Shown here one piece after another: positions 1 through 52,238 of a stretch of DNA of 52,238 bases. The translations under genes and the position numbers were made by a program. How positions within the stretch are numbered: the stretch's first letter is position 1; each line of letters opens with the position of its first letter. Under the pieces are notes generated by a model. It saw only the letters and a list, made by a program, of their open reading frames with translations. It was not told where the DNA came from and ran no database searches. Origin of the DNA: Caulobacter sp. (GTDB lineage Bacteria > Pseudomonadota > Alphaproteobacteria > Caulobacterales > Caulobacteraceae); the NCBI GenBank assembly GCA_028291265.1, contig JAQGIK010000135.1:1-52238 (forward strand). The letters run 5' to 3'.

Positions 1-882
1 GGCTACATGGACATCAATGGCAACACCGGCCCGCGCGTGGATTTCGGTTTCGCGATCCAGCAACGTCTCGCCACGGTTGTCGCCGTAATCGACCCCAATA
101 CCGCCCTGGCTTTCCTCGCCAGCTCCGGGACCAATCCGGCCTTGGCCGCCACGGCGCGCGTCTGGTTTGATGGTCAACCCAGTGCTGGCCAGACCATCAC
201 CCTGAATGGCTCTGCAATCACCTTCGTCGCGTCAGGCGCGGCGGGAATGCAGGTCAACATCGGCGCCAGCCCGCAAGCGACTGCCTTTGCGGCGGCGGGC
301 CTGATCAACGCCAACAGCGGCACCTTTGGCATGACTGCCTTCTGTCCGGTGGGGAACAGCGTCATCGAGCTGATCGCAACGACAACCGGAACGGCAGGCA
401 ACAGCTATGGCCTGACCAAGACGGCAAGCAATGTGCGGTTCACGGCGGGCGGGGCTACCGCGAACGTGTCTTTGATGAGTGGCGGCGCGGCTGGGGAAAC
501 AGTTGCGGCCGGGCTCTATCACGCCTCCACCAATTTCCAGGGCCGCAACAGCGCCCTGGGGGCCGGCGGTTTGGCCACCTACGCCAACCCGGGCGGAGCG
601 AACTACTATTACCTGAGCAGCGTCTTGCGGGAGCGGGACTTCCCCGAAATCCGTCTCTACGGCGGCGGAGCGCTGTTGGGCCGGGCATTCGGCACGACGG
701 CTGGTCGCACACGCGACACGACCGCGAGCCTGTGGGCGGCCCTGACCGGCGGTGGCACTGGAAACGCCAAGATCGCGTGCGCTCAACTGTTCGACGGCCG
801 CGCCCTGAGTGATGCCGACGACTTGGCCAATTATCTGGCGCTCAAGACCGCAATCCAAGCCATCGGGCCGACGGTGAATTGA
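1..882 (+). CDS. Phage-like structural (tail/fibre-type) protein, 5' end probably outside window
   Basis: The frame is open to the left edge. The first ATG is at position 7, but the peptide there reads like the interior of a protein, so the true start probably lies upstream. Residues about 55-160 contain a Gly/Ala/Thr-rich beta segment (TITLNGSAITFVASG ... AAAGLINANSG ... TAGNSYGLT) of a kind that recurs in phage tail and sheath proteins. The C-terminal part ends with 'LFDGRALSDADDLANYLALK', which resembles the end of lectin-like or fibre domains. There is no signal peptide. It overlaps the next gene by one base (TGATG) and heads a compact plus-strand run of lysis-type genes, which supports a phage or tail-like-particle origin. 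The exact function is not recognised. Confidence 0.6.
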   Translation, partial: GYMDINGNTGPRVDFGFAIQQRLATVVAVIDPNTALAFLASSGTNPALAATARVWFDGQPSAGQTITLNGSAITFVASGAAGMQVNIGASPQATAFAAAGLINANSGTFGMTAFCPVGNSVIELIATTTGTAGNSYGLTKTASNVRFTAGGATANVSLMSGGAAGETVAAGLYHASTNFQGRNSALGAGGLATYANPGGANYYYLSSVLRERDFPEIRLYGGGALLGRAFGTTAGRTRDTTASLWAALTGGGTGNAKIACAQLFDGRALSDADDLANYLALKTAIQAIGPTVN

Positions 883-1133
883 TGACCCCCTCCAAACTCC
901 TCACCGACCTCTTCACCGGCGCCGACGGCCGGACCTGGGCCATTGGGCGGGTCTACAGCCTGCCGATGCTGCTCTGCGGGCTGGCCCTGCCGTTCGTGGC
1001 GCTGCTGCGCGGCCAGGCCCTGGACCTGATGGCGGTGGGCGGCCTGTTTGGCGGGCTCGGCGGCGGGGTTTGGGCCCTGATCCGGGGCACCAGCGCCACC
1101 GAGCCGTCGGCCCTCATCAACGAAAAGGAGTAG
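882..1133 (+). CDS. Small membrane protein, holin-like candidate
   Basis: An 83-residue protein. The ATG at 882 overlaps the previous stop (TGATG), which favours it over the TTG three bases upstream. Two hydrophobic stretches are visible, YSLPMLLCGLALPFVALL and a glycine-rich LMAVGGLFGGLGGGVWALI, separated by a short polar turn (RGQALD), followed by a charged tail. Small size, two membrane segments and position directly before a peptidoglycan-active enzyme and spanins fit a phage holin or holin-like protein. No family is recognised with certainty, so the holin role rests on context. Confidence 0.6.
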   Translation: MTPSKLLTDLFTGADGRTWAIGRVYSLPMLLCGLALPFVALLRGQALDLMAVGGLFGGLGGGVWALIRGTSATEPSALINEKE

Positions 1134-1139
1134 ACCCCC

Positions 1140-1505
1140 ATGTGGACCTATCACCAGCGCAGCGGCCGGCTGCTGCGGGACGGCGCCCTCGTCGGCCAAG
1201 GCTACAGCGGCGACGGCCCGGCCCTCGCCGACGGCCGCGACAACCCGGCCATGGAGGCGGTCCGCGGCAAGGGGCCGATCCCCCGCGGCCGCTGGCGCAT
1301 CGGCCCGCCCCGCGACAGCCGCCGGGTCGGGCCCCATGCCATGGACCTCGTCCCGGTCGGCCATGACGCCCATGGCCGCAGCGCCTTCATGATCCACGGC
1401 GACGACCGCGAGAACGACGCCTCGCGCGGCTGCATCATCCTGTCCCGCCCCCTGCGGCGACGGATCAGCGACAGCCGCGACAGCGACCTGGAGGTGGTCG
1501 AATGA
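1140..1505 (+). CDS. Tlde1 (DUF2778)-type L,D-transpeptidase-fold enzyme
   Basis: A 121-residue protein, essentially a single domain. It shows the Tlde1/DUF2778 signature: an early 'YSGDG', the loop 'GKGPIPRGRW', and the catalytic block 'FMIHGDD ... SRGCIIL' with a His and Cys typical of the L,D-transpeptidase (YkuD-like) fold. Tlde1 proteins act on peptidoglycan stem peptides as type VI toxins, and related domains occur in prophages. There is no signal peptide, so access to the periplasm would need the neighbouring holin-like protein. It ends in an ATGA overlap with the Rz-like gene, placing it where an endolysin would sit. Catalytic activity is inferred from the motifs. Confidence 0.8.
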   Translation: MWTYHQRSGRLLRDGALVGQGYSGDGPALADGRDNPAMEAVRGKGPIPRGRWRIGPPRDSRRVGPHAMDLVPVGHDAHGRSAFMIHGDDRENDASRGCIILSRPLRRRISDSRDSDLEVVE

Positions 1506-1933
1506 GCGGCCTCATCGCCGTTGCGATCAGCCTGCTGCGCCGGTTCGCCGGGCCGCTGATCGCCGGCCTGGCCATGCTGCTGCTGATGCTCGTGGCAGGC
1601 GGCCTGGTCTGGAACGGCTGGCGCGACGCCGGGGCCCGAAGCCAGGCGCGCGAGGCGGCTCGACAGCGCGCCGACGCGGCGGTCGCCGAGGCCTCCGACC
1701 AGGCCTCCCGCGCCGCCCTCGAGGCGGTCGCGGCCCAGGGCGCGCGCGAAACGGACCGCCAGGTCCACGAACAGGAGACCCGCAATGACATCCTCTCCGC
1801 GCCGGACGCCGGCGCTTCTGCTGGCGCTGCCGGCGATGCTGGTCTTGCCGGCCTGTGCCGGCGTGCCGTCTACCGTGACCATCCCCGTTGCGCTGGACTG
1901 CGCCGCCCGGATCCCGCCGCAACTGCGCGGTGA
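1502..1933 (+). CDS. Rz-like inner-membrane spanin
   Basis: A 143-residue protein starting at the ATGA overlap with the preceding enzyme gene. An N-terminal hydrophobic segment (about residues 15-38, GPLIAGLAMLLLMLVAGGLVW) is followed by a highly charged Ala/Arg/Glu-rich stretch (about residues 42-95) expected to form a coiled coil. This is the layout of phage i-spanins such as Rz: one N-terminal anchor and a periplasmic helix. The last 50 residues are encoded in the region shared with the nested lipoprotein gene and have unusual composition. The spanin call rests on topology and on the nested partner gene, since Rz proteins share little sequence. Confidence 0.75.
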   Translation: MSGLIAVAISLLRRFAGPLIAGLAMLLLMLVAGGLVWNGWRDAGARSQAREAARQRADAAVAEASDQASRAALEAVAAQGARETDRQVHEQETRNDILSAPDAGASAGAAGDAGLAGLCRRAVYRDHPRCAGLRRPDPAATAR

Positions 1934-2147
1934 CGTGGCCCCGGCCGCCCCGCCCGCCGACAACAGCGTCGGCGAGTGGGTGGCCTTCGGCGACGCCCAG
2001 ACCGGCCGGCTGGAGACGGCCAACGACCGCAAGGCGACCCTGCTGTGGATCCTCGAGGCCTGCGAGGCCGAAGAGCGCGCCGCCGCCGCCCGCCTCACCG
2101 CCCGCCCGCCCTGGTGGCGGCGTCTGGCCGGCGGGACAGGGCGATGA
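1785..2147 (+). CDS. Rz1-like outer-membrane spanin lipoprotein (nested start)
   Basis: A 120-residue protein beginning inside the Rz-like gene in another frame, with 149 bases of shared sequence. The N-terminus is a lipoprotein signal: basic residues, a hydrophobic run, then 'VLPAC', so Cys24 would be lipidated. The mature part has Pro/Ala-rich segments and a C-terminal helix rich in Glu and Arg. A lipoprotein gene embedded in or overlapping the end of an Rz gene is the classic o-spanin arrangement, and together the two would fuse inner and outer membranes at the end of lysis. It ends in an ATGA overlap with the next gene. Confidence 0.75.
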   Translation: MTSSPRRTPALLLALPAMLVLPACAGVPSTVTIPVALDCAARIPPQLRGDVAPAAPPADNSVGEWVAFGDAQTGRLETANDRKATLLWILEACEAEERAAAARLTARPPWWRRLAGGTGR

Positions 2148-2413
2148 GCGGCGAGCGCCAGACGGTGGCCGGCGCCTACATGAAGATCGCCGCCCACGAG
2201 GAGCTCTGCGCCGAGCGCTATCGCGGCATCAACGAGAAGCTGTCCTGGGTGCTGCGCAGCCTGGTCGGCATGCTGCTGGCCCTGCTCGCGTGGGCGCTGG
2301 TGCAGCTGTATGCGCTGGAGCCGTTGCGGAGCGGGCGTCTCGAACTACCGATAACTGAGGCGCCACCGCACCAAGCCCGTTCCCAAGTCACGACTTCAAG
2401 CCAATCACGGTGA
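2144..2413 (+). CDS. Small single-pass membrane protein of the lysis cassette
   Basis: An 89-residue protein. The ATG at 2144 overlaps the previous stop as ATGA, which decides the start. The first 40 residues are polar (including 'AHEELCAERYRGINEKLSWVLR'), then comes one hydrophobic helix of about 20 residues (SLVGMLLALLAWALVQLY) and a polar tail. A short helical region before a single C-terminal anchor recalls XhlA-type lysis accessory proteins or small holins, but the resemblance is only in layout. It is the last gene of the cassette; an intrinsic-terminator-like hairpin lies about 120 bases downstream. Confidence 0.55.
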   Translation: MSGERQTVAGAYMKIAAHEELCAERYRGINEKLSWVLRSLVGMLLALLAWALVQLYALEPLRSGRLELPITEAPPHQARSQVTTSSQSR

Positions 2414-2531
2414 GAAAATTCTTTCGAGCTAACGGCCGCGCCAACACCAAAACGATTACTACCTTAAAGAGCGTAGTGGTAAATACATCTTAAGGAAGAC
2501 TCGGCGCTACCCTTCGTGGTGTAGTGCCTGT

Positions 2532-2552
2532 GGCGCGATGTCGCGCCTTTTT
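2532..2552 (+). terminator. Intrinsic-terminator-like hairpin in the leader of the short RTX gene
   Basis: GGCGCG-ATGT-CGCGCC forms a perfect 6-bp GC stem with a 4-base loop, followed at once by five T residues (2548-2552), the form of a rho-independent terminator. It ends only 30 bases before the likely ATG of the RTX gene at 2583. It may close the lysis operon or act as an attenuator for the RTX gene. Confidence 0.65.
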
Positions 2553-2582
2553 GGGGCATCCCGCCCCCGGGAACCTACGATC

Positions 2583-3668
2583 ATGCCGACGTACACAGGG
2601 ACCTCCGGAAACGACTCCATCACCGGCTCGGCCGGCGATGACACCATCGATGGCCTGGCGGGCGCCGACACAATGACCGGCGGGACCGGCAACGATCTCT
2701 ACATCGTCGACAATGTGTTCGACAGCGTCGTTGAGGGCGTCGGCGAAGGGACTGACACCGTCGAGGCCAGCGTCAACTACGTATTGGCCGCCAACGTTGA
2801 GAATCTCACCCTGACTGGTACGGCGGTCTCGGGGTCCGGGAACGCCCTGGAGAACGTCATCCACGGGAACGCCAGCGACAACATCCTGTTCGGCGACAAC
2901 GACCGGGATTCGCTCTACGGCGAGGGCGGCAATGACACGCTCTACGGCGGCAGTGACAATGAGAACGATCTGCTGGATGGCGGGACGGGCGACGACATCA
3001 TGTACGGCGGGCTCGGCAACGACGTTTATTATGTGGACAGTTTGAGTGATGCGGCCGTCGAAGCCGCCAGCGAAGGGTTCGACATCGTCCGGACCTACCT
3101 GGATTGGACCCTGGGCGCCAATCTGGAGGCGATCCAAATTCAGGGCTCGTCTAATCTGAACGCCACCGGCAACAGCGCCGCCAATCAACTCACCGGCAAC
3201 AGTGGCGACAACACTCTGTCCGGTGCGGCGGGCGTAGACACCATCCATGGCGGCAGCGGCAATGACCTGATCATCGGCGGCCTGACGGGTGATCACCTCT
3301 ATGGCGATGCGGGCTACGACACCTTCGCCTTCTTCGACGAGAGCGTGAACCTCGCCACCGTCGAGCAGGACCGGATCTACGATCTCGACATGGCGAACGG
3401 CGACCGCATCGATGTGTCGGCTATCGATGCGGACACCGGGACCGGCGGCGACCAAGCCTTCACGTTCGTGGGTTCGTTCACGAACGTGGCGGGCCAGGCG
3501 ACCGCCACCTACGTCACCGGACCGGCACCCTACACCGACTTCAACTTCGATGTGGATGGCGATGGAACTAGCGACTATCGCATCCGTGTCGAGGGCAACC
3601 ACACGGGCACGACTTCCGACATCCTGACCGGCGGCGAGCCGATCAGTGATGGTGGCTGGCTGCTTTGA
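2583..3668 (+). CDS. Short RTX (haemolysin-type calcium-binding) secreted protein
   Basis: A 361-residue protein. The ATG at 2538 lies inside the upstream hairpin, so ATG 2583 (MPTYTGTSGND) is preferred. The body consists of nonapeptide RTX repeats (GGxGxDxLx; e.g. GGTGNDLYI, GGLGNDVYY, GGSGNDLII) interleaved with the 'YIVDN...EGTDTVEASVNYVLAANVENLTLTG' module found in large RTX proteins. Such repeats bind calcium and fold as beta-rolls after type I secretion. There is no Sec signal. The last 100 residues (DQAFTFVGSF ... DFNFDVDGDGTSDYRIRVEG) match the C-terminal domain of the two larger RTX proteins here, but the extreme C-terminus (SDGGWLL) differs. The biological role is unknown. Confidence 0.85.
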   Translation: MPTYTGTSGNDSITGSAGDDTIDGLAGADTMTGGTGNDLYIVDNVFDSVVEGVGEGTDTVEASVNYVLAANVENLTLTGTAVSGSGNALENVIHGNASDNILFGDNDRDSLYGEGGNDTLYGGSDNENDLLDGGTGDDIMYGGLGNDVYYVDSLSDAAVEAASEGFDIVRTYLDWTLGANLEAIQIQGSSNLNATGNSAANQLTGNSGDNTLSGAAGVDTIHGGSGNDLIIGGLTGDHLYGDAGYDTFAFFDESVNLATVEQDRIYDLDMANGDRIDVSAIDADTGTGGDQAFTFVGSFTNVAGQATATYVTGPAPYTDFNFDVDGDGTSDYRIRVEGNHTGTTSDILTGGEPISDGGWLL

Positions 3669-3670
3669 CC

Positions 3671-3706
3671 GGCGGCAGGGCTCTGCGCGAGCGGAGCCCT
3701 GCCGCC
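3671..3706 (+). terminator. Strong hairpin after the short RTX gene
   Basis: Perfect 13-bp inverted repeat (GGCGGCAGGGCTC at 3671-3683 and its complement at 3694-3706) with a 10-base loop, starting two bases after the TGA stop. No T tract follows, so it may be a stabilising 3' hairpin rather than a classic intrinsic terminator. Confidence 0.7.
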
Positions 3707-3896
3707 TCCTGTCGTCACCAAGACTTGGCTTGCCATTGCTAAGACCCCCGTAACGACCAACGACCTTGCGTCGCGGCTCCAAGCGGCCACCGGAAATTTG
3801 CATGGGTGCTCTGAAGGCCTAGTCAGAAGAGTGGCCCTTGGCTCGACGCCCAGGGCCTAGCGCGCTAGGGAGCGCAAGGCTGGGAGATTGAGAGCG

Positions 3897-5189
3897 TTGC
3901 CGCCGAAGAGAATATACATCCAGCTAGCCGCGTCAGCTTCCATCCTGGGCGGAAACGTAGTTCTCGCCTATGGCGTTTCTGCGGTCCTTTCCCGCCTTTT
4001 GGGTTTGGCGGGTTTCGGAATTTATTCTGTTGTCGTCGCCTTGGTCACTATGCTTACCGCCCCAGCGTTCTTTGGTCTGCCGACGCTAATCGGACGGGAG
4101 GTTGCATGGGCTTCGTCCAAAGGCGAGTTCGGCCTGGTCGCCGGGCTCATTCGGCGCTCTCACCAGTTCATTTTTTGTGTGGCGACAGCAATGATCGTCG
4201 GTGCGTTCGTCGCCCAAACGCTTGCGGGAAAATCAAGCGCGGCCCTGTACTGGGCGCTCCCACTAATCCTGATCATGTCACTTGCGGCGGCGCGTTCCGC
4301 GATGCTGCGCGGCATCGGAAAGGTGCTCGAAGGCCAATGGCCGGAGCAATTGTTACGGCCAGCCCTGCTAATCGGCCTTGCCTTAAGTTGGGTGGCTGTT
4401 GGCCGAGCGATTAGCCCGTCAGTCGCTGTCGCATTGACCGGCTTGGCGGCCTTGATTGCGTTGGCGGTGACGATGGTTCAATGGGCATTTGCCAAGCCCA
4501 AAGCACTGAGCGGCGTGACGCCGGTGTATCGAGATATGGCTTGGCTCAAAGCCGTTATCCCCTTCGCCCTCAGTACCGGCGTCCTAGTCATTTCCGCCCA
4601 AATCAGCTTGGTCATCCTCGGCGCAATCCGGGGAGCCGAGGAGGTTGCTATCTTCCGGGTGGCCAGTCAGACGGCCCAACTCTGCGCGCTAGGCTACACG
4701 GCAGCCATCATGAATATCAGCCCAAGGATCGCGGCGGCATATGCCGGTGGCGATCAGCCTGTCATGCAGCGGATCGCTCGACAGGGAGCGATGTTCGCGA
4801 CCGCCTTTTGCGTGCCTGCAGCCATAGTGCTGCTCATTGGCGGAAAGCCGCTGCTAAGCCTGATGTTTGGCAGCACCTACGGTGTCGGCGCTGCAGCAAT
4901 GGGCATCCTGGCCGTGGGCCAAGTCCTCAACAGCTCGTTTGGTTGCGGAGCGTCGCTGCTCAACATGACGGGCCATGAAAGAGACTGCACCATCGCATTG
5001 GGCGGAGGAATGGTACTCCAAATAGCGGGGTCGTTTGCCCTAGTTCCACTATGGGGCGCCACCGGAGCAGCCATCGCGGGCGTGCTTGGCGTTCTGGGAT
5101 CGAATATCGTACTTCAAAGAATGGCCATTGCACGGACCGGAATTGACCCTGCGATTTGGTCCAGCCTCTTTCATCGCCCACAAGTTTAG
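3897..5189 (+). CDS. Polysaccharide flippase (Wzx/MATE-like), first copy
   Basis: About 430 residues, an integral membrane protein with about 12 hydrophobic helices and no signal peptide. The pattern (FGIYSVVVALVTMLTAPAFFG near the N-terminus, central 'LRGIGKVLEGQWPEQLLRP', late 'MTGHERDCTIALGGG') is that of lipopolysaccharide or polysaccharide exporters that flip lipid-linked repeat units across the inner membrane. The start is uncertain: TTG 3897 has GGGAG about 10 bases upstream, and TTG 3888 is in frame but too close to it. It converges with the acyltransferase, sharing a 4-bp stop overlap (TTAG). It is clearly less GC-rich than its paralogue at 6448-7659, a common mark of surface-polysaccharide genes acquired by transfer. 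Confidence 0.85.
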   Translation: MPPKRIYIQLAASASILGGNVVLAYGVSAVLSRLLGLAGFGIYSVVVALVTMLTAPAFFGLPTLIGREVAWASSKGEFGLVAGLIRRSHQFIFCVATAMIVGAFVAQTLAGKSSAALYWALPLILIMSLAAARSAMLRGIGKVLEGQWPEQLLRPALLIGLALSWVAVGRAISPSVAVALTGLAALIALAVTMVQWAFAKPKALSGVTPVYRDMAWLKAVIPFALSTGVLVISAQISLVILGAIRGAEEVAIFRVASQTAQLCALGYTAAIMNISPRIAAAYAGGDQPVMQRIARQGAMFATAFCVPAAIVLLIGGKPLLSLMFGSTYGVGAAAMGILAVGQVLNSSFGCGASLLNMTGHERDCTIALGGGMVLQIAGSFALVPLWGATGAAIAGVLGVLGSNIVLQRMAIARTGIDPAIWSSLFHRPQV

Positions 5190-6340
5190 GGTGCCGCTAT
5201 TTTTTTCGAGAGGTCGTTGAATCGGCGACGGCCTGGATTCTCGACCCAATGATATGTCGCGCTGGCTACAGCTATCGTTAGACCAAGAAATCCAAGAGCC
5301 GCGAAGTCTCCGATCCACGCATTCGGCATGTTAATAACTACCGCATTGAATGGTCCTCGCACGGTCATCGCATCGAACCCGAAGACGGCTTCCAAAACGC
5401 TTGCTGCGCCGAATGCGATAAGCACAAGGACGTAGTGGACTAGGTAGATCGAATACGAAATCTCTCCGAGATAAGAGAGCGCACGCTGCTTTAGCGCTCT
5501 TGATAGCGGCCCCGATTGCGCAGCAAAAATCAGCACCATCGCCCCGAAGAGCAGGGGCGGAACGACGGGAATCTGCCAGTGCTTGAAAAGCACCGTAGAG
5601 GCGAGAAGTAGGGGTGCGAGCCATTCAAGCCAGCCGGGCAAGGACACGTTCCGAGCGCGTAACGCGCTGAAAAATTGGTAGACCAACGCGCCGAGAAAGA
5701 AGCCGTAGACACCCCTCACAAAGGCCGTGTGTCCTTCGGGTGGATACCAGTCGAGAGTGCTCATCCAAAGAGTAGTGAGGAAGCCAACCGCCGCAAAAAC
5801 GGAAGCCACTAGAAGCGGTTTGCGGACAATCGAAGCTGCTGCGAAGAGTAGGCAAAGCGTCCATTCGATGCTGATGCTCCAGCTGGGAATATTCCAGGTG
5901 AAGTCTCGGAAAATGCCGAGCGCGTGGACAAGAAAAATATTGGCAGGGAGCGCCCAAAGATCGGTGTCACCGGTGAAGGCCGGGCGGCCCATCGAACCGC
6001 CGATCACCAAGCTGACTGTCCATCGCGCCAGTTCGAGGAACAGGACGGCGGCCAGCGTCACGAGATGAAGGGGGTAGAGGCGACCAACCCGGCGAATTAA
6101 GAACTGCCACCGAGAAGCAGGTGACTTCAGCCCCTCTCCGTACGCGTGGGTCAGGACAAATCCGCTGAGCACAAAAAAGAAATCGACTGCGATGTCGCCA
6201 GTTCTCACCCAGAGCCAGTCGTAGGCATGTGAGACCGCCCGAAAATGGTAGAGCACGACCCAAAGCGCACAGAGGCCGCGCCAACTGTCGAGCGCCTCGA
6301 ATCTCAGAGCGGGTCGATCCGTAGTCATCACAACGGTCAT
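5186..6340 (-). CDS. Acyltransferase 3 family O-acyltransferase
   Basis: About 384 residues from ATG 6340; GTG 6349 and ATG 6328 are alternative in-frame starts. The N-terminal signature 'RFEALDSWRGLCALWVVLYHF', then 'DFFFVLSGFVLTHAY', is typical of the acyltransferase 3 (OafA/NodX/YrhL) family, whose conserved His in helix 1 takes part in transfer of acyl groups, usually acetyl, onto cell-surface or exported glycans. About ten membrane helices can be traced. It lies between two flippase genes, convergent with the first and divergent from the second, which fits modification of a surface polysaccharide. Base composition is less GC-rich than in the rest of the window. The acceptor cannot be read from the sequence. 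Confidence 0.88.
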   Translation of the reverse strand: MTVVMTTDRPALRFEALDSWRGLCALWVVLYHFRAVSHAYDWLWVRTGDIAVDFFFVLSGFVLTHAYGEGLKSPASRWQFLIRRVGRLYPLHLVTLAAVLFLELARWTVSLVIGGSMGRPAFTGDTDLWALPANIFLVHALGIFRDFTWNIPSWSISIEWTLCLLFAAASIVRKPLLVASVFAAVGFLTTLWMSTLDWYPPEGHTAFVRGVYGFFLGALVYQFFSALRARNVSLPGWLEWLAPLLLASTVLFKHWQIPVVPPLLFGAMVLIFAAQSGPLSRALKQRALSYLGEISYSIYLVHYVLVLIAFGAASVLEAVFGFDAMTVRGPFNAVVINMPNAWIGDFAALGFLGLTIAVASATYHWVENPGRRRFNDLSKKIAAP

Positions 6341-6447
6341 ACTGATCACCGTTCGGTGCGAACAGGCTTTATGTCAGAGGTGCTAGCGGCGCGGTCGCGT
6401 CGCTCGCCATCCAGGGGCTCAACGTCGGCCTGGCGTTTGCCGGCTCC

Positions 6448-7659
6448 GTGGTGCTGGCCCATGTGCTGGCGCCGGCCCGGCTGGGGGTCTACGCCTTCGT
6501 GCTGTCCTTCGCGACCGTGCTGACTGTTCCCGCCATGTTCGGCGCGCCGACCCTTGCGCTTCGGGAGGTGGCGGCGGCCAAGGCGCGCGGCGACTATGGC
6601 TTGATGAAGGGGCTGCTGACGCGGCTCCACCAGTTCGTCGCCCTGTCCAGCCTGGCCATCGCCGCCATCGCGGCGGTCTTCGCCCTGTTGACGCCCTGGG
6701 GCCGGAGCGACCCGGCGACCGTGCTCTGGGGCGTCGCCCTCATTCCGCTGATTCCGCTGTCGGCCCTGCGCGGCGGGGTGCTGCGCGGGTGGGGGGCGGT
6801 GGCGCAGGGGCAGTGGCCGGATCTGGTGCTGAAGCCGGCGGTGTTCCTGGCCGGGCTGGGCGCGGTGTTCCTGGCCCGGCGCCCGCTGGGGCCGGACGAG
6901 GCCATGGCGATGACGGCGCTGTCGAGCCTGGCGGCGCTGGCGGTCGGCTGGTGGCTGTACCGGCGCCTGCGGCCCGCGCAGCTGGTCCTGGCGACGCCGG
7001 TCTATCGCAGCCGCGCCTGGCTGGCGGCGCTGGTTCCCATGGGGGTGACGGGCGGGGCGCTGTTGATCAACGGCCAGATCGGGGTGTTGTTGGCCGGCCT
7101 GGACGGGGCCGAGACGGCCGGGCTGTACCGGCCGGCCATCCAGACCTCGCTGATCGCGGGCCTCGGCTATACCGCCGTCATCGCCGCCCTGGCGCCGCGC
7201 TTCGCCGCCGCCCATGCGAAAGGCGACCGCGAGGGCCTGGCGAGGACGGCGGCGGCCGGGGCGGCGCTGGCGGTCGTGACCTGCCTGCCGTTCGTGGCGC
7301 TGTTCGCGGTCGCCGGCGGGCCGCTGATGAGGTTGGTGTTCGGGGCTCCCTACGCCGTCGCCGGGCCGGCGCTGGCGGTGATGACCCTGGCCCAGCTGTG
7401 CAACGCGACGTTCGGCGCCGCCTCCTCGGCGCTGATCATGGCCGGGCACGAGCGGCGGGCGGCGGTGGCCTTCGTGGCGGCGCTGGCGGTCCATGCCGGG
7501 CTGGGGGTGGTGCTGATCCCGCGGTTCGGGGTCGACGGGGCGGCCTGGGCCTATCTGGGGCAGATGGCGGTGATGAACCTGGTGCTGTGGTGGCAGGCGC
7601 GGACGCTGCTGGGCCTCGACACCGGCGTCTGGGCGGCGTGGCGGTTGCTCCGCCGCTGA
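6448..7659 (+). CDS. Polysaccharide flippase, second copy; 5' end apparently frameshifted
   Basis: 403 residues from GTG 6448, a multi-helix membrane protein strongly similar along its length to the flippase at 3897-5189 (shared: GVYAFVLSFATVLT/GIYSVVVALVTMLT, LRGWGAVAQGQWP/LRGIGKVLEGQWP, GLGYTAVIAALAPRFAAA/ALGYTAAIMNISPRIAAA). Homology continues upstream of 6448 in the same frame (GAVASLAIQGLNVGLAFAGS), yet no ATG/GTG/TTG is available there. An ATG at 6371 (MSEVL) is one frame away, so a single missing base near 6383-6385 would restore a normal N-terminus lacking nothing. As written, the protein would lack part of helix 1. The gene is fully GC-rich, unlike its paralogue. It is followed 14 bases later by the Crp-like gene. 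Confidence 0.8.
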   Translation: MVLAHVLAPARLGVYAFVLSFATVLTVPAMFGAPTLALREVAAAKARGDYGLMKGLLTRLHQFVALSSLAIAAIAAVFALLTPWGRSDPATVLWGVALIPLIPLSALRGGVLRGWGAVAQGQWPDLVLKPAVFLAGLGAVFLARRPLGPDEAMAMTALSSLAALAVGWWLYRRLRPAQLVLATPVYRSRAWLAALVPMGVTGGALLINGQIGVLLAGLDGAETAGLYRPAIQTSLIAGLGYTAVIAALAPRFAAAHAKGDREGLARTAAAGAALAVVTCLPFVALFAVAGGPLMRLVFGAPYAVAGPALAVMTLAQLCNATFGAASSALIMAGHERRAAVAFVAALAVHAGLGVVLIPRFGVDGAAWAYLGQMAVMNLVLWWQARTLLGLDTGVWAAWRLLRR

Positions 7660-7673
7660 TCTATGGTTTCCAG

Positions 7674-8345
7674 ATGGAGCCCGGCCCCGATCTGACAGCG
7701 TTCGTCGCGCGCGTGTTCGCCTGTTCGCCGGCGACGGCGGAGGCGGTCGCGCGGCGGGCGGCTAGCCGCGTCTATGCGGCCCGCGCGGTGGTGCTGCGCC
7801 AGGGCGACGGCTGCAGCGACACCTGGCTGGTCATGGCCGGCCGGGCCCAGGCGCTGGTCTATGGCGTCGACGGCCAGCTGGCCATGGTCCAGGAGTATGA
7901 GGACGGCGACCTGTTCGGGGCGATCACCGCGCTGGACAGCGGGCCGCAGGCGGCCGACGTGGTCGCCGTCGACACCCTGCGCGCCGCCCTGTTCCTGAGC
8001 GCCGACTTCCTGGAGCTGATCGAGGCGCACAGCGCCGTCGGGCTGGCGGTGTCGCGGCTGCTGCTGCGCCAGCTGCGCAGCGCCACCGGGCGGATGGTCG
8101 AGCGGATGACGCTGACGGCGGCCGGGCGGACGCGGGCCGAACTGCTGAGGATGGCCGTGGACGAGGGCGGCCGGCGGGTGATCCGGCCGGCCCCGGTGTG
8201 GTCCGCGGTCGCCGTGCGCATCCACACGACGCGCGAGACGGTGTCGCGCGAGGTCAGCAAGATGGAAAGGCGCGGCCACATCCGCCGCGAGGACGGGGCC
8301 ATCGTGCTGGTCGCGCCGCGCCGCATCGAGGAAGGCGTGGTCTAG
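7674..8345 (+). CDS. Crp/Fnr-family transcriptional regulator
   Basis: 223 residues from ATG 7674, 14 bases after the flippase. The first 120 residues form the cyclic-nucleotide-binding-type beta-barrel (VVLRQGDGCSDTWLVMAGRAQAL ... EYEDGDLFGAITALDSGPQAADV). The last 60 carry a Crp-type helix-turn-helix (VWSAVAVRIHTTRETVSREVSKMERRGHI). The usual phosphate-binding cassette (GE ... RSA/RTA) is not intact: the equivalent reads FGAI ... PQAAD, with Gln in place of the Arg, so canonical cAMP binding is doubtful. There are no Fnr-type Cys clusters. It converges with, and overlaps by CTAG, the gene for a TPR protein with a cyclase-like C-terminus. Its targets are unknown. Confidence 0.88.
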   Translation: MEPGPDLTAFVARVFACSPATAEAVARRAASRVYAARAVVLRQGDGCSDTWLVMAGRAQALVYGVDGQLAMVQEYEDGDLFGAITALDSGPQAADVVAVDTLRAALFLSADFLELIEAHSAVGLAVSRLLLRQLRSATGRMVERMTLTAAGRTRAELLRMAVDEGGRRVIRPAPVWSAVAVRIHTTRETVSREVSKMERRGHIRREDGAIVLVAPRRIEEGVV

Positions 8346-9904
8346 AGATTCAGGCTGTAGACGCCGGGGTCGATGTCGTCGCCCGGCTGGTCTGCGTCCC
8401 TCGGCGGCAGCTCGCCGACCGGCTCGCAGGGGACGCTTTCGCCCTCGGGGCCGGCAGCCAGCAGGCTGGCGAACACCGCATCGACCAGCGCCGCGCCGGG
8501 CGGCACGGAGGCCAGCAGCCGGGCGGCCGTCTCGACCGGCCGGCCCATGAGCAGGCCCAAAACCTCGCGGGCCACCCCGGCCGCCCCGGCCATGCGGCCG
8601 GCGCCCAGGATCGGCGAGGCGATGCGGGCGGCGGCAAGCGCCTGTTCGCAGGTGGGGTAGGCCAGCAGCAGCGCCTGGCCGGTCCACACCGGGTCCCGGT
8701 CGCCGGCTCCGAGGACGGCCAGAAGGGCCGGCACGACGGTGTCAGCCCGACCCGCCTCCGGCGCCAGCACCAGCACGGCGGTGATCACCGCCCCCTCCGG
8801 GGCGTCCAGGGCCGCGCCCGCCGGCAGGGCCCGGCTGCGCGGCGCGGCCAGGGTCAGCGCCCGGCGACCGGCGGCCGTCCAGACCTCGCGGGCCCATGAC
8901 GTGAGGGAGGGGGAGCCGTCGGCCTCGTCCGGAAGGGTCAGTTGGATGGCCTCGCCGGCCAGCAGCCTGGCCTGCATCGCCGCCCGCCCCATGGCCGCCC
9001 GGCCGGCCAGTTTCAGGCTCAGCGGGTCGGGCCGCTCGCCGAGGCCGGCGACGACGGCGACGGTCTCCGCCCGGCCGAGCACCGCGTCGAACCGCATCCC
9101 CCAACCGTCGCCGGATTCGGGGCCGAAGGCCTCGACACTGGCCGCCCGGAAGGCCGCCCGCGCGCCCGGCAGCACCAGATGCAGCTCCGCCCCGCGCGCC
9201 AGCAACGCCTCGGCGATGACGATGTCGGCCCCCGCCGCCAGGGCCCCGTAGCCGAAGCCGACGTTCTCCCGTTCGAGGATCTCCGCCACCCGCGCCGCCA
9301 AACCGGAGTCGTGCGGATCGACCCCCAGATGGCCGGCGAAATGCAAGGCGCGCGGCGGCCGGAACGGCTCCAGCCAGTCGGCCGGCGACCCTTGCGCCTC
9401 GAGGATCAGGGCGAACTGGCGCAGGGTCGAGGCGTGGTCCTCCCAGGCGCGCGGGGCCAGTTCGACCGCCCCCTGCAGGGTCAGCCAGGCCTCGTGGGTG
9501 CGGCCGAGCAGCAGTTCGGCCTCGGCCCGGGTGGCCTCGCGCCAGTAAGGCGTGTCGGGTTCGGCGTCGCCCTGGTCCAGCCGGGCCAGCACCTTCTCGG
9601 CCAGCGCCGCCGCCCGCGCCGGCTCGCCGGCCAGCAGCGACAGGCTGGCGGCGTTGATCAGCGGATAGGTCGCCCAGTTCATCGCCCCGGCCGCCCCATA
9701 GGCCTCCGCCGACCGCCCATAAAGAGCCCGCCGTTCCTCGCCCTCCGCCCGCCGCCCCTGGTCCTTCAGCAGCCGGCCCTTGAGCGACAGCACGGCGGCG
9801 TCGTCGGTGACGGCGTCCAGGCCGGCGTCCCGGAACAGCCGCAGGGCATGGTCCAGGGCGCCGGCGCGGGCGTGGGCGATGATGGGGAGGAGGGAGGGGG
9901 TCAC
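8342..9904 (-). CDS. TPR (TRAFs-binding/DUF4071-like) protein with SLOG-like and degenerate cyclase-like regions
   Basis: 520 residues from a GTG at 9904. Residues about 1-170 are helical TPR-type repeats like the MAP3K TRAFs-binding (DUF4071) region known in bacterial signalling proteins. Residues about 185-325 look like a Rossmann/SLOG-type unit: a beta-strand then 'AGHLGV', followed by 'GYGALAAGADIVIAEALLARGAELHLVLP'. The C-terminal 170 residues follow the outline of a class III nucleotidyl cyclase ('VETAARLLASVPPGAALVDAVFASLL ... CEPVGELP') but lack the metal-binding Asp residues. It starts 9 bases after the 204-residue gene, so the two are cotranscribed. The TPR part is seen clearly; the SLOG and cyclase readings are remote-homology judgements. 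A sensor partner of the upstream TIR enzyme is the best guess. Confidence 0.75.
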   Translation of the reverse strand: MTPSLLPIIAHARAGALDHALRLFRDAGLDAVTDDAAVLSLKGRLLKDQGRRAEGEERRALYGRSAEAYGAAGAMNWATYPLINAASLSLLAGEPARAAALAEKVLARLDQGDAEPDTPYWREATRAEAELLLGRTHEAWLTLQGAVELAPRAWEDHASTLRQFALILEAQGSPADWLEPFRPPRALHFAGHLGVDPHDSGLAARVAEILERENVGFGYGALAAGADIVIAEALLARGAELHLVLPGARAAFRAASVEAFGPESGDGWGMRFDAVLGRAETVAVVAGLGERPDPLSLKLAGRAAMGRAAMQARLLAGEAIQLTLPDEADGSPSLTSWAREVWTAAGRRALTLAAPRSRALPAGAALDAPEGAVITAVLVLAPEAGRADTVVPALLAVLGAGDRDPVWTGQALLLAYPTCEQALAAARIASPILGAGRMAGAAGVAREVLGLLMGRPVETAARLLASVPPGAALVDAVFASLLAAGPEGESVPCEPVGELPPRDADQPGDDIDPGVYSLNL

Positions 9905-9913
9905 GCGAACAGT

Positions 9914-10528
9914 CTACGGAATGCTCGAGCCGCCGCTATCGGGAACATTGGGATCGAAGATGGTCGGCATGTGCTTGCGAGATTCGGGATCGATCAGATC
10001 GATGTGGAAATCGAACCCGCGGCCGACATCGCCCTCGGGTCTTGAATGGATCGACCAGTAGACGACGCGGCACCCGTCCGGCGCTCCGGCGCTGGTCGCC
10101 GGGTGCGCCATACCGAGCGAATCGACAAAATGCAGGCCGCTGTCCTCGCCGGTCTTTTGCACCTTGGGCGACACCCCTTTGCTGCCGGCTGTGAACTGCC
10201 ACTCGAACTGGCTGTCCAGCTGCAGCACCAGGATACGGGGATGGTTGGGCCGGGCGCCGCTGGTCGCCAGATTGCCAACTTCGATATCCCAGGGCGTGGG
10301 CGGGACCATGGGATCGGGGGTCGCGACATTGATGATCTTCGCGACATACTTCTCGACGTCTTCCTGGGTCGGCGCCAGGGCGGGCTTGGTCACCCGAAAG
10401 CGCGGGTGTTTCCGGCCGCCAAAGTCCCAGACCATGGTCAGAATCCGGTGCTGGATCCAGCTGCCGACGGGGAGGTCGTTGCCCTCCTCGATGACGATGT
10501 CGGTGTCGGTGTTTTCCTCGCAGCTCAT
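9914..10528 (-). CDS. Hypothetical protein, middle gene of the TIR operon
   Basis: 204 residues; the ATG at 10528 overlaps the TIR gene's stop as ATGA, fixing the start. It is a soluble-looking protein with an acidic N-terminus (CEENTDTDIVIEEGNDLP) and a compact beta-rich body. Distinctive stretches are 'ILVLQLDSQFEWQFTAGS', 'CRVVYWSIHSRPEGD', 'GFDFHIDLIDPESR' and the C-terminal 'TIFDPNVPDSGGSSIP'. There is no signal peptide, membrane segment or cofactor motif. I do not recognise the family. Its position between a TIR protein and a TPR/SLOG-like protein, joined by an overlap and a 9-base gap, suggests it belongs to the same complex or pathway. Confidence 0.8.
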   Translation of the reverse strand: MSCEENTDTDIVIEEGNDLPVGSWIQHRILTMVWDFGGRKHPRFRVTKPALAPTQEDVEKYVAKIINVATPDPMVPPTPWDIEVGNLATSGARPNHPRILVLQLDSQFEWQFTAGSKGVSPKVQKTGEDSGLHFVDSLGMAHPATSAGAPDGCRVVYWSIHSRPEGDVGRGFDFHIDLIDPESRKHMPTIFDPNVPDSGGSSIP

Positions 10529-12156
10529 TTCCTGGCGCCTTTCTTCAGCTTGATCGACAGGGCCGACAGGGCCCTGTCCGTATAGGCCGCCTGGCTCTGC
10601 CAGCGACTGTTGGTGGGATCCATGACCGCCAGGGCCCGGTAGGTGGCCTGGGAAACCTTCAGGTGTTCGATGGCCGCCGCCACGTCGCCCTGTCGATAGG
10701 CGACCAGCGACAAGCCGCGCTGGCAGGCGCCCCAATTGTCCTGCAAGTCGGCATTCTGAGGATCGGCCGCCAGAAGGCGTTTGAGAATGGCTGCTTGCGA
10801 CTGGCGGCTGGCCCGGGCGGCGGCGTAGTCGCCGCGCTCGTTCTGTACATCGGCGAGCCACGCCCAGCGGGTTGTTACGTCCAGGGCCAGGGATGCGTCG
10901 TCGGACTGGCGGGCGAACGCGGCGACCATCCGGTTCATGGCCGCACGACAGGACGCCAAGGCTCGGTCGAGTGCCTTCTCCTGCTCCAACTCGAGGGTGC
11001 ACAGGTTGCCGTCCGCATAGCCGAGTTCCCGCAGGGAGCGGACTTCATCTGGCCGGACGGCCAGCAGTCTTTCGGACAGCGTTCTATATTCCAGCCAGGC
11101 CGTCCTGGCGGCGGCGGTGTTGGCGCGGCGATAGTCGATATAGCCGCGCCAGTAGGCGCTCTGGCCGTGAGCGAACAGACGATCGGGGTCGGCCGGCGAC
11201 TTGGCCAGCAAGGCGCCAGTGACCCGGTAGGCTTCGTCGAACTGCGCCTTGGCCGTCTCGAGCCGGTCCTGAACCGCCTCATCCTCACCCATGGCATGCA
11301 GCAGCCGGGCCCGGCGCTCCAGCGCCGTCACCGGCAGGGCGTCCAGGTCCTGAGCCTCGTAATAGTCCAGGGCACGGCGATTGACGGCCCCCATCACCGG
11401 AAGGCGTCCGACGGCTCTCAGCTGCTGGCGCAGGTCGGTCAGCATGAACTCCACCAACCCCTCCGCCTCGGCCCTCTGCCGTTCAGCCTCGGCCCGCGCC
11501 TGCAGGGCGAAAGCCGTCATCGTGCCCATGGCTAGCATTCCTGCCACCGCCGCCGCCGTGACCGCCATCACGCCGCGCAGCCGTCGCTGGGCGTCGCGCT
11601 GGACCAGTTCGTCGACGCCGACGCCGGCGATGCCGGCCACCAGCTTCAACAGCGCCAGCCGCTCGCCGTCGGCCGCCTTGCGGAAATCGGCCGCCAGCGG
11701 CTCGACGCCGCCCTCGGCCAGGGCCGGCGGAAAGGCCTCCGCCGGTTCGCCGCGGATCAGCGCCGCCAGGATCGGCCGATCCGGGCGCAGTTCACGGAAC
11801 AGTTCGATCTCGCGCCCGACCCAGGGCGAGGCGGCGGCGTCGGGCGAGCAGACCACGATCAGGCAGTCGGACACCGCCAGCGCCGCCCGCACCTGCTCGC
11901 TCAGGTCCCGGGCGGCGGGCAGCTCCTCGCGGTCCTTGAAGATCGGCGCCAGCCGGCGGCCCGTCCCCAGGCGCCGGGGCAGGACATAGGCTTCCAGCCG
12001 TCGGTGCAGGCGCCCGGCGAAGGCGTCGTCCCGATGGCTGTAGCTGATGAAGGCGCGATAACCCGCGCGCCCATTCCCCATGTCCTGGGCCCCCGTATCC
12101 TCGGCCAACACGCCGGCCCCCAACCGTTGTCCGGCAAAGCTGACAGAGCCACCCAT
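10525..12156 (-). CDS. TIR-domain protein with transmembrane segment and TPR-rich C-terminus
   Basis: About 543 residues from ATG 12156; TTG 12165 and ATG 12081 are alternatives, the last starting closest to the domain. The TIR domain opens with 'YRAFISYSHRDDAFAGRL', continues 'IFKDREELPAARDLSEQVRAAL' and 'CLIVVCSPDAAASPWVGREIELF'. The Glu of WVGREI aligns with the catalytic Glu of NAD-cleaving TIRs such as SARM1, so NADase or signal-nucleotide activity is plausible. A hydrophobic helix (VMAVTAAAVAGMLAMGTMTAFAL) follows at about residue 200, then a helical C-terminal half with TPR-like repeats. It would be membrane-anchored with the TIR domain in the cytoplasm. First gene of a three-gene unit; the nitroreductase stop lies 31 bases upstream. 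Confidence 0.88.
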   Translation of the reverse strand: MGGSVSFAGQRLGAGVLAEDTGAQDMGNGRAGYRAFISYSHRDDAFAGRLHRRLEAYVLPRRLGTGRRLAPIFKDREELPAARDLSEQVRAALAVSDCLIVVCSPDAAASPWVGREIELFRELRPDRPILAALIRGEPAEAFPPALAEGGVEPLAADFRKAADGERLALLKLVAGIAGVGVDELVQRDAQRRLRGVMAVTAAAVAGMLAMGTMTAFALQARAEAERQRAEAEGLVEFMLTDLRQQLRAVGRLPVMGAVNRRALDYYEAQDLDALPVTALERRARLLHAMGEDEAVQDRLETAKAQFDEAYRVTGALLAKSPADPDRLFAHGQSAYWRGYIDYRRANTAAARTAWLEYRTLSERLLAVRPDEVRSLRELGYADGNLCTLELEQEKALDRALASCRAAMNRMVAAFARQSDDASLALDVTTRWAWLADVQNERGDYAAARASRQSQAAILKRLLAADPQNADLQDNWGACQRGLSLVAYRQGDVAAAIEHLKVSQATYRALAVMDPTNSRWQSQAAYTDRALSALSIKLKKGARK

Positions 12157-12187
12157 GGGGCGCAACGTACGATTGGTTGAGCCACGC

Positions 12188-12859
12188 TCAGAACCCGTGG
12201 AACACCGCGAACCCGTCCACCGGTTCCCGATCCGCCACCAGGGTGTTGACCGCCGCCGTCTCGTCCGGCCAGCCGAGGGACAGTCCGCAGACGACGTATT
12301 GCTCGTCCGGCACGCCCAGCACCCGCTTGGTCACCGTCCAGTAGTTGTTCCAGGCCCCCTGGGCGCAGGTCCCCAGGCCGCGGGCGGCGGCGGCCAGCAT
12401 CAGGGTCTGGATGAACATGCCGATGTCCAGGAAGCTCATGGCGTCGAGGTCGTTGTCGATGGTGAAGATCAGCCCGACCGGGGCGTCGAAGAACTGATAG
12501 TTGCGGCCCCACTGGCGCCAGTTCGCCGCCTGGTCGCCCTTGGGAATCTCCAGCAGGCCGTACATCGCCTTGCCCAGCGTCCGCATGCGGCCAAGGTAGG
12601 GGTCGCGCCGCGCCCCGCCCCGGCGGGGGAACTCCGCGCCGCTGTCGGCGGGGTTGGTCTCGCGGTGCGCCAGAACCTCCTGCTCCAGAAGGGCGCGCAC
12701 CGCGCCGGAGACGACGTGGACCTTCCAGGGCTGGATGTTGGTGCCGGAGGGCGCCAGCCGGGCCTCCTCCAGCAGTTCCCGGACCAGCGCCTCGGGGACC
12801 GGATCGGGCCGGAAGGCGCGGATGGAGCGGCGGGCGCGCAGGGCGTCGTTCAGCAGCAA
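12188..12859 (-). CDS. Nitroreductase-family FMN oxidoreductase
   Basis: 223 residues. The TTG start at 12859 is preceded by GGAG with 8-base spacing, and no in-frame ATG lies nearby. The family signature is clear: N-terminal 'ALRARRSIRAFRPDPVP' (FMN phosphate-binding Arg-Ser-Ile-Arg), 'EEARLAPSGTNIQPWKVHVV', and C-terminal 'AAARGLGTCAQGAWNNYWTVTKRVLGVP'. Such enzymes reduce nitro compounds, quinones or other acceptors with NAD(P)H using tightly bound FMN. The physiological substrate cannot be read. It lies between the L,D-transpeptidase lipoprotein gene and the TIR operon on the same strand; read-through into the TIR gene is possible given the short gap. Confidence 0.92.
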   Translation of the reverse strand: MLLNDALRARRSIRAFRPDPVPEALVRELLEEARLAPSGTNIQPWKVHVVSGAVRALLEQEVLAHRETNPADSGAEFPRRGGARRDPYLGRMRTLGKAMYGLLEIPKGDQAANWRQWGRNYQFFDAPVGLIFTIDNDLDAMSFLDIGMFIQTLMLAAAARGLGTCAQGAWNNYWTVTKRVLGVPDEQYVVCGLSLGWPDETAAVNTLVADREPVDGFAVFHGF

Positions 12860-12936
12860 GGGGGTCGCTCCGGTGGAAACGGCGCGACCATGCCAACTCG
12901 CGGGGCCCGGGACCAGATGGACGTGGCGTTAGTCGG

Positions 12937-14058
12937 TCAGGTCTTGGCCTTCGGTTTCGCTTTGGCCTGCTCTTCGCGCAGGCCCCCGGCCGAGGCCTCG
13001 ATGAAGCTGACCTTGACCCCGGCCTTGACCTTGCCGGCCAGTTCTTCGGCGTCCCAGTTGGTCAGGCGGATGCAGCCATGGCTGAACTTCTTGCCGATCT
13101 CCTTGGGCTCGTCGGCCCCGTGGATGCCGAAGGTCTCCTCGCTGAGCCCGATCCAGACGCTGCCGACCGGGTTGTTGGGGCCGGCCGGCAGGGTCAGCTT
13201 TCCCTTCACGCCGGGCTGGCTGTAGGTCAGCCGCTTGGGATCGAAGGTGTAGGTCGGATCCTGCGCCACGCCGGTGACCTTGAGCAGGCCCGTCGGGGCC
13301 GGCCGCTCGTCGCTGCCGATCGTCGACGGATAGAAGGCCAGCAGCTTGCCGCTGGCGTCGAAGGCCCGCAGCGCCTTGTCGGCCTTGTCGACCTCGATCA
13401 GCGCCACATCGCCGGGCAGGGCGTCGTCGCCGACCTGGGCCACCACGATCTTCGTGCCCGCCCTGGCGAAGTCGGCGCCGGGGTTGAGCTGGTCGAGCAG
13501 CTCCTGGGTCATGTGGAACTTCTCGGCCAGCGCCTCCTTGGCGCTTTCGAAGCCCATCGACGGCAGTTTGGCCTGGGCGGTCATGTCGTGGCCGAGGGTG
13601 ACGAACGGGCCCTTGGCGTCGTCGTCGGTGACGACATAGTCGACCAGCACCGGCCGCGCGTCCGCTGCGGTCAGCCTGGCGAACACCTGCTCGTCCATCT
13701 CCCCGTCGACGGGCAGGGCGTTTGCCTCCTCATAGGCAGCCACCGCCTGGCGCAGGTTCTCGCCGGCCGTGCCGTCGATGACGCCGGGCGAGAAGCGGGC
13801 TCGGTCGAGCAGGATCTGGGCCCGCAGGACGGCCGGCGCGCGGGCGTCGTCGGTCGGCGGAGCGGCGTAGGGCGCCTGGTTGACCGCGCCGGGCGACAGG
13901 CCGCCGGCCAGGGTCGGTGACTGTATTGGCGTGGCCTCCTGCGGCGGGATGGCCGGGCCCTCCGCCTTGGGTTGCGGAGCGGGGCCGCACGCGGCCAGAA
14001 GGAGCGTGACGGACGTCACGGCGAACAGGGGTCGAGCAATCATACCCCTGTAAGCCAT
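12937..14058 (-). CDS. Lipoprotein L,D-transpeptidase (YkuD domain) with peptidoglycan-binding-like region
   Basis: 373 residues from ATG 14058. The signal 'MIARPLFAVTSVTLLLAAC' contains a lipobox, with Cys24 as lipidation site; ATG 14043 is an alternative start. Residues about 65-140 resemble a peptidoglycan-binding fold (AQILLDRARFSPGVIDGTAGENLRQAVAAYEE), a middle part looks LysM-like (FHMTQELLDQLNPG), and the C-terminal YkuD domain has 'FGIHGADEP' and the active-site 'SHGCIRLTN' with Cys329. These enzymes form 3-3 crosslinks or attach proteins to peptidoglycan in the periplasm. The last residues are Lys/Ala-rich. It is divergent from the giant RTX gene. Confidence 0.92.
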   Translation of the reverse strand: MAYRGMIARPLFAVTSVTLLLAACGPAPQPKAEGPAIPPQEATPIQSPTLAGGLSPGAVNQAPYAAPPTDDARAPAVLRAQILLDRARFSPGVIDGTAGENLRQAVAAYEEANALPVDGEMDEQVFARLTAADARPVLVDYVVTDDDAKGPFVTLGHDMTAQAKLPSMGFESAKEALAEKFHMTQELLDQLNPGADFARAGTKIVVAQVGDDALPGDVALIEVDKADKALRAFDASGKLLAFYPSTIGSDERPAPTGLLKVTGVAQDPTYTFDPKRLTYSQPGVKGKLTLPAGPNNPVGSVWIGLSEETFGIHGADEPKEIGKKFSHGCIRLTNWDAEELAGKVKAGVKVSFIEASAGGLREEQAKAKPKAKT

Positions 14059-14276
14059 GAGGGGTTCCGCAGGTTCCGGTTCGGCAGACGATGCGCCGCA
14101 AGGCGTGGCTCCGATTGGCCAACGACATACCGCAAATGGGGATGGCGCACCGCCGCCCGCCTGTCGGACGCTGTTCTCCAAAGTCCGGGGGGACCTCCGC
14201 CCACCGATCGTAATCATCCCGGCCCGGCGGTTCGCGCCCGGCCGCCCGTCCAGTTGCAAGATCAGGAAACCGCACC

Positions 14277-17200
14277 ATGGCTGACATCACCGGCACCTCG
14301 AGCGACGAAACCATCCCCGGCACCGCCGGCGACGACAACATCCAGGCCCTGGGCGGCAATGACGTCGTCAACGCCGGCGCAGGCCGCGACTACGTCAACG
14401 GCGGCGACGGCGACGACACGCTGAACGGCGAGGCCGACGATGACACGCTGGAAGGCGGAGCCGGCAACGACACCCTGAACGGCGGGACCCAGTCGGCCTT
14501 CGGCGCCGACCAGGCCGCCTACTACGGCGCGGCCTCGGCGGTGACGGTCGACCTCAACATCCAGGGCGTGCAGCAGAACACCCTCGGCGCCGGCCTGGAC
14601 ACCCTGATCGGCATCGAAGGGGTGGCGGGCTCGATCTACAACGACACCCTGATCGGCGACGGCCAGAACAACTATTTCTACGGCAACAGCGGCAATGACG
14701 TGCTGACCGGCAACGGCGGCAACGACACGCTTGAAGGCGCCGAGGGCGACGACACCATGGATGGCGGCGCCGGAACCGGCGACAACGTCGGCTACTACAA
14801 CGCCCTCCAAGGCGTGACGGTGAACCTGAACCTGCAGGGCCAGGCCCAGAATACCGGCCAGGGCAACGACACCATCACCAACGTCGAGAACATCTTCGGC
14901 TCGCACAATTTCGGCGATACCCTGACCGGCGACGGCCAGAACAATTTCATCGGCGGCGACGGCGGCGCCGACCTGATCTCCGGCGGCCTGGGCGTCGACA
15001 ACCTGCAGGGCCAGGACGGCGACGACATCCTGCAGGGCCAGGACGGCGACGACTTCCTGGTCGGCGGGGCCGGCGCCGACACCGTCAACGGCGGCGCCAA
15101 CACCGACACCGCCGCCTACGCCGACGCCGCGGCCGGCGTCACCGTCAGCCTGATGCTGCAGAACCAGGCCCAGGACACCCTCGGCGCGGGCCTGGACACC
15201 CTGATCAGCATCGAGCGCCTGAACGGCTCTCACTTCAACGACACGCTGACCGGCGACGGCGCCAGCAACAACCTGGCCGGCGATAGCGGCGACGACGTGC
15301 TGAACGGCGGCGGCGGCACGGACAATCTCGACGCCGGCGACGGCAATGACACGTTGAACGGCGACGACGGGGACGACCAGCTGGCCGGCAATGCCGGCAA
15401 CGATACGCTGAACGGCGGCACCGGCATCGACCGGGCCCGCTACTACGACGCGGTCAGCGGCGTGACAGTGAGCCTGGCCCTGCAGGGCCAGGCCCAGGTC
15501 ACCGGCGGGGCCGGGACCGACATCCTCAACTCGATCGAGAACCTGGACGGCGGGGCCTTCGGCGACACCCTGACCGGCGACGCCGGCGCCAACAACATCA
15601 ACGGTCAGGACGGCAACGACACCATCAACTTCGGCGACGGGTCCGACAACGGCTCGGGCGGCAACGGCAACGACACCCTCAACGGCGGCGACGCCAACGA
15701 CTTCATTTCCGGCGGCCTCGGCGACGACACCGTCGACGGCGGCAATGGCACGGGCGATATGGCCCAGTACTACGACGCCACCGCCGCGGTGACGGTCAGC
15801 CTGGCGCTGCAGAATACCTCCCAGAACACCGGCGGGGCCGGGTTCGACATCCTGCGCAACTTCGAGCAGCTGAGCGGTTCGAACTTCAACGACACCCTGA
15901 CCGGCGACGCGACCGCCAACTTCCTCTCCGGCGAACTGGGCGACGACATCCTGGTCGGCCAGGACGGCAACGACAGCCTGCAGGGCGGCCTGGGCAACGA
16001 TACCCTGAGCGGCGGCAACGGAACCGACAGCGCCAACTACGGCAACGCCACGGCCGGCGTCACGGTCACTCTGCTGAGCCAGGGTGTGGCCCAGAACACC
16101 GTAAACGCCGGCAACGACACCCTGACCGGCATCGAGAACCTCAACGGTTCGAACTTCGCCGACACCCTGACCGGCGACAATCTGGTCAACTTCCTCGGCG
16201 GCGGCCTCGGCAACGACACCCTGTTCGGCAACGGCGCCAACGACACCCTGCAGGGCGCGGCCGGCGACGACACCCTCAACGGCGGCGACGGCTTCGACGG
16301 AGCCAGCTACAACGAGACCACGGCCAGCGTCACCGTCGACCTGCGCATCCAGGGCGTCAGCCAGAACACCGGCGCCGGCGGCATCGACACCCTGATCAGC
16401 ATCGAGAACCTGATCGGCGGCAGCGGCAACGACAGCTTCACCGGCGACGACACCTCCAACTTCTTCACCGGCAACGCCGGCGACGACACCCTGATCGGCT
16501 ACGGCGGCAACGACAACTTCACCGCCGGCCTCGGCAACGACGTCATGAACGGCGGCGACGGCTTCGACACCGCCAACTACGGCGACGCCACCGTCGCCGT
16601 CACGGTCGACCTGCGCGTCCAGGGCGCGGCCCAGAACACCGGCTGGGGCAACGACACCCTGATCGCCATGGAGAACGTCAACGGCGGGTCGGGCAACGAC
16701 ACCCTGATCGGCGACGACACCGGCAACTTCAATTTCGGAGGAACCGGCAACGACACCATGTACGGCAACGGCGGCGACGATCAGCTGACCGGCGGCTTCG
16801 GAAATGACATCATCGACGGCGGGCTCGGCAACGACGTCGTCACCTACGGCGACGCCACCGTCGGCGTGACCGTCAGCCTGGCGCTGCAAGGCCAGTCCCA
16901 GAACACCAACTGGGGCTCCGACACCCTGACCGGGTTCGAATTCCTGTCGGGCTCGAACCTCAACGACACCCTCGGCGGCGACGGCTACACCAACGCCATC
17001 TACGGCCAGAACGGCAACGACACCATCAACGCCGGCGCCGGCGACGACTATGCCATCGGCGGCCTCGGCGACGACGTGGTCAACGGCGAGGACGGCAACG
17101 ACCGCCTCTACGGCAGCGTCGGCAACGACACCTACAACGGCGGCGAAGGCTTCGACACCGTCGACTTCGAGGTCGCCGGGACCGACGCCCAGGTCGGCGC

Positions 17201-20200
17201 CACCGTCGATCTGGAGATCGTCGGGGCCCAGAACACCGGCCACGGCATGGACATCCTGACCGGCATCGAGCACCTGGCCGGCACCATCTACAACGACACC
17301 CTGAGCGGCAACGCCGGGGCCAACCATCTGGCCGGCCAGGGTGGCAACGACGTCCTCGACGGCCGCGGCGGCGACGACCTGCTGGATGTGACGGACGGCG
17401 ACCACAGTCTGATCGGCGGCGACGGCAGCGACACGGTGCGGTTCGATGACGCCCTGATCGGCGTCACCGTTTCCCTGGCGCTGGGCGACACGGCCCAGGA
17501 AACCGGCATCGGCGAGATGGTCTTCGACGAGATCGAAAACCTCGTCGGCGGCGACTTCGACGATACCCTGACCGGCGACGATGCGGCCAACATCCTGGCC
17601 GGCGCCATGGGCGACGATACCCTCGACGGCGGGGCCGGGAACGACAAGCTTTGGGGTGACGGCGCCATCGGCGTCGACGAAGGCGAGTTCGGCGACTCCG
17701 GCCCGATCGTCCGGTCGGCCGACGTTCTGGCCGACTATGGCGAGGAAGGCTTCAACGGCGACGATATCCTGAGCGGCGGCGCCGGCAACGACGAACTGGT
17801 CGGCGGCAGCGGTAACGACGCCCTGACCGGCGGGGCCGACGACGACACCCTCGACGGCGGGGCCGGCAGCGACACCGCCTTCTTCAGCGGCGTCCGTTCG
17901 GCCTACAGCCTGACCCAGGTCAATTCGACGACCTGGACGCTCAGCGGTCCGGAGGGGACCGACACCCTGATCGGCATGGAGTTCGTCCAGTTCTCCGACG
18001 TCAAGGTCGGGCTGGTCTACAACGTCATCAACGGCACGGGCGCCTCCGATACCCTCGGCGGAACCGGCGGGGCCGACCAGATCAACGGCCTGGACGGCGA
18101 CGACACCCTGCTTGGGGCCGGCGGCGACGACGAGCTGAACGGCGGCAATGGCCACGACTTCCTGCGCGGCGACCTCGGCAATGACGCCCTGCACGGCGGC
18201 GAGGGCGACGACTACCTCCGCGGCAGCGACGGCGACGACGTCATGGACGGCGGCAACGGCCTCGACCGCGCCGCCTTCTTCCTGGCCGGATCCGACGCCC
18301 AGGTCGGCGCCACCGTCGATCTCAACATCCAGGGCGTCGCCCAGGATACCGGCCACGGCATGGACACCCTGATCGGCATCGAGCATGCCTCGGGCACCCA
18401 CCTCAGCGACACGATCATCGGCAACGCCGGCGACAACTGGCTCTGGGGCAGCTCGAACGGCGCCGGCGTCAACGGCAACGACATCATCGAGGGCCGGGAC
18501 GGCAACGACCTGATCGTCGTCGGCTCCGGCGACCATCAGCTGGACGGCGGCAATGGTATCGACACGGTTTCCTTCGGGGGCACCCCGGATGACTTCGCCA
18601 CCGGCCTGACCATCGATCTCGGCCTGCAGGGCGGATCCCAGAACACCGGCCAGGGGAACATGGTCCTCGACGGGTTCGAGAATGTCTCCGGCACGTTCAA
18701 GAACGACACCATCACCGGCGACGGCGCCAACAACCTGCTGGCCGGCCACCTGGGCGATGACCACCTGCTGGGCGCGGGCGGCAATGACGTCCTGCTGGGC
18801 GACGGCCTGTACGACATCGACAGCCACGGGGTCGGCACCTCCGGCGCCATCCACCGCACCGACGACGCCTCGCTCAACGACCCGCTCGACAAGGGCAACG
18901 ACACGCTGGAAGGCGGGGCCGGCAACGACACCCTGATCGGCGGCGGCGGTGACGACCTCCTCATCGGCGGCGCGGGGGCGGATAACCTGCAAGGCGGGGC
19001 CGGGTTCGATATCATCAGCTACGCCGACGCGACCATCGATGTGGCCGTCAACCTCGCCCAGACCACGGTTAATGACGGCACCGGCGTCGACACCTACTCC
19101 GGCATCGAAGGGGTCATCGGGTCGGCCTTCGACGACTTCCTGCAAGGCAACGCCAGCGCCAACAGCCTCGACGGCGGCGAGGGCGATGACGTCCTGCGCG
19201 CACAGGGCGGCGACGACGTTGTGAACGGTGGGCTGGGCGATGACCAGGTCCGCGGCCAGGCCGGAAACGACCAGGTGCATGGCGGCGCCGGTAATGACTA
19301 CGTCCAGGGCGGCGACGGCGACGATCTCATCGACGGCGGCGAGGGCTTCGACCGGGCGGCCTTCTTCGACACCACTGTCAGCCTGCACGTCGATCTGCGG
19401 CTGCAGGGCGTGGCCCAGGACACCGGCCAGGGCATGGATACCCTCGTCGCCATCGAGCACCTGTCAGGCGGCGCCCTCGCTGACACCCTGATCGGCAATG
19501 ACAGCGCCAACTGGCTGGCCGGTTCGGGCGGTGACGACACCCTCAGCGGCCAGGGCGGCGACGACTACCTCAGCGTCATCCAGGGGGCCAACAGCGTCGA
19601 TGGGGGCGATGGCGTCGACACCTTCGCCTACACCGACCTCAACACCGGGGGCGTCACCGTCTCCCTGCTGTTGCAGGGCGCGGCCCAGGACACCGGCCAG
19701 GGCATGATGACCCTGACCAACATCGAGAACCTCAACGGCTGGTTCTTCAACGACACCCTGACCGGGGATGCCGGCGCCAACCTGCTGGCCGGCGACGGCG
19801 GCGACGACGTGCTCAACGCGGGCGACGGCGACGACATCCTGCTCGGTGACGGGTCCGTTGGCCCGGACACCGGCGTTGCCAGGCTCTCTGGTCCGCTTGC
19901 CGTCTTTGACGATGTCACCCTCGCGGCCGGCGTGCCCGGCGGCGAGGACACCCTGAACGGCGGCGCGGGCGACGACATCCTGCGCGGTGGTCGCGGCAAT
20001 GACAGCCTCGATGGCGGCGCCGACACCGACACCGCCATCTTCGCCGGCAATCGCGCCGACTACACCATCGCCTTCGGCGGCGGCGGCGTGATCACCGTCA
20101 CCGGGGCCGACGGCGCCGACACGGTCACCGGCGTCGAATACTTCCAGTTCGACGATCAGAGCGTCGCGCTGATCGACCTGGTGCCGGTCACCCTGGCGGC

Positions 20201-23200
20201 CGACGCCCTGACCATCACCCGCACCCTGGCCTCGGACCTCAAGGCCGAGGTGCTGCTGGCCAATGACGGCCTGGCCGGCGGCTACACGGTCACCGGCGTA
20301 CGCCATGTCGTCAACGCCACCGTCACCCTGGTCGGCGGCCGGCTCCACATCGTCGCCACCGGCCCCAATGCCAGCTTCGAGTACCTGGCTGACGGTCCCG
20401 ATGGTCCCAAGGCCGGGGCGGTCAACGTCTCGACCCTGGTCACCACCAACGTCGTCGACACGGTCAGCGGCGGTGCGGCCAACGCCGCCGACCTGCAGGG
20501 CCAGAACGGCAACGACACCCTGACCGGCACGGGCGGCTCCGACCGGCTGGTCGGCGGCCTCGGCAACGACATCCTCGATGGCGGGCTGAGCGTCGACGAA
20601 CTGATCGGCGGGGCCGGCAACGACACCTACCGCGTCACCGCCGGCGACCTGATCACCGAACTGGCGGGCGAGGGGATCGACACCGTCGAGGTGGCCAGCG
20701 GCAGCTACACGCTGGGCGCCGAACTCGAAAAGCTCACTCTGCTGGCCGCGGCCGGGGCGGTGAACGGCACGGGCAACGGCCTCGACAACACGCTGGTCGG
20801 CAACGCCTCCAACAACGTGCTGGACGGCGGCCTCGGGGCCGACATCCTGCAGGGCGGGGCCGGCGACGACACCTACGTCGTCGACAATGTCGGAGACACC
20901 ATTTCCGACCTCGGCGGCGGCGTCGACACCGTGCGGACGACGCTGAACAGCTACACGCTGGGCTCGACCACCCTGGAGAACCTGACCTTCACTGGGACCG
21001 GCGCCTTCACCGGCACGGGCACCACCCTCGCCAACGTCATCACCGGCGGGGCGGGCAACGACCGCCTCGACGGCCTGGGCGGCACGGACACCACCATCGG
21101 CGGGCTCGGCGACGACACCCACGTGGTCGGCTCGGCCGGCGACATCGTCGTCGAACTGGCCGGCCAGGGGACCGACACCGTCGAAGCCAGCGCCACTTAC
21201 GTGTTGGCCGCGGGCGTCTCGATCGAAAACATGGTCGCTGTCGGCGCCGCGGCGGTCGGCCTGACCGGCAACGAGCTGGACAACAGCCTGACCGGCAACG
21301 GCGCCGCCAACGTCCTGAACGGCGGCCTCGGGGCCGACGCCATGGCGGGCGGGCTCGGCGCCGACACCTACATCGTCGACAACGCCGGCGACACGGTGAC
21401 CGAACTGGCCGGCGGCGGCATCGACACTGTCCAGTCCAGCGTCGACTACACCCTCGGGGCCGAGGTCGAGCGCCTGACCCTGACCGGCGTGGCCATCTCG
21501 GCCATCGGCAACAGCCTGGACAACGTCCTGATCGGCAACGGCCAGGACAACATCCTCGACGGCAAGGCCGGGGCCGACAACATGCAAGGCGGGACCGGCA
21601 ACGACACCTACTATGTCGACAACGCCGGCGACGTGATCACCGAGAGCGGGGTTGGGACCGACAGCGTCTTCACCAGCCTGGCCAGCTACGCCCTGGCCGC
21701 GGCGCTGGAGAACCTCTCCTACAACGGGGTGGGGACCTTCAGCGGCACGGGCAACGCCGTCGCCAACATCATCAACGGCGGGACGCTCAACGATACCCTC
21801 AGCGGCCTGGCCGGCGACGACATCCTCAACGGCGGCCTCGGGGCCGACGCCATGAATGGCGGTGACGGCAACGACACCTATTACGTCGACAACGCCGGCG
21901 ACACGATCACCGACAGCACCGGCATCGACACGGTTATGACCACGCGCAGCTACACGCTGGCCGCAAACCTTGAGAACCTCAGCTACGTCGGCTCTGGAGC
22001 CGCCTCTCTGACCGGAAACAGCCTGGCCAACATCCTCTCGGGCGGAGCCGGCGACGACTTCCTCAAGGGTCTGGCCGGCGCCGACACACTGAACGGCGGC
22101 TTCGGAGTCGATGACCTGCAGGGCGGCGACGGGGACGACATCCTCGACGGCGGCGCGGGCGCGGACACCCTGCTGGGCGGCCTCGGCAACGACACCTTCG
22201 TCATCGACGACGCCGGCGACGTGGTCACCGAGAACCTCGGCCAGGGCACGGACAAGGTGCGGACGGCCCTGGCCAGCTACACCCTCACGGCCAACGTCGA
22301 GAACCTGGACTACATCGGGGCCGGATCCTTCACCGGCACGGGCAACGACCTGGCCAACGTCATCACCGGCGGGGCCATGGCCGACACCCTGTCGGGCGGC
22401 ATCGGCAACGACACCCTCAATGGCGGCGGCGGGATCGACACGCTCGACGGCGGCGACGGGACCGACATCCTCGACGGCGGCGCGGGCGCGGACGCCATGA
22501 CCGGCGGTCTCGGCAACGACACCTTCCTGGTCGACGACGCCGGCGACTTGGCCGTGGAACTGGCGGCCGGCGGCACGGACACCATCCGCGTCACCGCCTC
22601 CAGCTACGTCATGGGCGCCGAGATCGAGATCATGCAGTTCGTCGGCGCGGGCGCCTTCAACGGCACGGGCAACGCGGCGATCAACACCATCGTCGGCGGG
22701 GCCGGGGCCGACACTCTCGACGGCGCGGCCGGGGCCGACACCCTGCGCGGCGGCCTGGGCGGCGACAGCCTCATTGGCGGGCTCGACAACGACAAGCTCT
22801 ACGGCGAGGACGGCGACGACATCCTCAGCGGCGGCGACGGCAACGACACCCTCTACGGCGGCGCGGGGGTCGACTCCCTGACCGGCGGGCTGGGCCGCGA
22901 TGTCTTCGTCATGCAGGTGGTTTCGGACAGCGGTGTTGGAGCGGGCAATCGCGACATCATCAACGACTGGGACGCGGCCGATGTCATCGATCTGCGGGCG
23001 CTCGATGCGGTTCCCGGTGGGGCTGACGACGCCTTCCTCTACCTCGGCACGGCAGCCTTCAGCGGCGGTGGCGTCGGCGAGGTGCGCTGGCAGCTGAGCG
23101 GCGGCGCCACCATCGTCCAGGGCGACCTGGATGGTAACGGCGTGGTCGACTTCGAGATCCAGATCACCGGGACCCAGACCCTCAACAACCTCGACTTCCT

Positions 23201-23207
23201 GCTCTGA
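14277..23207 (+). CDS. Giant RTX calcium-binding protein (2976 residues) of superrepeats
   Basis: ATG 14277 has AGGAAA at good spacing. Nearly the whole protein is GGxGxDxLx nonapeptide repeats, which bind calcium and fold as beta-rolls outside the cell. Residues about 85-1850 hold some 16 copies of a module 'VTVxLxLQGxAQNTGxGxDTLxxIENLxGSxFNDTLTGD', spaced in the first part by 90 or 108 residues. Around 1960-2065 is a non-RTX, cadherin/bacterial-Ig-like stretch. Residues about 2110-2800 carry repeats of the 'YYVDNAGDxITE ... GTDTVRTxLASYTLxANVENLxYxGxGxFTGTGN' type also seen in the short RTX protein. The last 100 residues (DIINDWDAADVIDLRALDAVPGG ... LNNLDFLL) resemble a serralysin C-terminal domain with a type I secretion-type hydrophobic end. 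No signal peptide. Probably an adhesin, S-layer-like or biofilm protein. Confidence 0.9.
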   Translation: MADITGTSSDETIPGTAGDDNIQALGGNDVVNAGAGRDYVNGGDGDDTLNGEADDDTLEGGAGNDTLNGGTQSAFGADQAAYYGAASAVTVDLNIQGVQQNTLGAGLDTLIGIEGVAGSIYNDTLIGDGQNNYFYGNSGNDVLTGNGGNDTLEGAEGDDTMDGGAGTGDNVGYYNALQGVTVNLNLQGQAQNTGQGNDTITNVENIFGSHNFGDTLTGDGQNNFIGGDGGADLISGGLGVDNLQGQDGDDILQGQDGDDFLVGGAGADTVNGGANTDTAAYADAAAGVTVSLMLQNQAQDTLGAGLDTLISIERLNGSHFNDTLTGDGASNNLAGDSGDDVLNGGGGTDNLDAGDGNDTLNGDDGDDQLAGNAGNDTLNGGTGIDRARYYDAVSGVTVSLALQGQAQVTGGAGTDILNSIENLDGGAFGDTLTGDAGANNINGQDGNDTINFGDGSDNGSGGNGNDTLNGGDANDFISGGLGDDTVDGGNGTGDMAQYYDATAAVTVSLALQNTSQNTGGAGFDILRNFEQLSGSNFNDTLTGDATANFLSGELGDDILVGQDGNDSLQGGLGNDTLSGGNGTDSANYGNATAGVTVTLLSQGVAQNTVNAGNDTLTGIENLNGSNFADTLTGDNLVNFLGGGLGNDTLFGNGANDTLQGAAGDDTLNGGDGFDGASYNETTASVTVDLRIQGVSQNTGAGGIDTLISIENLIGGSGNDSFTGDDTSNFFTGNAGDDTLIGYGGNDNFTAGLGNDVMNGGDGFDTANYGDATVAVTVDLRVQGAAQNTGWGNDTLIAMENVNGGSGNDTLIGDDTGNFNFGGTGNDTMYGNGGDDQLTGGFGNDIIDGGLGNDVVTYGDATVGVTVSLALQGQSQNTNWGSDTLTGFEFLSGSNLNDTLGGDGYTNAIYGQNGNDTINAGAGDDYAIGGLGDDVVNGEDGNDRLYGSVGNDTYNGGEGFDTVDFEVAGTDAQVGATVDLEIVGAQNTGHGMDILTGIEHLAGTIYNDTLSGNAGANHLAGQGGNDVLDGRGGDDLLDVTDGDHSLIGGDGSDTVRFDDALIGVTVSLALGDTAQETGIGEMVFDEIENLVGGDFDDTLTGDDAANILAGAMGDDTLDGGAGNDKLWGDGAIGVDEGEFGDSGPIVRSADVLADYGEEGFNGDDILSGGAGNDELVGGSGNDALTGGADDDTLDGGAGSDTAFFSGVRSAYSLTQVNSTTWTLSGPEGTDTLIGMEFVQFSDVKVGLVYNVINGTGASDTLGGTGGADQINGLDGDDTLLGAGGDDELNGGNGHDFLRGDLGNDALHGGEGDDYLRGSDGDDVMDGGNGLDRAAFFLAGSDAQVGATVDLNIQGVAQDTGHGMDTLIGIEHASGTHLSDTIIGNAGDNWLWGSSNGAGVNGNDIIEGRDGNDLIVVGSGDHQLDGGNGIDTVSFGGTPDDFATGLTIDLGLQGGSQNTGQGNMVLDGFENVSGTFKNDTITGDGANNLLAGHLGDDHLLGAGGNDVLLGDGLYDIDSHGVGTSGAIHRTDDASLNDPLDKGNDTLEGGAGNDTLIGGGGDDLLIGGAGADNLQGGAGFDIISYADATIDVAVNLAQTTVNDGTGVDTYSGIEGVIGSAFDDFLQGNASANSLDGGEGDDVLRAQGGDDVVNGGLGDDQVRGQAGNDQVHGGAGNDYVQGGDGDDLIDGGEGFDRAAFFDTTVSLHVDLRLQGVAQDTGQGMDTLVAIEHLSGGALADTLIGNDSANWLAGSGGDDTLSGQGGDDYLSVIQGANSVDGGDGVDTFAYTDLNTGGVTVSLLLQGAAQDTGQGMMTLTNIENLNGWFFNDTLTGDAGANLLAGDGGDDVLNAGDGDDILLGDGSVGPDTGVARLSGPLAVFDDVTLAAGVPGGEDTLNGGAGDDILRGGRGNDSLDGGADTDTAIFAGNRADYTIAFGGGGVITVTGADGADTVTGVEYFQFDDQSVALIDLVPVTLAADALTITRTLASDLKAEVLLANDGLAGGYTVTGVRHVVNATVTLVGGRLHIVATGPNASFEYLADGPDGPKAGAVNVSTLVTTNVVDTVSGGAANAADLQGQNGNDTLTGTGGSDRLVGGLGNDILDGGLSVDELIGGAGNDTYRVTAGDLITELAGEGIDTVEVASGSYTLGAELEKLTLLAAAGAVNGTGNGLDNTLVGNASNNVLDGGLGADILQGGAGDDTYVVDNVGDTISDLGGGVDTVRTTLNSYTLGSTTLENLTFTGTGAFTGTGTTLANVITGGAGNDRLDGLGGTDTTIGGLGDDTHVVGSAGDIVVELAGQGTDTVEASATYVLAAGVSIENMVAVGAAAVGLTGNELDNSLTGNGAANVLNGGLGADAMAGGLGADTYIVDNAGDTVTELAGGGIDTVQSSVDYTLGAEVERLTLTGVAISAIGNSLDNVLIGNGQDNILDGKAGADNMQGGTGNDTYYVDNAGDVITESGVGTDSVFTSLASYALAAALENLSYNGVGTFSGTGNAVANIINGGTLNDTLSGLAGDDILNGGLGADAMNGGDGNDTYYVDNAGDTITDSTGIDTVMTTRSYTLAANLENLSYVGSGAASLTGNSLANILSGGAGDDFLKGLAGADTLNGGFGVDDLQGGDGDDILDGGAGADTLLGGLGNDTFVIDDAGDVVTENLGQGTDKVRTALASYTLTANVENLDYIGAGSFTGTGNDLANVITGGAMADTLSGGIGNDTLNGGGGIDTLDGGDGTDILDGGAGADAMTGGLGNDTFLVDDAGDLAVELAAGGTDTIRVTASSYVMGAEIEIMQFVGAGAFNGTGNAAINTIVGGAGADTLDGAAGADTLRGGLGGDSLIGGLDNDKLYGEDGDDILSGGDGNDTLYGGAGVDSLTGGLGRDVFVMQVVSDSGVGAGNRDIINDWDAADVIDLRALDAVPGGADDAFLYLGTAAFSGGGVGEVRWQLSGGATIVQGDLDGNGVVDFEIQITGTQTLNNLDFLL

Positions 23208-23284
23208 TCCAGCGGGCGGCTCTCCGTTCCCCGAGCGGAGGGCAAACCTGCCGGTTGCTGAGGCCGGCGGGGGATGGGCGGGCC

Positions 23285-24247
23285 CTAGATGGGCTCGCCC
23301 GTCCACTCCCAATGCCAGGGCTCGTAGGCGTAGTTGACGAAGCCGAAGCGGCCGGCGTTGCGGACCATCCAGCGATAGGCCGGACTGCGTGACTGGGCCA
23401 GACGGTTGAAAGCGGCGGTCGAGGCCGGGTCGCCGCCCGGCGCCAGGCCGACGTGGATATCCATGGCAAGCCCCGTGCGATGGGCCGAGCAGAGGGTGCG
23501 GCGCACGCCGTCGCAGTTGCCGTCGGTCAGGCAGCGGGCGGCGTCGGCTTCCGGATCGCGGAAGGCCGAGAAGATTTTCAGGGCGTTCGGCTGGCCAAAC
23601 ACCGATGGCGCCTCGGCGTGGGCGGCGGCGACCATCTGGCGGTAGGCGGCCAGGGCCCCCGGGCGCAGCTGCATGGGCCGCCCGTAGACCTCGCTGGCCT
23701 TGGCATAGGTCAGGTTGGTCGTCGGCGGCGGGCAGTCTTCCGGATCGATCCTGGAGAACGGCCTGGCCCGGTGCCAGCGCAGGCGCATGGCCTCGAACAC
23801 CGCCGGCGTCATCACCCCGTCGGCCACCGGCCCGTGGCGCCGCTGCCAGGCGGCCAGGGCGGCCGCGAAGCCCGGCTGGTCGTAAGCGCAGGCGGTGGCG
23901 ATTTCGTTGGCGATCAGCGGCGCGTAGATCTCCCAGCCGATCTCCTCGGAATGGAACGGCGACCAGATCAGGCTGCGGGCCGACTCGCCGTTGGCGCGGG
24001 CGGCGGCGGCGAAGCGGCTGTCGCGGCAGTCGCCGGTCAGCGGCGGCGGCGGCGGGCCGGGCGGCCGGGCGGCGTAGGTCTCGCCGCTATAGGCCTCGCG
24101 CAGGGTCGGGGTCTCGGCGTCGGGGGCGGCCAGGAACCAGGCGCCGACCGCGACGACCACCGCCAGCAGGGCCAGCGCCGCCGTCCAGCCGAGCAACCGC
24201 ATCATCGCCTGAACCGCCCGGTCGAGAATGCGCAGGATGGCCTGCAT
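23285..24247 (-). CDS. Membrane-anchored D-alanyl-D-alanine carboxypeptidase-like protein (VanY/M15)
   Basis: 320 residues; ATG 24247 has GGAGG 4 bases upstream. An N-terminal membrane helix (LLGWTAALALLAVVVAVGAWFL) is followed by a Pro-rich linker and a segment that may bind peptidoglycan (FAAALAAWQRRHGPVADGVMTPAVFEAM). The C-terminal catalytic domain shows the M15 zinc motifs 'SAHRTGLAMDIHV' (SxHxxGxAxD) and 'EPWHWEW'. Such enzymes remove terminal D-Ala from muropeptides in the periplasm. It converges with the giant RTX gene at 77 bases. The call is firm for the M15 domain; the exact peptide specificity is not visible. Confidence 0.88.
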   Translation of the reverse strand: MQAILRILDRAVQAMMRLLGWTAALALLAVVVAVGAWFLAAPDAETPTLREAYSGETYAARPPGPPPPPLTGDCRDSRFAAAARANGESARSLIWSPFHSEEIGWEIYAPLIANEIATACAYDQPGFAAALAAWQRRHGPVADGVMTPAVFEAMRLRWHRARPFSRIDPEDCPPPTTNLTYAKASEVYGRPMQLRPGALAAYRQMVAAAHAEAPSVFGQPNALKIFSAFRDPEADAARCLTDGNCDGVRRTLCSAHRTGLAMDIHVGLAPGGDPASTAAFNRLAQSRSPAYRWMVRNAGRFGFVNYAYEPWHWEWTGEPI

Positions 24248-24271
24248 GCCGCCTCCAGACCGGTCATCCGG

Positions 24272-25507
24272 TCACGGCTGGGCTAGCGCGTCAATCGCCG
24301 GAAGGTTCAGTCGCGCCGCCACGCCCCGCGCCGCGGCAAGGCCGGTGGCCAGGCTGGCCTGCAGCAGGTAGCCGCCGGTCGGGGCCTCCCAGTCGAGCAT
24401 CTCGCCGGCCGCGAAGACGCCGGGCAGGCGGCGCAGCATGAGGCTTGCGTCGAGCTCGGCCAACGGCAGGCCGCCGGCGCTGGAGATGGCCCGCTCCAGG
24501 CCCTGCATGCCGGTCACGGTGATGCGGCTAGCCTTGATCAGGGCGGCCTGGCTGCGCGGCGAGATGGGGATGGGGCCGCCCGTCGCCTCGCGCATCAGGC
24601 CGATGGCGGCGGGCGACAGGTGGGCGGCCTTGCGCAGGTGGTTGGACTGGCTCTGGCGGCCCTGCGGCGTGACCAGCCGGGCGGTCAGCTGGCCGAGGCT
24701 CTGGTCGGGATGCAGGTCGATGCTCAGTTCCGCCTTGCCGTCCCTGGCGATGGCCGCCCGCAGGCCGGCCGACAGGGCGTAGATGGCGCCGCCCTCCAGG
24801 CCATAGCCGGCGATCATCGACTCGCCGCGCACCGTCTGGCCGGCGTGGGTCAGGGCGATGGCCTTCAGCGGCTGGCCGGCGAAACGCTCCTTGAAGATGG
24901 CGCTCCAGGCGACGTTGAAGCCGACGTTGGCCGGCTGGAAGGGGGCGATCTCGACCCCCCGCTCAGCCAGCAGGCCGGTCCAGCCGCCGTCAGAGCCGAG
25001 CCTTGGCCAGCTGGCCCCGCCCAGCGCCAGGACCGTGGCGTCGGCGGTCTCCGTGACGGGACCGGCCGGGGTGTCGAAGGTCAGGGCGCCGGCCGCGTCC
25101 CAGCCGGTCCAGCGGCTGCGCAGCGACAGCGTGACGCCGAGCTCGCCCAGCCGGCCCAGCCAGGCCCGCAGCAGGGGCGAGGCCTTCATGGCCTTGGGAA
25201 ACACCCGGCCGCTGGAGCCGACGAAGGTCGGTTGCCCGAGGCCCTCGGCCCAGGCGATCAGGTCGGCCGGGGTGAAGGCGTCCAGGTGCGGGCGGGCCCA
25301 GTCGGCGGCCTCGCCGTAGCGGCTTAAGAAAGCCTCCAGCGGCTCCGAATGGGTCAGGTTCAGGCCCCCGCGCCCGGCCATCAGCAGCTTGCGGCCGGCC
25401 GAGGGCATGGCGTCGTGCAGGCGGACGCGGGCGCCGGCCCTGGCCAGGGCTTCGGCGGCGATCAGGCCGGCGGGACCGGCGCCGATGATGGTCACGTCTG
25501 AGGGCAT
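24272..25507 (-). CDS. FAD-dependent oxidoreductase, HI0933/TIGR03862-type flavoprotein
   Basis: 411 residues. The N-terminal FAD-binding motif 'VTIIGAGPAGLIAAEALARAG' is followed by 'GRKLLMAGRGGLNLTHSE', typical of HI0933-like flavoproteins. The conserved C-terminal FAD contact reads 'LPGVFAAGEMLDWEAPTGGY'. The length fits the TIGR03862 group. The physiological reaction of this group is not established. It lies 24 bases upstream, in transcription order, of the carboxypeptidase gene on the same strand, so cotranscription is possible. Confidence 0.9.
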   Translation of the reverse strand: MPSDVTIIGAGPAGLIAAEALARAGARVRLHDAMPSAGRKLLMAGRGGLNLTHSEPLEAFLSRYGEAADWARPHLDAFTPADLIAWAEGLGQPTFVGSSGRVFPKAMKASPLLRAWLGRLGELGVTLSLRSRWTGWDAAGALTFDTPAGPVTETADATVLALGGASWPRLGSDGGWTGLLAERGVEIAPFQPANVGFNVAWSAIFKERFAGQPLKAIALTHAGQTVRGESMIAGYGLEGGAIYALSAGLRAAIARDGKAELSIDLHPDQSLGQLTARLVTPQGRQSQSNHLRKAAHLSPAAIGLMREATGGPIPISPRSQAALIKASRITVTGMQGLERAISSAGGLPLAELDASLMLRRLPGVFAAGEMLDWEAPTGGYLLQASLATGLAAARGVAARLNLPAIDALAQP

Positions 25508-25667
25508 GGCGGGCTTGTAGCAGGTTCGCGGCTCCGTGAACGGTCGTGATGGACCGGTGGGCCGGGCGGCGCGTTTCAGGTTGCGTCAAAATTTATCCGG
25601 CTGCCTGAAACCAAGCCGAACCTGATGCGCTAATCCCCCGTGCAATAAGACACGGAGGGAACACCCA

Positions 25668-25943
25668 ATGCGTATCGTCATCGCCGTCGCCGCTGCTATC
25701 GGCGCCCTGTCCCTGGCCGCTTGCGGCAGCCCCGCCGAGAAGGCCGCCGACAAGCAGGCCGACGCCGTCGAGGCCCAGGGCGAAGCCACCGCCGACAGCC
25801 TCGAAAAGCAGGCCGACGCCACCAAGGACGCCGGCGGCGCCCAGGCCGAAGCCAAGGGCGACGCCCTAGACGCCAAGGCCGACGCCGTCGAGCAGTCTGC
25901 CGACAAGAAAGCCGACGACATCGAGAAGAAGGCCGACCACTAG
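25668..25943 (+). CDS. Small Ala/Lys/Asp-rich lipoprotein
   Basis: 91 residues; GGAGGG lies 8 bases before ATG 25668. The signal sequence (MRIVIAVAAAIGALSLAAC) ends in a lipobox, so Cys19 is the predicted lipid site. The mature part is almost entirely Ala, Asp, Glu, Lys and Gln in recurring 'ADAVEAQ', 'ADSLEKQ', 'ADAVEQS' and 'ADDIEKK' units, predicting a continuous amphipathic helix or coiled coil. Such small helical lipoproteins are often envelope structural or stress proteins, but I do not recognise a specific family. It stands alone between a divergent flavoprotein gene and a good intrinsic terminator, so it is probably monocistronic and well expressed. Confidence 0.85.
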   Translation: MRIVIAVAAAIGALSLAACGSPAEKAADKQADAVEAQGEATADSLEKQADATKDAGGAQAEAKGDALDAKADAVEQSADKKADDIEKKADH

Positions 25944-25969
25944 GTCCCGGTCTTCAAGGTTCAGGCGAG

Positions 25970-26005
25970 CGCCCTCCGACTTGCGTCGGGGGGCGTTTTG
26001 CTTTT
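25970..26005 (+). terminator. Intrinsic terminator of the small lipoprotein gene
   Basis: CGCCCTCCGAC (25970-25980), loop TTGC, GTCGGGGGGCG (25985-25995) form an 11-bp GC-rich stem with one T-G pair, followed by TTTTGCTTTT. It lies 26 bases after the stop codon and 22 bases before the methyltransferase ATG. Confidence 0.88.
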
Positions 26006-26026
26006 CGTCGTGATACACCGGGGTCC

Positions 26027-26869
26027 ATGAGCACGCCCCCCAACACCGCCCAGATCGACTACTGGAACGACACCCCCGGCCTGACCTGGGCCTCGCTGCA
26101 GACCCTGCTCGACCGCCAGATCGCCCCGCTCGGCGCGGCCGCTCTTGCGGCGCTGGACCCCCGGGCCGGGGAGCGTATCCTCGATATCGGCTGCGGCTGC
26201 GGCGACACCACCCTGGCGCTGGCCCTGGCCGTCGGGCCGGAGGGACAGGTGCTGGGGGCCGACATCTCCCGGCCCATGCTGGAGGTGGCGCGCCAGCGGA
26301 TCGCGGCATCCGAGCTGGCCCAGGCTTCGGTGATCGAGGCCGACGCCCAGGCCGAAGACTTCGGGGCCGCATCGTGGGACGCCCTCTACTCCCGTTTCGG
26401 GGTGATGTTCTTCGCCGATCCGCCGGCCGCCTTCGCCAACCTGGCGGCGGCGCTGAAGCCAGGCGGCCGGCTGGCCTTCGTCTGCTGGCGGCCGTTGAAG
26501 GAGAACCCCTGGATGACCGCGCCCCTGGCCGCGGCGCTGAAGCATGTGCCGCCGCCACAGCCGACCGATCCGAACGACCCGGGCCCTTTCGCCTTCGCCG
26601 ACCCGGAGCGGGTGCGCGGCATCCTGGCCGGGGCCGGATTCGGCGACATCGTCCTGGCGCCGCACGACGAGGCCATCGGCGGCAACGCCCTCGAGGACGC
26701 CCTGGTGGTGGCCCGCAAGGTCGGGCCGGCCGGCCGCCTGATCGCCGACCATCCGGACCAGCGGGCGGACATTCTGGCCTCCCTGCGCGAGGCGCTCAGC
26801 GCCCATGACGGGCCGGACGGGGTCTGGTTCGACTCGGCGACCTGGATCGTCACCGCGACGAAGGCCTAG
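26027..26869 (+). CDS. SAM-dependent class I methyltransferase
   Basis: 280 residues from ATG 26027. Motif I 'ILDIGCGCGDTTLAL' (about residue 50), the acidic 'VLGADISRPMLEVA' that binds the SAM ribose, and 'LKPGGRLAFVCW' after strand 5 identify a class I (methyltransferase 11/25-type) enzyme. The N-terminal 'YWND...W' opening is common among UbiE/COQ5-like and small-molecule methyltransferases. The substrate is not predictable. It starts just after an intrinsic terminator, so its promoter must lie in or just after that hairpin, unless read-through feeds it. It converges with the flavin reductase gene in a CTAG overlap. Confidence 0.9.
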   Translation: MSTPPNTAQIDYWNDTPGLTWASLQTLLDRQIAPLGAAALAALDPRAGERILDIGCGCGDTTLALALAVGPEGQVLGADISRPMLEVARQRIAASELAQASVIEADAQAEDFGAASWDALYSRFGVMFFADPPAAFANLAAALKPGGRLAFVCWRPLKENPWMTAPLAAALKHVPPPQPTDPNDPGPFAFADPERVRGILAGAGFGDIVLAPHDEAIGGNALEDALVVARKVGPAGRLIADHPDQRADILASLREALSAHDGPDGVWFDSATWIVTATKA

Positions 26870-27471
26870 TCGGGCCGGCGCAGCTTGATCAGTTCGCTGA
26901 CCACCGCGTAGTCGGCCAGGTAGCCGCAGCGGGCCAGCGGCCGGGCCCCGGCGGTGTCGAAGCGGCCGTCGACGATATAGGCCGGGTCGATATGGACCCC
27001 GACCACCTGGCCCAGCACCAGGTGCGCGTGGGTCGGGGCGCCGTCGAGGTCGGTCAGGTCGATGACCTGCAGCACCCGGCACTCCAGGCTGGCCGGACTG
27101 GCCGCCACTCTTGGGGCGCGGACCAGGCGGCAGGGCGCCCGTTCCAGGCCGGCCAGCGTGAATTCGTCGACCTCCGGCGGCACGGTGGCGGAGGTGGCGT
27201 TCATCGCCTGGGCCAGGTTCTCGCTGACCAGGTTGAAGACGAACTCGCCGGTCTCGCAGGCGTTGGCCAGGCTGTCGCTCAGCTTCTCCGAGGAAAAGCC
27301 GATGATCGGCGGGCGCGAGGAGAAGGCGTTGAAGAAGCTGTAGGGGGCGAGGTTGACGATACCCGCCGCACTGATCGTCGAGATCCAGCCGATCGGCCGG
27401 GGCGCGATGATCGCCTTGAAGGGATCGTGCGCCAGGCCGTGGCCCCTGGCCGGTTCGTAGAAGTGGGTCAT
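26866..27471 (-). CDS. Flavin reductase family protein (DIM6/NTAB-like)
   Basis: 201 residues. The FMN-binding fold is recognised from 'FKAIIAPRPIGWISTI', 'NLAPYSFFNAFSSRPPIIGFSS' and 'ETGEFVFNLVSENLAQAMNATS', typical of flavin reductase-like FMN-binding proteins. Members reduce free flavin for partner oxygenases or act in aromatic degradation. It lies 10 bases downstream of an SDR gene on the same strand, so the two form an operon. It converges with the methyltransferase (CTAG stop overlap). The partner is unknown; the monooxygenase at 30926 carries its own FAD/NADPH motifs and would not need it. Confidence 0.9.
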   Translation of the reverse strand: MTHFYEPARGHGLAHDPFKAIIAPRPIGWISTISAAGIVNLAPYSFFNAFSSRPPIIGFSSEKLSDSLANACETGEFVFNLVSENLAQAMNATSATVPPEVDEFTLAGLERAPCRLVRAPRVAASPASLECRVLQVIDLTDLDGAPTHAHLVLGQVVGVHIDPAYIVDGRFDTAGARPLARCGYLADYAVVSELIKLRRPD

Positions 27472-27481
27472 GCCCCCTGGC

Positions 27482-28267
27482 CTAGCGCCCGCCCTGGCCG
27501 TCGTCGACCCGCAGGCAGGTTCCGGTCACCGCGTCCGAGGCCGGGCTGACCAGATAGAGCAGGGTGGAATCCAGCTGGGCCGGGTTGCCGATCCGCTTGC
27601 GCGGGAAGTGCTGGCTGATGTCGCCCATGCGCGACAGCATGCCGTCCATCATCTCGCTCTCGAAGGCCCCGGGGGCGATGGCGTTGACGTTGATGTGGAA
27701 TTTGGCCCACTCGACGGCGAGGGTCTCGGTGATCCGCACCATGGCCGCCTTGCTGACCGAATAGAGGGCCGCGCCGCCGCCGCCGTAGCTGTAGGCGGCC
27801 GAGGAGGCGATGTTGACGATCCGGCCCGGCGCGCCTTTTCCGTCATTGGCCGCCATCCGCCGGCGGGCGAATTCGCAGGCCAGGATCCAGGGGCCGCGGA
27901 CATTGGTGTCGAGCACCGCATCGATCAGCTCGACGCTCATCTTGTGGGCCCGCTGGGCGTCGGGGATGCCGGCGTTGTTGACCAGGATGTCGACGGGACC
28001 CAGCGCCTCCTCGGCCTTTCCGATGACGGCCAGCAGCTGGTCGGCGTCGGTGACGTCGAGCGCCAGGGCCACGGCCCGGCCGCCGGCGTCGTTGATCTCC
28101 TTGGCCAGCGCCTCCAGCCGGTCGACGCGGCGGGCGGTCAGGGCGACCGCGCAGCCCTGGGCGGCCAGAACCTGGGCGAAGCGCTTGCCGAGGCCCGACG
28201 AGGCGCCGGTGACCAGGGCGACGTGGCCGGTCAGGTCGATGGAGGCGTTGGGCAGGGGATAGGTCAT
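27482..28267 (-). CDS. Short-chain dehydrogenase/reductase (SDR)
   Basis: 261 residues; GAGGA lies 5-6 bases before ATG 28267. Classical SDR motifs are present: cofactor loop 'TGASSGLG' (residues 20-27), 'NNAG' after strand 4, the catalytic Ser region 'NIASSAAY', and 'YSVSK'. 'ARR' after strand 2 suggests NADP(H) preference. The C-terminal 'ITGTCLRVDDG'-like end (AVTGTCLRVDDGQGG) is typical of 3-oxoacyl-ACP reductase-like and catabolic SDRs. It is followed by the flavin reductase gene. Upstream is a 332-base region shared with a divergent MFS gene that holds repeats of possible regulatory use. Confidence 0.92.
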   Translation of the reverse strand: MTYPLPNASIDLTGHVALVTGASSGLGKRFAQVLAAQGCAVALTARRVDRLEALAKEINDAGGRAVALALDVTDADQLLAVIGKAEEALGPVDILVNNAGIPDAQRAHKMSVELIDAVLDTNVRGPWILACEFARRRMAANDGKGAPGRIVNIASSAAYSYGGGGAALYSVSKAAMVRITETLAVEWAKFHINVNAIAPGAFESEMMDGMLSRMGDISQHFPRKRIGNPAQLDSTLLYLVSPASDAVTGTCLRVDDGQGGR

Positions 28268-28599
28268 GGGGCGTCCTCGGCGATTTTCCTGAGACTATTT
28301 CCGGCTGACCTCGGGGCAGGAAAGGCTTGTGATCGAAGCGGACCGACATGATACCATGGTCGCCGCTTCGACAACTGCGCAATGCGCCGGGCCGAAACTT
28401 TCAAGATATTGATTCTTATGAGGTTCTCGTCAGGGCCGGCTCAGGGTCCGATCAGGGGCCGGTCAGGGCGCCGTCAGGGTGGCGTCAGGGCGCCGCCGGG
28501 TCAACCTTGCCGGGGCAGGCGCCCCGGCCGATAGTTTCGCCCGCGGCCGGGACAGTGAGCCCTCAAGAGAGGCTCCGACCGGTTGTCGGGAGGAAGACC
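28268..28599. other. 332-bp divergent intergenic region with inverted and tandem repeats
   Basis: This non-coding stretch separates the SDR operon (minus) from the MFS operon (plus). It contains an 8-bp inverted repeat (CGAAGCGG at 28334-28341, CCGCTTCG at 28363-28370) enclosing a perfect ACCATGGT palindrome, an AT-richer patch around 28398-28426 that could hold a promoter, and six 11-bp direct repeats at 28430-28495. The rest shows nothing I can name. Confidence 0.7.
28430..28495 (+). repeat. Six tandem 11-bp direct repeats, TCAGGG-N5
   Basis: Six uninterrupted units: TCAGGGCCGGC, TCAGGGTCCGA, TCAGGGGCCGG, TCAGGGCGCCG, TCAGGGTGGCG, TCAGGGCGCCG. The TCAGGG core is invariant and the last five bases vary. 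The period is near one helical turn, so the cores would face the same side of the DNA. The array ends 104 bases before the MFS start codon. Confidence 0.85.
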
Positions 28600-29901
28600 A
28601 TGGACCAGACGCCCGCGCGGGGACCGTCGTCGGCCGACTATGGCCTGCTGGTCATACTGATGCTGATGAACGTCCTCAACTTCGTGGACCGCCAGCTGCT
28701 GTCCAGTTTCGCCAACTTCATCGTGCCGGAACTGCACCTCAGCAACACCCAGTTCGGCCTGCTGACCGGCCTGGTCTTCCTGCTCTTCTACGCCGTCGCC
28801 GGGCTGTTCATGGGGGCGCTGGCCGACCTTGTGAACCGGCCCCGGCTGATCGCTGTCGCCATGTTCGGCTGGAGCCTGCTGACCGCCGCCTCGGGGCTGG
28901 CCAAGGGCTTCGTCAGCCTGGCCCTGCCGCGGATGTTCATCGGGATCGGCGAGTCGGCCCTGACGCCGACGGCCATGTCGCTGCTGGCCGATCGCTTTCC
29001 GCCGGACAAGCGCGGCTTCGCCTCCGGCTTCTACTACATGGGGGTGCCGATCGGCGTGGGCGTCAGCCTGCTGATCGCCGGCTACCTGGGACCGGCCATC
29101 GGCTGGCGAAACTGCTTCTTCCTGCTCGGCGCCGTCGGCGTGGCCTTCTCGCTGATCATCCTGGCGGTCCGCGAGACCCGGCCGTCGCGCAAGGGCGCCG
29201 CCGCCCTGCCGGACGCCGTTCCCGCGCCGGGGGTCGGCGAACTGGTGCGCATCTTCTGGGGCGCCGTGAAGTCCTCCCGCGCCCTGCAGCTGGTCATCCT
29301 CGGCGGCGTCTGCGTGCACTTCATCCTCGGCGCGGCCGGCTTCGACCAGCTGTGGCTGGTTCAGGAACGCGGCTTCGAGAAGGCCGAGATCGCCCGGCTC
29401 AGCGGCCTGATCGCCGTGGTGGCGGGGGTGGCCGGCAACCTGTTCGGCGGCATGATCAGCGACCTCTTCGCCCGCAAGACCGGCCAGAGCCCGGCCATGT
29501 TCATGGTCATCGTCCTGACCCTGCTGCTGCCGGTGAACCTGACCTACCGACTGGCCTCGCCGGACAGCTGGGTCTTCTGGGTCTGCATCGTCGTCGCCTA
29601 TTTCCAGCTCGGCGTCTTCTACGGCCCGACCTTCTCGGCGGTGCAGGCCCTGTGTCCGCCGCAGGTGCGCTCGACGGTCGTGGCCTTCTACCTGCTCAGC
29701 CTCAATGTCGTCGGCCTGGGCATCGGCATCACCGGGGCCGGCGTGCTGGTCGACAGCCTGCAGAAGGCCGCCATCGCCCAACCCTACAGCTGGACCCTGT
29801 TCGCCTTCACCGCCCTCTCGGGCCTGGCCATCCCCTGCTACTTCTTCGCGGCCAGGGCGGCGAAGCGGGCCGGCCTTTCCGGGTCGCCCGCCAGCCTCTA
29901 G
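28600..29901 (+). CDS. MFS transporter, spinster-like
   Basis: 433 residues; GGGAGGAA lies just before ATG 28600. Twelve hydrophobic helices can be traced. The 'VLNFVDRQLLSSF' end of helix 1 and loop 2-3 motif 'GALADLVNRPRLIAVAM' match the spinster-like group of the major facilitator superfamily, which moves lipids, sugars or aromatic/organic acids in different bacteria. Direction and substrate are not visible. It begins a short operon with the pseudouridine synthase 10 bases downstream. The tandem repeat array upstream suggests specific regulation. Confidence 0.9.
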   Translation: MDQTPARGPSSADYGLLVILMLMNVLNFVDRQLLSSFANFIVPELHLSNTQFGLLTGLVFLLFYAVAGLFMGALADLVNRPRLIAVAMFGWSLLTAASGLAKGFVSLALPRMFIGIGESALTPTAMSLLADRFPPDKRGFASGFYYMGVPIGVGVSLLIAGYLGPAIGWRNCFFLLGAVGVAFSLIILAVRETRPSRKGAAALPDAVPAPGVGELVRIFWGAVKSSRALQLVILGGVCVHFILGAAGFDQLWLVQERGFEKAEIARLSGLIAVVAGVAGNLFGGMISDLFARKTGQSPAMFMVIVLTLLLPVNLTYRLASPDSWVFWVCIVVAYFQLGVFYGPTFSAVQALCPPQVRSTVVAFYLLSLNVVGLGIGITGAGVLVDSLQKAAIAQPYSWTLFAFTALSGLAIPCYFFAARAAKRAGLSGSPASL

Positions 29902-29910
29902 AGAGGGGCG

Positions 29911-30690
29911 ATGAGCTGGAGCCGGACATACCAGGGCGAGGAGCCCGTGCGCGTCAACAAGTGGCTGGCGCAGTCGGGCGTCTGCTCGCGCCGCGAGGCC
30001 GAGGGGCTGATCGCCGAGGGGCGGGTGACCATCGACGGGGCGCCGGTCGAGGACGTCGGCCGCAAGATCCTGCCCGGCCAGACCCTGACCCTCGACGAGG
30101 CCGGCCAGGAGGCGCTGGAGACCAAGCTCACCGTGCTGATCCACAAGCCGGTCGGCATCGTCTCCTCGCAGCCGGAGGGCGATCAGGTGCCGGCCGTGCG
30201 GCTGCTCCGGAAATCGAACCTGTTTGTCGAGGCCGAGGTCTATCCCAACTCCGACCACAAGCTGGCCCCGCTCGGGCGGCTCGACATGGACAGCCGGGGC
30301 CTGTTGATCCTCTCCGAGGATGGGGTGCTCGCCAAGGCCGTGATCGGGCCCGACAGCGAACTGGACAAGGAATACTTCGTCCAGGTCGAGGGCGACATCA
30401 CCGACGAGAAGATCGACTTGCTGCGCCACGGCCTGGAGCTCGACGGCCGGACCCTGCGGCCGGCGACGGTCGAGGAGGTGATGCCGGGGCGGCTGCGGTT
30501 CGTGCTGGTCGAGGGCCGCAATCGCCAGATTCGCCGGATGTGCGAGCTGGTCGACCTGGAGGTGGTGGACCTGATCCGCACGCGGGTCGGACCGATCGAG
30601 CTCGGCGACCTGCCCGAGGGCATGTGGCGGCCGATGACGGCGGAGGAACGGACGGCGTTGCTGGAGGCCTCGAAGCCTCGCCTTTCCTGA
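29911..30690 (+). CDS. rRNA pseudouridine synthase (RsuA/RluB/RluF family)
   Basis: 259 residues; GAGGGG precedes ATG 29911, 10 bases after the MFS stop. An S4 RNA-binding domain (VRVNKWLAQSGVCSRREAEGLIAEGRV, residues about 13-60) is followed by the catalytic domain with 'PLGRLDMDSRGLLILSEDG', in which Asp125 is the catalytic residue of this family, and 'LVEGRNRQIRRMCE'. It isomerises a uridine in ribosomal RNA. The motifs resemble RluF/RluB, but the exact target nucleotide cannot be assigned. A pair of hairpin repeats lies downstream. Confidence 0.92.
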   Translation: MSWSRTYQGEEPVRVNKWLAQSGVCSRREAEGLIAEGRVTIDGAPVEDVGRKILPGQTLTLDEAGQEALETKLTVLIHKPVGIVSSQPEGDQVPAVRLLRKSNLFVEAEVYPNSDHKLAPLGRLDMDSRGLLILSEDGVLAKAVIGPDSELDKEYFVQVEGDITDEKIDLLRHGLELDGRTLRPATVEEVMPGRLRFVLVEGRNRQIRRMCELVDLEVVDLIRTRVGPIELGDLPEGMWRPMTAEERTALLEASKPRLS

Positions 30691-30703
30691 CAACCCCCTC
30701 CAC

Positions 30704-30821
30704 CGATCATCCCGACGAAGGTCGGGACCCAGTGTCCACAGGCAGTTCAGGAGCTGGCGCTGATCGGAGCTGAACCCTCGGCGGATTGCCAGCTGGGTCC
30801 CGACTTTCGTCGGGATGATCG
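30704..30821. repeat. Inverted pair of 29-bp intergenic hairpin repeats
   Basis: The 29 bases at 30704-30732 are repeated in inverted orientation at 30793-30821 with 28 of 29 identical. Each arm is itself a hairpin (CCCGAC-GAAG-GTCGGG; CCCGAC-TTTC-GTCGGG) flanked by ATCAT and CCCAG. The unit resembles the dispersed 'ATCCCGACGAAAGTCGGGA' palindromes of many alphaproteobacterial genomes. It lies between rluF-like and monooxygenase genes and may end transcription or stabilise the 3' end. Confidence 0.85.
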
Positions 30822-30869
30822 GAATTTGGGAGGGTGGGCAATCTGACCCGGCGTCAACGATCACTGTTC

Positions 30870-30904
30870 AAACGAGCGTTTCACACGTATTATCGCCGAT
30901 AATA
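30870..30904. promoter_or_regulatory. Two palindromes upstream of the monooxygenase gene
   Basis: AAACG-AG-CGTTT (30870-30881) and the 17-bp palindrome TATTATCG-C-CGATAATA (30888-30904) lie in an AT-rich stretch, the second ending 21 bases before the TTG start. The spacing suits operator sites, for example for a TetR-type repressor, overlapping the promoter. No regulator gene of that type is adjacent. Confidence 0.5.
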
Positions 30905-30925
30905 TAACATTCGGGAGAGACGGTT

Positions 30926-32434
30926 TTGGCGCTGGGATCGGAAACCGAGCACTTCGACGTGGTCATCGTGGGGGCCGGCCTGTCGGGCGTCGGGGCCGCC
31001 AAGCACCTGCAGGACCGTTCGCCGGACCGCACCTATGTCGTGCTTGAGGGCCGCGCCGCGCTTGGCGGCACCTGGGACCTGTTCCGCTATCCCGGCATCC
31101 GCTCGGACAGCGACATGTACACCCTCGGCTACGTCTTCAAGCCGTGGAAGGCCGCCAAGGCCATCGCCGACGGCCCCTCCATCCTGGCCTATGTCAACGA
31201 GACGGCGACCGAGAACCACATCGACCAGCACATCCGCTATAGCCACATGGTCAAGCGCGCCGACTGGGACAGCGAGACGGCCGCCTGGACGGTCTCGGTC
31301 GAGGTCGCCGGCAAGGCCGTGCAGTTCACCTGCAACTTCCTTTTCATGTGCTCGGGCTACTACTCGTACAAGTCGGGCTACAAGCCGGAGTTCGCCGGCT
31401 CGGCCGACTTCAAGGGCGCCATCGTCCACCCGCAGGAGTGGCCCGCCGACCTCGACCATGCCGGCAAGAAGGTCGTGGTCATCGGCAGCGGCGCCACCGC
31501 CGTCACCCTGGTGCCGGAGATGGCCAGGACGGCCGCCCACGTCACCATGCTGCAGCGCTCGCCGACCTATGTGGTCAGCCGGCCGGCCGAGGATCCGGCC
31601 GCCGAATGGCTGAAGAAGAAGTTCTCGGCGATGACCGCCTACCGCATCACGCGGTGGAAGAACGTGCTGCTGGGCATGCTGTTCTTCCGCATGGCGCGCA
31701 ACCGGCCGGAGAAGGTCAAGGACCAGATCCTCGGCATGGTGCGCGAGAAGCTGGGCCCCGACTACGACGTCGCCACCCACTTCACCCCGACCTACAATCC
31801 GTGGGACCAGCGCCTCTGCCTGGTGCCGGACAATGACCTGTTCGACGCCATCAACAACGGCTCGGCCAGCGTCGTCACCGACCACATCGACCGCTTCACG
31901 CCGACCGGTATCCTGCTGAAATCGGGCCAGGAGATCGAGGCCGACATCATCGTCACGGCCACGGGCCTGAACCTCGAAGTGCTGGGCGGGGCCGAGTTCG
32001 CCGTCGACGGCAAGCCGGTGACCTTCAGCGAGACGCTCAGCTACAAGGGCATGATGTACAGCGGCGTGCCGAACCTGGCCTCGTCGTTCGGCTACACCAA
32101 CGCCAGCTGGACGCTGAAGGCCGACCTGACCTGCGCCTACGTCTGCCGGCTGCTCAACCACATGACCCGGACCGGCCTGGCGCAATGCACGCCGGTGCGC
32201 AAACCGGGCGACGAGGGCGACCAGGACTGGCTCGACTTCTCCTCGGGCTATGTCCAGCGCTCGGTGCACCTGTTCCCCAAGCAGGGCGCCAAGGCGCCCT
32301 GGAAGCAGCACCAGAACTACGCGCTGGACCTGATGACCCTGAAGTTCGGCAAGGTCGACGACGGCGCGATGGTGTTCTCGAACCCGGTGTCGAAGATCAA
32401 GGCGGCGACGCCTGCGAAGAAGCTGGCGGCCTGA
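30926..32434 (+). CDS. Flavin-containing (Baeyer-Villiger-type) monooxygenase
   Basis: 502 residues. The start is TTG 30926, with GGGAGAG 7 bases upstream. The N-terminal FAD motif is 'VVIVGAGLSGVGAAKHL'; 'GGTWDLFRYPGIRSDSDMYTLGY' follows. The Baeyer-Villiger fingerprint FxGxxxHxxxWP is present as 'FKGAIVHPQEWP', and the NADPH motif is 'VVVIGSGATAVTLVPEMA'. These enzymes insert oxygen next to ketones or oxidise heteroatoms, consuming NADPH and O2. The substrate is unknown; neighbours (sulfatase, P450) suggest catabolism of hydrophobic or cyclic compounds. It converges with the sulfatase gene across a shared hairpin. Confidence 0.92.
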   Translation: MALGSETEHFDVVIVGAGLSGVGAAKHLQDRSPDRTYVVLEGRAALGGTWDLFRYPGIRSDSDMYTLGYVFKPWKAAKAIADGPSILAYVNETATENHIDQHIRYSHMVKRADWDSETAAWTVSVEVAGKAVQFTCNFLFMCSGYYSYKSGYKPEFAGSADFKGAIVHPQEWPADLDHAGKKVVVIGSGATAVTLVPEMARTAAHVTMLQRSPTYVVSRPAEDPAAEWLKKKFSAMTAYRITRWKNVLLGMLFFRMARNRPEKVKDQILGMVREKLGPDYDVATHFTPTYNPWDQRLCLVPDNDLFDAINNGSASVVTDHIDRFTPTGILLKSGQEIEADIIVTATGLNLEVLGGAEFAVDGKPVTFSETLSYKGMMYSGVPNLASSFGYTNASWTLKADLTCAYVCRLLNHMTRTGLAQCTPVRKPGDEGDQDWLDFSSGYVQRSVHLFPKQGAKAPWKQHQNYALDLMTLKFGKVDDGAMVFSNPVSKIKAATPAKKLAA

Positions 32435-32439
32435 TTTCT

Positions 32440-32476
32440 CTAGCCCCCTCTCCCGACAAGCGGGAGAAGGGGCTAG
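32440..32476. terminator. Shared hairpin between convergent monooxygenase and sulfatase genes
   Basis: A 16-bp stem (CTAGCCCCCTCTCCCG at 32440-32455, CGGGAGAAGGGGCTAG at 32461-32476, one mismatch) with loop ACAAG fills the 45-base gap between the two stop codons. It could end transcription from both sides, though neither flank has a strong T run. Confidence 0.7.
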
Positions 32477-32479
32477 GGA

Positions 32480-34627
32480 TCAGGGACGCGACTTCGGCAG
32501 CACCCGCATCGCCAGCAGGGTGATCCCGATCAACACTGCCTCGACCACCATCGGCGCGACGACGCCGGGCCCACCACCCGTCAGGATCAGGTTCAGCGTC
32601 CGGCCCGACAACGCCAGCGCCAGGATCAGCAGCACCGGCCATAGCCAGCGGCTCTCCCTTCGCACGGCGGCGATCAGCGACAGCCCGCCGGCGGCGGCGA
32701 AGAAGGCGGCCATGTCGGCGCGGATGGCGCCCAGGCCCGCGGCTCCTTTCGGCTCGAGCGCGAACTGAGCGGCGGTTTCGGCCGGGGCCAGCCAGAAGCG
32801 GCTGGCGATCAGCAGGGCCAGGGCGCCGACGAAGCCGAGCAGGAGCCTTGTCCCGATCCGGCCCCAGCTCTCGCCGGCCCGACGCATCCGGACGGCCAGG
32901 CCCACCAGCACGAGGATCAGGGCTGCCAAGGCGCCGAAGAAGACCGGCTGGTAGGTGCGGATCAGGCTCTTGAGGATGTTCTTGGCCACCTGCTTGTCGG
33001 CAGTATAGCCGGCCGGAATCTCGGCCACCCCGACCCGTTTGGCGTAAGAGGCGTAGTCGGCCTTCAGCGCCGCCAGCTCGGCCGGGCGGGCCGCCGCCAG
33101 GTCGTTGGTCTCGCCGGGGTCGCGGGCGATGTCGTAGAGCCGCCAGGCCGGGTCGGCCAGCGGACCGGCGCCCTTGATGGCTTTCAGGTCGCCCTTCCAC
33201 AGGGCCGCCTCGCCGGCGGCCTCGATGGCCACCGGCGTGGCGGCGTCGTAGGGGCTGGCCGCCGCGCCGGACAGGACGGTGCGCAGGCTGCGGCCGTCCA
33301 GCGGCCGGGCCGGGGCGACCCCGGCCAGGTCCAGCAGGGTCGGGGTGATGTCGGTGATCACCGAGAAGCCGCGGGTCACGGCGCCGCCCTTCACACCCGG
33401 GCCCGAGACGATCAACGGCACGCGGACGCCGCCTTCCGAGGCGTAGAACTTGAACAGGGCCCCGGGGGCCGCCGAGGCGCTGGCCCAGCCGGGACCGACG
33501 GCGCTCCAGGTCCCCTTGCCGCCCGGCTGGTTGCGGTAACCGACGGCCTTCAGCCAGGTGCGGAAGATCGGCTCGACCGTCGGGTCGGCGCCCTCCGGCC
33601 CGTTGTCGGAGAGGACGACGAAGACGGTGTTGTCATAGGCGCCGGTGGTCTTCAGGTGGGCGACCAGACGCCCGAGATTGGCGTCCATCGCCTGCAGCAT
33701 GCCGGCGTTGACGGCCATGCGTCTGGCCCAGGCCTGCTGGTCCTTTTTCGACAGTTTGTTCCAGTCGGCGACGTTGGCCGGCATCGGACCCATCGGCGTT
33801 TCGGCGTCGATCAGCCCGGCGCGGACGGCGCCGGCCTTGCGGGCCTGGCGCAGGGCGGCCCAGCCGCCTTCGTACTTGCCGTCGTACCTGGCCATGTACT
33901 CGGCCGGGGCCTGCACCGGCATGTGGATGGCCAGGAAGGGCAGGTAGGCGAAGAAGGGTCGGCCGTCCTTCGGGGCGCTGTCGATGTAACCGATCATCCG
34001 GTCGACCAGCAGTTGCGAGGAATAGAAGTTCTTCGGCAGCGTCGCCGGCTTGCCGTCCTCGTACCACTCCTTGCCGGTGTAGATCGGGAAGTAGGGCCGC
34101 TGTTGGAAGTTGTCGCCGCCGGTGGCCTCCAGGGCCAGCGAGCGGTCGAAGCCGCGGGCGTTGGGCAGGGCGTCCGGCGTATGGCCCAGGTGCCACTTGC
34201 CGGCCATGTAGGTGTGATAGCCGGCGGCCTTCAGCTGGCTGGCGACGGTGACCACATCCTTCGACAGATGGCCTTGGTAGGCGGGATTGCCGCGATGCTC
34301 GGGCGGGGTGCTTTCGGGCAGGTTGGCGACCCCGGCGGTGTGGCTGTCGACCCCGGTCAGCAGCATGGCCCGCGAGGGCGCGCACATCGGGGAGGCGTGG
34401 AAGTTGGCGAACCTCGTGCCCGAGGCGGCCAGGGCGTCGATGGTCGGGGTGGCGATCTCCGAGCCGTAGGCGCCCAGATCGGTGTAGCCGGCGTCGTCGA
34501 TCAGGATCAGGACGATGTTGGGTTGCTTCACCGGAGCCGGGGCGGCGGCGCTCGGCCCGAAGGCCAGCAGAGTGGTCAGGCCAAGGAGCGCCAGGACGGC
34601 TTTCGCCGCCCGCCTGAACTGAACCAT
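32480..34627 (-). CDS. Arylsulfatase with C-terminal multi-helix membrane domain
   Basis: 715 residues. A Sec-type signal (AVLALLGLTTLLAFGPSAAA) leads to a type I sulfatase domain: metal-binding 'LILIDDAGYTDLG', the CxPSR motif 'CAPSRAMLLTG' with Cys82 as formylglycine precursor, 'AGKWHLGH', and 'VFVVLSDNGPEG'. It would hydrolyse sulfate esters in the periplasm after Cys82 is matured. After about residue 550 there are about five membrane helices; the last four (LGAIRADMAAFFAAAGGLSLIAAVRR ... LALALSGRTLNLIL) resemble a DUF4345 domain. Such a fused anchor is absent from ordinary arylsulfatases. A 23-bp inverted repeat lies just upstream of the start. Confidence 0.9.
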   Translation of the reverse strand: MVQFRRAAKAVLALLGLTTLLAFGPSAAAPAPVKQPNIVLILIDDAGYTDLGAYGSEIATPTIDALAASGTRFANFHASPMCAPSRAMLLTGVDSHTAGVANLPESTPPEHRGNPAYQGHLSKDVVTVASQLKAAGYHTYMAGKWHLGHTPDALPNARGFDRSLALEATGGDNFQQRPYFPIYTGKEWYEDGKPATLPKNFYSSQLLVDRMIGYIDSAPKDGRPFFAYLPFLAIHMPVQAPAEYMARYDGKYEGGWAALRQARKAGAVRAGLIDAETPMGPMPANVADWNKLSKKDQQAWARRMAVNAGMLQAMDANLGRLVAHLKTTGAYDNTVFVVLSDNGPEGADPTVEPIFRTWLKAVGYRNQPGGKGTWSAVGPGWASASAAPGALFKFYASEGGVRVPLIVSGPGVKGGAVTRGFSVITDITPTLLDLAGVAPARPLDGRSLRTVLSGAAASPYDAATPVAIEAAGEAALWKGDLKAIKGAGPLADPAWRLYDIARDPGETNDLAAARPAELAALKADYASYAKRVGVAEIPAGYTADKQVAKNILKSLIRTYQPVFFGALAALILVLVGLAVRMRRAGESWGRIGTRLLLGFVGALALLIASRFWLAPAETAAQFALEPKGAAGLGAIRADMAAFFAAAGGLSLIAAVRRESRWLWPVLLILALALSGRTLNLILTGGGPGVVAPMVVEAVLIGITLLAMRVLPKSRP

Positions 34628-34644
34628 GGGTATTCCCCGCCCTG

Positions 34645-34667
34645 TATTGGCACTTATTATGCCAATA
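34645..34667. promoter_or_regulatory. Operator-like inverted repeat before the sulfatase gene
   Basis: TATTGGCA-N7-TGCCAATA, perfect 8-bp arms around CTTATTA, lies 17 bases upstream of the sulfatase ATG (34627, minus strand) in a locally AT-rich patch. Position and symmetry suit a repressor site over the promoter. Confidence 0.5.
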
Positions 34668-34819
34668 TATCATACACCTGTCGAGACCCTTGGGTAACAT
34701 CGGGCCCTTCCGGGTCGGATTTCTTGTTCGATCCGGACGAAAGGGCCTGACATCAAAAGAGCGAGCCTGCCCGGGCGGCGGAACCGGTATCCACTTCCGC
34801 CTGACGGGCTCGTGAAAGT

Positions 34820-34833
34820 TGACGCCAGCGTCA
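34820..34833. promoter_or_regulatory. Palindrome overlapping a -35-like box before the P450 gene
   Basis: TGACGC-CA-GCGTCA is a perfect 14-bp palindrome 72 bases upstream of the P450 ATG. It overlaps TTGACG (34819-34824), which matches an alphaproteobacterial -35 element. No convincing -10 was found at the usual spacing, so the promoter call is tentative. Confidence 0.4.
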
Positions 34834-34905
34834 CTCTTGGCCTGAGGCCCTCACGGGCGCACACTATGAGGGTGACCGGCCCTCAGAGGCCGGCGGGAGA
34901 GATCG

Positions 34906-36132
34906 ATGGCCGACGACGCGCCCCTGCCCAACCTGCTGCAACTGACGCCGATGGATCCGACCTATCGGGCAGACCCGCATGTGGTGCTGGACGACCTGCG
35001 GGCCCGCTGTCCGGTGCACCGCGACGAGATGTCGGGCAACTTCATCCTCAGCCGCTACGCCGACGTGCGCTCGGTGGTCTCCGACCTCGACATGCTGCGC
35101 GATCCGATCCACGCCGAGGAGGGCGCCATCCTGCAGCGCCGGTTTCTGGGTGAGGTCGACCCGACCCTGCCGCGCAGCCATGTCAGCAGCATCCTGACCC
35201 TCGACGATCCCGACCATGCCCGCATCCGCAGGCCGCTGGCCCAGGCGCTCTATGCCCGCGTCGCCAGGTTCAAGCCCGAGGTCGAGCGGATCATCGGCGA
35301 GACGCTCGACACGCTCGAGGGCGAGGCGAGCTTCGACCTGATGGACCGCTTCTGCGTGCCGATCCCGATCGACGTCATCGCCTCCATCCTCGGCGTCGAC
35401 CGCGAGCGGCTGGGCGAATTCCGCGAGTGGTCGGAGGGACTGATCCAGGGGCTCAACCCGTTCCGCAACGCCGCCCAGACGGCGGCGATGGAAAGCGCCT
35501 CGGTGCACCTCAACGACTATTTCGTGCAAACCATGGCCGCACGTCGCGCCGCGCCGCGCGACGACCTGATCAGCGACATGGTGAAGCTGCAGGCCGAGGC
35601 CGGCCTGGCCGACACCGAGCTGCGCATCAACCTGACCGCCCTGCTGGTCGGCGGCAACCTGACCACCACCGACCTGATCGGCAACGCCGTGCGGCTGCTG
35701 CTGCTCAATCCTGACCAGCTGGCCAAGCTGAAGGCCGATCCGAAGATCATCAACGCCGTGGTCGAGGAGGTGCTGCGCTACGAGCCGCCGGTCGACATCA
35801 CCGGCCGCATCGCCCACCAGGACATGGAGATCGCCGGCTGCCCGGTGAAGTCGCGTCAGGCGATGACCATGTCGCTGCGCGCCGCCAACCGCGACCCGGA
35901 GGTCTACGACGACCCGCACGCCTTCAACGTCAGCCGCAAGCACCGGCCGCACGTGGCGTTCGGGGGCGGGGCCCATATCTGCATCGGCGCGCCGTTGGCC
36001 CGGCTGGAGGCGCAGGTGGCGCTGGTGCGGCTGTTCGAACGGTTCCCGGACCTGAAGCTGGTCGAGAGCGAGCCCGAATGGCGGACCCTGCCCTTCTTCC
36101 GGGGGCTGGAGCGGATCGAGGTTACGGTCTAG
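34906..36132 (+). CDS. Cytochrome P450
   Basis: 408 residues; GGGAGA lies 7-8 bases before ATG 34906. The haem-binding loop is 'FGGGAHICIGAPLAR' with Cys359 as axial ligand; the ExxR motif is Glu288-Val-Leu-Arg291; the I helix reads 'LLVGGNLTTTD', with Thr residues in the oxygen-activating position. It is a soluble bacterial class I-type P450 that needs a separate ferredoxin and reductase, neither of which is in the window. The substrate is unknown; relatives hydroxylate terpenoids, steroids and fatty acids. The stop codon overlaps that of the convergent small gene (CTAG). Confidence 0.93.
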   Translation: MADDAPLPNLLQLTPMDPTYRADPHVVLDDLRARCPVHRDEMSGNFILSRYADVRSVVSDLDMLRDPIHAEEGAILQRRFLGEVDPTLPRSHVSSILTLDDPDHARIRRPLAQALYARVARFKPEVERIIGETLDTLEGEASFDLMDRFCVPIPIDVIASILGVDRERLGEFREWSEGLIQGLNPFRNAAQTAAMESASVHLNDYFVQTMAARRAAPRDDLISDMVKLQAEAGLADTELRINLTALLVGGNLTTTDLIGNAVRLLLLNPDQLAKLKADPKIINAVVEEVLRYEPPVDITGRIAHQDMEIAGCPVKSRQAMTMSLRAANRDPEVYDDPHAFNVSRKHRPHVAFGGGAHICIGAPLARLEAQVALVRLFERFPDLKLVESEPEWRTLPFFRGLERIEVTV

Positions 36133-36314
36133 CGACTCATCCAGGGCTTGGACTTCGAGGACGAATGGGCGGCGGCCGCCTGTTCGCGCTGGAACTTGCC
36201 GCCACGCGGCGGTTTCGGCTTGGCGTCGATGGCCGCCTTCTTCAGGCGCATGGCCTTCTGGATCGGCGTCTCGTCCGACGGAATGGGCGGCGGAATGGGC
36301 GGATCGTCGGTCAT
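36129..36314 (-). CDS. Small basic conserved-type protein
   Basis: 61 residues from ATG 36314. A Pro-rich acidic N-terminus (TDDPPIPPPIPSDETP) is followed by a basic core 'QKAMRLKKAAIDAKPKPPRGGKFQREQAAA' and a 'KSKPWMSR' end. Similar short proteins with KALRLKKAALDAKPKPP and PWMxR motifs are common in alphaproteobacteria, which supports expression, but their role is unknown. There is no signal or membrane segment; the basic core could bind nucleic acid or ribosomes. It ends in a CTAG overlap with the P450 gene. Confidence 0.7.
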   Translation of the reverse strand: MTDDPPIPPPIPSDETPIQKAMRLKKAAIDAKPKPPRGGKFQREQAAAAHSSSKSKPWMSR

Positions 36315-36762
36315 TTCCCTGAAATAGGCGTGGGAAGCCGCCAAGGCCAGCCCGTTGACCACAGCTTTCGGCTGGCCGCGCGCTCGAAAGCAACGCGGCG
36401 CCGATCCGGGCGACCCGGAGCCGGAAGGCGACGGGCCCGCACGCACGGAGAACAACGTTCTTGCTGCGTCGGATATCCGACAGTTATCTCGAGTGAAGAT
36501 GCCGGTGTTGTTGGGAGAGCGTCTTGTCGCGCGCCATCGAAGCACGGCGAAACGCCGCGATGCACCAAATAATCTTCGAAGTCGGAAAATTATATTCAAG
36601 GCAAAATTCACCGATACAAGATTCGTGCGGTGTAGTTGTTCAATCATATTCAACGGTGGAAAGAATTATCTGGCTGATTACTCGGAAATCGGTTCAATTC
36701 TCCCGCGCGCGCCGTGACGTCAGACCTTTCTGCACGCCCGGTCATCGCCACGGGGCCTTGTC
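36315..36762. other. 448-bp gene-free leader upstream of the large RTX gene, AT-rich in its 3' half
   Basis: The first half is ordinary GC-rich sequence. From about 36560 to 36700 the sequence becomes much richer in A and T (for example GAAAATTATATTCAAGG and CAATCATATTCAACGG), unlike the rest of the window. Open frames here have no coding features. It probably holds the promoter and a long 5' leader of the RTX gene starting at 36763. Confidence 0.5.
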
Positions 36763-39700
36763 ATGACCAAGTTCACAGCTGTCCACGGCGGCAACATGTC
36801 GACCTGGAGCCTGGCGGATATTGCAGGCGGCGCGGTCACCGTTCACACCGCCACCACCTGGACCGTGATCGGGGCCAGCGGCACGACCTACACCTTCAAG
36901 GGCACGTTCAGCGCCTACGACGGGGCCTTCTTTCCAACCACGGGTACGGTCACCAGCTTCACCGCCGCCAAGGGCCCGTTCGCCGACGGCTATGTGATCA
37001 ACACCTTCAGCCTGGGCGTCCCGGCCCTGCGGGCCTTCCTGGCCAATGACGACGCGGCGGGCCTGCAGACGGCGCTGTTCTCGGGGGCCGACAGCTTCAC
37101 CGACTCCAACGTCAACGACGTGATGTTGGGCGGCGACGGCAACGACGTCTTCGTCTTCACCGCGCCGGTCGGCGAGAACCGCGGCGGGCATGACACCGTC
37201 GACGGCGGGTCCGGCAACGACAACTTCCTGTTCGGGGCCAACTTCAGCGAGATCGACAGCGTCGAGGGCGGTATCGGCTTCGACCGCATCACCCTGGCCG
37301 GTCCCTACGCCAGCGGCGTCACCTTCCTGGCCACGACCATGACCGGCGTCGAGACCCTGAGCCTGACGGCCGGCAACAGCTACAGCCTGACCACCCACGA
37401 CGGCAATGTCGCGGCCGGCGAAAGCCTGACGGTGGCAGGCGGGACCCTGGCCGCCGGCCAGGTCCTGACCTTCGACGGCTCGGCCGAGGTCGACGGCGTG
37501 CTGCTGGTCACCGGCGGGGCCGGCGACGACACCCTGCGCGGCGGGGCGGGCAACGACACCCTGACCGGCGGGGCCGGCAACGACACCCTCTACGGCGACC
37601 CTGACACCGGCGGTGGCGGCGGGCCGGCGCCCGGCATCCGCATGCTGTCGGTCGACAGCGCGGGCCAGCAGGGGACCGGTTTTTCCTTCGGCCTGGCCAT
37701 CTCCAATGACGGGAGCAAGGTCGCCTTCATCAGCAGTTCCAGCACCTTGGTGGACGGCGACACCAACGGCAGCTTCGACATCTTCGTGAAAGACCTGACG
37801 ACCGGTCAGGTGACCCTGGTCTCGACCAGCAGCCTGGGCGTCCAGCAGAACGCCACGGCCCAGTTCAATATGCGGGTCGGGTTCTCGCCGGACGGCAACA
37901 AGGTGGTGTTCACCAGCCGCTCGACCAACCTGTCGCCGAACGACTCGGTCAATGACCTCGACGTCTTCGTGAAGGACCTGATCACCGGCGAACTGACCCT
38001 GGTCTCGACCGGCTCGGGCGGCATCGGCGGCGGCGGTTTCGCCTACCAGCCCAGCTTCTCGCCCGACGGCACGAAGGTGATCTTCTATTCCGAGGGCCAG
38101 AGCTATGTGGCCGACGATAACAACCCGACGTTTGACGTCTTTATCAAGGACCTGACGACCGGCGTGACCACCCGTGTGTCCGAAGCCGGAAACGGCGAGC
38201 CGGGCAACTTCTCCTCTGTCGGGGCGACCTTCTCTCCGGACGGAACCCGGGTGCTGTTCCAGAGCCAGTCGACCAATTTCGGGGCCATGCCCGATGGCGA
38301 CTTCGACGTTGATCGCAACATCTTCGTCAAATATCTGTCCGGCGGCGGCATCGTCCAGGTCAACACCAACGCCGGAGGCTTCACCGCCGATGAGGATTGC
38401 TGGCAGCCGGTCTGGTCGCCGGACGGCACCAAGGTGCTGTTCGGCAGCACGGCGACCAATCTGGTCGGCGGGGACAGCAACGGCCTCTACGATCTGTTCG
38501 TGAAGGACATGACGACGGGCGCCGTCACCCGCGTCAGCACCGCCACCGATGGGACCCAGGGCAACGGAACCTCCGGCAACCTGACCGGCGGGGCCTGGTC
38601 GCCGGACGGCAATTTCATCGCCTTCGAAAGCATCGCAAGCAACCTGGTCGCCGGCGACACCAACGACAGCTACGACGTCTTCATCAAGAACCTGACGACC
38701 GGCGAACTGGTGCGGGTGACGGTCAACGCCGACGGCGTCGACGGCAACAACCATTCGGCGGACACGATCGTCTGGGCGCCGGACGGCTCGGCCGTCGGCT
38801 TCGGCAGCGATGCGTCCAACCTCGTCCTGGTCGACACCAACGCCGCCCGCGACGTCTTCCTCGTGCCGCTGGCCTCGCCGCCGGTGGTGGTTGGCTTCGG
38901 CAACGACATCCTCAACGGCGGCGACGGCGACGACACCCTCTGGGGCCTGCGCGGCAACGACACCCTGAACGGCGGGGCCGGGATCGACACCCTGTACGGC
39001 GGCGAGGGCAACGACATCCTTGCCGGTCTGACGGGCAACGATCTGCTTTATGGCGATGTCGGCAACGACTCGATCCGGGCCGGCGACGGCGATGATGTCG
39101 CCCAGGGCGACGGCGGCGACGACAGCATGGCCGGCGAGGGCGGCGACGACCTGATGTACGGCGGTGACGGCAATGACGGTCTCGACGGCGGGGCCGGCTT
39201 CAACACCCTGTCTGGCGAAGAGGGCAACGATACGCTGACCATCGCCTCGGGCTTCAATGACGTTGCGGCCGGCGGCAATGGCAATGACATCTTCGTGGCC
39301 GGCGCGGCCCTCAACACCAATGACATGGTGGACGGCGGCGAGGGCGAGGACCTGCTCAGGCTGACGGGCGAGTACGCCTTGCTGGTCATGAACGCCACCA
39401 CCCTGGTCAACGTCGAGACCATCCAGCTGACCAGCGGCTTCAGCTACGTCCTCTACACCCACGACGCCACGGTGGCGGCCGGAACCACCCTGACCCTCGA
39501 CGCCGCCCAGCTGGGCGGCGCCGTCTCGGTCAGCTTCTCGGGCGCGCTGGAGACCGACGGGAGCTTCCTGCTCAAGGGCGGCTTCGGGGCCGACGACCTC
39601 AGCGGCGGGGCGGGCAGCGACACCCTCCAGGGCAACACCGGCAACGACCACCTGAACGGCGGCGGCGGCGACGACAGCCTGCGCGGCGGCATCGGCAACG

Positions 39701-42471
39701 ACACCGTCCACGGCAATGCGGGCGACGACATCGTCCTCAACAGCGACGGCGGCAGCGACAGCCTGTTCGGCGACGCCGGCCTCGACCTCTTCTATTTCGG
39801 GACCACCCTGGACGCCGCCGACAGCGTCGATGGCGGCGACGACTACGACACGGTCAACCTGCTGGGCAGCTATCTGAACGGCATGGTCGGGGCCCTGACC
39901 AATGTCGAACTGCTCAAGCTGGACGGCAATTTCAGCTACAAGCTGACGCTCAGCGAGGCCACCGTCGAGGCCGGGGACACCCTGACCATCGACGCCACGA
40001 CCCTGGGCGCCGGCAAGTTCCTGACCCTGCTGGGCGGGCTTGAGACCAATGGCGCCCTGTCCGTGCTCGGCAGCGCCGGAGCCGACAAGATTACCGCCGG
40101 GCGCTGGCATGACTATGTCGAGGGCGGCGCCGGCGACGACGTGGTGCTGGGTCTCGATGGCGACGACGACCTTCGGGGCGGGCTCGGCAAGGACAACCTG
40201 GCGGGCGGCGCCGGCATCGACGACCTCTATGGCGAAGACGGCGACGACATCCTCAACGGCGGCAATGACGCCGACCGCTATTTCGGCGGCCTCGGCGCCG
40301 ACCGCATCCTGTTCAACGCCGCCAGCCACCTGATCGGCGCGGCGCGGATCGATGGCGGCGGGGGGACCGATGTCGTCGAGCTGACCGGCGACTATTCCGG
40401 CGAGGTGGTCTTCGAGGCGACGACGCTGACCGGGGTCGAGAAGATCCTGCTGGCGACCGGCTACTACTACACCCTGGTCCTGGCCGACGGGAATGTCGCG
40501 GCGGGGCAGGGCCTGATTATCGACGGCGCCGCGCTCGGCGCCAGCAACAAGATGGACATCGACGGCTCGGCCTCCCACAGCGGTTCCTTCACCATGCTCG
40601 GCGGGGCCGGGGCCGATACGCTCACCGGCGGTGACGGCGGCGACGTGTTGCGCGGTGGGGCGGGCATCGACCTCCTCTACGGCAACGCCGGCGCCGACGA
40701 GCTGGACGGCGGCGCCGGCGACGACGCCCTCTATGGCGGCGACGGCAATGACCTGCTGATCAGCACCTCGTTGGGCGAGAACAACATGTTCGGCGGCGAC
40801 GGCGACGACGTCGTCAGCTTTACCATCGGCTACGACGCCCTGGACTACATCAACAGCGGCCTGGGCTTCGACACCCTCAACCTCAAGGGCGCCTATGGCA
40901 CGGTGGCCATGGACCTGTTCGGGGTCGAGCTGGTGCAGGTGCAGGGGGCGTTCAACTACAACCTGGTCCTCAGCGACGGCGACGTCGCGGCCGGCGAGAC
41001 CCTGACCATCAAGGCCGCCGTGACGGCCACCGGCGGCTGGGCCCTGACCCTGAATGGGGGCGCCGAACTGGACGGCAATCTCCAGGTCGAGGGCAACAAC
41101 GGCCAGGATCAGCTCGAGGGCGGCCAGGGCGACGACCTGATGTTCGGTAACGGCGATGCCGACTACCTCAGCGGCGCCGGCGGGGCTGACGTGCTGTATG
41201 GCGGGCTCGGCAACGACGTCCTCAAGGGCGGGGCCGGCGCCGACAAGCTCTACGGCGGGGTCGGCAACGACAGCTTCACAGGCAGCTTCGACGCCGACCA
41301 GATGTTCGGCGAGGGCGGCGACGACCACTTCTACTTCGGCTTCTTCGAGGGTTTCCTGCTGGCCGGCAACCGTATCGACGGCGGGACAGGATTCGACAGC
41401 CTGACCATCAGCGGCGACTACAGCGCCGGCGTGGTTTTCGACCCGACCACCCTTACCAGCATCGAGCTTCTCACCCTCGAGTTCGGCAACAACTACGACC
41501 TGACCTTCGCCGACAGCAACATCGCCGCCGGCGCCCTGTTGACGATCAACGCCACCGACCTGGCCGGGGGCTTAAGCTTCATCCTCCGCGGCCAGGCCGA
41601 ACTGAACGGCCGCTTCACCGTCTTCGGCGGGGCGGCGAACGATGAACTGCATGGCGGTTCGGGCAGCGACATCTTCGACGGCGCCCTCGGCGACGACATC
41701 CTCGATGGCGGCGACGGCAACGACACCCTGACCGGCGGCGACGGCGAGAACCAGCTCTATGGCGGGGCCGGCTTCGACTCGCTGACGAGCGGCAACGACG
41801 ACGACTACCTCGACGGCGGGGCGGGCAACGACGTTCTCAACGCCGGTGGCGGCAACGACCATCTGCTGGGCGGCGCCGACACCGACACCCTCAATGGCAG
41901 TCAAGGCAACGACGTGCTGGAGGGTGGGGCTGGCAACGACAAGCTGTTCGGCGAGTTCGACGACGACGAGCTGCACGGCGGGGCCGGCGCCGACACCCTG
42001 GATGGGGACCAGGGCGACGATGTCCTGTTCGGCGACAGCGAAAACGACGTGCTGCGCGGCGGCTTCGGCGATGACGTCCTCGACGGCGGCGACGGCATCG
42101 ACACCCTCTACGGCGGCCAGGGGCGCGACACTTTCACCGGCGGGGCCGGGGCGGACAAGTTCATCTTCTTCGAAGAGGACCTCTTCCCCGACAGCCCGCA
42201 GGGTCACGACCGCATCGTCGACTTCGTCCATTCGCAACTGGACAAGATCAACCTGTCGGCCATCGACGCCGATATCTTCTTCGGCGGCGATCAGGCCTTC
42301 AGCTTCATCGGCTCGGCGGCCTTCACCGGCAACGTCGCGGGCCAGCTTCGCTACACCTTCGTCGGCGGCGACACCCTGGTCTCGGGCGACACCGACGGCG
42401 ACGGCCAGGCCAACTTCACCATCGACCTGACGGGCAACCTGGCGCTGGTGGCGGCCGACTTCGTCCTCTAG
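36763..42471 (+). CDS. Large RTX protein (1902 residues) with embedded seven-bladed beta-propeller
   Basis: ATG 36763. The N-terminal 120 residues are a unique beta-rich domain. RTX nonapeptides follow, then at about residues 292-709 seven TolB/PD40-like blades, each of the form 'FSPDGTKVLFxSxxTNLVxGDTNxxxDVFVKDLTTGxVTRVST', enough for one closed propeller. Six copies of a roughly 95-residue module (DxVDGGxGxDTLxLxGxY ... TTLTxVExLxL ... YxLTxxDxNVAAGxxLTI ... GxFxVxGGAG) alternate with calcium-binding beta-rolls to the end. The last 100 residues (KINLSAIDADIFFGGDQAFSF ... LVAADFVL) match the export-type C-terminus of the 2976-residue RTX protein. No signal peptide. A secreted adhesin or matrix protein is the likely role. 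Confidence 0.9.
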   Translation: MTKFTAVHGGNMSTWSLADIAGGAVTVHTATTWTVIGASGTTYTFKGTFSAYDGAFFPTTGTVTSFTAAKGPFADGYVINTFSLGVPALRAFLANDDAAGLQTALFSGADSFTDSNVNDVMLGGDGNDVFVFTAPVGENRGGHDTVDGGSGNDNFLFGANFSEIDSVEGGIGFDRITLAGPYASGVTFLATTMTGVETLSLTAGNSYSLTTHDGNVAAGESLTVAGGTLAAGQVLTFDGSAEVDGVLLVTGGAGDDTLRGGAGNDTLTGGAGNDTLYGDPDTGGGGGPAPGIRMLSVDSAGQQGTGFSFGLAISNDGSKVAFISSSSTLVDGDTNGSFDIFVKDLTTGQVTLVSTSSLGVQQNATAQFNMRVGFSPDGNKVVFTSRSTNLSPNDSVNDLDVFVKDLITGELTLVSTGSGGIGGGGFAYQPSFSPDGTKVIFYSEGQSYVADDNNPTFDVFIKDLTTGVTTRVSEAGNGEPGNFSSVGATFSPDGTRVLFQSQSTNFGAMPDGDFDVDRNIFVKYLSGGGIVQVNTNAGGFTADEDCWQPVWSPDGTKVLFGSTATNLVGGDSNGLYDLFVKDMTTGAVTRVSTATDGTQGNGTSGNLTGGAWSPDGNFIAFESIASNLVAGDTNDSYDVFIKNLTTGELVRVTVNADGVDGNNHSADTIVWAPDGSAVGFGSDASNLVLVDTNAARDVFLVPLASPPVVVGFGNDILNGGDGDDTLWGLRGNDTLNGGAGIDTLYGGEGNDILAGLTGNDLLYGDVGNDSIRAGDGDDVAQGDGGDDSMAGEGGDDLMYGGDGNDGLDGGAGFNTLSGEEGNDTLTIASGFNDVAAGGNGNDIFVAGAALNTNDMVDGGEGEDLLRLTGEYALLVMNATTLVNVETIQLTSGFSYVLYTHDATVAAGTTLTLDAAQLGGAVSVSFSGALETDGSFLLKGGFGADDLSGGAGSDTLQGNTGNDHLNGGGGDDSLRGGIGNDTVHGNAGDDIVLNSDGGSDSLFGDAGLDLFYFGTTLDAADSVDGGDDYDTVNLLGSYLNGMVGALTNVELLKLDGNFSYKLTLSEATVEAGDTLTIDATTLGAGKFLTLLGGLETNGALSVLGSAGADKITAGRWHDYVEGGAGDDVVLGLDGDDDLRGGLGKDNLAGGAGIDDLYGEDGDDILNGGNDADRYFGGLGADRILFNAASHLIGAARIDGGGGTDVVELTGDYSGEVVFEATTLTGVEKILLATGYYYTLVLADGNVAAGQGLIIDGAALGASNKMDIDGSASHSGSFTMLGGAGADTLTGGDGGDVLRGGAGIDLLYGNAGADELDGGAGDDALYGGDGNDLLISTSLGENNMFGGDGDDVVSFTIGYDALDYINSGLGFDTLNLKGAYGTVAMDLFGVELVQVQGAFNYNLVLSDGDVAAGETLTIKAAVTATGGWALTLNGGAELDGNLQVEGNNGQDQLEGGQGDDLMFGNGDADYLSGAGGADVLYGGLGNDVLKGGAGADKLYGGVGNDSFTGSFDADQMFGEGGDDHFYFGFFEGFLLAGNRIDGGTGFDSLTISGDYSAGVVFDPTTLTSIELLTLEFGNNYDLTFADSNIAAGALLTINATDLAGGLSFILRGQAELNGRFTVFGGAANDELHGGSGSDIFDGALGDDILDGGDGNDTLTGGDGENQLYGGAGFDSLTSGNDDDYLDGGAGNDVLNAGGGNDHLLGGADTDTLNGSQGNDVLEGGAGNDKLFGEFDDDELHGGAGADTLDGDQGDDVLFGDSENDVLRGGFGDDVLDGGDGIDTLYGGQGRDTFTGGAGADKFIFFEEDLFPDSPQGHDRIVDFVHSQLDKINLSAIDADIFFGGDQAFSFIGSAAFTGNVAGQLRYTFVGGDTLVSGDTDGDGQANFTIDLTGNLALVAADFVL

Positions 42472-42538
42472 CCGTTAACCGCCTCCTTCGACGGACGGGT
42501 AACCGCGAGATGCAATCCTGACGGTTCGGGAGGATTGC

Positions 42539-42916
42539 ATGCCGACTCAGAAGCGAGCGCCCCGCCGTCCGCCGCCGCCCCGCGCCGGGCCGCTCGAGCG
42601 GACAGTGCGGAATCTGGTAGCGGCCGGCGCCCTGCTGTTCGCCGGCTGGATGCTCTGGCCGGCGTTTGCTCCGGATACGCCGCGCCCGGCCGCCGGCCTG
42701 GTGTCGCAGGCCCAGGCGGCGGTGGAATCCTCCGGACTCAAGGAGGCCGTCATCGACTTCGTCGATCCGCCGCCGCCGGTCGACCAGCATTTCGCCGGCT
42801 GCGACGATGCCCGGGCGGCGGGCCGCGAGAACATCCCGCGCGACGACCCGTCCTACCGCGAGCGGATGGATGGCGACGGCGACGGCCTGGCCTGCGAGCC
42901 CTTCGTCGGACGGTAA
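42539..42916 (+). CDS. Excalibur calcium-binding domain protein, membrane-anchored
   Basis: 125 residues; GGAGGA precedes ATG 42539. The basic N-terminus (MPTQKRAPRRPPPPRAG) is followed by one membrane helix (NLVAAGALLFAGWMLWPAF) and a linker. The C-terminal Excalibur domain runs 'FAGCDDARAAGRENIPRDDPSYRERMDGDGDGLACEP', with two Cys residues and the DxDxDG calcium loop. Such domains are extracellular and often linked to surface or nuclease proteins. It lies 67 bases after the large RTX gene. The next small gene looks like a truncated copy of its N-terminal half. Confidence 0.88.
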   Translation: MPTQKRAPRRPPPPRAGPLERTVRNLVAAGALLFAGWMLWPAFAPDTPRPAAGLVSQAQAAVESSGLKEAVIDFVDPPPPVDQHFAGCDDARAAGRENIPRDDPSYRERMDGDGDGLACEPFVGR

Positions 42917-42991
42917 ACGCCGCGCTTACCCCGCTCCTCGACGATCCGCTAACCGACGGCGCGCAGACTTCCGTTTCGGGGGGTATTCCCG

Positions 42992-43150
42992 ATGCCGGAT
43001 CGAAGCGCCCTTTGGGGCAACCTGCGTAACCTGGCGATCATCCTGGTGATCGCCCTGACCATCCACAATCTCTGGCCCGTCTGGTTCCCGGGCACGCCCA
43101 GGCCGTGGACCGGTCTGGTCGCCGGGGCCGCCCGAACACTTGGGTTCTAG
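42992..43150 (+). CDS. 52-residue membrane peptide, truncated paralogue of the Excalibur protein
   Basis: ATG 42992 has GGGGGG about 9 bases upstream. The peptide has one membrane helix (NLAIILVIALTIHNLWPVW) and then 'FPGTPRPWTGLVAGAARTLGF'. It parallels the N-terminal half of the preceding gene: LRNL/VRNL, LWPVWFPGTPRPWTGLV/LWPAFAPDTPRPAAGLV. The calcium-binding domain is missing. The sequence before the start also parallels that before the Excalibur gene (TTAACCG...GGTAACCG against TTACCCC...GCTAACCG). Its stop overlaps the convergent acyl-CoA synthetase stop (CTAG). Confidence 0.65.
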   Translation: MPDRSALWGNLRNLAIILVIALTIHNLWPVWFPGTPRPWTGLVAGAARTLGF

Positions 43151-44739
43151 TTCACCCGCCGCTCGCGGCCGGCCCAGTAGGGTTCGCGCAGGTCCTTGCG
43201 GAGGATCTTGCCGGAGGCGTTGCGCGGCAGGGCGTCGATGAAGTCGACGCTCTTGGGGGTCTTGAAGGCGGCGATGCGGCCGCGGGCGAAGGCGATGATC
43301 TCGTCGGGCGTGGCCGTCATCCCGGGCTTGAGGGCGACGACGGCCTTGACCGCCTCGCCCCATTTGTCGTCGGGAATGCCGATGACGGCGACCTCGGCGA
43401 CGGCCGGGTGGCCGTAGACGGCGCTCTCGACCTCGGCCGGATAGATGTTCTCCGCGCCCGAGATGATCATGTCCTTCACCCGGTCGTGGATGAAGAGGTA
43501 GCCATCCTCGTCCAGGTAGCCGGCGTCGCCGGTGCGCAGCCAGCCGTCGGCGCCGATGGTGGCGGCGGTGGCTTCGGGCAGTTTCCAGTAGCCGGGCATG
43601 TTGGCCACCGAGCGGACGGCGACCTCGCCGACCTGGCCGGTGGCGACGGATGCGCCGCCCTCGTCGATGACCTTGATCTCGACGCCCGGCATCGGCAGGC
43701 CGGCGGCGCGCATGCGCGGGCTGCCCTCGGGGGCGTGGTCCTCGGGCGGCAGGTAGACGATGGTGCCGCAGGTCTCGGTCATGCCGTACTGCTGGCAGAA
43801 GCCGCAGCCGAACACCTCCATGCACTCGCGCAGCAGGTCGAGCGGGATCGGGCTGGCCCCATAGAGGATGTATTTCATCCGGCTGTAGTCGACCTCGCGG
43901 GCGCGCGGCAGGCGCACGACGATCTGCAGGGCGGCCGGGACCATGAACATCTTGGAGATGCCCTCGCCCTCGATGAAGTCGAGCACCTTGAAGGGGTCGA
44001 ACTCGCGGGCCACGACGCCCTTGGCGCCGTTGTAGAGGCCGACGATGCCCCAGCCCGTGCCGCCGATGTGGCCGACGGGCATGGCGACCAGGCTGACGTC
44101 GTCCGGGCCCCACTGGTTCCAGGGCATGCTTGCTTCTGCCGCCGCGCGGCGACCAGCCAGCAGGTTGGCGTGGGTCAGCATGGCGCCCTTGGGCTTGCCG
44201 GTGGTGCCGCTGGTGTAGAGCTGGACGGCGACATCGGTTGCCGGGTCGATGGCGACGCCCGGGTCGGCATCGGAGGCGGCGTCGCGCCAGGCCTCGTAGA
44301 GGGGGCGGCCATCGGCCCCGTCGGCCTCCATGGCGATGACCCTGGGACGATAGCTGAGATGCTCCGCGATGGCATTGCTCAGGCCGATCACCTCGGGCCC
44401 GACGAAGATCAGCGGCGCCTCGCTGTCCTCGACGATGTAGGCGACCTCGGGCGGGGCCAGGCGCCAGCCGATGGGGGTCATCACCGCGCCCATCTTGGCG
44501 GCCCCGAACAACAGCTCGAAGTAGTGGTCGCTGTTCTTGCCGACGTAGGCGATGCGCTGGCCCTTCACGACGCCCTCGGCGATCAGGGCGTTGGCCACAC
44601 GGTTGGCCAGGGCGTCGAACTGCGCAAAGCTCGTCGAACGGCCTTCGAAGGTCAGGGCCGTCTCGGCCCCGCGCACGCGGGCGTGGTAGCGGGCGATGTC
44701 GCCCAGGGTCGGCATCTGGTCGAAGTCGACGGCGGCCAT
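43147..44739 (-). CDS. AMP-forming acyl-CoA synthetase/ligase
   Basis: 530 residues. The adenylate-forming signature is complete: P-loop 'YTSGTTGKPKG' (residues 175-185), 'YGMTE' in the ATP site, 'GWLRTGD' hinge, and the C-terminal catalytic Lys511 in 'NASGKILRK'. It activates a carboxylic acid to acyl-AMP and then to the CoA thioester; fatty, aromatic or terpenoid-derived acids are possible substrates. It starts 11 bases after the acyl-CoA dehydrogenase gene and forms an operon with it, so the thioester product probably feeds beta-oxidation. Confidence 0.94.
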   Translation of the reverse strand: MAAVDFDQMPTLGDIARYHARVRGAETALTFEGRSTSFAQFDALANRVANALIAEGVVKGQRIAYVGKNSDHYFELLFGAAKMGAVMTPIGWRLAPPEVAYIVEDSEAPLIFVGPEVIGLSNAIAEHLSYRPRVIAMEADGADGRPLYEAWRDAASDADPGVAIDPATDVAVQLYTSGTTGKPKGAMLTHANLLAGRRAAAEASMPWNQWGPDDVSLVAMPVGHIGGTGWGIVGLYNGAKGVVAREFDPFKVLDFIEGEGISKMFMVPAALQIVVRLPRAREVDYSRMKYILYGASPIPLDLLRECMEVFGCGFCQQYGMTETCGTIVYLPPEDHAPEGSPRMRAAGLPMPGVEIKVIDEGGASVATGQVGEVAVRSVANMPGYWKLPEATAATIGADGWLRTGDAGYLDEDGYLFIHDRVKDMIISGAENIYPAEVESAVYGHPAVAEVAVIGIPDDKWGEAVKAVVALKPGMTATPDEIIAFARGRIAAFKTPKSVDFIDALPRNASGKILRKDLREPYWAGRERRVN

Positions 44740-44750
44740 TGGCAGTTTCC

Positions 44751-45962
44751 CTAAATGCGCAGCAGCAGGCGGGCCATGATGTCCCGCTGGATCTGGTTGG
44801 AGCCGCCGTAGATCGAGGCGGCGCGGTTGTTCAGGTAGCGGGGCATGGCCACCAGGCTGTGCCGGGGGCCGATGGGCTCGACGTTGCCGCCGGGTTCACG
44901 GGCCTCCGGCTGGTGGACGCCGGCGTAGTGGGCGGCCGTCTCGATGGCCAGTTCGTCGAGCCGCTGCATGGCCTCGGTGCTCTGGGTCTTGAGCATGGAG
45001 GAGGCGGGCCCGGGGTTCTTGCCGCCGCTGAGCGCCGCCATCACCCGGTGCTCGGTCATCTCGATGGCGTCCAGCAGGATGGCCGCCTCGGCCAGCCGGG
45101 CGCGATAATGGACATCGTTGAGCAGCGCCTCACCATCGCTTGTTTCGGCGGCCGCCATGGCTTTGAGGCGCGACAGGCTGACCTTCAGGCCCGGCGCGGC
45201 GCTGCCGCCGCGCTCGAATTCCAGCAGGTATTTGGCGACGGTCCAGCCGTCGTTCTCGGCGCCGAGGCGGCCGGACTTGGGGACGCGGACGTTGTCGAAG
45301 AAGACCTGGTTGACCTCATGCTCGCCGGCCAGGGTGATGATCGGCTTCACCTCGATGCCGGGCGTGTTCATTTCCAGCAGCAGGAAGGTGATGCCCTGCT
45401 GCGGCTTGCCCTCGAAGTTGGTGCGCACCAGGCAGAACATGCGGTTGGCGTGGTGGGCGTGGGTGGTCCAGATCTTGGAACCGTTGAGGACGTAATGGTC
45501 GCCGTCCCCATCACTGACAGAGTCGGCCCGCATCTGCAGGGAGGCGAGGTCGGAGCCGGCCCCCGGCTCGCTGTAGCCCTGGCACCAGTAGTCTTCGCCC
45601 GCGAGGATGCGGGGCAGGTAGAAGGCTTTCTGCTCAGGGCTCCCGTAGCCCATGATGCAGGGCCCGACCATCTTCAGCCCCATGGGCGAAAGCGACGGGG
45701 CGCCGGCCCGGGCGCATTCGGCCGCGAAGATATCGCGCTGCATCTCGTCCCAGCCCGTGCCGCCATGCTCGACCGGCCAGCCGGGGGCGACCCAGCCCTT
45801 GGCGTGCAGGATCTTCTGCCATTCGAGGCTGTAGCGCGGTTCGACGAAGACGCTGGTGACCAGCCGGCCGGCCTCGGCCAGGCGGGGCGTCAGGGCTGTT
45901 GAAAGAAAGGCCCGGACCTCGTCCCGGAAGGCGAGGTCACGGGCGCTCAAGTTCAGATCCAT
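44751..45962 (-). CDS. Acyl-CoA dehydrogenase
   Basis: 403 residues from ATG 45962, with GAGG about 9 bases upstream. An all-helical N-terminal domain (LAFRDEVRAFLSTALTP) is followed by the FAD/substrate signature 'WCQGYSEPGAGSDLASLQ', the beta-domain 'KIWTTHAHHANRMFCLVRT', and the C-terminal 'YGGSNQIQRDIMARLLL'. It oxidises an acyl-CoA to the 2-enoyl-CoA, passing electrons to ETF. It is the first gene of an operon with the acyl-CoA synthetase and is divergent from a LuxR-type regulator gene, a possible controller. The chain-length or ring substrate class cannot be assigned. Confidence 0.93.
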   Translation of the reverse strand: MDLNLSARDLAFRDEVRAFLSTALTPRLAEAGRLVTSVFVEPRYSLEWQKILHAKGWVAPGWPVEHGGTGWDEMQRDIFAAECARAGAPSLSPMGLKMVGPCIMGYGSPEQKAFYLPRILAGEDYWCQGYSEPGAGSDLASLQMRADSVSDGDGDHYVLNGSKIWTTHAHHANRMFCLVRTNFEGKPQQGITFLLLEMNTPGIEVKPIITLAGEHEVNQVFFDNVRVPKSGRLGAENDGWTVAKYLLEFERGGSAAPGLKVSLSRLKAMAAAETSDGEALLNDVHYRARLAEAAILLDAIEMTEHRVMAALSGGKNPGPASSMLKTQSTEAMQRLDELAIETAAHYAGVHQPEAREPGGNVEPIGPRHSLVAMPRYLNNRAASIYGGSNQIQRDIMARLLLRI

Positions 45963-46137
45963 CGGGTCTCGACCTCAGGCAGGAAGCGGGAAGGTACGGA
46001 CCCCCGATGGTTCCCAGGAAACAGGGGCTGGCTGAACTTGCCGTTTCAGTCAGCGTAGCACGCACAGGAACCCTCCGTGCAAGGCCGCGCCGCTGGTCAG
46101 GGGCGCAGCGCTTGGCGTAAGGGCTGCTGTGTTCAAG

Positions 46138-46162
46138 GCTCGCCGGGGCGGGGCCGGCGAGC
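46138..46162 (+). promoter_or_regulatory. Hairpin just before the LuxR-type gene
   Basis: GCTCGCCGG (46138-46146), loop GGCGGGG, CCGGCGAGC (46154-46162) make a perfect 9-bp stem ending 6 bases before GTG 46169. If the transcript starts upstream, this stem could mask the ribosome-binding region. A role in translation control is inference. Confidence 0.45.
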
Positions 46163-46168
46163 AAGCTA

Positions 46169-46930
46169 GTGGAAGTGATAGGGACCGTGGCCGACAGGAT
46201 GAGCAGCAGCGACGCGATCCTGGCCCTGGCGCATCAGGTGGCCGCCACGGGCCAGGAGATGGGCCTGCCGCACATCGCCGCCAGCGCCGACATCGGCAGC
46301 CCCGAACCGATGCGCGGCGCCGACGGCAAGCCGTTCGCCGGGGCGCTGTTCACCTGGGTCGATCCGGAGCTGCGCTATTGGGAGGACCGGGGATTCGCCC
46401 TGCGCTCGGCCTTCGTCCATGCGGCGCGGGCCATCGCCGAGCCCTTCTGGTTCGACGGGGTGAAGATGGCGACCTGGCGGCCGAGTTCGGCGCTGGAGGC
46501 GCTGAACCGCGACGGGCCGATCGAGAGCTTCGGGGTGGCGGGGGCGATCACCGCGCCGGCCTATCTGCCGGGCGGGGTGATCGGAGCCGTGGTCTGGGCG
46601 ACGTCGGACGCAGGCGTCGATGTCGGGTCGGTGTTCGCCGCGCGGGCGGGCGAACTGCACGCCCTGTCCCTGCGGTTCATGGCCAGCTACGCCGAGGCGC
46701 GGGGGGCGGCGGCTCCGCCGGTGCGGCTGACCCGGCGCGAGATTCAGTGCCTGAAATGGGCGGCGGCCGGCAAGACCGACGCCGAGGTCGGCGAGATCGT
46801 CGCCATCAGCGTGCCGACCGTGCGCTTCCACATCACCAACGCGGCGCGCAAGCTGGGCGTGGTCAGCCGCTCGCAGGCCGTCCACCGGGCGGCGACGCTC
46901 GGCTACATTGGCTCGGGCGCGCGCGACTAG
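46169..46930 (+). CDS. LuxR-family regulator with autoinducer-binding-like domain
   Basis: 253 residues from GTG 46169; GTG 46175, GTG 46187 and ATG 46199 (MSSSDAIL) are in-frame alternatives. The N-terminal 175 residues look like an autoinducer-binding domain (for example 'FTWVDPELRYWEDRGFALRSAFVHAARAIAEPFWFDG'). The C-terminal GerE helix-turn-helix is clear: 'LTRREIQCLKWAAAGKTDAEVGEIVAISVPTVRFHITNAARKLGV'. No luxI-type synthase gene is in the window, so it is a LuxR solo as far as can be seen. It is divergent from the acyl-CoA dehydrogenase operon and its stop overlaps that of a convergent hydrolase (CTAG). Confidence 0.87.
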   Translation: MEVIGTVADRMSSSDAILALAHQVAATGQEMGLPHIAASADIGSPEPMRGADGKPFAGALFTWVDPELRYWEDRGFALRSAFVHAARAIAEPFWFDGVKMATWRPSSALEALNRDGPIESFGVAGAITAPAYLPGGVIGAVVWATSDAGVDVGSVFAARAGELHALSLRFMASYAEARGAAAPPVRLTRREIQCLKWAAAGKTDAEVGEIVAISVPTVRFHITNAARKLGVVSRSQAVHRAATLGYIGSGARD

Positions 46931-48591
46931 GCGAACTGGGTAGCCGTGCCGGCGACCATGTACCAGGTGACCACCAGGCCGCAGATCAGGGCCCCCGGCA
47001 GGGCGCTGCCGGTCCGCCGCCAGGCGAAGGTCGAGACAATCGCGGCGGCGGCGAGCACGGGCACGAACTGGATGGCGATGACCGTGCTCAGCGGATCGAA
47101 GTCGGTCGGCAGGCGGCCGGTGGCGAAGAACAGGCCGTAGTCGATGACCAGGAACAGCAGGAAGCCGCCGGCCATGGCGGCGATGGCCGTCAGGTACTGG
47201 CCGGTCAGGCGGCGGTGCAGGGCGCTCAGGCTGACCCAGAAGAAGGCGGTCAGCGGCAGGAGATAGATGAGCGCGATCATCGCCTGATGCGGGCTGAACA
47301 GCTTCAGGGCCACGACCCAGAAGCGGAAGTCGACGAGGAACAGCCGATCGACGAGCACCAGCGACAGGTAGCCGACGGCGCTGACGGCGACGGCGATGAG
47401 GACGGCGGGGATCAGGACATTGCGGCGCGGCGCAGCCTCGGGCCGCTTGCCGAACAGGCCCATGAGCAGGGTGATGACGAGGTTGATCAGCGCCCAGAGG
47501 ACCACCTGGGTGGTGACGGTCTGGGGCAGAGCGGCGCTCGGCTTGATCAGCAGGGTGACGGCGATGAAGGCCGGGAAGTAGGTCAGCACGGGGATCAGGG
47601 CGGTCAGCGACAGCCGCAGCCATCCACCGCCGGCGCTCTGGGCAGGCGCGCCGCGAAGGGCCGCGAACTGCGGCAGGTCGAGCAGCACCGCGAAGGTCCC
47701 GAGCAGCAGGACGACGAAGCCGATGAGGGCGAGGCCTGTGCCGGCTTCCTTTCCCATCCAGATCTGGTCACTGGCCGGCCGGGGCGTCCCGCCCGTCAGG
47801 GTCCGGGAGAACCAGTCGAGGCTGTCGCCGACGGCTTCGGTCGAGATGTGGTCGCCCGGATGGGTCGTCGTCGGGGTGTAGAGCCGGCGGGCCGTGCCGG
47901 CGGCGAGGTCGCCGTAGTCACGGCCGGTCTGCAGGGTCTCAACCGACCCGAACAGCGCCTTGACCTTGGCGCTGGTCCCGACGTCGAGGGCGCGGGGCAC
48001 GCCCCACATCAACTTGGCGAACTCGTCGTAGCGGCTGAACACCAGGGCGGTGTTGCGCGGCCAGCCCGGCGTGCCCTCAGCGGCAAAGGGGGCGCCGGTG
48101 GCCGAGCCTTCCAGCACAACGGATTTGTAGCCATCCGGCATGGCGGCGGCGGCGGCCAGCACCGTCCAGCCGCCCATGCTGTGGCCTTCGAGACCGATGT
48201 TGGCCTTGTCGACGGTCGGCAGGCCGCGCAGGTATTTCAGGCCGTCGGGACCGCCGAAGCCGTTGGCGAAGGCCGCGCCGCCGCTGTAGCCGTGGCCGGT
48301 CTGGTCGAGCGCCAGGACGACGTAGCCGCGCCGGGCGTATTCGATCGCGAAGGCGGACTGGGTCTCGCGGCTGTTGATGTAGCCGTGGACGGCGAGGATG
48401 CCCGGCGCCGGTGTTGAGGTCGTTGCGTTTGGCGGGGTGTAGAGCAGGCCGCTCATGGTCACGCCGCCGGTTCCGGCGAAGCGCACGTCCTGGACCTTGA
48501 CGCCGCCGCTGGTCTGGATGGCCGAGGCCAGCCACGAGCCGCCGAGGATCAAAAGCCAACCGATTGCGAACAGCAGCCATGACTTGCGCAT
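46927..48591 (-). CDS. Alpha/beta hydrolase with C-terminal multi-helix membrane domain
   Basis: 554 residues from ATG 48591. An N-terminal membrane helix (LLFAIGWLLILGGSWLASAI) is followed by an alpha/beta hydrolase domain with 'AVHGYINSRETQSAFA' (oxyanion region), nucleophile elbow 'GHSMGG' near residue 137, and a late 'HPGDH' that may supply the catalytic His. From about residue 275 to the end there are about seven to eight membrane helices. The hydrolase domain would face the periplasm if the first helix is an anchor. The substrate is unknown; esterase or lipase activity is plausible. Confidence 0.85.
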   Translation of the reverse strand: MRKSWLLFAIGWLLILGGSWLASAIQTSGGVKVQDVRFAGTGGVTMSGLLYTPPNATTSTPAPGILAVHGYINSRETQSAFAIEYARRGYVVLALDQTGHGYSGGAAFANGFGGPDGLKYLRGLPTVDKANIGLEGHSMGGWTVLAAAAAMPDGYKSVVLEGSATGAPFAAEGTPGWPRNTALVFSRYDEFAKLMWGVPRALDVGTSAKVKALFGSVETLQTGRDYGDLAAGTARRLYTPTTTHPGDHISTEAVGDSLDWFSRTLTGGTPRPASDQIWMGKEAGTGLALIGFVVLLLGTFAVLLDLPQFAALRGAPAQSAGGGWLRLSLTALIPVLTYFPAFIAVTLLIKPSAALPQTVTTQVVLWALINLVITLLMGLFGKRPEAAPRRNVLIPAVLIAVAVSAVGYLSLVLVDRLFLVDFRFWVVALKLFSPHQAMIALIYLLPLTAFFWVSLSALHRRLTGQYLTAIAAMAGGFLLFLVIDYGLFFATGRLPTDFDPLSTVIAIQFVPVLAAAAIVSTFAWRRTGSALPGALICGLVVTWYMVAGTATQFA

Positions 48592-48859
48592 CGTCGTTCC
48601 CCGCCCTTGCCGCCGGCGTCATGGCCGGTGGTCCGTTGGGGCAAAGTCTCACACCGCTTGGGCGGCGGGGCAATCGTCGAGGCGGCCGCCTGTCGAAGCG
48701 GGTCCATTATACCACCCGGAGCCCGTTCGGGTGAAATAATTCTTAGCAATTTCAAGGGAATAGAGCCTACCGGAAACCGTCCAGGACGCAGGCTTGAGGG
48801 TCTATTTCCGCAGGCCGGCGACCACCCTGGATGCGGCCGGAAACCACCCTGAGCCGGTA

Positions 48860-49348
48860 TCAGGGCTGGACGGCGATCCAGTCGTCTTCCGCCAGCTCGA
48901 TCTCGTCGAGGTTGGGGCCGGGCCCCTGACGGTCGACGACGAGGAAGTCGCTGACTTCGCCCAGCGCGAGGGAATAGTGGTGCCAGGTTCCGGCGGCGTA
49001 GTTGACGCCCTGATCGCCGGTGGCCAGGAAGACCTCGATCTTCGCGGGGTCGAGCTCGCCGGCCGGGGCGACGGCGACGAGGTAGGGGCGGCCGTTCAGG
49101 GGCATGAAGGCCTGGCTGCCGTCCGGGTGGCGTTCCATGATCTTCAGGGTGAGGCTCGGCAGCGGTTTCGAGCGGAAGATGCTGAGGATGACCTCGCCGT
49201 CCTTTGCGGTGGTGTGGCCAAGCGCGTGGTAGCGGGTCGTGGCGCCGTAGTTGATCGGGTAGTGATGGGCCTCGTCGCGGACCGAGATGACCTCGCCGTA
49301 GGGGGCGAAGGCTTCGGGGGTCAGGGGGGCCGGGCGGACGGTTCTCAC
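48860..49348 (-). CDS. allA: Ureidoglycolate lyase
   Basis: 162 residues from GTG 49348, which overlaps the puuD stop (GTGA). The sequence follows the AllA family closely: 'LTPEAFAPYGEVI', 'SIFRSKPLPSLTLKIMERHPDGSQAFMPL', 'YLVAVAP', and 'GVNYAAGTWHHYSLAL', whose His residues lie in the cupin-type active site. It splits ureidoglycolate to glyoxylate and urea at the end of allantoin breakdown. Translational coupling to puuD and the nearby xdh genes support this role in purine catabolism. Confidence 0.93.
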   Translation of the reverse strand: MRTVRPAPLTPEAFAPYGEVISVRDEAHHYPINYGATTRYHALGHTTAKDGEVILSIFRSKPLPSLTLKIMERHPDGSQAFMPLNGRPYLVAVAPAGELDPAKIEVFLATGDQGVNYAAGTWHHYSLALGEVSDFLVVDRQGPGPNLDEIELAEDDWIAVQP

Positions 49349-50526
49349 TGCGCGCCGGCCTTGATCCAGGCGCCGAGTTTGGCGCGCTCCGCCTCGGTCA
49401 TGCCGGTCTCGTTGCCGAGCGGCATGGAGTGGTTGGCGACGGCGCGCTGGTAGATGCGCGGGGCATAGGTGCGAATCTGTTCGGGGGTGTCGTAGGCGAC
49501 GCCGTTGGGCGGGGCGGTGAAGCCCTTGTGCGTCGGCGTCGCCGAGTGGCAGGCGGTGCAGTGCTTGCCGATCATCGCCTGCACTTCCGGGAAGCTGGCG
49601 GGGGCGACGCCGGCCTCGGCGGGCTTGGGGGTGGTGATCAGGGCGAAGAACATCACGCCGACGAACAGGGCGATGCCGTTGACCAGGATCATCGGGTTCT
49701 TCCGGCCGGCGTTCTTCTCGTTGAAGAAATGGCGGATGACGGCGCCGCTCAGGCCGATGCCGGCGATCAGCAGCCAGTTGAGCGGATGGTCGGTGACCAT
49801 CGGATAGTGGTTGGAGACCATCAGGAACAGGACCGCCAGGGTCATGTAGTTGTTGTGGACGCTGCGCAGCTTGCCCTTCTTGCCGAGGGCCGGGTCGACG
49901 GGCTGTCCGGCCAGCATGGCGGCGACGATCTTGCGCTGGTTGGGGATGATGACGAGGAAGACGTTGCCGACCATCGCCGTGCCGATCAGGGCCCCCATGT
50001 GGATGAAGGCGCCGCGATTGGAGAAGATGTGGGTCAGGCCGAAGGCGGCGGCGACGAGGACGGCGAACCAGACCACGGCGAACAGGCGCACGCGATGGGC
50101 CAGAAGCCGGCAGAGGGTGTCGTAGACCAGCCAGCCGCCGACCAGGAATCCGGTCCCGATGCCGATAGCCTGCCAGGGCGTCAGGGCCAGCTTGGCCGGG
50201 TCGATCAGATAGACGCTAGCGCCGGCGTAGTAGATCAGGGTCAGCAACAGGATGCCGGAGAGCCAGGTGGTGTAGGCCTCCCATTTGAACCAGTGCAGCT
50301 CGGCCGGCATGTCCGGCGGGACCGAGAGGTACTTGCGCTTGTGGTAGAAGCCGCCGCCGTGCACGGCCCACAGGTCGCCCTGCACGCCCGGAGGGGTGTC
50401 CGGCCCGGCCCGCAGGCTGGCGTCCAGCCACATGAAGTAGAAGGACGAGCCGATCCAGGCGATGCCGGCGATGACGTGCAGCCAGCGGGCGGCCATGCTG
50501 GCCCAGGCGAGGAGGTCAGCGAGCAT
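49345..50526 (-). CDS. puuD: Urate hydroxylase PuuD (membrane urate oxidase with cytochrome c domain)
   Basis: 393 residues. The N-terminal part has about eight membrane helices with PuuD-type segments such as 'RWLHVIAGIAWIGSSFYFMWLD', 'HWFKWEAYTTWLSG' and 'SVHNNYMTLAVLFLMVSNHYP'. The C-terminal 90 residues are a cytochrome c domain with haem motif 'CTACH' near residue 322 and a candidate axial Met in 'HSMPLGNETGMTEAER'. It oxidises urate to 5-hydroxyisourate and passes electrons to the respiratory chain rather than to O2. It is coupled to allA and lies downstream of xdhC across a repeat-containing gap. Confidence 0.94.
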   Translation of the reverse strand: MLADLLAWASMAARWLHVIAGIAWIGSSFYFMWLDASLRAGPDTPPGVQGDLWAVHGGGFYHKRKYLSVPPDMPAELHWFKWEAYTTWLSGILLLTLIYYAGASVYLIDPAKLALTPWQAIGIGTGFLVGGWLVYDTLCRLLAHRVRLFAVVWFAVLVAAAFGLTHIFSNRGAFIHMGALIGTAMVGNVFLVIIPNQRKIVAAMLAGQPVDPALGKKGKLRSVHNNYMTLAVLFLMVSNHYPMVTDHPLNWLLIAGIGLSGAVIRHFFNEKNAGRKNPMILVNGIALFVGVMFFALITTPKPAEAGVAPASFPEVQAMIGKHCTACHSATPTHKGFTAPPNGVAYDTPEQIRTYAPRIYQRAVANHSMPLGNETGMTEAERAKLGAWIKAGAQ

Positions 50527-50583
50527 GGGGAGTTTGGCCTATGGGCAGATGGCAAGCGATCCAAAGGGTGGCCGCCAGAGGTT

Positions 50584-50740
50584 CCCTTCTCCCCTTGTGG
50601 GAGAAGGTGTCGGCGAAGCCGACGGATGAGGGGTCGCACCAGCCACAGGGTTTGTTTTGGCGGATCACGGTCGCGGCTTTGAGAGTCATCGACCCCTCAT
50701 CCGGCCCTTCGGGCCACCTTCTACCACAAGGGGAGAAGGG
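50584..50740. repeat. REP-like inverted pair between xdhC and puuD
   Basis: A 53-bp unit at 50584-50636 and a 51-bp inverted copy at 50690-50740 share outer sequences (CCCTTCTCCCCTTGTGG ... GGATGAGGGGTCG). The inner parts differ yet each forms its own hairpin: GTCGGC-GAA-GCCGAC in the first, GGCCC-GAA-GGGCC in the second (read on the same strand). This family of intergenic palindromes is widespread in alphaproteobacteria. It fills most of the 231-bp gap. Confidence 0.85.
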
Positions 50741-50757
50741 ACAGCTTGCGGCGGCTT

Positions 50758-51729
50758 TTAGACTTGGCCAGGATGTTCAATCACCTGCAGCAACTGGGCC
50801 GCGACCGATACCGCGATCACCTCCGGCGCCTTGCTCTTGAGGCCGGGGATGCCGATCGGGCAGGTGAGGCCCTCGGCGCTGACCTCGTCTTCTCTCAGCC
50901 GGCGCAGGAAGCGGGCCTTCTTGGTCTCCGAGCCGATGAGGCCGACGTATCGCGGACCCGCCGACAGCGCCGCGCGGGTCAACTGGTAGTCGAGGTCGTG
51001 GTTGTGAGTGAGGATCAGGACGAGGTCGCCGGGGCCCGCCTGGGCGGCCAGTTCGATCAGGCGGGCTTCGTCCTGGATGGCGACGCCCGGGGCGGCGGCC
51101 TCAGGGCGGCTGTCCTGCCAGTCGAGGCGGAAGGGCAGAGGGGCGAAGGCCCGGGCTATGGCCTGGCCGACGTGGCCGGCGCCGAACAGCAAGAGCCGGG
51201 GGCGGGCGGCGTCGATGCGTTCGACGAGGGCGTCGCCTTCGGAGAGGGGCGGGCGGCGGCCGGGCAGCGGGGCGCCGGCGGCGTCGATCATCGACACGGC
51301 CCCGACCCACTGGGTCTCGTCGGCGAAGAAGGCGCGTTGCAGACGGGTTCCGCAGACCCGGGCTTCCAGCGCATAGGCCTGGCCGGCGGCCTCGGCCCGG
51401 GCGGCGGCTTCGAGCCAGGCGCGGTCGCCGGCGTCCAGACGTTCGAGCAGCAGGCGGACGTGGCCGCCGCAGCATTGCTGCAGGAAGGGTCCGAGCGGGT
51501 AGTCCTGGAGGGCGTAGCCGCGTTCGGTCTGGGTCAGGAGGCGGCGGGCCTGGGCGGTGGCCCGGTACTCAAGATTGCCGCCGCCGATGGTGCCGGACTG
51601 GCCAAGCGGCGTGACCAGCATGCGGGTCCCGGCCTCGCGTGGGGTCGAGCCCTCGGCGGCCACCACGGTCACCAGGGCGAGAGGCTCGCCGCGGATGACG
51701 GCGCTCAAGGCTTGTGAGGCCCAGCTCAT
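50758..51729 (-). CDS. xdhC: Xanthine dehydrogenase accessory protein XdhC
   Basis: 323 residues; ATG 51729 overlaps the xdhB stop (ATGA). The N-terminal XdhC/CoxI domain has 'GSTPREAGTRMLV', 'GTIGGGNLEY' and 'CCGGHVRLLLE', including the Cys pair that binds molybdenum cofactor in XdhC. The C-terminal Rossmann-type domain has 'LLLFGAGHVGQAIARAF' and 'YVGLIGSETKKARFLRRL'. XdhC binds and sulfurates the cofactor and inserts it into XdhB. Its position after xdhB fits. Confidence 0.95.
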   Translation of the reverse strand: MSWASQALSAVIRGEPLALVTVVAAEGSTPREAGTRMLVTPLGQSGTIGGGNLEYRATAQARRLLTQTERGYALQDYPLGPFLQQCCGGHVRLLLERLDAGDRAWLEAAARAEAAGQAYALEARVCGTRLQRAFFADETQWVGAVSMIDAAGAPLPGRRPPLSEGDALVERIDAARPRLLLFGAGHVGQAIARAFAPLPFRLDWQDSRPEAAAPGVAIQDEARLIELAAQAGPGDLVLILTHNHDLDYQLTRAALSAGPRYVGLIGSETKKARFLRRLREDEVSAEGLTCPIGIPGLKSKAPEVIAVSVAAQLLQVIEHPGQV

Positions 51730-52238
51730 GCGAGGCCCGCCCGGCGACGAAGCTCGTTTACGGCCATCAGGATGCGCTCAGGCGTGGCCGGGGCGTCGAG
51801 GTTGGGCGTCAGCCTGTGGCCCCCGACAGCGGCCACGGCATCGGTCAGGGCGCTGAACACGCTGATGGCCAGCATCAGGGGCGGCTCGCCGACGGCCTTG
51901 GAGCGGTGGATGGTGTTTTCCGGATTGGGTTGGTCCCAGAGGTCGATGTTGAGCACCGGCGGCCGGTCGGAGCAGGCCGGGATCTTGTAGGTCGAGGGGG
52001 CGTGGGTCTTGAGGGCCCCCTTGGCGTCCCAGACCAGTTCCTCCGTGGTCAGCCAGCCCATGCCCTGGATGAAGCCGCCCTCGATCTGGCCGATGTCGAT
52101 GGCCGGGTTCACCGAGGTGCCGGCGTCGTGCAGGATGTCGACTTTCAGCACCCGGCTCTCGCCGGTGAGCGTGTCGATCGCAACTTCCGAGCAGGCGGCG
52201 CCGTAGGCGAAATAGAAGAACGGCCGGCCGGTCAGCGT
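51726..52238 (-). CDS. xdhB: Xanthine dehydrogenase molybdopterin-binding subunit, C-terminal part (runs off window)
   Basis: The last 170 codons of a gene that enters from the right edge; the frame is open at 52238. Recognisable XdhB segments are 'FFYFAYGAACSEV', 'VLKVDILHDAGTSVNPAIDIGQIEGGFIQGMGW' and 'NTIHRSKAVGEPPLMLAISVF', which includes the conserved Glu of the molybdenum site (GEPP). It forms the catalytic subunit oxidising hypoxanthine and xanthine to urate. It overlaps xdhC by ATGA. The start and most of the protein lie outside the window. Confidence 0.93.
   Translation of the reverse strand, partial: TLTGRPFFYFAYGAACSEVAIDTLTGESRVLKVDILHDAGTSVNPAIDIGQIEGGFIQGMGWLTTEELVWDAKGALKTHAPSTYKIPACSDRPPVLNIDLWDQPNPENTIHRSKAVGEPPLMLAISVFSALTDAVAAVGGHRLTPNLDAPATPERILMAVNELRRRAGLA

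Follow-up and report, generated by a model that had tools for sequence, protein, structure and literature searches.

TIR, pNTSase1-like and TPR-S genes of Caulobacter form a conserved unit partnered with a Crp-type regulator

In this study, we have found that three adjacent genes of Caulobacter, encoding a TIR protein, a protein of 204 residues and a TPR-S protein, constitute a conserved unit, and gene fusion together with adjacency shows that TPR-S is partnered with a Crp-type regulator. The module is widespread in Caulobacter and sphingomonads. While bacterial TIR domains have mostly been studied as defense enzymes that kill or stop the cell, we favor, with moderate confidence, a reading in which the module is a TIR-initiated signal-transduction system with transcriptional output, where TPR-S would control its dedicated Crp-type factor. 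This suggests that the role of TIR signaling in this module is to control gene expression and not to kill infected cells.

Organization and conservation of the module

The window, namely the whole stretch of DNA analyzed (52,238 nucleotides), comes from a Caulobacter genome of 4.35 Mb in 198 contigs, which is 94% complete. On its reverse strand, the TIR gene (12165-10525; 546 aa) has an uncertain start, the candidates being TTG at 12165, ATG at 12156 and ATG at 12081, and is joined by an ATGA overlap to the middle gene (10528-9914; 204 aa), which after a gap of 9 bases (9905-9913) is followed by the TPR-S gene (9904-8342; 520 aa; GTG start). The open frames bear out this arrangement as given in the original prediction, which had described a three-gene unit. 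The trio is indeed conserved, but a fourth gene had been missed: a Crp/Fnr-family regulator (7674-8345, forward strand; 223 aa) is convergent with the TPR-S gene, tail to tail, and the ends of the two genes overlap by 4 bases. Upstream, a nitroreductase gene ends 22 bases before the TIR start in the window, and it is uncertain if the TIR gene has its own promoter. A search of the trio against NCBIfam gave nothing over cut-off. As for the proposed novelty of the module, the trio stands as a conserved unit, but each of its parts falls into a named family (TIR_2, TPR-S and, very divergent and below cut-off in the window, pNTSase1).

Co-occurrence of the trio in other genomes, which the original prediction had named as a check, was found. 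Our sample of named genomes comprised the best 80 of 229 confirmed TPR-S relatives, mainly from Caulobacterales and Sphingomonadales. Among these 80, a TIR gene lies upstream of TPR-S on the same strand within 4 kb in 68; where TIR is upstream in the stretch, the gap contains a same-strand ORF of at least 140 aa in 69 of 70 loci, and Asp-Pro is present near the end of 64 of these 69 ORFs. No convincing middle gene was recognized in two of the 70 loci (L084 and L130); L105 has two ORFs matching the middle profile and L076 has two middle candidates. A further count with that profile (46/80) was dropped as circular, since the profile had been built from the 44 of 68 positional ORFs that are more alike. 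When single sequences were used as queries against 61 genomes, 22 of them, with the source genome counted, gave TPR-S (for the genus, 21 of 37), and six gave the middle protein. These searches gave 24 distinct TPR-S places, of which we read 19 together with the adjacent genes, namely the window and 18 more, and left out five (in G004, G010, G019, G032 and G033). In 16 of the 18 places outside the window, a middle gene, either long or of a short type (~132-143 aa), is situated between TIR and TPR-S, the exceptions being L032 with no TIR nearby and L039, in which 3.2 kb separates TIR from TPR-S. Two duplicates, L032 (=L081) and L034 (=L110), were excluded from the linkage and joint-state counts and retained for the palindrome counts.

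Among the best 80 of 229 relatives, a convergent Crp-type gene is located within 500 bp of TPR-S in 76 loci and a Crp-type gene in any orientation in 77 (on the same strand in L095); none was found beside TPR-S in the remaining L091, L109 and L132. In 11 Caulobacter loci of another branch (L037, L038 and L040-L048), the Crp-type gene is placed differently and is divergent from TIR. We also picked 20 further stretches of the order out of 103 genomes, with L186 classed from its Pfam run. Seven of them (L187, L188 and L197-L201) contain the convergent pair of Crp and TPR-S, the orientation of the middle gene being reversed in three (L187, L188 and L199), and two (L189 and L196) contain TPR-S and a TIR gene with no Crp-type gene in the stretch; no clear module was recognized in four (L193-L195 and L202). 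In the other seven, representing seven genomes of one family, the Crp-type protein and TPR-S are encoded in a single open frame. All four fusions run through Pfam exceeded the cut-offs for HTH_Crp_2 and TPR-S; the cNMP-binding domain was matched below threshold in three of these and had no match in the fourth. In the other three fusions (L190-L192), both profile matches are within one frame. The fused proteins form their own clade with a support of 100/100 and do not contain the pair of cyclase metal motifs by pattern. Neither TIR nor a middle gene was seen beside the fused genes in the stretches read, two of which are merely 3-4 kb.

Could these genes be neighbors by chance or shared ancestry, with no joint function? 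Close relatives do have common flanks; in the 58 loci flanked on either side by 2.5 kb or more, any flanking gene was shared by all of the 28 pairs with a TPR-S identity of at least 70% and by 10 of 42 pairs at 50-70%. Crp-type genes are, moreover, not rare in the window genome, which gave 18 HTH_Crp_2 matches, nine of them over cut-off. The sharing of flanks, however, falls to 11 of 365 pairs at 40-50% identity and 16 of 1218 below 40%, while the linkage of Crp and TPR-S persists. The module genes therefore stay together over deep divergence as their surroundings change, and they do so in either gene order as well as in fused form, so that we consider coincidental neighborhood very improbable.

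The TPR-S protein and the paired states of cyclase and Crp motifs

The long protein had been described as a TPR protein, and it is indeed a TPR-S protein (PF20308; 31 bits against a cut-off of 27.6) with TPR helices in its AF2 model. All 76 relatives searched also matched the TPR-S profile at E <=1, part of them under the cut-off. The model (pLDDT 94) consists of TPR helices at residues 1-181 (9904-9362), a Rossmann-like alpha/beta domain at 185-351 (9352-8852) and a C-terminal domain at 372-518 (8791-8351). Apart from TPR-S, Pfam detected in the window protein only the MAP3K TRAFs-binding family (PF13281), and this match was sub-threshold (16.3 bits against 24.1); 64 of the 76 relatives match PF13281 at E <=1, with the best at 4.5e-11.

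A Rossmann region of the SLOG type had been suggested for the middle of this protein. The Rossmann-like domain is present in the AF2 model, but no SLOG sequence match was obtained from Pfam or the PDB: namely, a Pfam search of seven domain fragments gave no SLOG family, and a PDB profile search gave nothing credible (best E 0.39). By hhalign, the probabilities against the DprA and YAcAr profiles, which we take to be SLOG members, were 0.4% and 0.3% with column-shuffled copies reaching 0.8%, in a test that is without power because the positive control, DprA against YAcAr itself, gave 2.6%. The domain has a conserved GxLAAGADIxxAE motif, which in our view resembles the YpsA/DprA type of SLOG domain.

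The search for a class III cyclase fold gave a clearer outcome. With the whole TPR-S model as a query, Foldseek returned the class III cyclases Ma1120 and Rv1264 (probability 1.0, target TM up to 0.67) and also TPR-bearing O-GlcNAc transferases, the 50 rows shown being TPR and cyclase proteins; it is the C-terminal domain that resembles Ma1120/Rv1264. In the window protein, the two metal-binding Asp positions of this fold are occupied by Ala and Gln. Judging from the model, therefore, the C-terminal third of TPR-S is a decayed class III cyclase. Both metal motifs are kept in 15 relatives, which are Caulobacter relatives of ~583 aa together with L148 and L197-L199. An Asn before Arg is usual in class III cyclases, and the intact cyclases that we read (L040 and L197) do not have it.

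The regulator in the window has the cNMP-binding fold (PF00027, 45.7 bits) and the Crp-type HTH (PF13545, 29.9 bits), both over cut-off. In its phosphate-binding cassette, the Glu and Arg, which we take to be the cyclic-nucleotide contacts of Crp, are replaced by Ala and Gln, and the protein thus lacks the hallmark of a cAMP binder. We then compared the states of the two proteins in 101 loci having both genes, from which the two exact duplicates had been dropped, under the usual motif rules for cyclase and Crp; for L187, L188 and L197-L201, the states were assigned by inspection. Where the cyclase motifs are intact, both Glu and Arg are kept in the adjoining Crp (15/15 loci), and where they are not, both contacts are kept in none (0/86), with Arg at the aligned column absent in all 86. 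When 82 of the Crp proteins scored as lost were checked, nonetheless, Arg was found one residue away in 22 and Glu was kept in five, and 17 fitted a looser Glu...Arg pattern; the loss of ligand binding is hence not certain for all of these proteins. Also, five loci (L073, L113, L120, L124 and L128) have Asp in both aligned columns of the cyclase with no FxDxxG or GDG motif and were scored as lost, and scoring by column alone gave 12 loci with both, five with the cyclase only and 79 with neither (n=96). In a tree built solely from the TPR and Rossmann parts, two changes are required for each trait (1-2 independent pairs, p = 1), so that the correspondence between cyclase and Crp is exact for the residue pair but arises from few events. 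A second tree of 61 rows, which included six of the seven fusions and in which the named loci of the large group were thinned to every third, agrees with the first.

TPR-S is not confined to this setting. A more distant TPR-S gene, carried by a plasmid of Caballeronia and annotated with the biosynthesis of cyclic nucleotides, has a TIR gene and a DUF4231 gene nearby, and other uses of TPR-S thus exist.

The TIR protein, the middle protein and the question of defense

The TIR protein is composed of a TIR domain (~12051-11677), a hydrophobic segment (~11571-11500) and a TPR-like C-terminal region. The TIR domain matches TIR_2 (PF13676) at 51.1 bits against a cut-off of 28 and ThsB_TIR at 33.9 bits. 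As to the catalytic residues, Glu alone was checked: the Glu in the WVGREI motif, which had been noted as of the catalytic type, is E119 and is invariant in all 16 aligned relatives, including loci with a lost cyclase. The proposed membrane anchor is in part upheld by the hydrophobic stretch after the TIR domain, but its hydropathy is moderate; the top 19-residue stretch falls within the TIR region in the window (residue 170) and in L030, and the TIR protein of L039 has no stretch exceeding 1.6. From its sequence, the TIR protein is likely to be membrane-anchored.

TIR domains can work by assembly alone, and the TIR protein might accordingly be a scaffold that clusters TPR-S, with the intact cyclase making a cyclic nucleotide for Crp and no NAD chemistry involved. 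The coupling between intact cyclases and intact Crp contacts would be expected from such a scheme. The Glu of TIR is, however, invariant even in the relatives with a lost cyclase, and no cyclase metal sites remain in the branch of the window; we regard a purely scaffolding role as unlikely.

The middle gene had been called an orphan. Its product in the window has an FDPNVPDSGG motif in the C-terminal part and scores 12.3 bits against pNTSase1 (PF20301), below the cut-off of 25, and the score of the close relative from L069 (21.5 bits) is also under the cut-off. When the 68 same-position ORFs of the named genomes were searched one by one at E <=1, however, 43 matched PF20301 with the best at 3.4e-67; in the remaining 25, no pNTSase1 match was detected, and no other family was matched by more than one ORF. 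In view of these matches and of the score in L069, the window protein is probably a divergent pNTSase1 member; it is kin to this family as judged from position and alignment, though itself below the cut-off. An orphan by its own score, the gene thus appears to have relatives in a named family. "Nucleotide synthetase" is the family name of pNTSase1 and no finding on this protein. The AF2 model of the middle protein is a beta-sandwich (pLDDT 83), for which Foldseek against the PDB gave no significant fold match (best E 0.08), an outcome that speaks neither for nor against an enzyme. An enzyme fold was hence not adopted, with PixA inclusion-body proteins and antibody domains among the hits at low TM-scores, and kinship with PixA, which is in neither family list, was weighed but is not claimed.

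Given these components, the module might alternatively be an anti-phage system like Thoeris, in which infection would cause TIR to make an NAD-derived signal and TPR-S to sense it, leading to abortive infection. Signaling from TIR to SLOG is the mechanism of Thoeris (PMC9503650), and the TIR domain in the window does match ThsB_TIR. No known toxic effector is present in the module, however, and its partner is a transcription factor, also in the form of a fusion. PADLOC gave two weak TIR matches on the trio with nothing for the other two proteins, and on ten neighbors it matched two, namely the Crp gene (three models over the cNMP-binding part) and one desaturase-like gene, neither pointing to a defense system. 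TPR-S is, furthermore, present in more than half of the genomes of the genus, as counted above, and the window TPR-S had no match in the phage collection while three plasmid records were matched. The TPR-S and pNTSase1 families themselves reportedly stem from a survey of prokaryotic immune systems by Burroughs and Aravind in 2020, which speaks for such a system. As TIR and TPR-S are known from defense systems, a defense role is possible but has no support among the findings here, and we consider a Thoeris-like system improbable.

Proposed signaling route and comparison with known systems

In the favored reading of a TIR-initiated module with transcriptional output, the TIR protein would be bound to the membrane and would sense a cue, the TPR region of this protein lying probably on the non-cytoplasmic side. 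TIR may then produce an NAD-derived or other nucleotide signal, which TPR-S would sense through its TPR/Rossmann part; the partnership of the two proteins is evident from gene linkage. The pNTSase1-like protein, linked to both, may help to make, carry or gate the signal. TPR-S would in turn control the dedicated Crp-type transcription factor, to which it is connected by linkage and fusion. In one branch, the relay between them might be a cyclic nucleotide from the apparently intact cyclase domain; in the branch of the window, in which both the metal sites of the cyclase and the Crp residues contacting cyclic nucleotides are changed, the relay would probably be direct protein contact or another ligand. 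We infer the signal, its direction and the DNA binding by Crp. More specifically, we tentatively propose that a TIR receptor acts on transcription via the Crp-type factor in a circuit descended from a cyclic-nucleotide relay, of which the enzyme and the receiver would have lost their chemical functions jointly to leave a protein-wired or newly liganded circuit; this fuller account is the more doubtful one.

In some genomes, the regulator is predicted to bind CGTGA-N6-TCACG before the genes of its own module. A scan with the canonical TGTGA-N6-TCACA gave a mean score barely above shuffles; CGTGA-N6-TCACG was spotted among its hits and tested afterwards, and as a pattern chosen after looking, it was counted 28 times within 47.3 kb of module promoters (0.59 per kb) and 80 times within 1516 kb outside them in these loci (0.053 per kb), an approximately elevenfold enrichment. 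A perfect site was found before TIR in 14 of 83 regions; dinucleotide shuffles gave 0 in 30, and random 380-base windows from the same loci gave a mean of 2.55 per 83 with a maximum of 7. Where TIR is not beside TPR-S, the palindrome can precede TPR-S (L032/L081, L078 and L080). In total, it is present in 26 of 98 loci, two duplicate pairs included, and was not found in the examined promoters of the other 72, the window among them. When seven Caulobacter genomes were searched for the stricter CGTGAC-N4-GTCACG, 1-4 sites per genome were obtained, 18 in total. In four of these genomes (G003, G016, G035 and G036), one strict site is located before the module; the single strict site of the window genome is inside a YkuD-like ORF (14005-14020), and its closest relative, G018, has two, one in a YkuD-like gene and one elsewhere. 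Some strict sites are in coding sequence, namely that for the TIR hydrophobic segment or a YkuD-like gene, and not in promoters.

In the literature searched, outside which most subscription journals lie, we found no paper joining TIR, TPR-S and Crp. The nearest known systems are those of TPR-S with TIR (PF20308 and PF20301), for which Burroughs and Aravind reportedly predicted nucleotide-derived signaling in 2020; the module shares with them the TIR and TPR-S families and a middle gene akin to pNTSase1, but appears to differ in its dedicated Crp-type regulator, a conserved fourth part found in two arrangements and also fused to TPR-S, and in the cyclase-like C-terminus of TPR-S. With Thoeris, which consists of a TIR protein (ThsB) and a SLOG-sirtuin protein (ThsA), it has in common a TIR with the catalytic-type Glu and a partner with a Rossmann-like domain. 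The corresponding domain is SLOG in Thoeris and a putative SLOG here, however, and the module is partnered with a transcription factor; consistent with the original remark on the lack of an obvious NADase or pore effector, Pfam, the AF2 model and PADLOC revealed no sirtuin NADase or other known effector in TPR-S. If our reading is true, a membrane TIR protein acting on a transcription factor would be a bacterial parallel to animal Toll-like receptors, in which TIR signaling changes gene expression.

Signaling from class III adenylyl cyclase to Crp and the Pycsar-type cNMP defense are also known in bacteria, and both resemble the module in combining a cyclase-fold protein and a partner of the cNMP-binding fold in one locus. 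Indeed, residues 15-136 of the window Crp weakly match the Pycsar-type effector models of PADLOC. The module partner carries the Crp HTH unlike Pycsar, though, and in contrast to both systems, the cyclase metal motifs are missing, together with at least one of the two Crp contacts, from the window and from 85 of the other 100 loci compared; the joint decay of cyclase and receiver, if true, would clearly exemplify how a second-messenger pathway can lose its messenger. Finally, the likeness to animal ASK kinases lies in their MAP3K TRAFs-binding region (PF13281), matched by most TPR-S relatives as described above, whereas the module has no kinase and its partner is a transcription factor. Caulobacter would then, if our reading holds, offer an accessible genetic system for finding out what is sensed by the TPR-S scaffold, which is related to a portion of the animal ASK kinases.

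Split modules and additional middle-type genes

Split modules were noticed in G018, the closest relative of the window's genome (locus L031), and in G036 (L033/L032), where TPR-S is not near the pair of TIR and middle genes; in G036 the TPR-S and Crp pair sits on a different contig from the TIR and middle-gene pair. At L105, two consecutive middle-type ORFs are flanked by TIR and TPR-S, and a long gap at L076 holds two middle-gene candidates.

A palindrome pair in G036

At L203 (G036:C1), two strict CGTGAC-N4-GTCACG palindromes were found at 291852 and 292720, spaced by 868 bases, one on each side of a 259-aa ORF. This pair is possibly a second target of the module's Crp-type regulator.

Other genes in the window

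Two flippase-like genes (3888-5189 and 6448-7659, both +) share ~39% identity with each other, and an acyltransferase gene (5186-6349, -) lies between them. Also, a 2976-aa open frame (14277-23207, +) is composed of Gly- and Asp-rich RTX-like repeats.

A distant TPR-S gene on a plasmid

Caballeronia plasmid pSBC2-4 (L219) carries a distant TPR-S gene, which has DUF4231 and TIR genes nearby and is annotated as cyclic nucleotide biosynthesis.
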